From Dillenia suffruticosa (lineage: Eukaryota > Streptophyta > Magnoliopsida > Dilleniales > Dilleniaceae): DNA of 64,000 nt. Below are positions 1 through 64,000 of the stretch, one piece after another. The stretch's first letter is position 1. Every line of letters starts with the position of its first letter. The stretch covers positions 12,153,001 through 12,217,000 of the forward strand of contig JAVTVX010000026.1 in assembly GCA_033439265.1 (NCBI GenBank), in the 5' to 3' direction. A program made the position numbers and the translations under genes. The notes under the pieces are model-generated. The model worked only from the letters and a program-made list of their open reading frames with translations, ran no database searches and was not told where the DNA came from.

Positions 1-1045
1 TCTGAAGTATTTATTCACCCAGCGAGAACTTAACCTGAGATAGAGGAGATGGTTGGAACTCCTTAAAGATTATGATCTTGTCATTGATTATCATCCGGGC
101 AAGGCCAATATGGTTGCTGATGCTCTGAGCCAAAAATCAGCTTCATTGTCTTAGGAGAATAATACGGCATACCTTACTTGTTTGATGAGACTCCGGGATT
201 TAGGAGTCAGATTGGCTAGTGATGATCAGGGCACTTTGCTAGCCAGGTTTGAGGTCAGGCCAACGTTGTTGGACCGTATTAGGTAGTTTCAGGGCATTGA
301 TACTGACTTCAGGCTCTTACTAAGAGAGCCCGCAGAGGTGATATAGATGATTTCAGAGTTCGTGGTGATGGACTTCTGACTTATCGAGATAGAGTGGCTA
401 TACCTACCGATGAGGATCTCTACATGTCCATATTAGAGGAGGCACACTCCTCGGCCTATGCCTTGCACCCGGGTAGTATAAAGATGTATCAAACTATTCG
501 GGACAGCTATTAGTGGTCAGGTATGAAGAAGGGCATTGCGAAATTTGTAGCTAAATGTTTAGTCTATCAGCAGGTAAGCGAGTTTACTGCAACCTCTTCC
601 CATTCCTGAGTAGAAATGGGTGCATATTACTATAAATTTCGTGATGGGGTTGCCGTGGACTTCTACACGGCATGATGCGATTTGGGTGATTGTCGATCGA
701 CTCACCAAATCTGTACATTTTATCCCTATTCACGGTGACTATTCCTTAGAGGCGTTGGCACGTCTCTACATTGATACCATAGTTTGGCTTCACGGGGTGC
801 CCGTGTCGATTGTTTCAGATAGGGACCCTAGGTTCACATCTAGGTTTTGGCCCAAGTTACAGGAGACATTGGGTACTAGATTGAACTTCAATACGGCGTA
901 TCATTCTCAAACGGGCGGCCAGTCTGAGAGGACGATTTAGACGCTCGAGGATATGCTTCGGGCATGTGTCATTGATTTTCATGGTAGTTGGGATCAGCAC
1001 TTTCCACTGATCAAGTTCGCATATAATAATAATTATCAGGCCAGC
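1..1045 (+). pseudogene. Element C pol fragment: RNase H end and integrase, first part
   Basis: Translation shows the C-terminal RNase H/connection motifs [20 protein letters not shown] and VADALS near the start. They are followed by the integrase core around 620-940 ([35 protein letters not shown]). Stops occur early (for example tag at 40 in place of the CAG seen elsewhere) and near 150, 285 and 345. A short deletion near 575-595 removes part of the zinc-binding region. The integrase catalytic segment 620-940 is still one open stretch, but the protein is dead. The reading stops at the insertion of element A and resumes at 11730. Confidence 0.85.
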
Positions 1046-1777
1046 TGTAATACCCAAATAAAAAAAAAAAAAGGAAAATTAAAAATTAGGGCTTAAAGCC
1101 CTAATTTTCTCCCCTCTCTCTCCCTCTCTCTTTCCCCCTCTCTTCTCTCCCTCTCTCTTTCCCTTTCCCATCTCCCCGCCGCCGCGTCTCTCTCTCTCCC
1201 GCTGCCATCCTCCACCGTGAAGATCGCCGCACGCCACCCACAGCCGCTGCGACTCCTCCCTTCCGCGAGTGAGCCGCTGCAGCTCCTCCCTGCACGAGCT
1301 GCCCGGTGTGAACGCGCGAGCTAGCACGCGATCTCCCTCGCGCGAGCGCGCGCGACCCTTCCTGCGCGAGCGCGAGCCCGAGCGCGCCTCACCCTGCACG
1401 CCACTGCACGCTCCTGCACGAGCGCCAGCGACCCCAGCGTGACCCCAGCGTGAGCAGAGCACGATCCAGCTCGCTAGCGCGCTCCAACGCCCGAGCCAGC
1501 GCCCGAGCCAACGCCCGAGCCAACGCGACCCAGCGTGTGACTCAGCGTGTGACCCAGCACGAGCCAGCGCCAGCGTGAGATCCGGCTCGCGAGGCCCACC
1601 AGGCCCGCAGACCCAGCAGCCCACAGGCCCACCAGGCCGCAGACCCAACAGCCCGCAGGACCAGCAGCCTGCAGGCCCCAGGCTCGTAAGCCCATTGCGG
1701 CCCACGGCCCACGGCCCACTGCGGCCCACGGCTCGCAGCCCGAGACGGCCTGTGACAGTCCGCGAGTCCCTGCGAAG

Positions 1778-3069
1778 GTAAAGAACTAAAAGTTTCGATT
1801 TTCGCACTATGGTTTTGAAATTCTATAGTAATTGGACTTAAATTGTTCACAATTGTTTCAAATTTGAAACATTCAGGTTTTAGACCAAATCGACGGGCGA
1901 ACGAAAGATAAATCTGAGATCCGAAGAATCCTAGGTGAGAGAAATGAAATCTCTTCAACCCTTGAATAAACTTTGTCAAATTAGGTAACATTAGTTGGTT
2001 TTAGATTCGAATTAAGATTTATTTTGATTTTGGTTATTTACTTATAAATAGAATGAAATTGGTGTTAGTGAAGTTTATAAATTGAGGAATTTAGGATTTG
2101 TACGAATTTAAGAAAAACGATAAACCCTGAAATAGTCGGAAATTGATAAAAATCGTGATGACTTGATTATGTTGGCTTTCTTGGTGACTCGATAGAGGGG
2201 AGCATTGTTTTACGTATTGTGGTTTTATTGGGGAGTGAGCTATCCTCCCCAAAAACGGTGAGTGAGATTTATTTCAATACTTTTGTTTAATATGTAAACT
2301 CTGTTTTACAACATTTTGATGAATGAGCATGATTTGTCGTATGCTTGAAATATTTTGACTGTTTTTAAAATTGATTTTTGTGAACCGATGGAGTGTCCAA
2401 AAAATGTGTTGAATTATGAAATTATGCATCCATGTGGTTAAAATGTATAATGTGCCATTTTATGCTAGATGTTGCATTTGATTTGTAAACCTGATTTCGG
2501 CACATTTTTATGCGATATTGATTTTAGCCTTGAGGGCTTTGGATTGTATTGTTCCGTAGCTACGAAGGACACCGTAAAAGACGCTTTGGTGGCGTCCGGA
2601 TATGCCTAGGCCTGGGGTATCCCACGAGTTGTCGTGATTTGATTATCGACACCGTACTAGCCAGGTTGAACCCGAAAGGGGGAGGATTTGGATTTGGATT
2701 GGATATCCTCTCCAAGTCTAGCACCTGGACGAGGTTCGTCGCCAACACCGGGGTAGAGAGCATTTTAAATAAACTTGTATATAACACCCCCGGTGCGCCT
2801 GTCATAGATCGCGGTAGACCTCTGCCAGGATATTTTCGGCTGGCAGCTCTGTGATTTTAATGACAGTGCTTTGGATGCATATTTGATTTGAAAATGCGTG
2901 AAATGATATATTGTTGAAATGAAAAGCATGATGATTTGAAATATAATTTATATACTTATGTTTTGACTAACTCCAATTTCACATTCCATATTTGACGATT
3001 GCATTGAGCCACTCACTCACTGAGTATTCTTCCCCGAGTACTCACCCCTTATTTTCCTTCTTGTTTCAG
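1778..3069 (+). promoter_or_regulatory. Predicted leader introns and small exons inside the LTR of A
   Basis: Splice-like signals occur in the order donor gaag/gtaaag (1778), acceptor attcag (1876), exon 2 of 58 nt (1877-1934), donor ctag/gtgaga (1935), an acceptor position (gattag in the 3' LTR at 10220, mutated to gattat here), exon 3, donor acg/gtgagtgag (2258), and a strong acceptor ending tgtttcag (3069). The last is preceded by a branch-like tactcac and a pyrimidine tract. Element C has the same exon lengths (58 and 87 nt) and B has the same 58-nt exon, although sequences have diverged. Splicing is inferred and no transcript was seen. Confidence 0.6.
2728..2795 (+). promoter_or_regulatory. 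Tandem hairpins with AATAAA in the second loop (LTR A, 5' copy)
   Basis: Hairpin 1 is gacga/tcgtc (2728-2740). The linker gccaa (2741-2745) follows. Hairpin 2 has arms caccgggg (2746-2753) and ccccggtg (2788-2795), separated by a 34-nt loop that contains aataaa (2768-2773). The same layout with different, compensated stems occurs in B, D and F. The position is compatible with the R region and poly(A) signal of the LTR. Function is inferred by analogy with lentiviral TAR and poly(A) hairpins. Confidence 0.7.
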
Positions 3070-3682
3070 AGATAGTGTTTGGCAAGGAGCGTTGCTTTAG
3101 GACGCTCAGTATCATTGGGTGATTTGACCTGAATCTGAGGAGTTATTGTATATTTCCGCTGCAATTTCGTGAGTTAGTAATTGTATTGGTGATGTATATG
3201 TATTATGAGATCGATAGACTAGCATTGTATAATTCTGGGATGACTGTATAAATATGGACATATCATTGCACAACATTGCATTGAGGTATTTCTGGTTCAT
3301 TGTGTAAGTACTTAGGAATATGTCATATCTTAGAAGTGTCCTCTAGGATCGCTCGGTGCCTCCTCTAAATCACAGAATGGGTGATTGGCGGCTGTCCATG
3401 CTTTTGATGGGGACATGGCAGTAGAGGTCTGTGGTTAGGTTGTTGGAAATTTTTATAACCTTGCGTTACCTGGATGTTGGTTGTGAGATTGGTTGATTTT
3501 GGAGAGGCCGGGATGGCCATTTGATTATACTACTGGATGATTGTGATTTATAGAGGGTAAATTGTACTTGGGAAACCTCCAAAATATGGGGAGGTTTTGT
3601 CCGATTTTCTGTAAAAATACAGCCGGCATTCAGGATAACGGGCAGCTGCTCACGATCCCAGTTCGGGGCGTGACTGTTGGAT

Positions 3683-3694
3683 TGGTATCAGAGC
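3683..3694 (+). other. Primer binding site of element A (tRNA-iMet type)
   Basis: The sequence tggtatcagagc lies eight bases after the LTR end. It matches the 3' end complement of plant initiator tRNA-Met, the usual primer of Tekay/Del and many other plant elements. The same 12-mer is present in B, D and F. Confidence 0.92.
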
Positions 3695-3978
3695 CGCCAG
3701 GTTTAGGTTGAAAGCTACGTAGGAATAGAGTCTTGAAAACATTCCCGCATGTGTTTGTGTTTAAAGTCCTCAATGCATGAGAGTTTATAGTCATGAAGTC
3801 CCAGTACATGGTCATAGGTATATGAGTTCATCTATGTTATGGGAGTTGGATACATGACACATCTAACTCATTATTTTCGCATCCAACTGCCTTGAATTAT
3901 AGTTTAATTCTTTTAGGGGGTTAGTTATGGAGAAACTAACCCTGATTTATGAATGTCTATCTAATGAAAGTATATCCT

Positions 3979-3990
3979 TTTTGCAGAATT
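3979..3990 (+). promoter_or_regulatory. Acceptor-like site just upstream of gag ATG (element A)
   Basis: The pyrimidine-rich ccttttttgcag ends at 3986, four bases before the ATG. Element B has the same arrangement (gcag/aatt/ATG, minus strand at 21907) behind a longer T-tract. It would be the 3' end of a leader intron that brings the LTR exons next to gag. No donor for this last intron can be named with confidence. Confidence 0.5.
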
Positions 3991-5448
3991 ATGCCACCTA
4001 GACGTGGTAGGAGAGGTGCTAGATTCACATCACTTGAGGGTCTATTAGTGCCAGATACACCTCGGGCACCCAAGACCCCACGAGTACCAGAGGAATTAGA
4101 CGAGCCAGAGGATCGTACCTCGACTCGCGTGCCACCACCGGCACCTACTCAGCCAGCTGCTCAGGCTGAGACTCTCGTACCCACACTCGACGCCTTTCGG
4201 CAGGTGTACGAGTGGTACGCTTCACATGGGATACAGATTCCGCCCCCACCACCTCCTACAGCGGCGCCTGCACCTGCAGCAACGCTAGTTCCTACGACAC
4301 CGGTTCCACCGCCGGTGGCCGATCCTTTTACTTTGTCCGAACCGAGTGAGACTATATCGGCTATTCTTAGACGGGTACATGAGTTGACTCAGTTGGTTAA
4401 AGAGGCCCGTCAGCTAGGGTGCACGGATTTCACAGGGCTTGGTGATGCTGCGGCAGCCAAGCATTGGATCAACCGCACCCGCAGGATTCTGACTGATCTG
4501 GGAATTGGAGAGGAGTTTTACCTGAAAGTGGCAGAGCGATTACTAGAAGGAGAGGTCCTCTCATGGTGGGAGACCCTCACTGATGAGACGACAGAGCCAC
4601 TGCGGTGGGACGACTTCCTTCGGGAGTTTGACCGCAGAAATTTCCCACTCTATCAGCAGGACCGGATGAGGTCAGAGTTGGGACGGCTTACACAGGGGTC
4701 CAGATCTGTCTCGGAGTATGAGGCAGACATGCGGAGACTTGCCGCATTTGTACTAGATCTGGCCACACCTCAGTATTTGCGTTTCAAATTTGAGGACGGT
4801 CTTAGCCTCAGCATAAAGAGGTATATGACTGTTACTCCACAGTTTACACTAGTTGAGGTGATAGACTCTGCTCACCATGCGGAGGCTTTTGTCTGCGCTG
4901 AGACTAGGCAGAGAGAGAGTAGAGAGCAGAAGAGAAAGAAGAAGTCTTATTTTGCGAAAAATTCCACGAGGGGCAGGGGATCCAGTTCGCATAGAGGCGG
5001 ATTTGGATCTGGATTTTCTGAGCTGGGACGGGGACAGTACTCCCAGGGGTTTAGACAGCCTGCACCGACTCACCCTGCACAGTTTACTACTCAGCGGCAT
5101 CCTTATTGCCGTAGGTGCAGTCGGTCCCATCCGAGTGGAGCTTGTTCAGTGACGGTCACTTGCTTCCACTGTGGGAAGCCCGGGCATATTAGGAGTTCTT
5201 GCCCTGAGTTAGGACTCGGAGCACAGAGTTCACTGAGTCGAACTAGTACTCCTCGTATGGGACAGCAGGGGCAGCCTACTCGGCCAGCAGTTTCTACTCC
5301 CAGGGTGACCACCGGGAGTAACACAGTGTAGACCCATGCACGACAGCAGCCTAGGGCTCAGGCCTGGGTTTATGCCATGACGCAGGAGAACGCCCAGGCG
5401 AACCCCGACATCATCATGGGTACTCCTCCTTCTGATCCCATAGAATAG
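3991..5448 (+). pseudogene. gag: Element A gag (capsid/nucleocapsid)
   Basis: I chose the ATG at 3991 (MPPRRGRRG) because B starts identically and an upstream in-frame ATG lies before a conserved acceptor-like ttttgcag. The protein has a proline-rich N-terminal third, then the retrotransposon Gag domain (about residues 130-300; motifs QLGCTDF, AAKHWINRTRRIL, LSWWETLTDE, QGSRSVSEYEADMRRL). A basic R/G/S-rich stretch and a CCHC zinc knuckle (CFHCGKPGHIRSSCP, about residue 395) follow. A TAG at 5329 interrupts it, but the frame continues through MTQENAQANPD to the TAG at 5446, which lies 27 nt inside the predicted intron. The ORF otherwise looks complete, so this is a recently disabled gag. Confidence 0.88.
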
Positions 5449-5665
5449 GATCTCTATTCGTATTCCCACTTCTTTTGAGGATGTCAACATTGTATCAGTC
5501 GTATAGGTATTTTATGTTGTGTTCCCTTTTGTCGACATGATACCTCTCTGACATCTTTGTACACCGAGGTTGTAGAAGCCCTAGAGGCTCAACTATTTTG
5601 ACATATATATATACATATCAGGTTTAAAATTATTCTAAATTTATGTGCATTTGTTCAAATGATAG
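5420..5665 (+). other. Predicted 246-nt intron between gag and protease (element A)
   Basis: The exon ends ...catcatgg at 5419, the donor is gtactc and the acceptor is aaatgatag (5657-5665). The split codon is glycine (G/GT). Reading before the donor is the conserved gag tail NPDIIMG, and after the acceptor it is protease (LPIFGIDARILIDTGS). Unspliced RNA hits TAG at 5446. Introns at the same codon are seen in B (20314-20502) and D (39141-39493). In many related elements, as I recall them, this junction is continuous. Splicing is inferred. Confidence 0.75.
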
Positions 5666-8600
5666 GTACTCTACCCATTTTCGGAATAGATGCTCGTATC
5701 CTTATTGACACGGGGTCTAATTATTCGTATGTGAGCGATAAAATCTCCCGACATTCTAACAACCGCTCTCACCTTTGGACGAGGAGATATCGGTCATCAC
5801 TCCTCTGGGTGAGCAGATTGTGCGCGGCACAGTGTATAGAGAATGTGAGATCAAAGTTGGGGATACAGTGCTGAAGGCAGATCTAATCCCTCTCGCCATG
5901 ACTGATTTTGATGCCATCTTGGGGATGGACTGGCTACATATTTATCGGGCTTCATTTGACTGCTTTAAGAAGCAGGTGGAATTTCGAAGACCCGATCGGC
6001 CAGTGTTGATTTTTGAGGGCGAGAGGCGAGTTTTACCCCGCTGTGTCATTTCAGTTTTGGAGACCAGACGCATGATTCGCCGCGGATGTACGACTTACCT
6101 GGCTCATATCATTGACACCACTGCTCAGGGACCGAGACTGGAGGATCCCCCAGTGGTACAGGACTTTCCTGATGTTTTCCCCGAGGAGCTGCCCGGACTA
6201 CCACCTGTTTGGGAGTTTGACTTTGAGATCGATTTAGCTCCGGGAACTACCCCTATCTCTATGCCGCCATACAAGATGGCGCCGGCTGAGCTGAGAGAGC
6301 TCAAGATCCAACTCTAGGAGTTGCTAGACAAGGGGTTTATCCATCCTAGCACGTCTCCGTGGGGTGCACCGGTGTTGTTTGTGAAAAAGAAGGACGGCAC
6401 ATTTCGGCTATGTGTAGATTATAGACAGTTGAACAAAGTTACCGTTAAAAATCGGTACCCACTACCACGTATTGATGATCTCTTTGATCAGTTACAGGGT
6501 GCCAGAGTATTCTCGAAGAAAGATCTCCGGTTGGGTTACCATCAACTGTGGATTAGGGCCGAAGATGTGCCTAAGACGGCTTTCCGCACCCGATACGGAC
6601 ATTATGAGTTTTTGGTCATGCCGTTTGGGCTGACTAATGCCCCTGCCGCATTTATGGACCTAATGAACCGAATTTTTCACGATTATTTGGATCGGTTCGT
6701 CATTGTTTTTATTGATGATATCTTAGTCTACTCGCGGAGTGATGATGAGCATGCTCAGCACCTTAGGGTGATTTTGCAGACTCTTCGTGAGAGACAGCTT
6801 TATGCCAAGTTCACCAAGTGTGAATTTTGGCTGCGGCAGATTGGTTTTCTTGGCCATGTAGTTTCTGCGGAGGGTATCTTTGTTGATTCGCAGAAGGTTG
6901 AGGCTATATTGAGATGGGAGCAGCCACAAACAGTATCAGAAATCAGGAGTTTTCTTGGTCTAGCTGGGTATTACCGCAGATTCATAGAGGGATTTTCTCG
7001 AATTGCTACTCCGTTATCTAGATTGACTCGGAAGGATGTCAGATTTATATGGGATGACCGTTGTGAGGTGAGCTTTCAGGAGCTCAAACAACGGTTGACG
7101 TCCGCTCCGATTCTAGCCCTTCCCATGAGTAGTCGAGAGTATGTGGTGTACAGTGACGCCAGCAGGCAGGGATTGGGCTGTGTATTGATGCAGGATGGTA
7201 GAGTTATCGCCTATTCTTCACGACAGCTAAAGAAGCATGAGATGAACTATCCTACGCACGATTTGGAATTGGCGGCCATCGTCTTTGCACTAAAGATATG
7301 GCACCACTATTTATATGGGGTCACATGCAGGGTGTATACCGATCATAAAAGTCTGAAGTATTTATTCACGCAGCGAGAACTTAACCTGAGACAGCGGAGA
7401 TGGTTAGAGCTGCTAAAGGATTATGACCTCATCATTGATTATCATCCGGGCAAGGCTAATGTGGTGGCTGATGCCTTGAGTCGGAAGTCATCTTCCTCTT
7501 CTCAGACTACCGAGAGTACTTATCTCTCATGTTTATTGGGACTCCGAGCTTTGGGAGTCAGGTTGGCTAGTGATGATCAGGGAGTTATACTAGCCAGATT
7601 TGAGGTTCGGCCGAGTTTGCTCGACCGTATTAGGGAGCTTCAGCAGAGTGATGAAGAGCTCCGAGGTATTTATGAGAAAGTCAGCAGAGGTGATATTGAC
7701 GACTTTAGAGTTCGCAAGGATAGACTGTTGGTTTTTCGAGATCGGGTATGTGTACTAGCAGATAGTGATCTTCGCAGGGCTATTCTCGAGGAGGCCCATT
7801 CATCTGCCTATGCTTTACATCCCAGTAGTACTAAAATGTACCGCACCATCAGAGACAGTTATTGGTGGTTGGGTATGAAACGGGAAATTACAGAATTTAT
7901 TGCTCGTTTCCTTGTATGTCAGCAGATAAAGGCCGAGCACCAGCGTCCAGCTGGCACTTTGCAGCCCCTTCCCATTCCTGAGTGGAAGTGGGAGCATATC
8001 ACGATGGATTTTGTAGTGGGATTACCGTAGACTTCGGCACAGCATGATGCTATTTGGGTGATAGTTGACCCACTTTTTAAGTCCGCACACTTCATCCCGA
8101 TTAGGAGTGATTACTCACTTGAGGCGTTGGCACGCCTCTATATTGATATGATTGTGAGACTGCATGGGGTTCTAGTATCGATAGTATCAGATCGAGACCC
8201 CAGATTTACATCCCATTTTTGGCCCAGTCTGCAGGAGGCCTTGGGTACTAGACTGAATTTCAGCACAGCGTATCACCCCTAGACAGATGGTCAGTCAGAG
8301 AAAACCATTCAGACTTTAGAGGACATACTTAGGGCATGTGTTATGGATTTCCGGGGGAGTTGGGATCAACATCTTCCGTTAGTGGAGTTCGCCTATAATA
8401 ATAGCTATCAGGCGAGTATTGGCATGCCACCTTACGAGACATTGTATGGGAAGAAGTGTCGTACCCCGTTGTGCTGGGATGAGGTTGGTGAGCGACGACT
8501 CACCAATGTTGAGCTGGTAGAGGAGACGAAGGAGAAAGTGAGGATTATCTGTACGCGGATGAAAGCCGCCCAAGATAGACAGAAGTCCTATGTAGATCGT

Positions 8601-9047
8601 AGACGGTGACCTCTAGAGTTTACGGTGGGAGACATGGTATTCTTAAGGATATCTCCTTTAAAGGGAGTCATTCGATTTGGGTAGCGAGGGAAGTTGAATC
8701 CCAGGTATATTGGGCCCTTCCGTATCCTTGAGAGGGTCGGAAGTGTAGCATATAAATTGAAGCTGCCAGCAGATCTATCGCGTATTCACGATGTATTTCA
8801 TGTCTCAGTACTTAGGAGATATCAGCCAGATCCCTCACACATTTTAGAGGCTCCGCCAGTTGAGCTTCGAGAGGACTTGAGCTTACCTGTCCAGCCCGTG
8901 ACGATTTTGGATCGACAGGTTAGAAAGCTACGGAGCAAAGAGATTCCTCTTGTTAGAGTTTTGTGGAGGAGCGACCAGGTCGAAGAACAGACCTGGGAGC
9001 CTGAGGAAGCCATGAGAAGACAACACCCCCAACTTTTCTCTGTATAG
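5666..9047 (+). pseudogene. pol: Element A pol: protease, RT, RNase H, integrase, chromodomain
   Basis: Domains in order: aspartic protease (LIDTGS, 5700-5730), RT (6321-6900; [19 protein letters not shown], catalytic FIDDI at about 6709), RNase H (about 7140-7480; [26 protein letters not shown]), integrase zinc region (about 7790-7930), integrase core (8000-8340; [11 protein letters not shown]) and chromodomain (about 8910-9040; RVLWRSDQVEEQTWEPE). A one-base frameshift lies near 5762-5780. Nonsense codons are at 6315, 8028, 8280, 8607 and about 8682, and comparison with B and C suggests most arose from CAG, CGA or CGG. Several RT core residues are altered ([10 protein letters not shown] where B has [10 protein letters not shown]). 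The chromodomain places it among chromoviruses. Confidence 0.9.
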
Positions 9048-9056
9048 TTTCTTTTA

Positions 9057-9094
9057 GTCTCGAGGACGAAACTTGTTTTTAGGGGGTTAGAAAA
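9057..9094 (+). promoter_or_regulatory. Pre-PPT hairpin and polypurine tract of element A
   Basis: The motif gtctcgaggacgaaac (9057-9072) corresponds to the hairpin gtttcg-agga-cgaaac of B, here with one arm mismatch. The purine-rich agggggttagaaaa (9081-9094) then directly abuts the 3' LTR, as expected for the plus-strand primer. Confidence 0.8.
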
Positions 9095-11724
9095 TGTAAT
9101 ACCCAAATAAAAAAAAAAAGGAAAATTAAAAATTAGGGCTTAAAGCCCTAATTTTCTCCCCTCTCTCTCCCTCTCTCTCTTGCCCCCTCTCTTCTCTCCC
9201 TCTCTCTTTCCCTTTCCCATCTCCCCGCCGTCGCGTCTCTCTCTCTCCCGTTGCCATCCTCCGTCGTGAAGATCGCCGCGCGCCACCCACAGCCGCTGCG
9301 ACTCCTCCCTTCCGCGAGTGAGCCGCTGTAGCTCCTCCTTGCATGAGCTGCCCGGTGCGAACGCGCGAGCTAGCGCGCGATCTCCCTCGCGCGAGCGCGC
9401 GACCCTTTCTGCGCGAGCGCGAGCCCGAGCGCGCCTCACCCTGCACGCCACTGCACGCTCCTGCACGAGTGCCAGTGACCCCAGCGTAAGCAGCGCACGA
9501 TCCAGCTCGCGAGCGCGCTCCAGTGCCCGAGCCAGCACCCTAGCCAACGCGACCCAGCGCGCGACTCAGCGCGAGCCAGCGCGAGCGCGAGCGCGAGAGC
9601 GAGCGCGAGAGCGAGCGCGAGTGCTAGCGCGCTCCAGCGCGCAATCCGGCTCGCGAGGCCCACCAGGGCCGCAGACCCAGCAGCCCACAGGCCCACCAAG
9701 CCACAGACCCAGCAGCCCGCAGGACCATCAGCCCACAAGCCCCAGGCCCGCAAGCCCATTGCGGCCCACGGCCCACGGCTCGCAGCCCGAGACGGCCTAT
9801 GACAGTCCGCGAGTCCCTGCGAAGGTAAAGGACTAAAAGTTTCAATTTTCGCACTATGGTTTTGAAATTCTATAGTAATTGGACTTAAATTGCTCACAAT
9901 TATTTCAAATTTGAAACATTCAGGTTTTAGACCAAATCGACGGGCGAACGAAAGCTAAATCTGAGATCCGAAGAATCCTAGGTGAGAGAAATGAAATCTC
10001 TTCAACCCTTGAATAAATTTTGTCAAATTAGGTAGCATTAGTTGGTTTTAGATTCGAATTAAGATTTATTTTGATTTTGGTTATTTACTTATAAATAGAA
10101 TGAAATTGATGCCAGTGAAATTGTTTATAAATTGAGGAATTTAGGATTTGTACGAATTTAAGAAAAACGATAAACCCTGAAATAGTCAGAAATTGATGAA
10201 AATCGTGATGACTTGATTAGGTTGGCTTTCTTGGTGACTCGATAGAGGGGAGCATTGCTTTACGTATTGTGGTTTTATTGGGGAGTGAGCTATCCTCCCC
10301 AAAAACGGTGAGTGAGATTTATTTCAATACTTTTGTTTAATATGTAAACTCTGTTTTATAACATTTTGATGAATGAGCATGATTTGTCGTATGCTTGAAA
10401 TGTTTTGACTGTTTTTAAAATTGATTTTTGTGAACCGATGGAGTGTCCAAAAACTGTGTTGAATTATAAAATTATGCATCCATGTGGTTGAAATATATAA
10501 TGTGTCATTTTATGCTAGATGTTGCATTTGATTTGTAAACCTGATTTCGGCACATTTTTATACGATATTGATTTTAGCCTTGAGGGCTTTGGATTGTATT
10601 GTTCCGTAGCTACGAAGGACATCGTGAGAGACGCTTTGGTGGCGTCCGGATATGCCTAGGCCTGGGGTATACCACGAGTTGTCGTGATTTGATTATCGAC
10701 ACGGTACTAGCCAGGTTAAACTCGAAAGGGGGAGGATTTGGATTTGGATTGGATATCCTCTCCAAGTCTAGCACCTGGACGAGGTTCGTCGCCAACGCCG
10801 GGGTAGAGAGCATTTTAAATAAACTTGCATATAACACCCCCGGTGCGCCTGTCATAGGTCGCGGTAGACCTCTGCCAAGATATTTTCGACTGGCAGCTCT
10901 ATGATTTTAATGACAGTGTTTTGGATGCATATTTGACTTGAAAATACGTGAAATGATATATTGTTGAAATGAAAAGCATGATGATTTGAAATATGATTTA
11001 TATACTTATGTTTTGACACTCCAGTTTCACATTCCATATTTGATGATTGCATTGAGCCACTCACTCACTGAGTATTCTTCCCCGAGTACTCACCCTTCAT
11101 TTCCCTTCTTGTTTCAGAGACAGTGTTTGGCAAGGAGCGTTGCTTTTACGACGCTCAGTATCATTGAGAGATTTGACCTAAATCTGAGGAGTTATTGTAT
11201 ATTTCCGCTGCAATTTCGTGTGTTAGTAATTGTATTGGTGATGTATATGTATTATGAGATCGATAGACGACCATTGTATAATTCTGGGATGACTGTATAA
11301 ATATGGACATGTCATTGCACAACATTGCATTGAGACATTTCTGGTTCATTGTGTATGTACTTGGGAATGTATCATATCTTAGAAGTGTCCTCTAGGATCG
11401 CTCGGTGCCTCCTCTAAATCACAGGAGGGGCGACTGGCGGCTGTCCATGCCTTTGATGGGGGCGTGGTAGTAGAGGTTTGTGGTTAGGTTGTTGGAAATT
11501 TTTATAGTCTTGCGTTACCTGGATGTTGGTTGTGAAATTTGTTGATTTTGAAGAGGCCGGGATGGCCATTCGATTATATTACAGGATGATTGTGATTTAT
11601 ACAGGGTAAATTGTACTTGGGAAACTTCCGAAATATGGGGAGATTTTGTCTGATTTTCTATAAAAATACAGCCGGCATTCAGGATAATGGGCGGCTGCTC
11701 ACGATCCCGGTTCGGGGCGTGACA
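9095..11724 (+). repeat. 3' LTR of element A
   Basis: It is 2630 bp, tgtaataccc...gtgaca, and has the same order of blocks as the 5' copy. The palindrome lies at 9129-9155. The GC-rich block has a GCGCGA-type expansion (about 9570-9630) that is absent from the 5' LTR. The splice-like signals are better preserved here: donor 9825, exon 2 9924-9981 (58 nt), acceptor 10220, exon 3 10221-10307 (87 nt), donor 10308, acceptor 11117. Confidence 0.92.
10778..10845 (+). promoter_or_regulatory. Tandem hairpins with AATAAA (LTR A, 3' copy)
   Basis: Hairpin 1 gacga/tcgtc spans 10778-10790, with the gccaa linker next. Hairpin 2 arms are cgccgggg (10796-10803) and ccccggtg (10838-10845), with one G-T wobble. 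The 34-nt loop contains aataaa (10818-10823). In the 3' LTR this would be the active polyadenylation signal if the model is right. Confidence 0.68.
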
Positions 11725-11729
11725 CCAGT

Positions 11730-12359
11730 ATAGGGATGCCTCCGTATGAGGTACTGTATGGCAGGAAGTGCCGCACCCCGATATGCTAATATGAGGTCGG
11801 AGAGCGACGTCTCAATAGCGTTGAGTTGATTGAGCAAACAAATGACAAAGTTAAGGTCATCCGTGAGCGGATGAAAGCCGCCCAGGACAGACAAAAGACG
11901 TATGCTGATCGTAGGTGGCGACCTCTTGAGTTTGCTACGGGAGATATGGTTTTTATGAGGATATCTCCTTGAAAGGGAGTTATACAGTTCAGGTAGCGGG
12001 ACAAGTTGAGCCTCAGATATATTAGGCCCTTCTGTATCCTTGAGAGGGTCGGGAGTGTGGCATACAGATTAGAGCTGCCGGATGAACTTTCCCATATTCA
12101 CGACGTTTTTCATGTCTCAGTACTTAGAAAGTACTTAGTCGATCCTTCTCATATACTTGAGCCTCCACCTGTTGAGTTACGAGAGGACCTTAGTCTTCCA
12201 GTTCAGCCCGTGGCTATTCTAGATAAGTAGGTCAGAAAACTGCGGAGCAAGGAAGTCGCATTGGTCAGAATTTTGTGGAGGAGTAATCAGGTCGAGGAGG
12301 AGACCTGGGAGTCCGAGGAGGCTATGAGGAGACAGCACCCCCAGTTGTTTGCTGTTTAG
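11730..12359 (+). pseudogene. Element C pol fragment: integrase C-terminal part and chromodomain
   Basis: This continues the integrase broken at 1045. The motifs MPPYEVLYGRKCRTP, KVIRERMKAAQDRQK and FHVSVLRKY lead into a chromodomain (LRSKEVALVRILW to HPQLFAV) ending at TAG 12357. In-frame stops appear (for example tga at about 11970, tag at about 11994 and tag at 12228). The segment is close in sequence to the same region of A and B. Confidence 0.87.
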
Positions 12360-12369
12360 CCTTCTTTTA

Positions 12370-12407
12370 GTTTCGAGGATGAAACTTATTTTTAGAGAGT
12401 TAGAAAA
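12370..12407 (+). promoter_or_regulatory. Pre-PPT hairpin and polypurine tract of element C
   Basis: The hairpin-forming gtttcgaggatgaaac (12370-12385) has a G-T pair in place of G-C. It is followed by the purine-rich agagagttagaaaa, abutting the LTR at 12408. Confidence 0.72.
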
Positions 12408-14334
12408 TGTAACTCCGACACTCAGTGACCGAACAATGTATATTGATTTTGAGATATATATTCTTTAAAAAAAAAAAAGAGGAGGAAACGCCGCGTTTCG
12501 GCCTAAAACGCGACACTCCCTCCCCCTTGTCAAATTAGGGCTAAAAGCCCAAATCTGTTTCTCTCTCTCCCTCTCTCTCGCTCTTTCTCTTTCTCTCTCC
12601 CCTACCCTTCACCTCCCGCGGCCGCCGCCCTACTCCGTGGCTGTTTCGTGCCTCTCCGTCGCGATCCGCCACCACCCAACGACCATCGCCACCGTTCTCT
12701 CTCTCTCTACCTCATCACGGCCTCCCTCTCAATTTCTCTCTCTCCATTGTTCACTCTCTCTCGCGATCTCCCTCTCAGTCACCTCCGCCGCGCGCCACCA
12801 CAGCGAGCTCACCAGCACGGGACAGCGCCAGAGCGCCTGACAGCGCAGAGCACTACGCGCTTCCCAAGCACGAGCGCTAGCATGCTCCTGCGTGAGCCAG
12901 CGTGCCCCTGCGCGAGCGCTAGCGCGCCCCTGCACGCCTCTACACGAGCCCCTGAACGCCTATGCACAAGCCAACGTGCCCCTACACGAGCGCCAGCGCA
13001 CCCCTGTGCGCCCCTGCATGAGCGCCAGCACGCCCCAGCATGAGCTACCCTATGCGAGTGTGCCCCCAGCGTGACCCTCCGCGCGAGCGCAGTGCGCGAT
13101 CTCCCGCGAGCTGCGCGATCCCTGCACAAGCACGAGCGTGCCCCAATACGAGCGCGAGCATGCTCCAACGCGCGACCCACTGCGCGAGCGCATGACCCAC
13201 TGCATGAGCACGTGATCCAGCTCGCGAGCTCGAGCCCTAGCCCGTGAGGGCTCCAGCCCGCGTGCCCCAGCCGCGAATGCACAGCTCGCGAGCCTACTGC
13301 GACCTGCTGACCCGCGAGCCCTCCAGCGGGCCAGCCCGCCAGTCCAACGGCCCACGAGCCCGCGACCGGCTTTCTCCTTTGAGAGCCATCTGTCATCCTC
13401 GCAAAAATCCTTCACTGCAAGTAACGGCTGTGTTAGATATGGTTTTGTATTATAAATTGATTTAGTCGCTAACGTGGTTTCAAAATTGAATATATTACAG
13501 GTTTTAAATGTATCTGATGGGCGAACGAAAGCCAGGTTTGAGATTCGAGCAAACCTAGGTGAGGGAAATGAAATTATTTCCATACTTAAATTTAATTTGG
13601 TCGAATTTATGTTGAATTTAGAATCGGAAATCATATATATATATATGTTGTTGGGGCTTAAAATCGATATTTAAATCTTTAGAACATGTGGTTAAATGTG
13701 CAGAAATTATGGTATATATTTATAAATTGAAGAATTTAGGCTTGTACGAAATTAAGGAAAATGATAAACCCTAACAATAGTCGAAATTTTGATAAAAATC
13801 GTGATAATTTGATTAGGTTGGCTTTCTTGGTGATTCGATTGAGGAGAGTTTTGATTTTACGTGTTGTGGTTTTATTGGAGAGTGCGTTATCCTTCCCAAA
13901 TCTGTGAGTGGGATTTATTTCAATACTTTTGTTTAATGTGTAAACCCTATTTTAACATATTTGATAAATGAGCATGATTTGTATTTGACTGGTTTTGAAA
14001 TTGATTTTTGTGAACCGATGGAGTGTCCAAAACTGTGTTGAAATATTGAAATTATACATCTATGTGGTTGAACTGTATAATGTGTCATTTTATACTATAT
14101 GTTGCATTTGATTTGTGAACCTGATTTTGGAACATTTTGATACGATTTTGGATTTGGCCTTGAGTGTTTTGGTATGTATTGTTCCGTAACTACGAAAGAT
14201 ACCGTGAGAGACGCATTAGTGGCATCCAGATATGCCTAGGCGCAGGGTATCCCACGAGTTATTGTGATTTTTATTAATGACACTGTACTAGTCAAGTTGA
14301 ACACGAAAGGGGGAGGATTTGGATACTCTCTCTA
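12408..14334 (+). repeat. 3' LTR of element C, first part
   Basis: It starts tgtaactccg. An A-rich and then CT-rich block (12550-12600) precedes a GC-rich block (12600-13380). Splice-like signals match element A: acceptor tattacag ending 13500, exon 2 13501-13558 (58 nt), donor gtgagg, acceptor gattag ending 13816, exon 3 13817-13903 (87 nt), donor gtgagtggg. The LTR is cut at 14334 by element B and resumes at 24745. The cut lies inside the predicted third intron. Confidence 0.87.
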
Positions 14335-15146
14335 TGTCACGCCCTAAACCGGGATCGTGAACAGCCGCCCGTTGCCCCTGAATGCCGGCTGTATTTTTAC
14401 AGAAAATTGGGCAGAATCTCCCCAAAAATCGGAGGTTTCCCGTGTACAATTATACCTGTATGATCAAAATCATCCTGTACAATACACAAATGGCCATCCC
14501 GGCCTCTCCAAAATCAACAAACACCACAGCCAACATTCAGAACAACGTAAGGCTATAAACAAACCTAGCCACAGACCTCTACTGTCATGCCCAACTAGAG
14601 CATGAGCAGCCACTATACCGAGCGGATCTAAGTTTATACAATATATATCACATTTCCCAAGTAACGTTCAAGTACGTACAATCGTCTCAATGCAAATGAA
14701 ATATGAGAGTTAAACTATATAGTCATCCCAAAATAAGTACATGGCCAACTACGGATCTCAATGTCAAGACCTCGCAGGGTCGAAACTAAATTAGAAGTAA
14801 ATCTCACCGTCAGAACAACAAATCCGCACTAGAGCCTGTAACGCCGCTCTATCACAATCAACCTGTCTGAGGAGGGAAAAGAGAGGGGTGAGTATCATGG
14901 GAAGATACTCAGTGAGTGAGGGGGGTAATATCAAGCATAAATAGTATAAGTGAACAATTGGAGTGTCAAATAATATCATTTGAAACAAAAATTTACATTT
15001 CGCAGCAAAACATGATATATTTATCAATTTGAAATCATTTAATCAAACACGCGATAGCAAGCATGTATACATCCATTTAAAATCAAGTAATGTTAGAGCG
15101 AGCCAAAAATAGTCCTGGCAAAGGTCAACCATGACCAAGGACAGGC

Positions 15147-15227
15147 ACGTCGGGGGTTTTATTATGTATAGACTTTGAAACGCTCTCTACCCCGACGTTG
15201 GCCATGAGTTCGCTGGGGTCAACTCAT
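15147..15227 (-). promoter_or_regulatory. Tandem hairpins with AATAAA (LTR B, left copy)
   Basis: On the minus strand, hairpin 1 has arms atgagtt/aactcat (15204-15227) with a 10-nt loop, followed by the gccaa linker. Hairpin 2 arms are acgtcgggg (15190-15198, minus) and ccccgacgt (15147-15155, minus), a perfect 9-bp stem. The loop is 34 nt (15156-15189) and contains aataaa (plus 15158-15163). The stem bases differ from A yet pair fully. Confidence 0.72.
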
Positions 15228-16319
15228 CAACGTGTATAGGACCCCGCCCGGTGCTAGACGGTGGCGTTACACACGTCCTCCCCCTACGTGGGTTCAACCG
15301 GCCGCGCCTATAGGCTTTAGAATAAATGACGTTTGCGGATACCTCCTGCAGAAGCGTATCCGGGCAACCCGTGCCTCTACAAACGCCCCTCGTAGCTACG
15401 GAATCATCATAGTATCACAAGGGCACAACGTCCCATAGTATCACAAGGGCACAACGTCCCACAAGTATCACCACATCATCACATAACTAGTGGGCATCCA
15501 ACCCACGTAGTTCATCAAAAACATTTTAAATTTGCGTACCAATACGTCTCTTCAATTCATTTCAAAACAGCATATCAATGCAACGGTATAAAATGAAATT
15601 TATACATTTTCAAGTAATGGCACAATTATTATTTCATTTCAAACCATGGATGCATAGTCATTGTAAATATAATTCAAGACACTCCAATAATCACAAAACA
15701 GTTTTGAAATTCAATATCATACGTCAAACGAATGCATATCAAAGCATGTTTTATCGAAAACACGACAGAAAACACGTTTTACTATTTTATGCAAGAGATT
15801 AGAGTTTCACTCACTTATTTAGGGAGGGTGGTCACTCCCTACTTTTCAACGACTCTCCAAAAGACAAACCTAATTAAATTATCAAATTTTTATATCATAT
15901 AAAACCCTAATAAGGGAAAATTTATTCACACTATGAAGTGAGTGCATTTCTCTCACCTAGAGTTCCTCGGGTTTCAGACCTAGCTGTCGTTCGCCCGTCG
16001 GATTGGTCTAAAACCTGTAATTGTTTCAAATTTCAATTACATTAGAAACAACTAAATTTCTAACACCAAACCCTAGAATTTCAACCAAATATAGTCGTTA
16101 CCTACAGTATAAAAGATGCAGGTGAGCTCTCGAAGGGGAAAGCCGGTAGCTGGCTCGCGGGCCGTCACGGGCTCGCGGGCCGGTGGGCTGGCTGCTAGCG
16201 GGCTGGCCCGCTGGTGGCTCATGGGCTCTCAGCCCGGCTTGCTGGCTGCAGCGACTTCGTGGGTTTGCAATGGGCCGCGGCTGGACTGGGCCTTGGGCCG
16301 CTGGTGGGCTGGCCCGCTC

Positions 16320-16560
16320 ATGGGCTAGGGCTCGCGCTGGGTCGCGAGCTGGGTCGCGCGCTGGTACACGCTGGGTCGCGAGCTGGGTCGCGCGCTGGCA
16401 CGGGCTGACTCGCGCTGCGTCGCGCGCTGGCACGGGCTGGCTCGCGTGCTGGCACGGGTTGGCTCGTGCTGGTTCACGCGCTGGCTCATGCTGGGTCGCG
16501 TGCTGGCTTGCGCGCTGGCTCGCAGGAGATCTCGTTGGCTCGAGCAGGGGTAGCACGCTG
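16320..16560. repeat. GC-rich minisatellite in LTR of B (left copy)
   Basis: Imperfect repeats of the type ctgggtcgcgagctgggtcg and gcgctggcacgggctggctc make this stretch extremely GC-rich within an otherwise AT-rich element. The right LTR has the corresponding block at about 24180-24400 with a different internal arrangement. It produces long spurious open frames rich in Ala, Arg, Gly and Ser on both strands. Confidence 0.8.
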
Positions 16561-16770
16561 GCCCGCGCTGGGTGTCGTGCTGCTCGCGGGAGATCGCACG
16601 AGTGCGCACTGTGCAGGAGGTGAGGCGCTGCTCACTGGCTGACCGCACGCTCGTGTGAGGAGGGAGGAGGCGCTGCAGCAGCGGGGATCGCGGGAGAAAG
16701 GTGGAGCAGTGGGCGGCGTGCGGTGGCAGGAGAGAGGCCGCGGCGGAGAAGAGAAAGAGAAAGAGGGAAA

Positions 16771-16807
<37 letters not shown>

Positions 16808-16881
16808 AAGAAGAATTAGGGCTTTAAGCCCTAATTTTGACTTTTTTTTTTTTTTGACTTTTTTTTTTTTTAAGTGTTACA

Positions 16882-16919
16882 TTTTCTAACCCTCTAAAAT
16901 CAAGTTTCGTCCTCGAAAC
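16882..16919 (-). promoter_or_regulatory. Polypurine tract and pre-PPT hairpin of element B
   Basis: On the minus strand the 16-nt hairpin gtttcg-agga-cgaaac (16904-16919) has a perfect 6-bp stem. The purine-rich tract agagggttagaaaa (16882-16895) follows and directly abuts the 3' LTR. Confidence 0.8.
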
Positions 16920-16930
16920 TAAAAGAGAAT

Positions 16931-19900
16931 TTATACTATAAATAAATGGGGGTATTGACTCCTCATAGCTTCCTCTTGCTCCCAGGTCTCCTCTTTGACC
17001 TGATCACTTCTTCACAAAACTTTGACTAATGAAATTTCCTTACTCCTCAGCTTTCTAACTTGTCGATCTAGAATAGTCACGGGCTGAATTGGAAGGCTAA
17101 GATCCTCTCGTAACTCAAGAGGTGGAGGCTCAAGGACATGAGAAGGATCGGTCAAATATTTCCTGAGTACTGAGACATGGAATACGTCGTGAATACGGGA
17201 GAGTTCATCTGGCAGTTCCAATCTATATGCCACACTTCCGACCCTCTCAAGGATACGGAAGGGCCCAATATATCTGGGGCTCAACTTGCCCCGTTGCCTG
17301 AACCGTATAACTCCCTTCCAAGGAGATATCCTAAAGAAAACCATATCTCCCGTAGCAAACTCAAGAGGTCGCCGCCTACGATCAGCATACGTCTTCTGTC
17401 TGTCCTGGGCGGCTTTCATCCGCTCACGGATAACCTTAACTTTATCCTTTGTTTGTTCAATCAACTCAACGCTGCTGAGATGTCGCTCTCCGACCTCATC
17501 CCAGCATATCGGGGTGCGGCACTTCCTGCCATATAGTGCCTCATACGGGGGCATCCCTATACTGGCTTGATAACTGTTATTATATGCGAACTCGACTAGT
17601 GGAAGGTGCCGATCCCAACTACCCCGAAAATCCATCACACATGCTCTCAGCATGTCCTCAAAGGTCTGAATGGTCCTCTCAGACTGGCCGTCCGTCTAAG
17701 GGTGATATGCCATACTGAAATTCAATCTAGTACCCAATGCCTTCTGTAATTTGGGTCAAAACCTAGATGTGAACCTGGGGTCCCTATCTGAAACAATCGA
17801 CACAGGCACCCCGTGAAGCCGAACTATGGTATCAATGTAGAGGCGTGACAACGCCTCTAAGGAATAGTCACTGCGAATAGGGTTAAAATGTGCAGATTTG
17901 GTGAGTCGATCGACAATCACCCAAATCGCATCATGCCTTGTAGAAGTCCGCGGTAACCCCATCACGAAATCCATAGTAATATGCTCCCATTTCCACTCAG
18001 GAATAGGAAGAGGCTGCAGTGTGCCCACTGGACGCTGATGTTCGGCCTTCACCTGCTAGCACATCAAGCATCGTGCCACAAACTCTGCTATATCCCTCTT
18101 CATGCCTGACCACCAATAGCTACCTCTGATGGTCCGATACATCTTCGTACCTCCGGGATGCATAGCATATGCAGAAGAATGTGCTTCCTCAAGGATAGCA
18201 CGCCGAATATCACTATCTGCCGGAATACACCCTCTGTCTCTGAATACCATGAGTCCATCATCACGGACTCTGAAGTCTCCGCCCTCAGCTCTGCGGACTC
18301 TATCTGCAATACCCTGGATCTCCTCATCCGTACTCTGGAGCTCCTTGATACGGTCGAGCAAAGTCGGCCTGACATCAAATCTGGCTAATAAGCCTCCCTG
18401 ATCATCGTTAGTCAAACTGACTCCTAAGGCTCGGAGTCCCACTAAACAAGAAAGGTAGGCTTTCTCTGTCGACTGTGAGGATGATGCTGACTTCCGACTC
18501 AAAGCATCTGCTACAACATTTGCCTTGCCCGGATGATAGTCAATAATAAGATCATAGTCTTTCAATAACTCCAACCATCTCCTCTATCTCAAATTCAGCT
18601 CTTTTTGGGTAAACAGATATTTCAAACTCCTGTGGTCGGTAAATACCCTACAGGTTACCCCATAAAGATAATGCCGCCATATCTTCAACGCGAAGACTAT
18701 GGCTGCCAACTCTAAATCATGTGTCGGATAGTTAACCTCGTGTTTCTTCAGCTGTCGCGAGTCATACGCAATAACCCGACCATCCTGCATCAGAACACAA
18801 CCCAATCCCTGTCGGCTAGCATCACTGTACATTGTATACTCCCGACTACTAGTGGGAAGGGCTAAAATAGGAGCGGATGTTAACCGTTGTTTGAGCTTCT
18901 GGAAGCTTGCCTCATAACGGTCATCCCAAACAAACTTGACCCCCTTTTGAGTCAATCTCGACAACGGAGCAGCTATCCGGGAGAATTCTTCTACAAATCT
19001 GCGGTAATACCTGGCCAAACCGAGAAAACTACGAATCTCGGTAACTGTTTGTGGCTGCTCCCACTTCACTATAGCCTCAACCTTCCGCGGATCAACATAA
19101 ATACCTTCCGCGGAGACAATGTGCCCCAAAAATCCAATTTGTCTTAGCCAAAACTCACATTTTGAGAATTTGGCATATAGCCGCTTCTCACGGAGTATCT
19201 GTAATACCACCCGAAGGTGCTGAACATGATCTTCATCGCTCCGTGAATATATCAAGATGTCATCGATGAATACGATGACAAACCGATCCAAATAGTCGTG
19301 AAAAACTCGGTTCATCAGATCCATAAAAGCAGCTGGGGCATTAGTCAGCCCAAACGGCATGACTAGAAACTCGTAATGGCCGTATCGGGTACGAAAAGCT
19401 GTCTTGGGCACATCTTCTGCCTGAATCCTCAACTGATGATAACCTGAACGGAGATCAATCTTAGAGAAAACCTTAGCTCCCTGCAACTGATCAAACAAGT
19501 CATCGATACGTGGCAGGGGATATCGGTTCTTGATGGTGGCTTTGTTCAATTACCTGTAATCCACACAAAGCCGAAATGTACCATCCTTCTTCTTTACAAA
19601 CAGTACCGGAGCGCCCTAAGGTGAGGTGCTCGGACGAATAAACCCCTTGTCCAGAAGTTTCTGTAACTGAGTTTTAAGCTCTCTCAGTTCAGCAGGCGCC
19701 ATTCTGTATGGCGGAATAGAAATAGGATTGATCCCCGGTACTAAATCAATCTCGAAATCGAACTCCCGAACTGGTGGTAATCCGGGAAGCTCATCGGGGA
19801 ACACATCTAAAAATTCTTGCACCACAGGGACATCTTCAAGCCTCGGTCCCTCAACGGTGGTGTCGACAATATAAGCCAGATAAGCCGCACAACCATGGCG

Positions 19901-20313
19901 TACCAAACGTCTGGCCTTCATAACAGAGATAATACTGCGGGGCAACACTCGTCTCTCGCCCCGGAATACTAACGGTGGCTACTCGGACCTCCTAAACTCA
20001 ACCTCCTTCGTGAAACAATCCACGGAAGCCCGGTATATACTCAACCAATCCATCCCTAGGATGGCATCGAAATCCATGATAGGGAGCGGAATCAGATCTG
20101 TCTCTAATACTGTCTCCCCAATTCAGACCTCACAGCCCCTATAGACTGTATCTCAAACGATATGCTTGTCAAGAGGAGTGACTACCAAAATCTCCGCATC
20201 AAGTGGCGAGAGAGGTCTATCAGAATGACAAGCGAACGTATCGCTCACATAGGAAAAATTTGACCTAGTATCTATGAGAATACGGGCGTCGATACCGAAT
20301 ATTCGCATAGTAC
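16931..20313 (-). pseudogene. pol: Element B pol: protease, RT, RNase H, integrase, chromodomain
   Basis: The protease begins at 20313 (GIDARILIDTRSN; the usual DTG has become DTR). RT and RNase H form one open stretch (18584-19549) with [24 protein letters not shown], an intact FIDDI motif and [10 protein letters not shown]. The RNase H/connection end and integrase zinc region lie at 18056-18574, the integrase core at 17756-18052 and the rest with chromodomain at 17653-16931. Stops interrupt at about 19613 (TGG to TAG), 19550, 18581 (CAG to TAG), 18053 (CAG to TAG), about 17755 and about 17697, and several lie in protease (20160-19960). Domain order and full length match A. The catalytic RT site survives but the protease site is changed. 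Confidence 0.9.
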
Positions 20314-20502
20314 CTAAAAGTAAGAAAAAAAATCAACAACATTTAAAATGCGAAGAAAAAGTGAATAAATATATATATATCAAACTAGTTAAGCTTCTAA
20401 AGTTTTAACTAGTGAAAACTGTACATCGATATCATGATATACAAAAAGCTCAAAAGAAAGTACATCCAAAGAACTACACTGAGGGGTCTGCGGGAGGATT
20501 AC
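20314..20502 (-). other. Predicted 189-nt intron between gag and protease (element B)
   Basis: On the minus strand the exon ends ...attatgg at 20503. The donor is gtaatcc, and the acceptor follows a strong pyrimidine tract ending ttcttacttttag (20314). The split glycine codon and flanking peptides (NPDVIMG before, IFGIDAR after) match A and D. Unspliced RNA meets TAG 27 nt after the donor (20474-20476). This is the best-looking acceptor of the three copies. Confidence 0.78.
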
Positions 20503-21902
20503 CCATAATAACATCAGGGTTTGCCTGTGCGTCCTCCTGTGTCATCGCAAACACACGAGCCTGGGCCCTAGGCTGCTGTCGTGACGATCCTGGCACTGTA
20601 TTACTCCCGGCTGCAGTCCGGGGAGTGGTAAGAGCTGAGTGCGCAGGTGCCCCCTGCTGGCCTGTGCTAGACGTACCAGGTCGATCCTCCCCGACCTAAA
20701 TCGGGACAGACACTCCTAACGTGACCTTGCTTCCCACACTGGAAGCAAGTAACTGGTACTCTACATGCCCCAAAGGCATGGTGACAGTTGCATCTACGGC
20801 AGAAGGGCGGTCTCTGTGTAGTAGACTGTGTAGAGACACTAGGGGCTGGTGCCCCAAAGCCCTGTGGTCTAGGTCCCTGTCCCGGTGCTGCTGGTCTGAA
20901 ACTAGAAAAACCTCCGGGATATCCAGAACCTCTACCCCTCTTCGAAAACTGTCCACCCTGTGACCCAGTCTTCCTCTTCTGGTGACTCTCCCTCTGTCTC
21001 GTCTCCGCTCGGACGATCTCCTCCGCCCGATACGCTGAATCAATCACCTCCGATAGTGTAAAAGAGGGAGTCACCGTCATATATTTCTTGATGCTCAGTT
21101 GGAGGCCATCTTCAAACTTGAACCTCAACTGAGCTGGTGTAGCCATATCGGGGACAAAGACCGCTAGTTGTCTAAACTCAGCCTCGTACTCTGAAACTGA
21201 CCTCGTCCCCTGACGTAAGTGCAGGAACTCCGTCCTCATCCAGTCCTGCTGGAATGGGGTAAAGTACCTGTGGTCGAACTCTCGTAAAAAGTCCTCCCAC
21301 TGCAGGGTCTGTGTGGCACTGTCACGGATAGCCTCCCACCACGAGAGGGCATCTCCGTCGAGGAGTCTCTCAGCAACTCACAATCTGAGCTCCTCTGACA
21401 ACCCCAAATCCGTAAGGATCCTACGAATCCTGTTGATCCAGTGTTTTGCCGCTACTGCATCACTAGATCCCGAAAAGTCTGTGCATCCGAGCTGCCATGA
21501 CTCTTTCACCAACTGAGTGAGCTCATGGATGCGCCTCAAAGTAGCCGACATCTCGTCGATCGGAGTAAACACGGAAGGGCCGGCCACCGAAGGAGGAATC
21601 GGTACCGAAGGGGCAGGTACGGCCGCAGGTGCGGTCGCTGGAGTCTGTAGTGAAGGTGGTGGCATCTGCGCCCCATATCTACTGCACCACTCCTGCCACT
21701 GTCTCAAGGCATCGAGTGGTGGTGGAGGGATCTCGGCTGTAACGGACGGTGGAGGTGCTGGGGGTGGCGCTGGTGAGCGTGCTCGAGTAGAGGAAGCAAC
21801 CTCTGGTACTCGTGGCGCCTCAGGTGCCCTAGGTGTATCAGGCACTGTAAGACCCTCAAGTGAGGCGAATTTAGCACCTCTCCTACCCCGTCTAGGTGGC
21901 AT
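20474..21902 (-). pseudogene. gag: Element B gag
   Basis: It starts MPPRRGRRGAKFASLEG at 21902. A Pro/Ala-rich N-terminal region is followed by the Gag domain (QLGCTDFSGSSDAVAAKHW; LHLRQGTRSVSEYEAEFRQL), a basic linker and a CCHC knuckle (CFQCGKQGHVRSVCP, about 20720-20765). A TGA at 21375 breaks the domain, probably from CGA. A one-base indel near 20690-20710 shifts the frame after the knuckle. Beyond it the conserved tail FAMTQEDAQANPD runs to the donor. The unspliced stop is the TAG at 20474. Confidence 0.87.
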
Positions 21903-22176
21903 AATTCTGCAAAAAAAAATACATTGTCAACGGATAGAAATCAAGATTTAGGGTTAGTTGCTTCGTAACTAACCCCCTAAAAATAAATGAACTATGATTT
22001 AAAACATTCGAATGCGAAATAATGAGTTAGATGCGTTATGTATCCAACTCCATAAAATAGGCGAACTTATATGCCTATGGCCAAGTACGGGACTTTAAAT
22101 GACTGTATAAACTCTCTAATGCATTGAGAACTTTGCGTATACTTGGGAAAACTTTTATCTTTTCTCAAACCTAGAC

Positions 22177-22188
22177 GCTCTGATACCA
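22177..22188 (-). other. Primer binding site of element B (tRNA-iMet type)
   Basis: The minus-strand tggtatcagagc is 7 nt from the LTR end at 22196, the same site as in A, D and F. Confidence 0.9.
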
Positions 22189-22195
22189 ATAAAAC

Positions 22196-24636
22196 TGTCG
22201 CACCCTAAACTGGGATCATGAACAGCCGCCCGTTGCCCCTGAATGCCGGCTGTATTTTTACAGAAAATCGGGCAGAACCTCCCCATAAATCGGAGGTTTC
22301 CCGTGTACAATTATACCTGTATGATCAAAATCATCCTGTACAATACACAAATGGCCGTTCCGGACTCTCCAAAATCAACAAACACCACAGCCAACATTCA
22401 GAACAACGCAAGGCTATAAACAAACCTAGCCACAGACCTCTACTGTCATGCCCAACTAGAGCATGAGTAGCCGCTATACCAAGCGGACCTAAGTTTATAC
22501 AATATATATCACATTTCCCAAGTAACGTTCAAGTACGTACAATCGTCTCAATGCAAATGAAATATGAGAGTTAAACTATACAGTCATCCCAAAATAAGTA
22601 CAAGGCCAACTATGGACCTCAATGTCAAGAGCTCGCAGGGTCGAAACTAAATTAGAAGTAAATCTCACAGTCAGAACAACAAATCCGCACTAGAGCCTGT
22701 AACGCCGCTCTATCACAATCAACCTGTCTGAGGAGGGAAAAGAGAGGGGTGAGTATCATGGGAAGATACTCAGTGAGTGAGGGGGTAATATCAAGCATAA
22801 ATAGTATAAGTGAACAATTGGAGTGTCAAATAATATCATTTGAACAAAAATTTACATTTCGCAGCAAAACATGATATATTTATCAATTTGAAATCATTTA
22901 ATCAAATACGCGATAGCAGGCATGTATGCATCCATTTAAAATCAAGTAATGTCAGAGCGAGCCAAAAATAGTCCTGGCAAAGGTCAACCGTGACCAATGA
23001 CAAGCGCATCGGGGGTTTTATTATGCATAGACTTTGAAACGCTCTCTACCCCGACGTTGGCCATGAGTTCGCTGGGGCCAACTCATTAACGTGTATAGGA
23101 CCCCGCCCGGTGCTAGACGGTGGCGTCACACACGTCCTCCCCCTACGTGGGTTCAACCGGCCGTGCCTATAGCCTTTAGAATAAATGACGTTTGCGGATA
23201 CCTCCTGCAGAAGCGTATCCGGGCAACCCGTGCCTCTACAAACGCCCCTCGTAGCTACGGAATCATCATAGTATCACAAGGACACAACGTCCCAGGGCAC
23301 AACGTCCCACAAGTATCACCACATCATCACATAACTAGTGGGCATCCAACCCACGTAGTTCATCAAAAACATTTTAAATTTGCGTGCCAATACGTCTCTT
23401 CAATTCATTTCAAAACAGCATATCAATGCAACGGTATAAAATGAAATTTATACATTTTCAAGTAATGGCACAATTATTGTTTCATTTCAAACCATGGATG
23501 CATAGTCATTGTAAATATAATTCAAGACACTCCAATAATCACAAAACAGTTTTGAAATTCAATATCATACGTCAAACGAATGCATATCAAAGCATGTTTT
23601 ATCGAAAACACGACAGAAAACACGTTTTACTATTTTATGCAAGAGATTAGAGTCTCACTCACTTATTTAGAGAGGGTGGTCACTCCCTACTTTTCAACGA
23701 CTCTCCAAAAGACAAACCTAATTAAATTATCAAAATTTTATATCATATAAAACCCTAATAAGGGAAAATTTATTCACACTGTGAAGTGAGTGCGTTTCTC
23801 TCACCTAGAGTTCCTCGGGTTTCAGACCTAGCTGTCGTTCGCCCGTCGGATTGGTCTAAAACCTGTAATTGTTTCAAATTTCAATTATATTAGAAACAAC
23901 TAAATTTCTAACACCAAACCCTAGAATTTCAACCAAATATAGTCGTTACCTGCAGTATAAAAGATGCAGGTGAGCTCTAGAAGGGGAAAGCCGGTAGCTG
24001 GCTCGCGGGCCGTCACGGGCTCGCGGGCCGGTGGGCTGGCTGCTAGCGGGCTGGCCCGCTGGTGGCTCACGGGCTCTCAGCCCCGCTTGCTGGCTGCAGC
24101 GGCTTCGTGGGTTTGCAATGTGCCGTGGCTGGACTGGGCCTTGGGCCGCTGGTGGGCTGGCCCGCTCACGGGCTAGGGCTCCCTCTGGGTCGCGAGCTGG
24201 GTCGCGCGCTGGCACTCGCTGGGTCACGAGCTGGATCGCACGCTGGCATGGGCTGGCTCGCGTGCTGGCATGCGCTGGGTCGCGAGCTGGGTCGCACGCT
24301 GGCACAGGCTGGCTCGCGCTGGTTCGCGCGCTGGCTCGTGCTGAGTCGCCTGCTGGCTTGTGTGCTGGCTCGCACGCTGGCTCGCGGGAGATCGCGTTGG
24401 CTCGAGCAGGGGTAGCACGCTGGCCCGCGCTGCGTGTCGTGCTGCTCACAGGAGATCGCACGAGTGCGCACTGTGCAGGAGGTGAGGCGCTGCTCACTGG
24501 CTGACCGCGCGCTCGTGTGACGAGGGAGGAGGCGCTGCAGCGGCGGGGATCGTGGGAGAAAGGTGGAGCAGTGGGTGGCGTGCGGTGGCGGGAGAGAGGC
24601 CGTGGCGGAGAAGAGAAAGAGAAAGAGGGAAAGAGG

Positions 24637-24667
<31 letters not shown>

Positions 24668-24739
24668 GTAAGAAGAATTAGGGCTTTAAGCCCTAATTTT
24701 GACTTTTTTTTTTTTGACTTTTTTTTTTTAAGTGTTACA
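22196..24739 (-). repeat. 5' LTR of element B (right copy)
   Basis: It is 2544 bp. Minus-strand signals are: palindrome 24676-24698; donor gcag/gtaacg at 23949; acceptor attacag (23863); exon 2 23805-23862 (58 nt); donor gtgaga; acceptor taattag (23718); exon 3 23663-23717 (55 nt); donor gtgagtgag (23662); acceptor ccctcctcag (22728). The palindrome cgtagctacg is at 23250-23259. Confidence 0.92.
23006..23086 (-). promoter_or_regulatory. Tandem hairpins with AATAAA (LTR B, right copy)
   Basis: This is the same block as in the left LTR. Hairpin 1 atgagtt/aactcat is intact (23063-23086). Hairpin 2 has two decayed base pairs in its outer stem (gcatcgggg against ccccgacgt), and the loop with aataaa (plus 23017-23022) is kept. 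Confidence 0.62.
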
Positions 24740-24744
24740 CTCTA

Positions 24745-25711
24745 AGTCTAGGACCTGAACGAGGTTCGTCGCCAACGCCGGGGTAGAGAGCACTTTAAAT
24801 AAACTTGCATATAATACTCTCGGTGCGCATATCATAGGTCGCGGTAGACCTCTACCAGGATATTTTTTGCTGGCAGCTCTATGATTTTTAGTGACAGTGA
24901 TTTGAATACATATTTGACTTGAAAATGAGTACTAATGATATATTATTGAAATGAAAAGTATGATGATTTGAAATATGATTCATATACTTATACTTTAATA
25001 CTCCAGTTTCACATTTCATACTTGACGATTGTATTGACCTACTCACTCACTGAGTATTCTTCCCCAAGTACTCACCCCTCATTTCCCTTATTGTTTCAGA
25101 GATAGTATTTGACAATGAGTGTTGCTTTAGGACGTTGGTATCATTGGGAGATCTGGTTTGGAGTTGAGAAGTTATTATATATTTCTGCTGTAAATTTGTA
25201 TTGGTAATATATATGCATTCTGAGATTTATAGACGACCATTGTGTAATTCTGGAATGACTGTATAAATATGGACATTTAAATTATGGAACTCTCATGTCA
25301 TTGCATAACATTGCATCGAGGCATTTCTTATTCGTTGCGTATGTACTTGGGAATGTGTTATGTTTTAGAAGTATACTTAAGGATCGCTCGGTGCTACTTC
25401 TAAATCACAGGAGGGGCGATTGGCGGCTGTCCATGCCTTTGACGGGGGCATGACAGTAGAGGTCTGTGGCTAAATTGTTGGAAATTTTTATAACCTTGCG
25501 TTATTCTGGACGTCGGCTATGGGATTGGTTGATTTTGGAGAGATCGGGATAACTATTTGATTATTTTACAGGATGATTATGATTTATACATGATTAAGTG
25601 TAATTGGGAGACCTCCGAAATATAGAGAGATTCTATCCGATTTTCTATAAAAATACAGCAGCCATTTAGAATAACGGACGACTGTTCACGATCCCGATTC
25701 GGGGCGTGACA
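24745..25711 (+). repeat. 3' LTR of element C, second part
   Basis: It resumes after element B at agtctagg. Hairpin 2 of the tandem block is partly preserved (cgccgggg with tctcggtg, allowing G-T pairs), with aataaa at 24798-24803. The predicted acceptor ends attgtttcag at 25099. The LTR ends gtgaca at 25711. Confidence 0.87.
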
Positions 25712-26527
25712 AGTTTCACAAATTATGTATAAATTTGAAAAAATTTTGCTTTTATTTTTATCAATACTTATGCACTTGACAAGTGAAGTAAGGATCAATG
25801 GACTAGTGAAATATATTGAGATGTATACGGCTGAAAGGTTTATTTACAGTTTCTTCATGATTTGGCCTTTGGGCTTTTGTTTACTCTCCTTTCATTTAAC
25901 CCTAAAAAATATATATATATATATATATAAAAATATAAAAATATAAATATAGTATTTGCTAATCACTTGACTTGTGCGGTGGATGGGGTCATTGCGTAGG
26001 CTGCGTGTGGACCGGTATTCTTGACAAAAACCAATCACGTTTTCTTGTGGGCCTTCCGACAGCATCGAGAATGAATTTCTCTAGAGATCATACTGTGCAG
26101 AGAAACCAATAAGAACCACAAGCTTTTCGGATAAACAAATTCAAAGTTTTCCTTGACTAGTCAGCTTGTAGATGAAGGGCCTTAAAAAAATGGTGACTGA
26201 CAAGTTAAAAATATAATGGTGACACCTTAAAAAAGATAAAAATGATGTTCGCAAGCAAAGTTGATTGAATCGGTCAAAGTCGTGTTATCATGGTGTCGAC
26301 ATGGGTGAAAATTGACAGCTCCTCCAACGACTCTTTTTTTTATATTTACCAAAATTTGAAATTTGAATATTAAAAAAAATAAATAAATAATGAGAGAGTC
26401 GAGCTTTAAATTAATTCTTACAACTTGGGTTTTCAAATATTGATAATCAAGTAAAATAGAAAAAAAAAAAAAATTGATAATCAACTATGCGTCTAGTTCC
26501 GTTTTCATATAACCCGGTTGCTAACTT
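25712..26527. other. AT-rich intergenic stretch and upstream region of SABATH gene
   Basis: No coding pattern is visible. It holds a TA microsatellite (about 25906-25929), A-tracts and unremarkable AT-rich DNA. The last few hundred bases are probably the promoter of the truncated methyltransferase gene downstream. Confidence 0.5.
25906..25929. repeat. TA microsatellite
   Basis: Uninterrupted (ta)n run downstream of element C, in AT-rich intergenic DNA. Confidence 0.85.
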
Positions 26528-26534
26528 TATAAAT
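26528..26534 (+). promoter_or_regulatory. TATA box candidate of SABATH gene
   Basis: The sequence tataaat sits 88 bp before the ATG at 26616. A start site around 26560 would leave a 5' UTR of about 55 nt, a normal plant arrangement. No other evidence supports activity. Confidence 0.45.
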
Positions 26535-26615
26535 TAGCTCCTCCTCCCTACATTTGTGATACAAGCAAAGCACAAGACTAACATAATCTATTGCAAGCAG
26601 GTGCATAACACGAAA

Positions 26616-27864
26616 ATGGAAACAAAGAAACCAGCAGAATCCATTACCATGACCGGCGGAGAAGGCCAATACAGCTATGCCAAGAATTCAGCGTTTCAGG
26701 CTATTTCTCTTCTTTCTACTTTAACCATCTCAGAAAATTCGAGATCATCCATTTAGAGGAGCTACACTTCAAGCTCCCAATTACATCTAATAGCTGACCA
26801 TGGTACTATACCGTTCTGACAATCGAATTGGCACACATGGCACCGTGATTGGCCATGAATTTGAGACATTAAATCATATTGTTGACACATACAATGCGTT
26901 CAAACTTGAAGTAACCAAGTTTCTCTCAAATTCAAAAGTGTTCAAAATTTCAGATTTAGGTTGTTCAGTAGGACCTAATACCTTCATTGTTGTCCAAAGT
27001 ATTATTGACGCTGTCAAGCGTAAGAGCAAGAGGGAGGACCTAAACCCTGGAAGTATTGAATTCCAAGTCCTCTTTAGCGATCTGGTTTCCAATGACTTCA
27101 ACACTCTCTTCAGGTCCCTTCCAGAAAGGCAATACTTTGCTGCTGCAGTACCGGGTGCCTTCTATGTCCGCTTATTTCCTGAAGGTTCACTGCATTTTGT
27201 TCATGCCTCGTATGCTCTCCAATATCTCTCTGAAATTCCGAAAGAAATTCTTGACAAAAACTCTCCAGCCTGGAATGGTGGAAGGATTCATTATTCTAAA
27301 AAGGAAGTTCGAGAAGCTTACTCGGCTCAATATGCTAAGGACATGGATCTGTTTCTGAGTGCCAGATCAAAAGAGATCATCCCTGAAGGGTTCTTAGCTG
27401 CTCTCATTCCAATTCCCCATGTTGGTGATGGCCCTTTTGATGCTTTTCAATCTTGCTTGATAGACATGGCCAAAGAGGTAATCTTCAGATTATATTAAAG
27501 AAATTGAAATATAATATTTATATCAGGATAATGCTATTTATCAGGTTCAATAGTGACCATAGTTTTTTTCAGGCTGATGTGGCAATCTGTAATTTGTTAC
27601 CACATACAAAAAACTGGTCATTTCATTAATATGTATGTCACAACCAATGACAACTTGACAAATCCGACCACGAGAAATTCAAAGCCAACTCTGGCCATGA
27701 CCCATGAAAGAGAGCATTTTCCATTTACGCCCTTTTTTTTTAATCTAATTGTGGTTGCTTTTCCCCTCTGTATATTGTTTTCGGACCTTTTTGTATTCAA
27801 GGGATTACTTGAAGAGGATAAAGTGGACTCCTTCAACTTATCCATGTTTAGCAACTGTCAGTAA
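26616..27864 (+). pseudogene. Truncated SABATH-family carboxyl methyltransferase gene
   Basis: SABATH enzymes transfer a methyl group from S-adenosylmethionine to small carboxylic acids or N-heterocycles. Exon 1 begins METKKPAES and contains the hallmark MTGGEGQYSYAKNSAFQ. The next exon (open to 27477) has the SAM-binding ISDLGCSVGPNTF (26947-26985), then PGAFYVRLFPEGSLHFVHAS and PKEILDKNSPAWN. A donor gag/gtaatc lies at 27478. A third exon starts after ttcaag at 27802 with GLLEEDKVDSFNLSMF, then hits TAA at 27862. About 190 bp between the YAKNSAFQ motif and the start of homology (26700-26890) does not match the family and has stops. The C-terminal quarter of the usual ~360-residue protein is missing. 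It is the only host gene I recognise, and probably a pseudogene. Confidence 0.82.
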
Positions 27865-28640
27865 AGGTACCACACAACCATCGGTAAAGGTATATTCAAT
27901 TGTGATGGTTAAAAATTATGGTCAGTAAATGTAATAGTCTTTTTGATATGGTTTAAAAATAGTCTCAATATATAGTACTACCTTCATAGGTTTTAGATAT
28001 ATAGTAATATAGAAATTCTACCGTCTTTTAAAATTATATTCAATTCTCACTATTAAAACAAACCATTTGTACAAATTCAATTTATACTAATGTATATATT
28101 GTAACGTCAGTAAAACATAAAATCATTATCATATTTGTATCATATACCTTTATATTTAAAAATAGTCTGATTGGTAAGTTGTAGTAAATTTATGATAGTA
28201 ATAGTTTTAATTAGATAAGTAGATAATAAGTAGGTAAATAAATTTATATAGTGGTAATTTAGTAGTAAGCTTGTGATATATAGTTAAATGGAAAGTGATA
28301 AGTGGATAGTAAGTGGTCAGTTAGTGGCTATTGGGCGCCCGGCCATGCCAGCTCGGGGGCCATGCATGTCACGTGGCATATGCGCATAATGGTAACTTCA
28401 TACTTATAATTTCACTAAATCTAATTTTATCTTTATTTATATTTCAACTATTATATTTTATTATTTTTTATTTTAATTAATTCTATTTCAATTAATTTAA
28501 TTGTATTTTATTTTTTTCTTATTTTTTGTTTTTTGAATGAGTATGGAATTTAAATTATAATATATTAATAATTTAAAAAATCTACATATTTAATCACAAA
28601 TATTTTTACCGTTCAAAATATATAAAATTAATAATTTATC
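27865..28640. other. AT-rich intergenic DNA with one GC-rich island
   Basis: No coding signal is visible. A GC-rich island at about 28325-28390 (gggcgcccggccatgcc, catgcatgtcacgtggcat) resembles the modules near 29000, 31150 and 31680. Confidence 0.5.
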
Positions 28641-28689
28641 ATTAATTCATAATATTCAATTTAAATATCATTCAAATAAATTGATTTGA

Positions 28690-29215
28690 ATATATCAAAA
28701 TAGCAAATGAGAATAGAAAAACAAAAAAATAGAGGCGAGGGTGAGATAAAGGGAAAAAAAAAGTGAGAACCAAATAAAAAAAGAAAAAAAAAATTGAGGT
28801 TGAGATAACAAGGAAGAAAGAAATGAAAAGAAAAGAAAAAAAAAAAGAGAGATCCTATTGTGATATAATGGTTGAATGAATTGAGGCTTGTGTTTCAAGT
28901 CAGCGGTTCAAATCCATGCAGTAGCAATATTACCTCCTTTTTGCCTAAAAATAGAAGGGCACCCACAAGGAGCGTGCGAGCGCCCGTACAGGCGGGCAGT
29001 GCGCGGGCGCGCACAAGGCAGGCATGGCATGCCGGCTCATGGGCGCCCGTGCTAGCATAGGCGGGCGCATGTCTAGGCCTGGACCTCGAGCTCAGCATGG
29101 GCTGGCGCTTGCGTGCACGCCAACATGCAGAGCGCGCGAAGGCTGCGCATGCACAAGCATGCACAGCGCGTGGGCACTCCTGCCCCACATAGGCAAGCGT
29201 GGATGCCCATGCAAA
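28690..29215 (+). repeat. Composite repeat: purine-rich tract, tRNA-like box pair, GC-rich module
   Basis: A purine-rich tract (28700-28855) is followed by a pol III-like A box tgatataatgg (28861-28871, one mismatch to consensus) and a B box ggttcaaatcc (28905-28915). A GC-rich module follows (28965-29210) with repeated gggcgcccgtgctagcat and gcatgc-type words. The same order appears inside the CACTA element at 48603-49857, on the other strand. A tRNA-derived SINE head or a repeat carried by CACTA elements are both possible. Confidence 0.5.
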
Positions 29216-30180
29216 GAGATAGTCATTTACTGTAAGTTACTTTATGTATTAGTATAAATTTTGTATCGTAAAATATAATAAGGAAAAAAAAATAAAGAGA
29301 TATGTTCTAATTATATGTATTCTGAGATATTCGAAACCAAAAATGAAAATATCATTATCTATCAATTTATTCATTAAAAACCAATAGTAATCAATAATAA
29401 AATAGTGAAATCATTGTAAATAATAAATTGTACATAATAATAAATAATAATTGTAAATGAAAATATTAACTGAGAGTCTTTTCCTTTCTCTCTGAATCCC
29501 AAACATCTTGATCCAAAACATTTGATAGCATTAATCTCTATATTTCTTCACTTCAAAATAAAAAATTAAAAATGGCATTTTAATATTAAATATCAAATTA
29601 AAATAATGTGTTTATTTTAAAAATCTGGTAATATTTTAGATGATTAAGCTTGTTCAGACTGAAACTTGTTCTTTTTCTTGGAATGGTTGTGATTCTTCAT
29701 ACAATGCTTATCCATAGGTTTAAATGGGTTAGGGGAGGAAAGCTTTCAAGGAAAAATGAAGAAACTTTGATGGTAAAAGAATGGAGAAATTTTGATGGCT
29801 GCGTAGAATTTATAATATAACATTTTCATAAATAAATTTTTAAAATCCCGCCCATTTTTTATTTGGTTTTTTTTCTCCCACATCTTTTTTTATTATCGCG
29901 TTTTTAATTCGTTACAATTTTTTTATACTTTAAATCAATATTGCCATTTTTACACTTGTTGAAAAAATCATTTACTACTTAATTACTATGTACTTACTAC
30001 ATTTCAATGCGTGTAAGCCTTATGATGTGTTAATTATATCTATTTGATTAATAAAAAATATAATTTAGTATAAATTTATTAATATTATTAATTTAAATAA
30101 TGTAATGATATGAAATTAGTAATTTATATAATATAATATTATAGTTTTTGAAAATTCATTGAAAATAATATAGTGGGAAG
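29216..30180. other. AT-rich intergenic DNA
   Basis: I see no gene. Scattered A/T tracts only. The end (30060-30130) shares words with the tandem unit at 31300 and 31850 (attaatttaaataatgtaat, then gatat). Confidence 0.45.
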
Positions 30181-30189
30181 AAGTTAAAC

Positions 30190-30725
30190 ACTTTTCAAAT
30201 TGACAAACTTCATAGTGGTTAATATCGATTTCATGTAAAAGATCGTGAGAAATACCTTCAAACTCAAAAGTCAGGAGTTGTGGCAGAATTGATGATATTA
30301 GTTATGCAAGTGCGATAGATAAAAGTCAATTCGAGGTAAAATTAATTATTATAGCATCTTAAGAGAAATCATTCAAGTAAACTATATAATGGAATGCATA
30401 CATTTGTATTATGTCGGTGTGATTTAGTCGATCTACAATAAGGATGCAAGGACAGATTTAGTTCAACTTTTGTCATTTTTTTCTATTTCAATCATACCGC
30501 TATCATACAGGTGCTGATTTGCTGAATGATTCTTATATGTTGATATTACAAGCAAAGAATGTGTTTTATGTGGCTGATGAAAAACATGAATGATGGCTTG
30601 TTGTAAAACATGTCAATGTTTGCGATGAATTTGATATGGGTGATGAAGTAACAATTCATCATTTCAATTTAGAAACTGATCCCTTAACTAATCAGTGGGT
30701 TCGAACTAATGTTGATGGAGTAGGA
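30190..30725 (+). pseudogene. Relic of CACTA (En/Spm) TNP2-type transposase, DUF4216 region
   Basis: Translation in shifting frames gives YRFHVKDREKYLQTQKSGVV (30216-30275), a pattern like the NGYRFHT...NSGV start of DUF4216 in CACTA transposases. Near 30520-30650 it gives ILQAKNVFYVADEKHE and then FDMGDEV, like the ILA.QA.QVFYV...MGDE end of that domain. Stops and frameshifts are frequent. No TNP2 catalytic region is visible upstream, so only the tail remains. The assignment rests on remembered motif patterns. Confidence 0.58.
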
Positions 30726-31096
30726 TAAGATACATATGTATAGGAAATGTAATTTTGTTTACATTTTAACCAATCATTCTCTATTTTTATATTTTTTTCC
30801 ATTAATTTATTCGATCCGCTTGGTATAATGCATAGTAACAATTCATGTAACAAATATAAAAATTATATTTAATCCTTAATTAGTTTACTAAAACAAATAC
30901 TCAAAGTTGTAACAATATTTCCAAAAATTACATTGCATATGATTATAATAATATGGTCACTAAGAAAGAAAGAGATAGGTAAAAAATTAAATAAATTGTT
31001 AGCATACAAAATTTATAAATAGTAAGTAGAGTTTTTGAAAATTTATAATTAGTAGTAATAATATAGGAATATAGTAATAATATAGTAGAGTTTTTG

Positions 31097-32088
31097 AAAA
31101 TTTATAAGTTAGGTATGCAGGCCTTGGCATTGCGTGTAAGAGGTTGCATGCATGCGTGCGTGGGCGCCAGTGCTAGCATAGTCGGGCGCCCGTGTCGGCC
31201 CACACATACCATGTCCATACTTTTTTTATTATATAAAAATTTTCACATATGAATTATATCAAAATTTTCAAATTTGAATTATGTAGAATAAAAATATATT
31301 TAATATTTTTAATTTAAATAATATAATGATATAAATTTAGGGTTATTATTTGTTATAATATAATATTTAGGGTAAAAATGTAGTAACATGTTACAATGCT
31401 GTAATAAAAACAAAATCACAAATACAAAAATTAAATTGATGATGTGATAATAAAAAGATGAAATTAAACTTACAAAAGCGGAAAAAAAATAGCGGGTTCT
31501 AAAAATTTATTTGAGCCCCTAAATCAAATATATAATAAATCATTTTCCATAAACTCTCTTTTCTTTCAAAATTTATAAGTTAGGTAGTAAACAGGTAGTA
31601 AATAATTAGTAAGTAGTAATAATATCGCACAAGCTTGCATGGCCACGCATGTACTGGCGCCCGCACGAGAGGTTGCATGCATGCAGTGGCATGCATGGGC
31701 GGGTGCCCATGCTGGCATGGTCGAGCACCCGTGTAGGCCCACACATACTATGTCTCTGCTTTTTTTTATTATATAAAAATTTTTACATATGGATCATATA
31801 AAAAATTTTAAATATAAATTATGTAGAATAATGATATATTTAATATTATTAATTTAAATAATGTAATGATATAAATTTAGGATTATTCTTTATTGTAAAG
31901 TAATATTTAGGGTAAGAATGTAATAACAATATTATAATTTTATAACAAAAACAAAATCACAAATACAAAAAATGAAATTTTATATTAAACTTACAAAAAA
32001 GTGGGAAAAAATGGCAGGTTTTAAAAATTTATTTGAGCGTCTAAATCAAATATATAATAAATCATTCTTGACAAACTTTCTTTCCCTC
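31097..32088. repeat. Diverged tandem duplication, about 0.5 kb unit, with GC-rich core
   Basis: Unit 1 (about 31097-31567) and unit 2 (about 31568-32088) both start aaaatttataagttaggta. They share a GC-rich core (gaggttgcatgcatgc ... cgtgtnggcccacacatac), then ttattatataaaaatttt and an AT-rich half, and end with ctaaatcaaatatataataa. Unit 2 has about 45 extra bases near its start. The cores match the modules near 28350 and 29050. Confidence 0.72.
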
Positions 32089-32124
32089 CAAAACCTCTCA
32101 TGATAAGCTCTTCTCACTCAAACC

Positions 32125-32203
32125 TCAAATCTTGTGACTTAACCATAATCTTTTTTCAAATTTTCAAATCTTGCGACTTAACCAAAATTTTGTTTCAAAT
32201 TTT
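32125..32203. repeat. Short tandem repeat, two copies of about 39 bp
   Basis: The unit tcaaatcttgngacttaacc plus a T/A tail is repeated at 32125 and 32164 with a few differences. It lies just upstream of the ATG at 32215. Confidence 0.65.
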
Positions 32204-32214
32204 CCTAATTCAAC

Positions 32215-33240
32215 ATGGGAAAAACTAAACGAAGGATCAGTACTGTCACTGATCATGAAGAATCATAGCCATCCGAAGAACAACTTTACTATAAAGAATC
32301 CCAATCGTCCCAAGATACTATCTCAGGTTTGATTTGGTTTTGGTTTAAAAACATATCATTGCTTAGGATCTAAATCATTTGGCAAACTCATTGATGAAAA
32401 GGTATAAACAACACATATTTTATTTTATTTATAATTAATTTTGCTGCATTATATTTTATAGATTTGGAATCACATTTTATCATTACAGATAACACAATCT
32501 GGAACGAAATCTTGTAGAGCTCAATTTTATATTACAAGTAGAATCTGATTGGATGACAGTTTTATTTCTACGTAAGTATCAGAAGTTATGGTATAAATGA
32601 TTATTTTTATATAGTTCTTGATTTATGGACATTCACGTTTCATTTATTTACTTTATAGGAAATGATGAAGACTGAAATGGAGTCTGTCAAGAGTGAAGAG
32701 GACGAAGTAAAAAGTTGAAATTTATCTTATCAGATGTGCATCACAAAATATGCATTCAACCAGAGCTGAGAAAGAAGATATAACTAATATGATGTAACGA
32801 TTAATGGAACAAAATCATAATTTTACTAATTTGTTAAGTATGCTTTGTATGTTGGAAGTGGACATAAAGATGAATTGATTAATATGGTTAATGAAGCAAG
32901 ACTTATTGCTTGTGTTCAGATATGTTATTTCTCTATTTCTATTTCAGCACGATCTTATTAATTTCACTCTTACTTTTTAAAAATAATCCAAATTATTTAT
33001 ATTTTAGCTTTCTCCAATACAAGATGCTAGGAGGAGTGCACATAAAAACCAACAATCATCATCATCACCCGACTCCGTCTCAAAATGTAATATTTTTATT
33101 TTATTTTTAACATAGTAATATTTTTATTTATAACCATTTTTGTATATTATATTATATTCATCTAACTTTACTTCTTTTAATGAATAGATTGAATGAAGAT
33201 GGATTGTGCCGATAATCTTTTTGATAATTGAAGTGAAACA
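32215..33240 (+). pseudogene. Degenerate multi-exon-like locus of unknown function
   Basis: An ATG at 32215 starts MGKTKRRISTVTDHEES, then a TAG (probably from CAG), then PSEEQLYYKESQSSQD in the same frame. A consensus donor gtaagtat lies at about 32571 and an acceptor tttatag at about 32659. Later fragments include KQYFRN-free, Lys/Ser-rich reading such as ARRSAHKNQQSSSS (about 33025). It may be a second ORF of the CACTA relic to its left, but I do not recognise the family. Confidence 0.35.
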
Positions 33241-33429
33241 TTTGTGTAAGTATCTCAGAAGAAGATATGTAAATTGTGGGATATGATTGTAAGATATGTA
33301 ATCTTTTTTTTTAATCCTATTGTATCAATCATTCTCAAATATTATAATATTTTACTATTTTCTTTATTTTCAAGTTTTTAGTTATATTTCCTAATACTTG
33401 TACTAACTATCCATAAAACTTATAACATT

Positions 33430-34610
33430 TCCTCACATATGAAGATATACGCAGTCACTATACATCCTTTCATCAACACTTTTTCCACCATCATCTTTCT
33501 TCAATTTCTCATTAACATCATTGGAATATCAATTGGTTTGCAACCTTTCATCCCAAATTTGACCAGCATTTTTTCTGCATAATTTTATTAATGTATAAAC
33601 ACCTCATTTTCACATTGGTAAATCTCCATTCTAAAAAAATAATGCAATAGTCCCAAATCTTTCATTTCATATCTCTTCATCATTTCTTCTTTAAATTCTT
33701 TAACCATTCTTTGATTATTGCCAATAATCACCAAATCATCGACATACAAAGCAATAATAAGAATGTCTGTACCTTGCTTCTTCATATACAAGGCTGGCTC
33801 ACTCATGTTTTTCTTGAATTCGTTATTAATGAAAAAGTTATCAATTTGACTACATCATGCCCTTGGAGATTGTTTTAAGCCATACAATACTTCTTCAATT
33901 TAAGCACTTTGTCCTCTGCATTTTTAGCTATAAAACTAACCGATTGCTCCACATAAACCTCCTCTTTTAATTCATCATTTAGGAATGCAGATTTCACATT
34001 TAATTGATAAAATGACCAACCTTTTTGAGTAACCAATCCTATTAATATCTAATGGTATCAAGCCTCGTAACTAGAGGAAAGACTTCATAAAAATCCACTC
34101 CCATTTGTTGTGCATATCCATTGGCAACCAATCTTTCTTTATTTTTCTGAACGAAGCCATCTGCCTTATACTTCACTTTATAAACCTACTTCGCATCAAT
34201 TACTTCTCTATCTTTTGGTCTATCAACTAGCTCCCAAGTCTTATTCTTTTCAATGGCTTCAATCTCCTCTTCCATTGCTCTCTTCTGGTATTCTTTTTTC
34301 ATGAATTCTTCAAAACTTTTTAGTTCAACAATATACAAATTGAATCTTACATAAATATCACTCAACCTCCTCATCTTCATTCAAGTTGAGCTAGGAGTTG
34401 AAGAGTTTGAACCAAGAGAACTTGTAACTATTTTTGGATTAACTGCATCTTTTTCAACTTCAATCTCCATTGGCTTTTGTAGCAAAATCATCTTTGGCTC
34501 ATTACTAATCTCTTGCGATTTTTCTTCCCACTTCCATTTCTTATCTTCATCAAATACCACATCTCTACTTATGATAGCATAATTCCTTTTAAGATTATGA
34601 CATGGTTTAA
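33430..34610 (-). pseudogene. Element H (Ty1/copia) pol, second part: reverse transcriptase
   Basis: On the minus strand, fragments read ISRDVVFDE (about 34565), AMEEEIEAIEKNKTWELVDRP (34190-34260), the catalytic LYVDDLVIIGN (about 33715-33750), GLLHYFFRMEIYQCENEVFIH (33588-33650) and FGMKGCKPIDIPM (about 33530). These are the copia RT landmarks in the right order. Many stops and small deletions are present, and RNase H and the 3' LTR are missing, so the element is truncated at about 33430. Confidence 0.82.
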
Positions 34611-34615
34611 ATCAA

Positions 34616-35026
34616 TGTAATATTTATAATTGATTTTGTTTTATTTTTGAATAAATATTATACTAATATTTATATTTTGTAATATTTGATATGTTAGGAT
34701 TGATAAATGAGGCTTATCAAGGAAAGTAAAAAAAAATGAGGTAAATTGGAGCAATTATTATACAAAGAATGAAAAATTGGATAGTAATACTCTTTTATTA
34801 GTATGTAGGCACGCGAATCATGATAGCTATTGCAGAATTTTCTGGAAGCCAAGTCAACAATATTCTTTTATTGTGTGGACCAAAATTCAAGGAAATTTGA
34901 ATATAATTTGAATATATTGAAGATTTTGTTCCATTCCTAATATTTAGAGATAAAAAATTTTATTTGAAATTTTTTAGGATATTATTTTTTAGGAGTTTTT
35001 CATTCTTTAAAATAAATGAAAATAAT
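34616..35026 (+). repeat. Athila-type LTR G, left part
   Basis: From tgtaatattta it aligns with the 5' LTR of element E (57839 on), for example aattggagcaatta and tcctaatattta. It is cut by element D at 35027 and resumes at 45564. No Athila internal sequence accompanies it, so it looks like a solo LTR inside copia element H. The exact left edge is uncertain by about 18 bp. Confidence 0.7.
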
Positions 35027-37661
35027 TGTAAAGCCGGACCCCAAAGTTTTTTTATACAAATGTATTGTATCTTATGCGGTGAATTTTGATAGTGTAAATT
35101 TAATTTAAGAAGTTTCATGAGGCTTATGATAGAAGCCTTAAATAGCTTCTAAGAGAAACTTCTTTAAGTTTATAAAGAAAGTTTCAGGTGGCTTCTGAAA
35201 GAAGCTTTAGGTAGCTTCCAAGAGAAATCTCAGGAGACAAGATATATATGCTTCAAGGGAAGCTTGGAAGTAAGAACTTAAGGTAAGATCTTGAGTAGAG
35301 AAGTTGAGAGAAACTTGAGGCAATAAGACTGAGAGAAAAGGGAGAGAGGGAGAGAGAGAGAGAGAGAGCACTTTTCTTCTCCCTAATTTACGAGTTCCCC
35401 ACTTCTCTCCCACAAAACCATCTCAAATTTTATCAAAATCAACATCAAAACTTGAAATAACCTATTTCCATCAATATATACCATATGCACAACCTCTAGA
35501 AAGCATCAAATGGTGTAAAAAACCTCTAAATTAAGCTAAAAATATTGAGAGAACAAGAGGGCCGGGAAAGCAAAAATGAGAAGTGAATTTTGAGAAATTA
35601 TGATTTTAAGTTCTTGTTTATCATAAAAATCATGGTGAACAACATGTCTGGTGATCTGAACATAGGAGTATATAGGTGAGTTAGAACAAAGATAGAATTT
35701 TTGAGTTTTTGTGAATAGAATATTCTGACCATATTTTAATTTTTTGGCTATAACTTTCTCTACACAAAGGCAATTCATGTGCAGTTTTTTGCATATAAAA
35801 CTAGACTTTCATACCTTGAAAATGAGATATGATTTGTTAAAATCTGATAAAAATTGGATTTTTAGTGATTTTTTAAAGTGGGGCATTCTGCAGAATAATC
35901 TCTTGTTTCTGTCCTGTTTCGGTTGAGACTTTTGTTCGATTTTGAAATGCCTTCTAGACTAAATTAGATTAAGCTATGAAAATAATATTTTTAGAACTAT
36001 ATCTTATTTTTAATTTGAGATAATAATTATGTAATTTGGATGTGTGTAAGGAAAGTTACAACCATTTTTCCATAACTGCATAGATTGGAAATTATGCAAT
36101 TAAGATAACATATGATAGATTCACATGTCCTTATGTAATAGGAATAGAATTAAGCTATAAACATAAAAATTGTGGTTTTATATCTAGTTTTTAAGTGAAA
36201 AATAGAAGTTTGAAAATTCAAGAATATTAGTTTAAAGTACAATTATTTTTCTAAAATATGAAAATATAGAAATAAAGTTTAAATAAGGTTAATGAAAGTA
36301 TTGGATGAAAAGATACATTTTCCCTTTTGCATATGAGTATTTAGCTTCATAGTAGCTTTGAATAAGTATCTAATCTCGATTCTATATTGTGATCTATACA
36401 ACTAGGCGAAGGTCTTTCGAACAAGAATAGGCTTGAGAACAGGATTAATGGGAGTGCACACCCTCCTCAAACTGTGAGTGAGACTTTTATGTTTTGTTGA
36501 TGAAAATTGTTTTATGTGTTTTGAAAAACTTATTTTGAAATGTGGTTTTATAATTGAATTTGAGTGTGATGTATTCTTTTAAAATAATAATGTTGAAAAT
36601 ATTTGTCACATGATTTACCTTACTTTGTTGATTGAGGTTTATCGAGACAAAAATGTAAATGAGTTACAAGTTGGTTTTGAAATTTATTTATGAATGAAAA
36701 TAATTTTTTTAGTGACCAATTGCCCTTGCAACTACTATAGTTTATTGCTTACTCATGACCGACTGGAGAAAGAGCGATATGAGTGGAACCGGGTTTTTGG
36801 ATTGGGGTAATATGATGCAGGGCATTAACCTACCTAAGGTTACGGTTGGGCAGTCATAAGTCACCCATGGTGATGTCTAAGCCAACACCAAGGATGAAAC
36901 ACATTTAGAAAAATGAATGAATAAAACCCTTGGTGGATCTATTCCTTGACCTCGACCACGATCTTGGATTGAAAAATATATTTTTCAGTAGTCCCAAAGT
37001 TTTGAATGAAATACAACCCATTGGATCCAAAGACAAACATATTATTTTGCATACATTGATTGTTAATGTTTTCTGAATATTTTGTGAACTTGTGAATATT
37101 TTTGTAATGATTAAACGAAACTTGTCATTAATGATTTTAGGACATGATTACACTCACTCATTGGCATGTATATAGATTTCTCACTCACTGGGTACATTTG
37201 TACTCATCCCATTCTTTCTCTCATATTTTCAGATTGATAGATAACAAGTACAGATAGAGGGCTTTCTTTTCGAAATCTTTGAGACCTATTTTGGTTGGAA
37301 CACTTCATGCAAAATAGTCTCATTTTGGGTTATGTAGTTGTAGATGGATCCATGTGATAGGTCAATGGAAGCTGTATTATGTTATATTATGGATTGTTTG
37401 TATAAGTTTTAATACTTTTGTATATGTACATCTTTATTTTGTTTAGTTACTTGTAGATAAGTCATAGAAACTTTGCTTATTTTATTTTGAAGGAAATTCT
37501 ATGGTTGATAATTTATGATTATGGAGAATTGTATGAGTACAAAGTCTAGGTTGATAATAGGTTAGCCTTGTGGGGTCTTGGAGTGCGTGGCCGGGGATGC
37601 ACATAGTTCGAAGCAACACAGCGGTTGTCACGTACTCGGTTTTGTGGACTGGCGCGTGACA
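35027..37661 (+). repeat. 5' LTR of element D
   Basis: It is 2635 bp, tgtaaagccg...gtgaca. It has repeated agcttc/gaagc words (35100-35240), a GA microsatellite (about 35338-35368), predicted exon 3 36406-36473 between acceptor actag and donor gtgagtgag (36474), and an acceptor atattttcag ending 37232. The tandem hairpins lie at 36861-36935. Confidence 0.9.
36861..36935 (+). promoter_or_regulatory. Tandem hairpins with AATAAA (LTR D, 5' copy)
   Basis: Hairpin 1 is tcacc/ggtga (36861-36873). The gccaa linker is at 36881-36885. Hairpin 2 is caccaagg (36886-36893) and ccttggtg (36928-36935), a perfect 8-bp stem with a 34-nt loop that contains aataaa (36920-36925). In the 3' LTR the block is at about 44755-44830, with one C to T change that keeps a G-T pair. 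Confidence 0.72.
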
Positions 37662-37668
37662 ATTTTAT

Positions 37669-37680
37669 TGGTATCAGAGC
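37669..37680 (+). other. Primer binding site of element D (tRNA-iMet type)
   Basis: The sequence tggtatcagagc begins 8 nt after the LTR end. Confidence 0.9.
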
Positions 37681-37806
37681 CAGGTTGATGAATTTAATGA
37701 AATGTTTAGGTCTTCCATGGATCTTAAGATCAGCAAGTCTTGTGTAGGGTTAATTAGGTTCGATAGGTTAATTTATTCTTGTAAACTAAATCTTAGTTTG
37801 TAGTTG

Positions 37807-39140
37807 ATGGTACCTAGGAGACGCATGAGGGGAGTTACTTCCCTTGCTGTCGAGCATGAAGCTACCTCTTCTTCTCATGCTCCAATACCCTCTAAATCAT
37901 CAGAGATTTTTCCTCCTCCCATGGCGGCCTTCCAAGAGTGTATGGAATGGTGGAGTAAATATGGAGCTAAATTCCACCAATCATATCAATCCGAAACTCA
38001 AGCACCACCTCCACTACCACCAAACCCTACTACACCTCCGACGATGCCTATACCTCCTATGTCAATTGCCACATCCTCTACTCGTCCCACCACTACTCTA
38101 TCCAAACTAATGAAGGAAGTTAGGCAGTTGGGTTGTGAAACCTTTATTGAGGTAAGTGATGTTATGGTAGCTAAGGATTGGATAAATCGAGTTTCAGAAA
38201 CTGTACAGGATATGGGTTTACATCATGAAGATAAGTTGAAAGTGGTTGATAGATTGCTTAATAAAGGAGCAAGAACGTGGTGGGAGAACATAAAGAAGCA
38301 TTCCTTTATTTCCATAATTTGGAGTGAATTCGTAAAGGAATTCGATGAACAATATTATACCTGCTTCTACGGAGATCAGAATCAGAAGGAGTTCTTTTAT
38401 CTCCGACAAGGGAATAAGTCTGTTATTGAATATGTGACAGAGCTTAGAGAACTTTCTATGTATGTGCCGGAAATGGTGGCTATCAAGGAAAATCTTTGTT
38501 CTAAGTTTGAAGAGGGGTTGAATCTTAACATTTGAGAGAAAATGATAGTCACCGATATGCATGATTTCAAGGATGTGCTACAGATGGCTTTGAGGGTTGA
38601 GAAAATGGTTCAGGAGAGGGGTTGAATTAGAGAAAATTTTAGGAAGAAAAGGAAGTTTGGGAGTACTTTCGGCCAATCAACCAAAAGAAATCATAGTATC
38701 ATTTCTCAGGACAGTGCCTTAGTTATTGGCTCAGTTGCTTCACCAACGGGACAATTCTACCCAAAGGTGGGTGTTTTTCCTACTAATGTCACTTCTGGTG
38801 CAAGACTTTTCCAGGGAATCGTGATCAATGTCGAAATTGTGGGAAGGTGCATACCAGGGCTTGTTCTGAGCCTCAAAGATGTTTTCAAAATTAACCATTT
38901 TAAAAGAAATTGCCCCGAGTTTCATGATACAAAAAAAGGAGTCAAACTTTGCAAGCCAGGGTGGGTATTTCTAGAGGAAATCGTGAAAATGTTCCTGTCC
39001 TTCTTCCACTACTATTCCCAAGACTAAAACAAGGAGCAATACAGTGATCCAAAATCCTTCCCATCCTCATACTCGTTCACAAGCTAGAATATATGCAATG
39101 ACTAATGAGGATGCTCAGATTAATCCCGATGTTATCATAG
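37807..39140 (+). pseudogene. gag: Element D gag
   Basis: ATG at 37807 gives MVPRRRMRG. The open stretch to 38535 covers the Pro-rich N-terminus and Gag domain (VRQLGCETFIEVSD, VAKDWINRV, ARTWWENI, LRQGNKSVIEY). A TGA at 38533 and later indels break the basic region and zinc knuckle (CRNCGKVHTRAC, about 38835). The conserved tail YAMTNEDAQINPDVI reappears before the donor at 39141. Compared with A and B the sequence is shifted to A/T-rich codons. Confidence 0.83.
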
Positions 39141-39493
39141 GTAATAAGTTTAAAAAGTAAATTTTTATAGTTGATATTGTTGGAAAGCATGCATAGAAAT
39201 CTTAGGATGTCATAAAATATGGTAATTGTACGTATGAATAATTGATATATGCATAGGACATAAATAAGTGGGGAACGGAGTCTTGTGGTGCAAATAGAGA
39301 GTCTCAACGTTAGAGAGAGAAAGTAAACGATATCAAGTGATATGGAAAGAGTAGAGAGCTACAGTGTCGGAAACATTTATGATCATAGTTTTTGGAATAT
39401 CTGAACGAAAAGTATTTAGAATTAGGGTGATGAATATTAGTTTAACCATATTATGATTGAGAATCTAAATTTGGAGAAATTTTTTATGAATAG
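39141..39493 (+). other. Predicted 353-nt intron between gag and protease (element D)
   Basis: The exon ends ...ttatcatag at 39140, the donor is gtaataag and the acceptor is ttatgaatag (39493). The same glycine codon is split as in A and B. Unspliced reading stops at TAA 39156-39158. Its length is not a multiple of three, so without removal the protease would be out of frame with gag. This makes it the most informative copy. Confidence 0.76.
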
Positions 39494-42400
39494 GTATAAT
39501 GACTCTTTTCGATCAAAGTGCATATGTATTGATTGATACCGGTGTTGATAGGTCTTCTGTTAGTGCTGAATTTTCACGGCATGCTGATAGAGAATTGCCT
39601 CCACTTGAAGATGAATTGCTTGTATAAACTCCTTTAGGTGAGCAGTCAGTGAAAAGTTTGGTATATAAGGATTGTGAAGTTAAGGTTGGAGAAAATGTAT
39701 TAGAGGCAGACTTGATTCCTATTGAAATGCATGATTTTGATGTCATATTGGGAATAGATTGGTTATCTCGGCATTGAGCCATAGTGGATTGCTTTTTAAA
39801 AAGGATTGAGTTTAGAAGATCAAATGCCCCAAGTGTGGTGTTCATTGGGGAACACCGAGTATTACCAACTTGTGTGGTCTCGGTTTTGGAAGCTTGAAAG
39901 TTGATTAAGAAGGGATGCCAAATTTATTTAGCTCATGTGATTGATACAATGAAAGAAGATCCAAACTTAGAAGATATTCCGGTGGTGAATGAGTTTCCAG
40001 ATGTTTTTCTTGAGGAATTACCAGGGTTACCCCTAGATCAAGAGTTTGATTTTGCTATTGTTTTATTCCTGGGAATAGCACCAATCTTCATCTCTCCTTA
40101 TAGAATGGCTCTAGCGGAGTTAAAGGATCTTAAGGTGTAGTTGCAAGAATTTCTTGATAAGGGGTTTATTAGGCCAAGTTTCTCACCATGGGGAGTGCCA
40201 GTTTTGTTTGTCAAAAAGAAAGATGGTACCTTGAGACTTTGTGTTGACTATAGACAGTTGAATTGAGTGACAATTAAGAACAAATAACCTCTCCTTAGAA
40301 TTGATAATCTTTTCAATCAGTTACAAGGAGCATGTGTATTTTCAAAATTGATCTTTAATTAAGGTATCATCAACCTAAAATCAAGGAAAGTGACGTCTAT
40401 AAAACTGTTTTTTGAACTAGGTATGGTCATTACAAGTTCTTAGTGATGCCTTTTGGCCTAACTAATGCCCCAGTCACTTTTATGAATCTTATGAATCAAG
40501 TGTTCCACCAGTATTTGGATAAGTTTGTGATTGTTTTCATAAATGATATTCTAGTGTATTCTAAAAGTGATGAAGAGCATGTATAGTATCTTCGAGTTGT
40601 ACTTCAGATACTTCGGAGGAAACAATTATATGCAAAGGTCTCCAAATGTGAGTTCTGGTTAAGAGAGATTGGTTTTCTTGGCCACATTGTATCCGATAAA
40701 GGAATCTTTGTAGATCCCAAAAAGGTAGAAGCAATTCTTAAGTGGGAGCAACCTAGAAATGTCACTGAAGTTCAAAGTTTTCTAGGGTTAGCGGAGTATT
40801 ATCGGAGATTTGTCAAGAGGTTCTCATTGATAACAGCTCCATTGTCAAGGTTAACCCATAAATGTGTCAAATTTGAATGGGATGAAAAGAGTGCGGCGAG
40901 TTTTCAAGAGCTGAAGAAGAAATTGACTTCTGCTCCCATTCTCTCACTCCCTACAAGTGGTACTGGATTTATTGTGTATAGTGATGCTAGCAAACAAGGG
41001 TTAGGTTGTGTATTGATGTAAGGAGACAAAGTGATAGCCTATACCTCTAGGCAATTAAAGAAGCATAAAGTAAATTATTCAGCCCGTGACTTGGAGTTAG
41101 CTGCAGTGGTATTTGCTTTAAAAATATGGAGACATTATTTGTATGGCGAGACATGTCGAATCTATACTGATCATAAAAGTTTGAAATACTTGTTTACTCA
41201 GAAGGAGTTAAATCTAAGGCAACAAAGATGGTTGGAACTTATTAAGGATTACGATTTTATTCTTAATTACCATCCAGGCAAGACCAATGTGGTAGCAGAT
41301 GATTTGAGTAGGAAATCATTAACTAATATGACAAGTATTAGAAGTAACTATCTCCCACATCTTATTAGCATTGGGTCCCTTGGAGTAAGTCTAGCTAGTG
41401 ATAGGCATAGTTCTCTTGTGGCGAAATTTGAAGTAAGACTAACCTTGATAGATAGAATTTGAGAACTACAAGGATCTGATAAGGAGTTGAAATTAAAGCT
41501 TGAAAGGATTTAAAGGAAGGAAGAAACTGAGTTCAAGGTAAGAGATGATGGTATAATGGTGTTTAAAGATAGAATTTACATTCCAAAGATAGTGATCTAC
41601 AAAGGGCAATATTAGAGGAAGCTCATGATTCGGCTTATGCTATACATCCAAGAAGTACGAAAATGTATCAGACCATTCGAGAAAGTTACTGGTGGCCGAG
41701 AATGAAGAGGGATATAGCTGAATATGTAGCAAAATATTTAGTATGTCAGCAAGTGAAGGCTGAACATCAAAGGTCAACTGAAGTTCTCCGACCTCTACCA
41801 ATTCCTGAGTGGACGTGGGAGCACATAATGATAGACTTTGTTACTGGATTACCAAGATCTCAGGTTGGACATGATGTCATATAGGTAATTGTGGATAGGC
41901 TTACTAAGTCTTCTCATTTTTTGTCTATTCGAACCATATATTCATTGAAGAAGTTATCTAAGATATATATTGATGAGATTGTGAGATTGCATGGAGTACC
42001 AGTGTCTATAGTTTTAGATAGAAATCCAAGATTCACTTCTCGCTTTTGGCCGAAACTACAGGAATCTTTAGGGACTAAAATAAGATTTAATATAGCATTC
42101 CATCCTCAAATTGATGGTCAATCTGAGAAAATGATCCAAACGTTGGAAAATATGCTTTGAGCCTGTGTACTTGGTTTCTCTGGCAGTTGGGATAGGTATC
42201 TTTCTCTAGTAGAGTTTGCTTATAATAATAGCTAGCAGTCTAGTATTGAAATGCCACCATATGAAGCATTATATGGAAGAAGGTTCCGTACTCCATTGTG
42301 TTGGGATGAAGTGGAGAAAAGAAGATTAAAAGCGTAGAATTGATTAATGCTACAGTTGAAAAAGTTAAGATCATTCGCGAAAAAATGAAAGCAGCACAAG

Positions 42401-42832
42401 ATCGTCAGAAACGTTATGCTGATAGAAGAAGAGGGCTATTGGAGTTTGAAATAGGTGAAATAGTATTCTTGAAAGTATAGCCTTGAAAAAAGGTAATTCG
42501 TTTTCGGAGTCAAGGAAAGCTAAACCCTTGATACATTAGACCATATAAGATCATTGAGAGAATTGAAAGTGTTGCATATAGACTTGAGATGCCTCCATGT
42601 ATACATGCTTAAGAAATACATACCGGACCCATTGCATGTTCTTGAAAAGTCTCCAATTGAGTTGAGAGAGAATTTGAGTTTTGAAACTAAGCCGGTTGCG
42701 GTCTTAGATCATCAAGTTACAATATTGAGAAACAAGAAGGTAACTATAGTTAAAGTTTTGTGGAGAAATGATCAAGTAGAAGAGATGACATGGGAACCAG
42801 AGAGTCAGATGCGAAGACAATATCCCCACTAG
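39494..42832 (+). pseudogene. pol: Element D pol: protease, RT, RNase H, integrase, chromodomain
   Basis: Protease (VLIDTGVD, about 39530), then VILGIDWL and LPGLPLDQEFDF lead into RT (about 40150-40820), which has frameshifts around 40260-40440. The catalytic motif reads FINDI instead of FIDDI (about 40538-40552). RNase H is well kept (40827-41462; [27 protein letters not shown]). Integrase parts lie at 41663-42160 and 42161-42340 and the chromodomain at about 42690-42832 (VKVLWRNDQVEEMTWEPE). About fifteen stops or shifts are visible, many in places where A and B have CAG or TGG. Confidence 0.87.
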
Positions 42833-42853
42833 TTTGAGGGTGAGATGTGGTGA

Positions 42854-42890
42854 ATTTCGAGAATGAAATTTTTTTTATAGGGGTAAAAAT
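42854..42890 (+). promoter_or_regulatory. Pre-PPT hairpin and polypurine tract of element D
   Basis: The motif atttcgagaatgaaat (42854-42869) pairs as atttcg/tgaaat with one G-T, shifted in sequence from gtttcg/cgaaac of B. The purine tract ataggggtaaaaat runs to 42890. Confidence 0.72.
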
Positions 42891-45563
42891 TGTAAAGCTG
42901 AACCCCAATGTTTATTTATACAAATGTATTGTATCTTGTATGGTGAATTTCAGTAGTGTAAATTTAACTCAAGAAGTTTCATGAACTTTTGAGAGAAGCT
43001 TCAAGGATGGCTTCTGAGAGAAGTCTCAAATAGCTTCCAAGATAAACTTCTTTAAGCTTATAGAGAAAACTTCAAGTGGTTTCTGAGAGAAGTTTCAAAT
43101 AGCTTCCAAGAGAAGCCTCAGGAGACTATATATATAAGCTTCAAGGGAACCTTGGAAGTAAGAACTTAAGGTAAGAGCTTGAGTAGAGAAGTTGAGAGAA
43201 ACTTGAGGCAATAAGACTGAGAGAAAAGGGAGAGAGAGAGAGAACACTTTTCTTCTCCCTAATTCATGAGTTCCTTACTTCTCTTCCACAAAACCATCTC
43301 AAATTTCATCAAAATCAATATCCAAACTTGAAATAACCTATTTCCATCTATGTATACCATATACACAGTCTCTAGAAAGTATCAAATTATGTAAAAAAAA
43401 TCTTTAAATCAAGCTAAAAACATTGAGAGAACAAGGGGGCTAGGAAAGCAAAAATGAAAAGTGAAATTTGAGAAATTCTTGAACCAAGTCCAGGGTAAAA
43501 TTTATATTTCTGATTTTAAGTTCTTGTTTATCATAGAAATCATGGTGAACAACATATTTGATGATCTGAACATAGGAGTATATGGGTGAGTTAGAACAAT
43601 GATAGAATTTTTGAGTTTCTGTAAATAGAATATTCTGACCATGCTATAATGTTTTGGCTATAACTTTCTCTGTACAAAAGCAATTCATGTGAGGTTTTCT
43701 ACATATGAAGCTAGACCTTCGTACCTTAAAAATGAGATATGATTCGTTAAAATCTGATAAAAATTGGATTTTTAGTGATTTCAAAATAATCCCTTGTTTC
43801 TGCCTAGTTTTAGCTGAGACTTTTATTCGATTTTGAGAAACCTTTTGGGTTGAATTAGGTTAAACTCTAAACATAACATTTTTAAATCTATATCTTATCT
43901 TAATTTGAGATAAGAATCATATGATTTGGATTTACGTAGTGAAAGTTACAACCATTGTCCCATGACTGCACAGATTGGAAATTATGCAATTAAGATAACA
44001 TAAGATAGATTCACATGTCCTTATGTCATTAGAATAGATCTAAGTTATATACATAAAAATTGTGGTTTTATGTCTAGTTTTTAAGTGAAAAACAGTAGTT
44101 TGACAATCCAAGAATACTAGTTTAAAACACAATTATTTTTCTAAAATATGAAAATATAGAAATGAAGTTTAAATAGGGTTAATGAAAGTATTGGACAAAG
44201 AGATACATTTTCCCTTTTGCATATGAGTATTTAGTTTCATAGTAGTATTGAATAAGTGTTTAATTTTAATTTTATATTGTGATCTATGTAATCAACTAGG
44301 CAAAGGTCCTTTGAACAAGGATAGACTTAAGAACCAGAATTAATGGGAGTGCACACCCTCCCCAAACTGTGAGTGGAACTTTTATGTTTTGTTAATGAAA
44401 AATATTTTATGCGTTTTGAAAATTTTATTTTGAAATATAGTTTTATAATTCAATTTGAGTATGATGTATTCTTTTGAAATAATAATGTTAGAAATGTTTG
44501 TCAAATGATTTACTTTACTTTGTTGATTGAGGTTTATCGAGACAAAGATATGAATGAATTGTAAGTTGGTTTTAGAATTTATTTATAAATGAAAACAATG
44601 TTTTTGGTAACTGATTGTCTATGCAGCTGCTATGGTTATTGCTCACTCATGACCGGCTGGAGGAAGAAAGGTATGAGTGGAATCGGGTTTTTGGATTGGG
44701 GTATTGTGATGCAGGACATTAACCTACCCAAGGTTATGGTTGGGCAGCCATGAGTCACCCATGGTGATGTCCAAACGAACACCAAGGATGGGACACATTT
44801 AGAAAAATGAATGAATAAAACCTTTGGTGGATCCATTCCTTGACCCTAGCCAAGGTCTTGGATCGAAAAATATGGTTTTTAGCAGTCCCAAAGTTTCGAA
44901 CGAAATGCAACCTATTGGATGCAAAGACAAACATATTATTTTGCATATATTGATTGTTATTGCTTTATGAATATTTTGTAAACTTGTGAATATTTTTGTA
45001 ATGATTAAATGAAACTTATCGTTAATGATTTTAGAACATGATCATACTTCTACTCATTGGCATGTATATAGATTTCTCACTCACCAGATACATTTGTACT
45101 TATCACATTCTTTCTCTTCTATTTTTAGGTTGGTAGATATTAAGTACAGATAGATGGCCCTCTTCTGGAAATTTTTGAGATCCATTTTGGTTGAAGTCAT
45201 ACACTTTATGTAAGATAGTCACATTTTGGACTCATGTAATTATAAATGGATCTAAGGGATAGGTAAATGAAAGCTGTATTATGTTATATTATGGATTGTT
45301 TGCATAAGTTCTAATACTTTTGTATATGTACATCTTTATTTTAATTAGTCACTTATAGATGAGTTATGGGAACTTTACTTATTTTATTTTGAAGGGGATT
45401 TTATGGTTGATGATTTATGATTATAGAGAATTGTATGAGCACAAAGTCAAGGTTGATAACAGATTATCCTTGTGGGGTCTTGGAGTATGTGCCCGAGATT
45501 GCACGTAGTTCAAGGAAACACGGCGGTTGTCTCGTGTTTGGTTTTGAGGACTGGGGTGTGACA
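42891..45563 (+). repeat. 3' LTR of element D
   Basis: It is 2673 bp, tgtaaagctg...gtgaca, and clearly diverged from the 5' copy, so D is fairly old. Near its start (42973-43096) it holds three GAAnnTTC words, one of which extends to GAAgtTTCatGAA. Confidence 0.9.
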
Positions 45564-46437
45564 GCTACAGTCGGAAACAAAGACAATTTCTTGCATTTTT
45601 TTTCCAACAGCAATAAAATTCATTTTGTGAATTTCTTTCTTTCATAAATTCATTCTAATTTCGTTTTTAGTCAAAAAATTATTGAAAACTTGATAAATAA
45701 AGATTGTAAGATCTAAGTGATTTTATTGGTTTTATATTTGTGATTATTTATTTAATCTCTATACCCTAATATTTATGATTGTTTTGGTTTTGTTAAATAG
45801 ATGTCTATGTTTAATAACAATAAAATAGTTTACAATTATTTAAAAATAACAAGATTTGTTTATTTTTAATAGAGTGATAATTGATATAGTTTTATGATTT
45901 TGCAAATGCTTTAACTTATGTCAATAGATTAGATAATCTAATTTGAATAAATCTAGACTGAAATTTGTTAATTAGAATTGGATCTCTCTAAATTTTAATA
46001 TTGTCGAAACATTAAATATAACGAGAGTCTCTTGGGTTGTCTTTCAATTAGGCAATTAGTTAATGATAGTATATTAATTACCGAAAAAATAATGAGAGAT
46101 TAGTCGTTTTGTGGTATTTAACAATTATAACCAATTTATTCACATAATATTGAATAATTTTTGTATCGATGATCAATCAAATATATTAAGTTGAAAATAA
46201 TTTCTTTGATTAGATTTTATTCTCATTGACATTTTCCTTATTTAATTGATATTATCTAGTTTTTTGTTTTAGTTAATTTCATTGATTTATTTATTTTTGT
46301 TAGTTCTAGATAATTTCTCAAACCCCTATATTTTACTTAAAAGAGATAAATCTACTGTTTTCTTGAGAAAACGAGCCTACTCACCCTAAACTCTTCTCTT
46401 GTAAAATAAGTATTTTTATTTTTTGTTGGATTAACAC
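45564..46437 (+). repeat. Athila-type LTR G, right part
   Basis: It resumes at gctacag and follows the LTR of E to its end (attattgaaaacttgataaa, tgtatcgatgatcaatcaaa, agagataaatc). It ends near 46428-46439, where copia sequence starts. Two possible target duplications exist: gatta (34593 and 46429) or atcaa/atcag (34611 and 46440). I cannot decide between them. Confidence 0.72.
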
Positions 46438-46439
46438 CC

Positions 46440-48602
46440 ATCAGACTATATACTCTATAGCCTTTGGAAGCTAAACTATAGTCTAAAAAAATACATCTCT
46501 TACTAGTCTCATCAAGCTTTGTCCTCTTTTCTTTAGGAATTTGAGCAAAACATATACTATCAAATATCTTGAAATGACTAACCAAAGGTTTTCTGCCACT
46601 CCAAGATTCAAATGACATCCTCTCTTTCAATGCACTTGTGTAGCACTGATTGATTAAATATACAACTGTATTAACCGATTAAGTCCAAAACATTTTAGAC
46701 AAATTTTTCTGAAATAACATATATTTAGCCATCTCCATTATTGTTTGATTCTTCCTCTTAGATAACCCCATTTTGATGTAGTATATAAACCACTGTCAGT
46801 TGCCTTTCAACCCCTTCATCTTCATAAAATTGCTAAAACTCTCTTGAAATATATTTCTTTCCTATGTCACTACTTAACACCTTGATCTTCTAACCATTTT
46901 GATTCTCAACAAGATTTTTAAATTTTTTATAAATACTGAACACTTTAGATTTATTTTTCGTAAAATAAATCCAAGTTATTCTGCTATAGTCATCAATAAA
47001 TAAAAAAAAATATCGATTTTCATTTTGTGAAGATGTCTTCATAGGTTCACACACATCCGTATACACAAGTCCAAACTTTTCCTTTGCTCTCCAAGCTACT
47101 CCTTTAGGAAATAATTGTCTATGTTGTTTCCCAAGTGCACATCCTTCATACACTCCAATTTTATCATGAATATTTAGGAGACTATGTATTATGCCTTTTG
47201 ACCGCATCATCTTTAGGTTTTAAAAATTCAACTGGACAAATCTGTAATGCCACAATCGACTACCATCTTCCAAATTAGTCTTCATAGACTTCTCTACTGC
47301 ATATTTAAAATTAAGAGGAAAATCTTATTTTTGCAATTTCATTTTGGATAGAACATTTTGAGAAGAATTTCTGTCATAAACTATGCAATAGTTATCCTCA
47401 AAATAAATGGAATAACCATGCTCACGCAACTGGTCAAGACTCAGCAAATTAGCATCAACATCAGGCACATAGAGAACCTTTTGAATCTTCTTAACTCCAT
47501 GTTTGGTCTAAATAGCAACTATACCAACCCCTTCTACATTCATGCACTCTCCATTCCTAATTTTCACTCTTGAATAGAAGGTTGCATTCAATTCACAAAA
47601 AATAATTCTCTCAATTGTCATATGATTAATGCAAGCATTATCATCATACTAATGATCATCCCTTTTTTCTATTGCACTTTAACAAGCACAAAACATATTA
47701 TCTTCTACATCACATTCTTCTATCATCTTCGCACACTAATTAATATTTATTCTGCAATCTTTCTGTAAGTGATCAAACCTTTTGCAATTGAAGTATTGTG
47801 GTTTTCCTTTATGATAGTAATCTTTTGCTAGATGTCTTGATTTGTGACAAATAAAACACTTTTTAATCGAATCTTTTTCATTATTCTTCCTCTCCTTTCT
47901 CTAAATTCACCTTTATCTCTACCTCTTCCCCTTGAACTTCTATCTGTACCTCTGCCCCGTCCACTACTTCTAACCAAATCATTTTGTTTTTCTTCACTAG
48001 ACATTCCCTGACTTTTTTAACCAAGCACAAGTTTAGATTGAAATACACCTTCTATATCTTTTTCACTACGGTGAATCAATCTTTACTCTAATGTTTTTAG
48101 TAAATCCATCTTCTTCTATCACGACTTTGGAGTCAAATTTTTCATTTAAACATATTAGCACATTTTCATTTACCTTCTTATTAGTAATCTCCTCATCATT
48201 AGTCTTCATTTGATTTGCCGGTTCAAACAATCTAGTGAAAAACTCTTGCATTTGTTTTCTTTCATTCTAACATTCTCAAACTCCCTTCTAAGAGATTAAA
48301 GTTTTATCAACTGTATATGAAGATCTCCCTGAAATTCTTCTTGCAAAATATCCTATGCGTGCTTCACCCTCGTTGCCCTCATGATTTTGGAAAAAATTGT
48401 ATATGAGACTTTCCTCTGAATCGTGGAAAGAACAACTATATCAAGATACTTTTTCTCCCTTATCTCCTTCCTCTAAGCTACAATCAAAGTCATTAGTGAT
48501 TCTGGCTCTTCAAGTCCATTTTCTACAAACTCCCACACATCTAATGACTCAAACAGAGTTTTCACTTTGACATACCAAAAATCATAATTTTCCCTATAAA
48601 AA
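46440..48602 (-). pseudogene. Element H (Ty1/copia) gag and integrase, first part
   Basis: Read on the minus strand from the right: UBN2-type gag (48600-48000; LRREFENVRMKE, then MQEFFTRLFEPANQMKTNDEE at 48190-48250), a CCHC-type knuckle region (about 47770-47870; KGKPQYFNCKRFDHLQKDC), GAG-pre-integrase and integrase core (46890-47210; VYEGCALGKQHRQLFP, FFLFIDDYSRITW) and the C-terminal integrase stretch (46440-46630; SGRKPLVSHFKIF, KRTKLDETSKRCIFLDY). It continues at 34610 once LTR G and element D are removed. Numerous stops and shifts are present. Confidence 0.84.
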
Positions 48603-49857
48603 TACTACTAGAAAATAAGGTATCAGTGACCTAAATATCCGTTGTTGATAGTAAAAATTTCATCGCTAAATCCGTCACTGAAAACCTCCTTACTAAATAT
48701 TATCGATAGAATACATTCGTCGCTAAACTATCAGCATCGAAAATTTTTCGTTACTAAAAAATCCGTCGCTGATAGAAGACAATATGTACAAGTATCAGCA
48801 ACGGAATTTTTTCGTCATTAAAAATTCCGTCACTAATTCGTTGTTGATAATTTGCTATTAGCGATAGATATTTTTCATCGCTGATTCTTGACACCTGAGA
48901 GTACATGCACGCACCCTTATGTGAGCCCACTTGGGCCTGCGCACGCGCCGCGCACCATCCCCCGTGCTCATCCGCCCGTGCACCAGCCTTGCATTTTTTT
49001 ATGAAAAATGTCCACAATGAGAATCGAACCTACACATGCAAGGTGGATTATGAGTTGTCAAACCACTATACCATAATCTGTTCTGTAATATCTTTTTTTT
49101 ATTTATTATCTAACTCTCACTTTTTTTTAATATTAATCTTACTCTCACTTTTTTTTAATATTAATTTTACTCTCACTTTTTTTTTAAAAAAAATTATCTT
49201 ACTCTTACATTTTTTTATATCTAACTCTCATCTCTTTTTTTTTTCCTTTACCTCGGGGTAATTTTTTCATTGAATATTCTCACTGAATTTTTCTAACTAT
49301 TTAAATTCGACATCGATTAAATTTGTGCTAAACAAAAAAATAAAATATTTCTTCGATTAATTAAGATAGAATAGCAAATAAATTTTTTTTATTTACCCAT
49401 TAAATTGAATAATAAATTAACAGAATAAAAGAAAAAAAATAAAATAAATAAAAGAAAAAAGAAAAAGAATTATAAAATAATAAAAGAGAAGAAAAAATAA
49501 AAATATAAAAATATAAAAATATCCATCACTAAAATTTCTATTGCTAATCTGTTATTGATAACTGTACATATCTTGTTTTTTTTAACCCTTCACCACTACA
49601 CTGACGGATTAGCGATGGATATTTTCTATCCTTAAAAATTCCGTTACTAATCCGTCGCTGATAGATTTATAATTTTTTTTTTACTCTATACCACTACAGC
49701 GACGGATTAACGACGGAAATATTTTTGTAATTAATTTCCATCGCTAATCTCTGGGTAATCCATTCGACGTTAATCTGTCACAATTCAATCACTTTTTATG
49801 AAGGATTTTTTTTTTATTGATAATTTTCTATCGCTGATACTATGTTTTCTTGTTGTG
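48603..49857. mobile_element. Non-autonomous CACTA element K
   Basis: Terminal inverted repeats are tactactagaaaa (left) and, reverse-complemented, cacaacaagaaaa (right), close to the plant CACTA terminus CACTACAAGAAAA. Both continue into a shared ggtatcag/agtatcag stretch. A 3-bp duplication aaa flanks it. Subterminal arms (48603-48895 and 49520-49857) hold many inverted copies of words like atccgtcgctgata and gacggattagcgatgg, typical binding arrays of CACTA transposases. The core has no transposase. It carries a GC-rich module, a tRNA-like box pair and T-rich repeats. It is inserted between the primer site and gag of copia element H. Confidence 0.82.
49012..49080 (-). ncRNA. tRNA-like pol III promoter unit inside CACTA element K
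   Basis: The minus strand has an A box tggtatagtgg (49063-49073), which fits the consensus at every position, and a B box ggttcgattct (49020-49030), one mismatch, with normal tRNA spacing. The flanking arms do not fold into a clear acceptor stem by eye, so this is more likely a tRNA-derived SINE head or tRNA relic than a working tRNA. Confidence 0.45.
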
Positions 49858-50250
49858 AAATAAGAATTTGGACTACAATAAAATTCACGATAAAAAAACT
49901 TGCCATCTGTGTTTTAAATATTATAAAACCTCTCTTGGACCTTCAAGCTCTAATATCAAATTTGTTGTGAAAATATGGACAAAAGCAGAATTTTTTTTTT
50001 GTAATTTTTAAGTGAGAGCGATTTATCTCTTCTTCCTCATTCCATTATTTTTTTACATAATATATGCATTTATTTTTGAAGTTCATATGACTTTTCAACT
50101 CTACACAAATAAACTCTTTCAACGTATGACTTTTACTTTCTTATCTTATGACTTTTAAACTATCCTACCTTGAAACTCTTAATCTCTTTTATTTTCTACA
50201 AAATAAAAAAGGATATTCATTCTATCAGTTACCAAGATTATAATCCACTA
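49858..50250 (-). repeat. Copia element H: leader, primer site and 5' LTR edge
   Basis: On the minus strand ttgatattagagc (49950-49962) is a decayed form of the tRNA-iMet primer site. The LTR would end at 49963 (plus tgttgtgaaa). Its far boundary is not visible, so 50250 is only an estimate. Confidence 0.5.
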
Positions 50251-51020
50251 GCTTTCGAAGCAATCATAAACTGTAATGCCATTCCTTAATCATGCCATTA
50301 TATAACAGAATGCACTTTTGAGCTGATTATCTTCTGTACTAATCACAATATTTCTTAATTAGTAACATTCTAGGTAACCAAGTAAAATATGCTCCAGCCA
50401 AATGGAGGAGATTTTATTCCTTTCATATGCTATAATGCTTCTTTAGCTGGTTGTTGAAAATGTTGGAAACACTAACCGCGCAATCTCTACTAAAAGATCT
50501 AATTCCAAGGTTACAAACTTGAAAGCAAAAACATTGAAAAAATTTGAAAATGAAATGCTTTGAACATAAAGTTTTGATGAGGTAGAGAAGAAATTCTATA
50601 CAATTTTTCTCTTTCGTCATTCTTAATCAAATCCACAAGAAGTTTGTTATGTGCAGGATGAAGCCTCTTCGAGAAACAGAACTCGATTTTACCACAATGA
50701 ACCCCCCCAAAAAAAACAGCACAAATTAATTTGATTTTACCAAAACTTCATTGTTATGTATGATTTTGTTTTAGGAAATTTTAAGAGTCATTCGATAACT
50801 TCAGCAAATAGGTTTTTGGAAATTTCTCAACTTAGGTGCATGTCTTATGTTTGTTATGTTCCTTTTTTTTGTTTTTTCTTTTATAAGCAAAAAATTTCAT
50901 CGCAAGCATGATGAAAAAAGACAGCCTCCAGAAACCAGAAAAAATAAATAAATGTGACAAAAGTTTATGCCACCCTTGTACTGAAGCACACCAAATGCAA
51001 AGCAATGCGGTTAAAGACAT
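50251..51020. other. AT-rich DNA without recognised features
   Basis: I see no gene and no repeat that matches the rest of the window. Part may belong to the LTR of H or be old intergenic DNA. Confidence 0.4.
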
Positions 51021-51113
51021 TATTATTATTTTTTTGGTTCATAGTGAAATTCGAACCTTAGCCTAGTACAACGGGGAAGGAAATTGATACCACTTGAGTT
51101 GAAACTCATTGAC
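51021..51113 (-). repeat. SINE-like tRNA-derived fragment
   Basis: The minus strand reads tcaactcaagtggtatcaat ... ggttcgaatttcac, followed by an A-rich tail ending aaaaaaataataataatg. The B box ggttcgaattt and the opening caagtggta resemble plant Au-type SINE heads. It ends about 40 bp before the LTR of F. Confidence 0.45.
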
Positions 51114-51156
51114 GAAGTTAAAGACAATATTAAGAGTGAGAATTTCACACAAATCT

Positions 51157-54100
51157 TATAACACCGAGAAAAGAGAGAGAAAAAAAAAAAGGAAAGTCAA
51201 AAAAAAGGGGGTGGGTCCCACTACCACTCACATTTTTCCTTTTTTTTTCTTCTTCTTCTTTCCTTTTTCTTTTCTCCTCCCCTGCTCCCAACTTTCTCTC
51301 TGTGTTCGTCTCCTTCATCACCTTCTCCCTCTCTTGTTCAATCTTCCACCAATCAACCACTCTCCACTTAAATTCACTTTATGGACTTCCAAAACTTCAA
51401 GCAAACTCAAGGAATGGAAGATTAAACAGAGGAAGTTTCAGATTTTCATAAAGGGAGAAATTTAGGGTTTTTGTAACCCAAACCCCAAAATTCAATCCGA
51501 CTCCAAAATCAAGGTAATTTCTCCTCCCTAAACTTGGGTTTAACTTCTTTAATACTATATTGTGATTTATTATTGAGATATTGGAGATTTTTGTTAGAGA
51601 ATCGAAATCCTAGGAATTCTGTGAAAAGTGAATTTGGGGCAAAACGAAACAAAAATGGTAGAAAGGTTCAAATAACGTTTAAATGATGAATTTGTGTGTA
51701 TGTTGTGGAGTGAAATGAGGTGAAGAATATGTGCAGAAAGTTGGACTTTGTGTTGGACAAAAATGTGAATGATTTCAACTTTTTTTGTGGACTGAAATTT
51801 AGTGTTCAAAGTACAAAGTTTGCGTAAAGAATTCTTGTGAAAAAGGGATGAAAGTATGTGCATCATTGTCGGTAGAAATGATGGGAAGAAAATGTGTTAG
51901 TGGGTTACAAAATTGTCATTCATTTTGTGAAGTTTGAGCGCTGAAATTTTGGTAAATTCACATTGTGATGTGTGCAAAATTTTTTTTGTGGATTAGTATT
52001 GTGTGTGTGTGCTAAATTTTGAGTAGAGATTGATGGGCATGTATGAGCTTGAATGTGCACGTGCTCGACCGTGAATGTAGAAGGGAATAAAGAGTTGCAT
52101 GCTGTCTAAGGATGATTGGAGATGAGTATGACATGAAATTTGGAGACGTTTGTGTATGTGATGAGTTATGTATAGGAGTTCTAGGAAGAACCCTAAATTG
52201 ACAATATAGAGTTGTGTTTGCTGATATTTGAGGTGATGAATGGGGGCTAGCATGCTGAAATTTGGTAGAAATGTGTAATGTAAACGTGGACTATCATGAG
52301 CATATTCAATTCTTAAAAAAAAATAATAATAATAATAAATTTGTGGACTGTTTTGGAGTATACAAGAGATGGAATGAGGGAATGATGGTTTTAGTAGTCT
52401 AAAGTAGCTTTGTGGTATTAGAAAATGTTTGGAAATGAGTAATTGAAGTTTGTTGATTTGGTGGTAAGAAAAAGGGACAACATATATACACATTTAGAGC
52501 CTAATTACGGAGCCCTAAACATTGATTCTAGATGAAGAACTAATTGAAATATAACTTAACATAGTAGTTTTAAATTTGCGACACAAATTTATATATATTA
52601 TGTGTTGCCGTTGTAGTGACACACTTGGGATCAAACAAGGGGAGCATACTTCCTACATTGTGGTGCATTTTAGGGAGTGGCAGATCCTCCCGTATACGGT
52701 GAGTGGATGGTTCATCGTGTTCATGAATGAGAAACCTGTTTTAAAATTGCTTTATAAATGATTTTTGAAAGATTTTACGTGATTTATGCGAATTGTTTTG
52801 TGACTGTGGGCTGTCTGAACTGAATTATAAAGTATAAATGCATCCATTGTATTTAAAAATGATTTTGTGTCATATGTTATTTGATATTGCTATATGAATA
52901 GATTTGGCATGAGATTGTTGATTATTTGATGGAAAATTATAGCACATTGCTTGTGAACTGGATTGATTTAGAAATGAAGGGTGCCGCAGATGACTATAGT
53001 CATATTCCCACCACAGAGCGACCCGACGGGGTGGCATGGTTTGAGGTTTGGATTGCAAGAGAGTTAGACGTCCTTCCCTCTGCCGAAGTCATACTATATC
53101 TGGTGTACCCCGGTGAGGTACAAGCCAACGCCAAGGTAGGGGTTTGTTTTGAGACATTGGAAAGAAAAACCCTTGGTTGGATTTCGTTTGTGTTTGGCCA
53201 CCCTAAGACAGAAGTGTTTTTCGATAGAACCCCAAGATTTTCTGAAATGATAATTGACATGGATGCATATTTTGTAAATTGTGATTTATTGAAATGTTTT
53301 ATGCATATGAACTGTTATTTATGAGATATGCTTTGACTGCCCCACATTTACCCCTTATTTATGAACACAATTACACCATTGCACTCCACTCACTGAGTAT
53401 ACCCCTATACTCACCCCTCTCTTCCCCTTTTTCAGAGGAGACTTAGTTGGGAGACTACTCGACGAAGCTTGTACAGTATTTTTGCGGATTGTATAAGTAT
53501 TTGGCACATGCAGGGTTACTTTTGGAGATTTATAGATCTCAAACCATGGAAATGGAAGACTGTACATCCCCTGCCATGCGGATTTCATTGATACTGGTCG
53601 AGTTATTGGCAAATATTGATAAAATCCGCTGATTTTTGATTTGTTCTTTATTATCTTAATTACTCGATTATTTTTGTAAAACCGTTTATATTTGTACGGG
53701 GACATTTGGACTGTAAATTTTAATTTTGATGCTTTTCTCTGATTTTGTGAAGTTCTGTACAACTCATACCATTAGGATTCTACCGATACTGGTTTGTCTT
53801 CCTCAGGTAAGTGTCGGTAAAATCCGACTGCTATGTTTTGGGACTTCTTGTTTGTCATACGCTTTATTGAGGTGAGAATTCTGAATGGCTAGGATGGCCA
53901 CATCGCATGCGTGCTTGTACAGGGTCCCACTCCCCGATGTGTGCCAATGTGTGTTTTTGAATGTTCAGGGATGAGCCGGATCGGCTCCTTGCATGTGTAT
54001 TGTTATATGATTTCACGTTTTGAAGAGTCTTATACTTTCGATGATTTATTATAAATTTGATAGCCTTGCGGAGTCCCGGTATACGGGGAGGTTCTGCCCG

Positions 54101-54157
54101 TGTATCGAGATGACGCGGCGGTTGTCGCGTGATCGATTCGAGAATCGGGGCGTGATA
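51157..54157 (+). repeat. LTR of element F
   Basis: The start tataacaccg corresponds to tgtaacac of B. An A-tract, a CT-rich block (51240-51340), donor atcaag/gtaatt (51514), donor tacg/gtgagtgga (52699) and acceptor ccctttttcag ending 53435 follow the same order as in A to D. A further consensus donor gtaagtgt lies at about 53808. The end is gcgtgata. Confidence 0.78.
53104..53178 (+). promoter_or_regulatory. Tandem hairpins (LTR F)
   Basis: Hairpin 1 is tgtacc/ggtaca (53104-53122). The gccaa linker is at 53124-53128. Hairpin 2 is ccaagg (53131-53136) with ccttgg (53171-53176), extended by a G-T pair, around a 34-nt loop. The loop has aagaaa-type sequence instead of aataaa. The layout is the same as in A, B and D with different paired bases. 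Confidence 0.66.
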
Positions 54158-54164
54158 ACTTTAT

Positions 54165-54176
54165 TGGTATCAGAGC
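54165..54176 (+). other. Primer binding site of element F (tRNA-iMet type)
   Basis: The sequence tggtatcagagc follows the LTR end, as in A, B and D. Confidence 0.88.
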
Positions 54177-54404
54177 CAGGTTCACGATTTTGAATGTTTA
54201 AAAGTTTGAAATATTTCCAAATGTCCCAATGGTTTTGCAAAGGTTTTAAAATGTTTGCTGCTTTGAAAATTTCGATTTTTAAAGATTTAGTTTTAAGTAA
54301 TATATAGAACTTTTTATGGATTCTTATGGACTAGGTATAATTTTTTTTAGGGGGCTAAGCACTTGGATTAGTTCCTATTTTAATTGTTAAGTTTAGACTC
54401 TCTC

Positions 54405-57400
54405 TGTAGAGCTTTACTCCCCAGACGAGGAATAAGGAACCCGAATAGGATATTTCCACTCTACCCCCACAACCCGAGTGATGTATCGCTCTATGAATAG
54501 CTTCTCAATTGTGATTGAAGACCTACCTTGGCTTGTTTGGCCAAATGATGAGTACTCTTGTGGCAATTCCCTTGAATCAATATCTTGACGCTAGAAGTTT
54601 GACTTATTTGTTTAATGAGCACGGTAATATGAAATTGCTTATGATTATAATATAGGGTAAAATATTCTTGAGAGATTGTAATTGTGAGTGGATGTTGGGG
54701 CTTGATAAATGTTTTCATGGTTTATCTTGTTAGGTATGATGAGTATTTTTGAGTTAATGCACGGGTGTCACATTTTGGTGCTTGGGTGAAGTCAAGCTCA
54801 TTCTTTCTCATAAATCTGTCTACCTAAAGGAGTGCTCTTTAATTAAGTTTCAAAGGCATGGATTGTTCCAACACTTAAGCTGAGATTTGTCTCCTCATAG
54901 TCATAGTGTCTTAACCTGACGAATGTTGACCATGATACAATCACATAATTGATTGGTTTTAACTGTGCATGGAAAATGAGGGTAATGTCGATTTGAGGTC
55001 TTTGGGTTGTCTTCAAGCTCGTAATGCTCAACATAGTAAGCGGTTGTTTCTTGTTCTGTTAAAGGATGATATTCAACATGCATTAAAGAGCAAAATACTT
55101 TGATGAGTTTATGGTATAGAAGCAGAATAAGGAAGAGAAACTACTAATACGTCTGCCAGAGTGGTGTATTGACTATCTAGTTTGTAATCCCTACAATCAC
55201 TTATGTTGTTTATTGCTCTGTAATAATGTTCGCCTGTTAAGATTTTCTACATGCTAATGCCAGAATTGAGGTTTGTGGGCTTGGGATTACGCATCTAAAT
55301 GCTTAAAAATGGTAAACAAAGTTGATGCATAACCTGAAGCGGTAGTATTAGTTTTTGTTGTTATCTAAGACTAGAAATATATATTGTCCATGATAAATTG
55401 TTGCTCAAATATACTATGAAGATGTGCCACATTCTGGGGGTAAGCTGAAATTAAGACCAGCCCAAAGAAATGAAAAGATGATTAAGCTTTTGATGAAAAA
55501 AAAAAAAACCAGCAGTATGCTAAAAGATGGAAAATTATGTATTACTCGAAGACGTATTTAAGATTATGTTTTCTATTATTCAGTGTTCCCTACTCCTGGT
55601 GCAACAGGAAAGAGATTTGAGGACAATCAAAAGAGTTCTTTTACAACGTGGAGTTTAGGTTGTGGATAGTACAATTTTCTTATGTCAAAATAGATGGTGT
55701 GAACCTGTCCCTTTTGAAATGTAGGTTATAATAGCTCTTAATATTGCAAAATACAGAGGCTTTCTTAGGTTCGTACTTGTGTTTCTTTAATGGTAATAAG
55801 TAATTGGAGATGATCTTTCTCAGGCATGTGCAACATTGGGAATAGATGCAGTTTTTCCCATGTTTTCATATAAGGTTCAAATGCATTAAGGGATGATAGC
55901 TGAGGTGATTTTTTTTAAGTTTCAAATTTAATTGCTTTAAGGTCAGAGACAGTTACTATATTTGAGAATGGGTGAATGAATAATATATGATTCTACCATT
56001 GATGTAGATTCTCAAGCTATAGCTGTAGTCCAGGGAAGTAACTAGCCACTACATCCTATGAGTTCTAAAGCCTTGTTTGGAAGTCAAGTCTCTCTTTGGT
56101 CTTCAGTAAATAAAATTTAGAAGGATAGAGCTAGACAGTTCGACGAGCACTGTTTAGGAAATTCTTGAGGGGGTTTTAGCTAATCTAGATGGGAATTTGA
56201 TTTGCAAACAAGATTGTTGACGATCTTAGTGGAAGGAAAAGGAGAGGTGGAGTTTTGGGAAGGCTTATAGTTGGATGTGTTGGAGCTTCTCAAATAAGTC
56301 ATGTTTGAAAATGTTTGGCGATAAATAGAATCATTGGATTTGTGGTTGCCTTTCCTTGGTTGTGCTTTTTATTAACAAAGTGCGGAGTCAAAGTCTTGTT
56401 CTTAAATTTTAAGAAATTGCTGGGAAGGGGATCTTATCTTCTCTTTCATGTAAATTGATACTAATTGTGTTGGGTTTATGTGTCAGACGGTATGAAGCGA
56501 GGAATTATTAATCTTTAAGCATATAACATCACTAGATAATTGGAGAAACTAAAGAGGTACTGAACAATAGGTTCAAAAGTAGATGGAGAGTTATGCAGAT
56601 GTCCTACTATGGTTGCATATGGCTAAGTTAAGATGATTAATGTGATATACTTCAACAGGTTGGAAATGTTAGGGGTGAAAATAAAATTTTGGTTTATTTT
56701 GTTGATGTCTTCCCCTTTATTTAATGCCAAATGTATTACAGCATGTATGTGGTTTATAGATAAGCATACCACTCATAGATATAGAACTAGTACAAGATTT
56801 TGTGTAAAATGAGACATGGAAATTGTTATCATTTAGTATTTTCTTGAAATTAGTTCAAATAGGAAAGTTGTATTGAAAGCACTGTATGCAAATAGGAAGA
56901 TTATAATGTCTAGAGTGCAATAGGGATAAATATAAGAGGCACTTGAAGTGGTTATTATTTTGATAATGTGGTGGTAAGAATGCAAACACCGGGTGGTATG
57001 TGGTTATTGTGCTTGATTTGATTTGGATAGAATATTGGTGATATTGCATGATACTAAAGCTGATTTAGAATGATCATGATAGAAGTATCTTGATTGAAAG
57101 ATTATCCAACTAAAGGTTTGAGATTTAAAACTTGGAAACGTTCTAATATTGTCAGTGGATTAAGTTTCCTCACTTGGTCTAGGTCATATTGAGGTTGATC
57201 TACATTTCATCATGCACAAGTTTGATGATATATGGATTTGTATACCTCTTATACTAAGTCTTAAGACTGTGGCTGTCATATGCACCATCTTGATGGAGAT
57301 TATTGAGTTTTAGCTATTATTATCTCTAGGAATATACTTATTTTGGTTGCACTCATAGTTCATGTAATTAACTTTGGAAGTAGGGACAAATGTGATTTCC

Positions 57401-57600
57401 TACTTCTTTTTTCTTCCATATATTTTTCATTTTGGTATCTTATAAATTGTGTCACTCGACCTTTGGATCTGCAATTGATATGGACAAGACATAGGTTGGT
57501 AGTTGTATGAGTGGAAATTTTAGTTGATAATAAAGTGTAATTGATAAGGAATGGAACAAACAGATCCAATTTTATGAAAGTAAAATGTTCTTAGATTATT
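54405..57600. other. Internal region of F without recognisable coding sequence
   Basis: At 54405-54435 ctctgtag is followed by tactccccagacgagg, a decayed match to the acceptor plus ATG-CCACCTAGACG start of gag in A. Beyond it I find no gag, protease, RT or integrase motif on either strand. The short open frames near 54850-55080 (minus) do not match a family I know. Confidence 0.5.
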
Positions 57601-57604
57601 ATCA

Positions 57605-57779
57605 AGATCTGAGTTTCAAAGTGCAACTAGTACAAATTATAGATCGACAACTGAAGCAGTTAAGAAATAGGCAAATCCCAATGGTGAAAGTATTGTGGAG
57701 AAACAACCAAGTGGAAGAATAGATTTGGAAGGCTGAAGAATCAATGCGGAAGCAACACCACAGCTTTTTGATGTATAAC
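57605..57779 (+). pseudogene. Chromodomain tail of element F pol
   Basis: Translation gives IIDRQLKQLRNRQIPMVKVLW then RNNQVEE, a stop, and IWKAEESMRKQ, matching the chromodomain ends of A, B and D. A small shift precedes the original stop at about 57777. It is the only coding remnant of F. Confidence 0.8.
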
Positions 57780-57791
57780 TTGTATTTTGAA

Positions 57792-57820
57792 ATTTCGAGG
57801 ACGAAATTTGTTTTAGGGGG
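57792..57820 (+). promoter_or_regulatory. Pre-PPT hairpin and polypurine tract of element F
   Basis: The sequence aatttcg-agga-cgaaatt (7-bp stem, around 57791-57808) is the A/T-paired counterpart of gtttcg-agga-cgaaac in B. A purine tract ending aggggg follows at 57815-57820. Confidence 0.78.
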
Positions 57821-57838
57821 TGATAGGAACAAAATAAG

Positions 57839-59216
57839 TGTAATATTTGTAATTGATTTTTGCATTATTTTGAGAAAATATTACACTAATTGTGGTGATT
57901 GATGTGTTAGATTAATCAGACAAAAGGCGGGGAGAAATATGAAGAAAAAGAGGCTTAATTGGAGCAATTATGCAAGGATAAAAGAACAGAAAGAAGTGAC
58001 TCTTCATTAGCACGTGGACACGCTGAATTCAAGGAGAAATACAAGACTTTTGAAGATTTTATTCTTCATTCCTAATATTTAGGAATGTGAAATTTTGAAT
58101 CGTTGTAATTATTTTATTTTACTTGAAGTTTTTAGGATTTTATTCTTTAGAATATTTTATTCAATTTTAGAGAATATTATAGAGTAATTTTACTAAGGTA
58201 AAATTGTAGGAATTACTATTCCTTTAGGGTTCCAGCCGCCACCCACTAGAGGAGGTATTTAAACTTTGTATTATTGGCTTTTGAGGTGGTGAAGAGGCAG
58301 GAAACAGAATATTGCACAGGAGGTTGCTGCACCTTCAGCCGGGAGGATTCTTTGCTCTTTCCTTTATTTTCTTAGAAGCAACATTTATTTTAATTTGTGA
58401 GTTTCTCTTTCATTATGTTTTCATTTTAATTTCTTTTCTAATCAAAGGATTATTGAAACCTTGATGAATAATGATTGTGAGATCTAAATGATCTTATTTG
58501 CTTGATATTTGTGGGTATTTATTTAATCTTTATGCTTAGTGTTTATGATTGTTTTGGGATTGTTAAATAGAGGCCTATGTTTGATAACCCTAGAATAGTC
58601 TACAACCATTTAAAAATAGCAAGGTTTGTGTATTTTTAATGGAGTGGTAATTGACATAATTTTATGGCCTCGCAAGCGGTAGGATTTATGTCAAGAGATT
58701 AGGTAATCTAATTTAAATAAATCCAGGTTGGAATTTACTGATTAGAATTGGGTCTCTCTAGATCGTAATGCTGTCAGAACATTAAATCCAACGAGGGTCT
58801 CTTGGGTTGTCTTTCGATTAGGGAATTAATTAACGATGGTATCTTGATTACCGAAAAAGTACGGAGAGATTGGTCGCTTCGTGGTACTTAGCGGCTATAA
58901 CCAATTTATTCGCATAATATCGAGTAATTTTTGTATCGATGATCAATCAAACATATCAAGGCAGAAATAACTCCTTTGGCTAGGTTTTCTCTTAATTGAT
59001 AACTTTTACTTTAATTGATATTTTCTCATCATTTTATTGTAGTTAATTTTCATTAATTTGTTTGCTTAGTTATTTTAGATTATTTCATCAAAACCCCTCA
59101 TATTTTCATTTTCCTTGAAAGAGATAAATCCGCCGTTCTCTGTGAATACGACCCTACTCGCGCTATATTCGTATTGTTTGAAGTAGGTATTTTATTTTTT
59201 GTTGTTTGACGACACA
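57839..59216 (+). repeat. 5' LTR of Athila element E
   Basis: It starts tgtaatattt and ends gacgacaca just before ccaaatt and the primer site. It aligns with LTR G (34616-35026 and 45564-46437) over most of its length. A segment of about 150 bp here (roughly 58160-58310) has no counterpart in G because of the event at the D insertion. The 3' LTR is outside the window. Confidence 0.8.
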
Positions 59217-59224
59217 CCAAATTT

Positions 59225-59242
59225 TGGCTCCGTTGCCGGGGA
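59225..59242 (+). other. Primer binding site of element E (tRNA-Asp type)
   Basis: The sequence tggctccgttgccgggga matches the tggcgccgttgccgggga form used by Athila elements at 17 of 18 positions. Confidence 0.9.
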
Positions 59243-59300
59243 ACGGTGTTGATAGATTTATTTCTTTTAAAATTTTACTTTCATATTTTTTTTTTGGTAT

Positions 59301-60863
59301 ATGCCTCGTTCTGCTCGTACAGGTGAACTTGTGTTTGACCCAGAGATCGAGAAAACAGCCCGAAAACTGAAAAAAGAGACTCAAGAAGCAAAGAAGACAG
59401 CAAGTTCATCACTAGGAAACAATCTGGCCAACCAACTCTTAGACTCAGACGTTAACGTTGAAGAGAAGGAGGTCAAGGAAACAAACATGGCAGCTCAACG
59501 GACTTTAAGGGAGTTGGCAACCCCTGAGTTTAATCAGCAACCTTTGTGCATTAATTTTTCCAATATTACAACTCCATTCGAATTAAAATCTGGACTGATT
59601 CATTTATTGCCTAAATTTCATGGTCTTGTAGGGGAAGATCCTCACAAACATCTTAAGGAGTTCCACATCGTCTGTTCCACCATGAGACCACAGGGAGTAA
59701 CCGAAGAGCAACTTAAACTTGTTGTTTTTCCTTTTTCCTTGATAGATAAGGCCAAGGATTGGCTCTTTTATTTGTCTTCTGGCTCTATTACTACTTGGCC
59801 TGACTTGGAGAGAATGTTTTTAGAAAAAATTTTTCCAGCGTCTCGTGCAGCTACTATTAGAAAGGAAATTTGTGGAATAAGGCAGTACAATGGGGAAACC
59901 TTATACGAATATTGGGAAAGATTTAAACAACTATGTGCTAGCTGTCCTCAACATCAAATTCCAGAACAGTTGTTGATCCAATATTTCTATGAAGGTCTTT
60001 CCCCAATGGAAAGGAACATGATCGATGCTGCGAGCGGAGGAGCATTGGTGAATAAGACACCCGATGATGCGAGAAACTTGATCTCAAACATGGCAGCCAA
60101 TGCCCAACAATTCGGAGGGAGACATGAGGCCCCAAAAAGGGTCAATGAGGTGAGTAGTTCTTCTCTCGAACATAAAATAGATTCTCTAACTTCGATTGTG
60201 GAAAGGTTGGTTGTAGGACAAAGCCAACAAGTGAAAGCATGTGGTGTTTGCTCGAACATGGGACACCCAACCGATATGTGTCCTACTCTTCAAGAGGAGT
60301 ACAGCGAACAAATGAATGCAATTGGAGGATTTCCGGGACAACCACAACGGAAGTATGATCCCTATTCAAACACCTACAACCCTGGATGGAAGGATCATCC
60401 AAATTTTAGTTATGGGAATCGACAACAAGGGTTTCAACAGCAACCTCGACAACAATTTCAATCGCATCAACCCTCCTCAAATCAAGGTATGTCTATAGAA
60501 GAGATTGTTAAAAATTTGACTAACAACACTCAATTGTTTCAACAGGAAACCCAACGGTTGCAATAGGAGAACCAACGATTTCAACTAGAGACAAGAACCG
60601 GCATAAAAAACTTGGAAAATCAGATGTCGCAATTGGCAACAACCGTAAATCGAATGGAGAAAAATAATGGGAAACTACCCTCTCAAGTAGAAATCAACCC
60701 GAGAGAAAACATGAGTGCTATGGCAGTCAAGAATGAAGGAAAAATGCAGGACGACTCATCAACAATTGACGAAGACAAAGAGGTCGAACAAAATAAAACA
60801 TCAAAATTGATTGAATCGGCCACAAAGGTAAGTGAAGAACGAGGAGAAGATCGAACAAAATAA
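59301..60863 (+). pseudogene. gag: Element E gag (Athila type)
   Basis: MPRSARTGELVFDPE opens a 421-codon stretch. The Athila Gag domain spans about residues 90-270 (LIHLLPKFHGLVGEDPHKH, DKAKDWLFYLSSGSITTW, MFLEKIFPASRAATIRKEI, FYEGLSPMERNMIDAASGG). A Cys-containing motif CGVCSNMGHPTDMCP lies at about residue 315 and a Gln-rich tail follows. TAG at 60564 (CAG in the original, by context) interrupts. The frame then continues with NLENQMSQLATTVNRMEKNN to TAA at 60861. It was probably joined to pol in the ancestral frame. Confidence 0.88.
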
Positions 60864-60872
60864 AACATCAAA
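60784..60872 (+). repeat. 22-bp direct repeat at the gag/pol boundary of E
   Basis: The 22-bp unit starting tcgaacaaaataaaacatca occurs at 60784-60805 and 60851-60872, 67 bp apart. The second copy brings TAA into the gag frame and lies where the reading shifts into the pol frame, so the repeat may have created the break. Confidence 0.75.
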
Positions 60873-60873
60873 C

Positions 60874-63800
60874 TAGAGTTGTAATTCCACCTCCTTTTCC
60901 TGGCAGGTTAGCAAGATCGAAGAAAGAGAACGAGGAGAAGGAAATCTTAGATACTTTTCGAAAAGTGGAAATCAACATCCCGCTCTTGGATGCGATCCGA
61001 CAAGTGCCAAGGTATGCAAAATTTCTCAAAGAACTATGCACTAGGAAGACAAAACTAGGGGGCAGTGATAAGATTTGTGTTAATGAGAATGTTTCAGCCA
61101 TCATCCAAAGAAAATTACCCCCTAAGTGTAAGGACCCTGGTATGTTCACCATACCAATAATTGTAGGGGTTAAGAGTATAGAAAAGGCAATGCTTGACCT
61201 AGGTGCATCAATCAATGTTATGCCCTTAACTGTTTTTAGGTACTTGAATTTAGGACCTTTGAAGAAGACTAAAGTGATCATACAATTAGCTGATAGGTCC
61301 ACATCATATCCTGAGAGAATTGTTGAAGATGTCTTAGTCAAGGTCAATGAATTAATTTTTCCAGTTGATTTTTATATCATTGACATAGATGATGCTTGTT
61401 CACCAAACCCTGCTCTCATATTACTTGGAAGGCCTTTTATGAAAACAGCAAAAACTAAGATTGATGTTGATAAAGGAACCTTGTCATTTGAATTTGATGG
61501 AGAGATTGTTACGTTTAATATTTTTCATGCCATGCAACATCCAAATGATTCGGAATCCATTTTTCATGTTAGCATTATTGACTCTGTTGTGAATGAGAAT
61601 GTTGAACAACATTTGGTACTTGATAAACTTGATCTTGTGCTGAAAAAGGGATGGACAGATAAACAAGCCGAGGTAACTCGAGATGAAGACACCAAGGAAA
61701 CTATCATGGCTTTGCAGTCTACACCGGAGTTACCCCTCAGGCAAGTCAGTAATTTCCTACCATTACCTTTTTCTAACGAGAAAATTCTTCCTTCTACAAT
61801 GCAGGCCCTAAAGCTCGAGTTGAAGCCTTTACCTGAACATCTTAAGTATGCATACTTGGGTGACAACGAAACCCTACCAGTAATCATAGCCAAGGACTTA
61901 ACCGAAAATCAAGAAGAGAACTTAATGCGGGTATTGAGAGAATACAAGATGGCTATTGGATGGACCTTGGCAGACATAAAAGGTATCAGCCCTTCTGTGT
62001 GTATGCATCGTATTCTACTCAAATCCGATTCCAAACCGGTAAGAGAACCTCAACGAAAACTCAATCCCACCATGAAAGATATTGTTTTGAAGGAAATTTT
62101 GAAACTGTTAGAGTTAGGAATTATATATCCTATTTCTGATAGTCAATGGGTAAGTCCGGTTCATGTTGTCCCCAAAAAGAGTGGAATTCAATTGGTAAAA
62201 AATGAGAATAATGAGTTGGTACCAATGAGACTTCAAACCAGATGGCGAATGTGCATTGACTTTAGAAAATTAAATACCGCCACTCGGAAGGATCATTTCC
62301 CTTTACCTTTCATTGATCAGATGCTAGAAAGATTGGCGGGTAAATTGTTTTTCTGTTTCTTGGATGGGTATTCGGGCTATTATCAAATAGTTGTAGCTCA
62401 AGAAGATCAGGAAAAGACTACCTTTACTTGCCAATTTGGAACATTTGCATATCGTAGGATGCCCTTTGGACTTTGTAATGCACCGGGAACATTTCAAAGA
62501 TGCATGATGAGTATATTTTCTGATTTAATTGAAGATTGCATCGAAATTTTCATGGATGATTTTACGGTGTATGGCGATTCATTCAATCAATGCTTAGATA
62601 ATATACTCATTTGGAACATTTGCATATCGTAGGATGCCCTTTGGACTTTGTAATGCACCGGGAACATTTCAAAGATGCATGATGAGTATATTTTCTGATT
62701 TAATTGAAGATTGCATCGAAATTTTCATGGATGATTTTACGGTGTATGGCGATTCATTCAATCAATGCTTAGATAATTCGTGTAAAGTTCTTAAGAGATG
62801 CATTGACACTAATCTAGTCCTTAATTATGAGAAATGCCATTTTATGGTGAAGGAGGGAATAGTGTTAGGTCATGTAATTTCTTCAAGAGGCATTGAAGTT
62901 GACAAAGTCAAGGTGGATTTAATTGCTAACTTGTCATATCCTACTAATGTGCGAGAAATTCGAAGTTTTCTTGGCCATGTAGGTTTCTATCGACGATTCA
63001 TCAAGGACTTCTCGAAAATAGCCCAACCACTCTCGCGATTGTTGCAACACGATGTTCTATTCGATTTTGGAAATAAGTGTAAGGAAGCTTTTGATACATT
63101 GAAAACTTTGCTAACTTCAGCTCCGGTTTTGCAGGCACCCAATTGGGATCTACCTTTTGAATTGATGTGCGATGCAAGTCACTATGCTGTGGGAGCTGTG
63201 CTCGGACAAAAGGACGGGAAGCAATCTCATGCCATTTACTATGCATCAAGAACACTCAATCCAACGCAATGCAACTATACCACAACTGAGAAGGAGTTTC
63301 TTGCCATAGTTTTTGCTTTTGAGAAATTTAGATCTTATTTGTTAGGATCTAAGGTTGTCGTTTACTCTGATCATGCAGCCTTGAAATATTTGCTTTCAAA
63401 GAAGGAGTCAAAACCACGACTTATCCGATGGGTTCTGCTTTTGCAAGAATTCGATTGGGAGATTAAGGACAGGAAGGGACTTGAAAATTCTGTAGCTGAT
63501 CATTTGAGTCGCTTGGTGCGAGAAGAAGAATCCTTACCTATATCTGAAACATTTCTGGATGAGCAATTGTTTACCCTACAAGGTAAGACAGGTAAGGAAC
63601 CTTGGTTTGCTGACATTGTAAATTTTCTTGTAACTGGGATTCTTCCTCATGACCTAAGTATTGCACAAAGGAACAAGCTTAGGAATGACTCGAAGTACTA
63701 CATTTGGGATGAACCATATTTGTGAAAAATAGGATCTGATCAAATCATTCGTAGATGTGTGCCTAACGATGAAATTCATTCCATTCTTGCTCATTGTCAT

Positions 63801-63980
63801 AGTCATGCATGTGGTGGTCATTTTGGTCCCAAAAGAACAGCTAGAAAAATTCTTGATAGTGGTTTCTATTGGGAAACACTCTTCAAGGATGCATACCAAT
63901 ATTGTAAGAGTTGTGTGAATTGTCAAAGGATGGGCAACATATCTTCTAGGGATGAAATGCCTCAAACCCCAATTTTATTT
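60874..63980 (+). pseudogene. pol: Element E pol: protease, RT, RNase H, integrase start
   Basis: Reading resumes with PPPFPGRLARSKKENEE and LLDAIRQVPRYAKFLKELC. The protease has MLDLGASINVMP (about 61193-61230). RT contains [36 protein letters not shown] and catalytic FMDDF (first copy about 62551). A 168-bp duplication shifts the frame at 62603. The second part (62634-63725) completes RT, RNase H ([32 protein letters not shown]) and ends at TGA 63723, probably from TGG. Integrase zinc motifs (HCHSHACGGHFGPKRTA, CKSCVNCQRMG) continue in frame to the window edge. Confidence 0.9.
62435..62777 (+). repeat. Perfect 168-bp direct duplication in RT of element E
   Basis: Copies at 62435-62602 and 62610-62777 appear identical by eye and are separated by 7 bp (atactca). 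The unit covers the [13 protein letters not shown] to [12 protein letters not shown] part of RT, so the catalytic motif is present twice. The 175-bp offset is not a multiple of three, so the upstream frame ends shortly after the junction. Confidence 0.93.
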
Positions 63981-64000
63981 TGTGAAATTTTCGATGTATG

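Follow-up and report, generated by a model that had tools for sequence, protein, structure and literature searches.

A covarying hairpin and a structured acceptor-like site in the long LTRs of Tekay-like chromoviruses from Dillenia suffruticosa

The long terminal repeats (LTRs) of chromovirus-type retrotransposons in a 64,000-nt stretch of Dillenia suffruticosa DNA (the window, by which we mean the whole of that stretch) carry a hairpin with an 8-bp stem, GCCAA ahead of it, and a loop of 32-40 nt with an A-rich end. An RNA-like paired element of this form has been kept across diverged LTRs, as its arms co-vary between families, and we regard it on these comparative grounds as an RNA element conserved in the LTRs of Tekay-like chromoviruses. 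Downstream lies a structured acceptor-like site, which together with the candidate introns of the LTR is a larger find than the hairpin itself. Because the hairpin sits between donor-like sites and this acceptor-like site, its nearest context is splicing, and we put forward a hypothetical mechanism in which it would mark the unspliced RNA.

Elements of the window and copies sampled

Self-comparison and protein matches indicate that nested Ty3/Gypsy elements are present in the window. Element A (forward strand) has LTRs at 1046-3674 and 9095-11723 that are 92% alike, element B (reverse strand) has its 5' LTR at 22196-24739 and its 3' LTR at 14335-16881, 95% alike and with the target duplication TAGAG, and element D (forward strand) has LTRs at about 35021-37661 and 42885-45563 that are 84% alike. 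The LTR of element C is interrupted by B, which inserted within it 31 bases upstream of the GCCAAC of C (window 14324-14345, 24735-24760), and A is nested in the internal region of C. Element F is represented by an LTR around 53124, and element G, from about 58394, is distinct from the others. The primer site TGGTATCAGAGC, which we take to be a match to the initiator methionine tRNA, adjoins the 3' side of the 5' LTRs in A, B, and D. Pfam matches comprise gag, RVT_1, RNaseH, and Integrase_H2C2 in A and gag, RVT_1, RNaseH, and SH3_Tf2-1 in B. The integrases of A and D have, in a by-eye reading, a chromodomain-like C-terminal ending; a chromodomain match was absent from the single piece of B scanned by Pfam, which stops inside that stretch. 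The clade name Tekay is our presumption, taken from a preliminary description of this DNA and from known motifs.

A borderline Rfam match to the plant snoRNA R71 (59853-59959, reverse strand; 40.6 against a cut-off of 40) falls within the gag frame of G (59271-60566, forward), and the RT region of G contains an identical 169-base direct repeat (62434-62602 and 62609-62777). An open frame at 26794-27498 (forward) with a SAM-dependent carboxyl methyltransferase domain (Methyltransf_7, E 3.7e-62) is likely a piece of a host gene between elements. A protein encoded by the LTRs was considered and rejected: four stop-to-stop frames of 200-247 aa overlap them with no accepted Pfam match (three had none at E up to 1, and one fell below the cut-off at E 0.079), and the only sense-strand frame among them, that of B, was rejected as coding since it is of low complexity and free of methionine.

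From the 596 Mb source genome, in which the window spans bases 12153001-12217000 of one contig, we sampled seven A-like loci besides A itself (96-97% alike), the 200 kb after and the 40 kb before the window, and 18 D-like stretches, those ranked 23rd to 40th among the 40 matches listed, the last chosen by similarity, which favours conserved letters. Further copies were yielded by a profile of the hairpin core, and L171 and a second L169 copy (L169b) were located via the acceptor motif described below. The table of 26 copies used here leaves out L159, which is A5 itself, and the 18 D-like stretches. Elsewhere, a protein query found no relative in viral contigs. A DNA pattern scan returned 41 viral stretches and at least 117 prokaryote-genome stretches, whose half-to-half gaps cluster at 26, 29, 32, 35, 38, 41, and 44, a spacing of three as in coding DNA; the 25 most AT-rich of them, the ones inspected, were unlike the LTR copies, and all these loci were dropped. 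The viral and genome contigs gave no plant copies in scans whose DNA pattern was too loose and which could miss them.

A paired element that varies between families

The preliminary description reported two tandem hairpins, the second preceded by GCCAA, in diverged LTRs of the window. The second hairpin (hairpin 2) is real, and with its GCCAA it is present in eight LTR copies in A, B, C, D, and F. Five were found by pattern, in the 5' LTR of A (2741-2795, forward; stem CACCGGGG/CCCCGGTG, 34-nt loop), the 3' LTR of A (10791-10845, forward; CGCCGGGG/CCCCGGTG, one G-U pair), the 3' LTR of B (15148-15202, reverse; CGTCGGGG/CCCCGACG), the 5' LTR of B (23007-23061, reverse), and the 5' LTR of D (36881-36935, forward; CACCAAGG/CCTTGGTG), and three by profile, in the LTR of C (24771-24826, forward), which B splits just upstream, in the 3' LTR of D (44776-44830, forward), and in F (53124-53177, forward; seven of eight pairs, AATAAA absent). 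The pattern GCCAACRYCRRGG-loop-CCYYGRYG has five matches in the window and none in any of 100 shuffles, and as these matches are homologous copies they amount to one shared feature and not to five independent ones. The "five diverged LTRs" first reported need qualification: the hairpin is in all five, but A and C are 81.7% alike over their 3' parts in the self-comparison and hence close relatives, so that about four families are represented.

Hairpin 2 is a conserved island amid otherwise differing LTR sequence. The identity of A and B is 0.75 in the 100-base segment at 2746, which holds the hairpin, compared with 0.24-0.61 in the segments from 1996 to 2696; further peaks lie at 1846 (0.82, putative exon 2) and 2946-2996 (0.63-0.64, the acceptor), and identity is 0.73-0.85 from 3396 to the LTR end. 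Over 2600-3120 no Rfam covariance model matched at E up to 1. The stem letters vary among A, B, D, and F yet pair, as the preliminary description had it, and the compensated stems are C(G/A)CCGGGG/CCCCGGTG in A, CGTCGGGG/CCCCGACG in B, CATTGGGG/CCCCAATG in L169, CACCAAGG/CCTTGGTG in D, and CGCCAAGG/CCTTGGTT in F. Among the 26 copies all eight pairs are formed in 17, seven in four, six in three, and five in one, and the remaining row has two pairs. That row is L169b, entered one base out of register in a table whose script set the 3' arm by letters and not by pairing, and it accounts for the single 37-nt loop. The loop, which had been described as a constant 34 nt, has that length in all eight window copies but in only 17 of the 26 overall (36 nt in four, 40 nt in two, and 32 nt in two) and in two of 20 copies of the D family. 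The preliminary description had held that variable loop lengths elsewhere would tell against a conserved element, and such variation does occur in part, over 32-40 nt in the 26 copies and 33-39 nt in the D family.

Covariation, the lack of which in a larger alignment had likewise been said to tell against the element, is above shuffles between families and not within the D family alone. In a 21-copy alignment 84.5% of 168 base-pair cells are paired, against 39-57% with the arms slid (an earlier count on 16 copies gave 91.4%), both sides have changed in five of the eight pairs, and the covariation score of 0.469 compares with 0.305 in shuffles, none of 500 being as high. Two of the five measures were not above shuffles, namely how many pairs have changed on both sides (142 of 500) and how many further pair types occur (304 of 500), and the both-side changes are in all but one cell transitions, the kind that passes through G-U. 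Since the shuffle test is inflated by relatedness among copies, each family was also represented by a single arm pair: over seven families 53 of 56 positions are paired and 26 of 5040 whole-arm permutations are as good or better, and over five families two of 120 are as good. Within the D family (20 copies) 142 of 160 cells are paired against 140.8 in shuffles (306 of 1000 as high), and sliding the arms leaves 47-89 of 160. Single-copy folding of hairpin 2 is modest, with z scores of -1.6 in A, -2.9 in B, -1.1 in L169, -5.1 in D, -1.2 in F, and +0.3 in L190.

The first hairpin, which lies at 2728-2740 in A (forward; GACGA/TCGTC, loop 3) and is weak there, was also put forward as conserved, and of that claim rather less is left. 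A stem of the same length arises in a fraction of 0.003 of the shuffles for B and 0.007 for L169, the only copies in which hairpin 1 stands above shuffles, and in 0.31 for A, 0.90 for C, 0.25 for D, 0.09 for F, and 0.16-0.55 for L168, L170, and L175. The RNAalifold consensus of the eight window copies contains hairpin 2 only, and L187 has lost hairpin 1 and kept hairpin 2. The TCACC/GGTGA stem of the D family has 93 of 100 cells paired, with both-side changes in two cells and 117 of 1000 shuffles as good, and appears as TCATC/GATGA in L206 and L213 and in a G-U form in L210. Hairpin 1 is thus a possible conserved element.

A structured acceptor-like site and candidate introns

An acceptor-like site, more strongly conserved than hairpin 2, lies downstream of it, with 311-354 nt from the GCCAA to the acceptor AG. 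In the 5' LTR of A (3014-3069, forward) it consists of CACTCA, a hairpin TGAGTATTC/GAGTACTCA, a branch-site-like CTCAC, a pyrimidine tract, and CAG. The corresponding sites are at 11062-11117 in the 3' LTR of A (forward), 22728-22779 in the 5' LTR of B (reverse; TGAGTATC/GATACTCA), 14867-14918 in the 3' LTR of B (reverse), 25044-25099 in the LTR of C (forward), 37182-37232 in the 5' LTR of D (forward; TGGGTAC/GTACTCA), and 53387-53435 in F (forward; TGAGTATA/TATACTCA). A strict pattern has seven matches in the window and none in any of 100 shuffles. A loose one (CACTCACTGRGTAY, short loop, TACTCAY, pyrimidine-rich tract, AG) is found in 20 of 21 copies, the site was seen by eye in the 21st, L169, and L171 and L189 have it as well; L168, L170, and D3 have altered forms, L170 being without CTCAY. 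Pairing of the stem is 99.2% in 16 copies (with 4 of the 128 cells left out as gaps) compared with 22-49% when slid, and its forms include TGAGTATC/GATACTCA, TGGGTAC/GTACTCA, TGAGTATT/AATACTCA, and TGAGTATA/TATACTCA. Here, too, the number of pairs changed on both sides (174 of 500) and that of further pair types (497 of 500) were not above shuffles, and the folding z scores are -4.7 in A, -4.7 in B, -6.6 in F, and -2.8 in D. The acceptor AG is by construction the first AG past the branch-like site, and its distance from the branch-like A is 23-27 nt in 19 of 20 rows and 16 nt in L170. The CTCAC in the 3' arm is positioned and spaced as we would expect of a plant branch site. Read from its letters, the whole would make a conserved 3' splice site with a branch site and a pyrimidine tract.

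Upstream of hairpin 2, at 732-1367 nt, a donor TAG-GTGAG (the hyphen in such motifs marks the junction) is present in 18 of the 22 copies examined. It is absent in F, L167, and L170, and D3 has TGG-GTGAG; in D5, L189, and L169 it is farther away (1176-1367 nt), so some of the donors may be coincidence. In A (forward strand) these sites delimit a putative leader of exon 1 (1106-1777, its start assumed just after the palindrome described below), intron 1 (1778-1876, 99 nt and U-rich), exon 2 (1877-1934, 58 nt, preceded by CAG and ending in CCTAG-GTGAGAG), and intron 2 (1935-3069, 1135 nt), which contains hairpin 2. T makes up 14% of exon 1 and 19% of exon 2 but 38% of intron 1 and 35% of intron 2, shifting at the proposed junctions. 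Intron 1 has a donor-like start, AAG-GTAAAG in A and CAG-GTAACG in B5, and the putative 58-nt exon of the 5' LTR of B is at 23805-23862 (reverse). CAG followed by exactly 58 nt to the donor occurs in 12 of 19 copies (A5, A3, six A-family loci, B5, B3, L175, and L187), eight of the 12 belonging to the A family, although L175 and A have few letters of this exon in common. The length is 57 nt in L160, 59 nt in L169, and 60 nt in L168, L176 has CAA in place of CAG, and no recognisable 58-nt exon was found in D5, D3, or L189 among the 19 copies. Putative exon 1 of A is C-rich, low in T, and without ATG, and the leader stretch of A5, A3, B5, and B3 contains 0-3 ATG against 5-6 expected and 3-5 on the opposite strand, with 28-33 in intron 2. 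No first exon was recognised in D and F, though the acceptor and hairpin 2 are common to both.

A query joining exons 2 and 3 found no intronless copies, the 40 scored of 2944 candidates each matching one exon, and no LTR without the intron is present in about 330 kb of local sequence. This fits the copying of unspliced RNA only and fits equally well with no splicing. Intronless copies are expected to be scarce under the proposal set out below, to which the outcome of the joined query nevertheless lends no support.

Other features of these LTRs concern their ends. The LTR start in A and B is A-rich, followed by the palindrome TTAGGGCTTAAAGCCCTAA (1086-1104 in A, forward; likewise at the start of the 5' LTR of B) and a long CT run, and is promoter-like. 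TATA-like sites occur at several places in the LTRs, and none was singled out as the start site; TATAAATA at 3247 (forward), which A and C share some 500 bp past the hairpin and which aligns with TATA- in B, is possibly a second promoter, as in BARE. An inverted repeat AAACCTCC...GGAGGTTT (3573-3597, forward) towards the 3' end of the LTR of A, with a similar one in B, is possibly a further leader hairpin close to the primer site.

Proposed role of the hairpin and alternatives

We propose, at a confidence a little short of even, that hairpin 2 lies in a 1.1 kb intron of the LTR leader and marks the unspliced RNA. Specifically, transcription from near the 5' end of the LTR would give a leader with two introns in A- and B-type LTRs, and hairpin 2 would be inside the second, of about 1.1 kb, which would end at the structured acceptor. 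Splicing would produce an mRNA without hairpin 2, while the hairpin would be kept in the unspliced RNA, the sole form that could regenerate a full LTR; the unspliced RNA must be the copied template, as otherwise the LTR would shrink. The acceptor hairpin, which encloses the branch-like site, may keep splicing partial, for which retroviral acceptors offer an analogy. On the unspliced RNA hairpin 2 would act as a sorting mark for a genome fate, be it retention, export, or packaging, much as retroviral signals for genome RNA lie between the splice donor and gag. If hairpin 2 is in the unspliced RNA only, it probably helps to decide the fate of that RNA. The more general form of this proposal, to which we assign a lower probability and which is accordingly tentative, is that plant chromoviruses have in their long LTRs a spliced leader gene, transcribed from close to the start of the LTR and losing two introns by way of an exon of about 58 nt and a folded acceptor that limits splicing, with an intronic hairpin that marks genome RNA.

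The preliminary description had likened the two hairpins to the TAR and poly(A) hairpins of lentiviruses and placed them in the R region. That analogy does not stand as worded, given that AATAAA has no fixed place in the loop and is often missing and that hairpin 1 is weak, and no observation puts the hairpin in an R region, its context being that between donor-like and acceptor-like sites. AATAAA is indeed in the loop of A, B, C, and D, as reported, but its distance ahead of the 3' arm differs, the start being at 20 nt in A and C and at 8 nt in B and D, and two positions mean that it is not one homologous signal. A control of polyadenylation, in which the A-rich end of the loop would serve as the near-upstream element of a poly(A) site in the LTR and its use in the 5' or the 3' LTR would be set by the stem, or by intron splicing as a competing process, is nevertheless a live rival, if an unlikely one, because AATAAA is present in 20 of 20 copies of the D family. 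In that family no stretch is kept better than the loop end AATGAATAAAAC (0.963 identity versus 0.80-0.94 in the other stretches measured), B has its AATAAA placed as in D, and the loop end is A-rich in most families. Overall, however, AATAAA is inside the loop in 13 of the 26 copies and absent from the other 13, among them F, L168-L171, L189, and L190 as well as four of the seven near-identical A-family loci, where L161, L162, L165, and L166 have AAAGAAA and L160, L163, and L164 have AATAAA. The other position of AATAAA in A and C also speaks against this rival, and polyadenylation ahead of a conserved acceptor would call for some rule by which the site is skipped.

The splice-like signals might instead belong to an RNA other than the leader, either a separate spliced noncoding RNA of the LTR or one spliced from upstream into the 3' LTR, with the hairpin incidental. 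We consider this quite improbable, although putative exon 3 of A shows no shortage of ATG (14 and 15 against 13.6 and 13.4 expected), which leaves a simple scanned gag leader unexplained, and the second TATA-like site at 3247 would suit such an RNA. Against it, the hairpin forms an island of its own in the comparison of A and B (0.75), unlike incidental sequence. Marginally less probable still is a DNA element, an inverted repeat for a dimeric regulator within a promoter or enhancer of the LTR. The conservation in sequence of GCCAA and of the arm ends would agree with it, as would TATAAATA, some 500 bp past the hairpin in A and C, TATAAA-type sites in B, and the precedent of palindromic motifs near the LTR promoters of Sireviruses (PMC2829016). 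The arms, however, change in step instead of keeping a site, their spacing varies over 32-40 nt, and the most frequent pairing at the second position is G-U (8 of 21 copies, with A-U in seven and G-C in one), which is unpaired in DNA. That the paired arms are a functionless accident inherited in neutral decay is very improbable, for while old copies drop pairs (to five of eight in L189 and six of eight in L170, L171, and L176) and within-family covariation is not above shuffles, the between-family compensation, the slid-arm controls, and the conservation peak all oppose it.

Known systems and significance

Like the TAR and poly(A) hairpins of HIV-1 (PMC2645353), the LTRs described here have two adjoining hairpins in the repeat of a retroelement, with AAUAAA within the second in some families; unlike in HIV-1, AATAAA is not fixed and not in all families, hairpin 1 is weak, the loop spans 32-40 nt, and there is a candidate intron. 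BARE1 (PMC3735527) is likewise a plant LTR retrotransposon, with spliced and unspliced RNAs of different fates, but BARE is Ty1/copia and spliced in gag, whereas the elements here are Ty3/Gypsy with putative introns in the LTR. Partial or alternative splicing also gives different RNAs in Ogre and EVADE (EVD) (PMC6317226, PMC12786077), where the introns are in the coding region and not, as is putatively the case here, in the LTR; a 2025 review names these two as notable exceptions among plant LTR elements, which are generally without introns (PMC12786077). Sirevirus LTRs also have conserved dyad motifs, in the form of repeated short CGG-CCG palindromes upstream of the TATA of a copia element (PMC2829016), while here one long-loop covarying hairpin with arms 32-40 nt apart was found per LTR. 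Retroviral packaging of unspliced RNA (PMC7599994) resembles our proposal in that a structured RNA is on the unspliced genome only; there is no homology with hairpin 2, and a packaging role for it is putative.

The LTR models of Benachenhou 2013 excluded plant Metaviridae because their LTR length was too variable (PMC3601003), and Tekay was absent from the expressed set in sunflower direct RNA (PMC7730604). The parts available of PMC2829016, PMC3735527, PMC7730604, PMC6317226, and PMC12786077 make no mention of an LTR leader intron or of this hairpin. The preliminary description had regarded the hairpin as previously undescribed, and we found no description of it in the open-access papers searched.

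The structure of the long LTRs of such elements is little described, although elements of this kind make up much of many a plant genome. Named, testable sites in these LTRs would be provided by an intronic hairpin together with a conserved, structured acceptor, sites that bear on how the RNA for translation is kept apart from the RNA for reverse transcription. If the general form of the proposal is true, a way of sorting genome RNA from messenger RNA like that of retroviruses would have evolved separately in plants.
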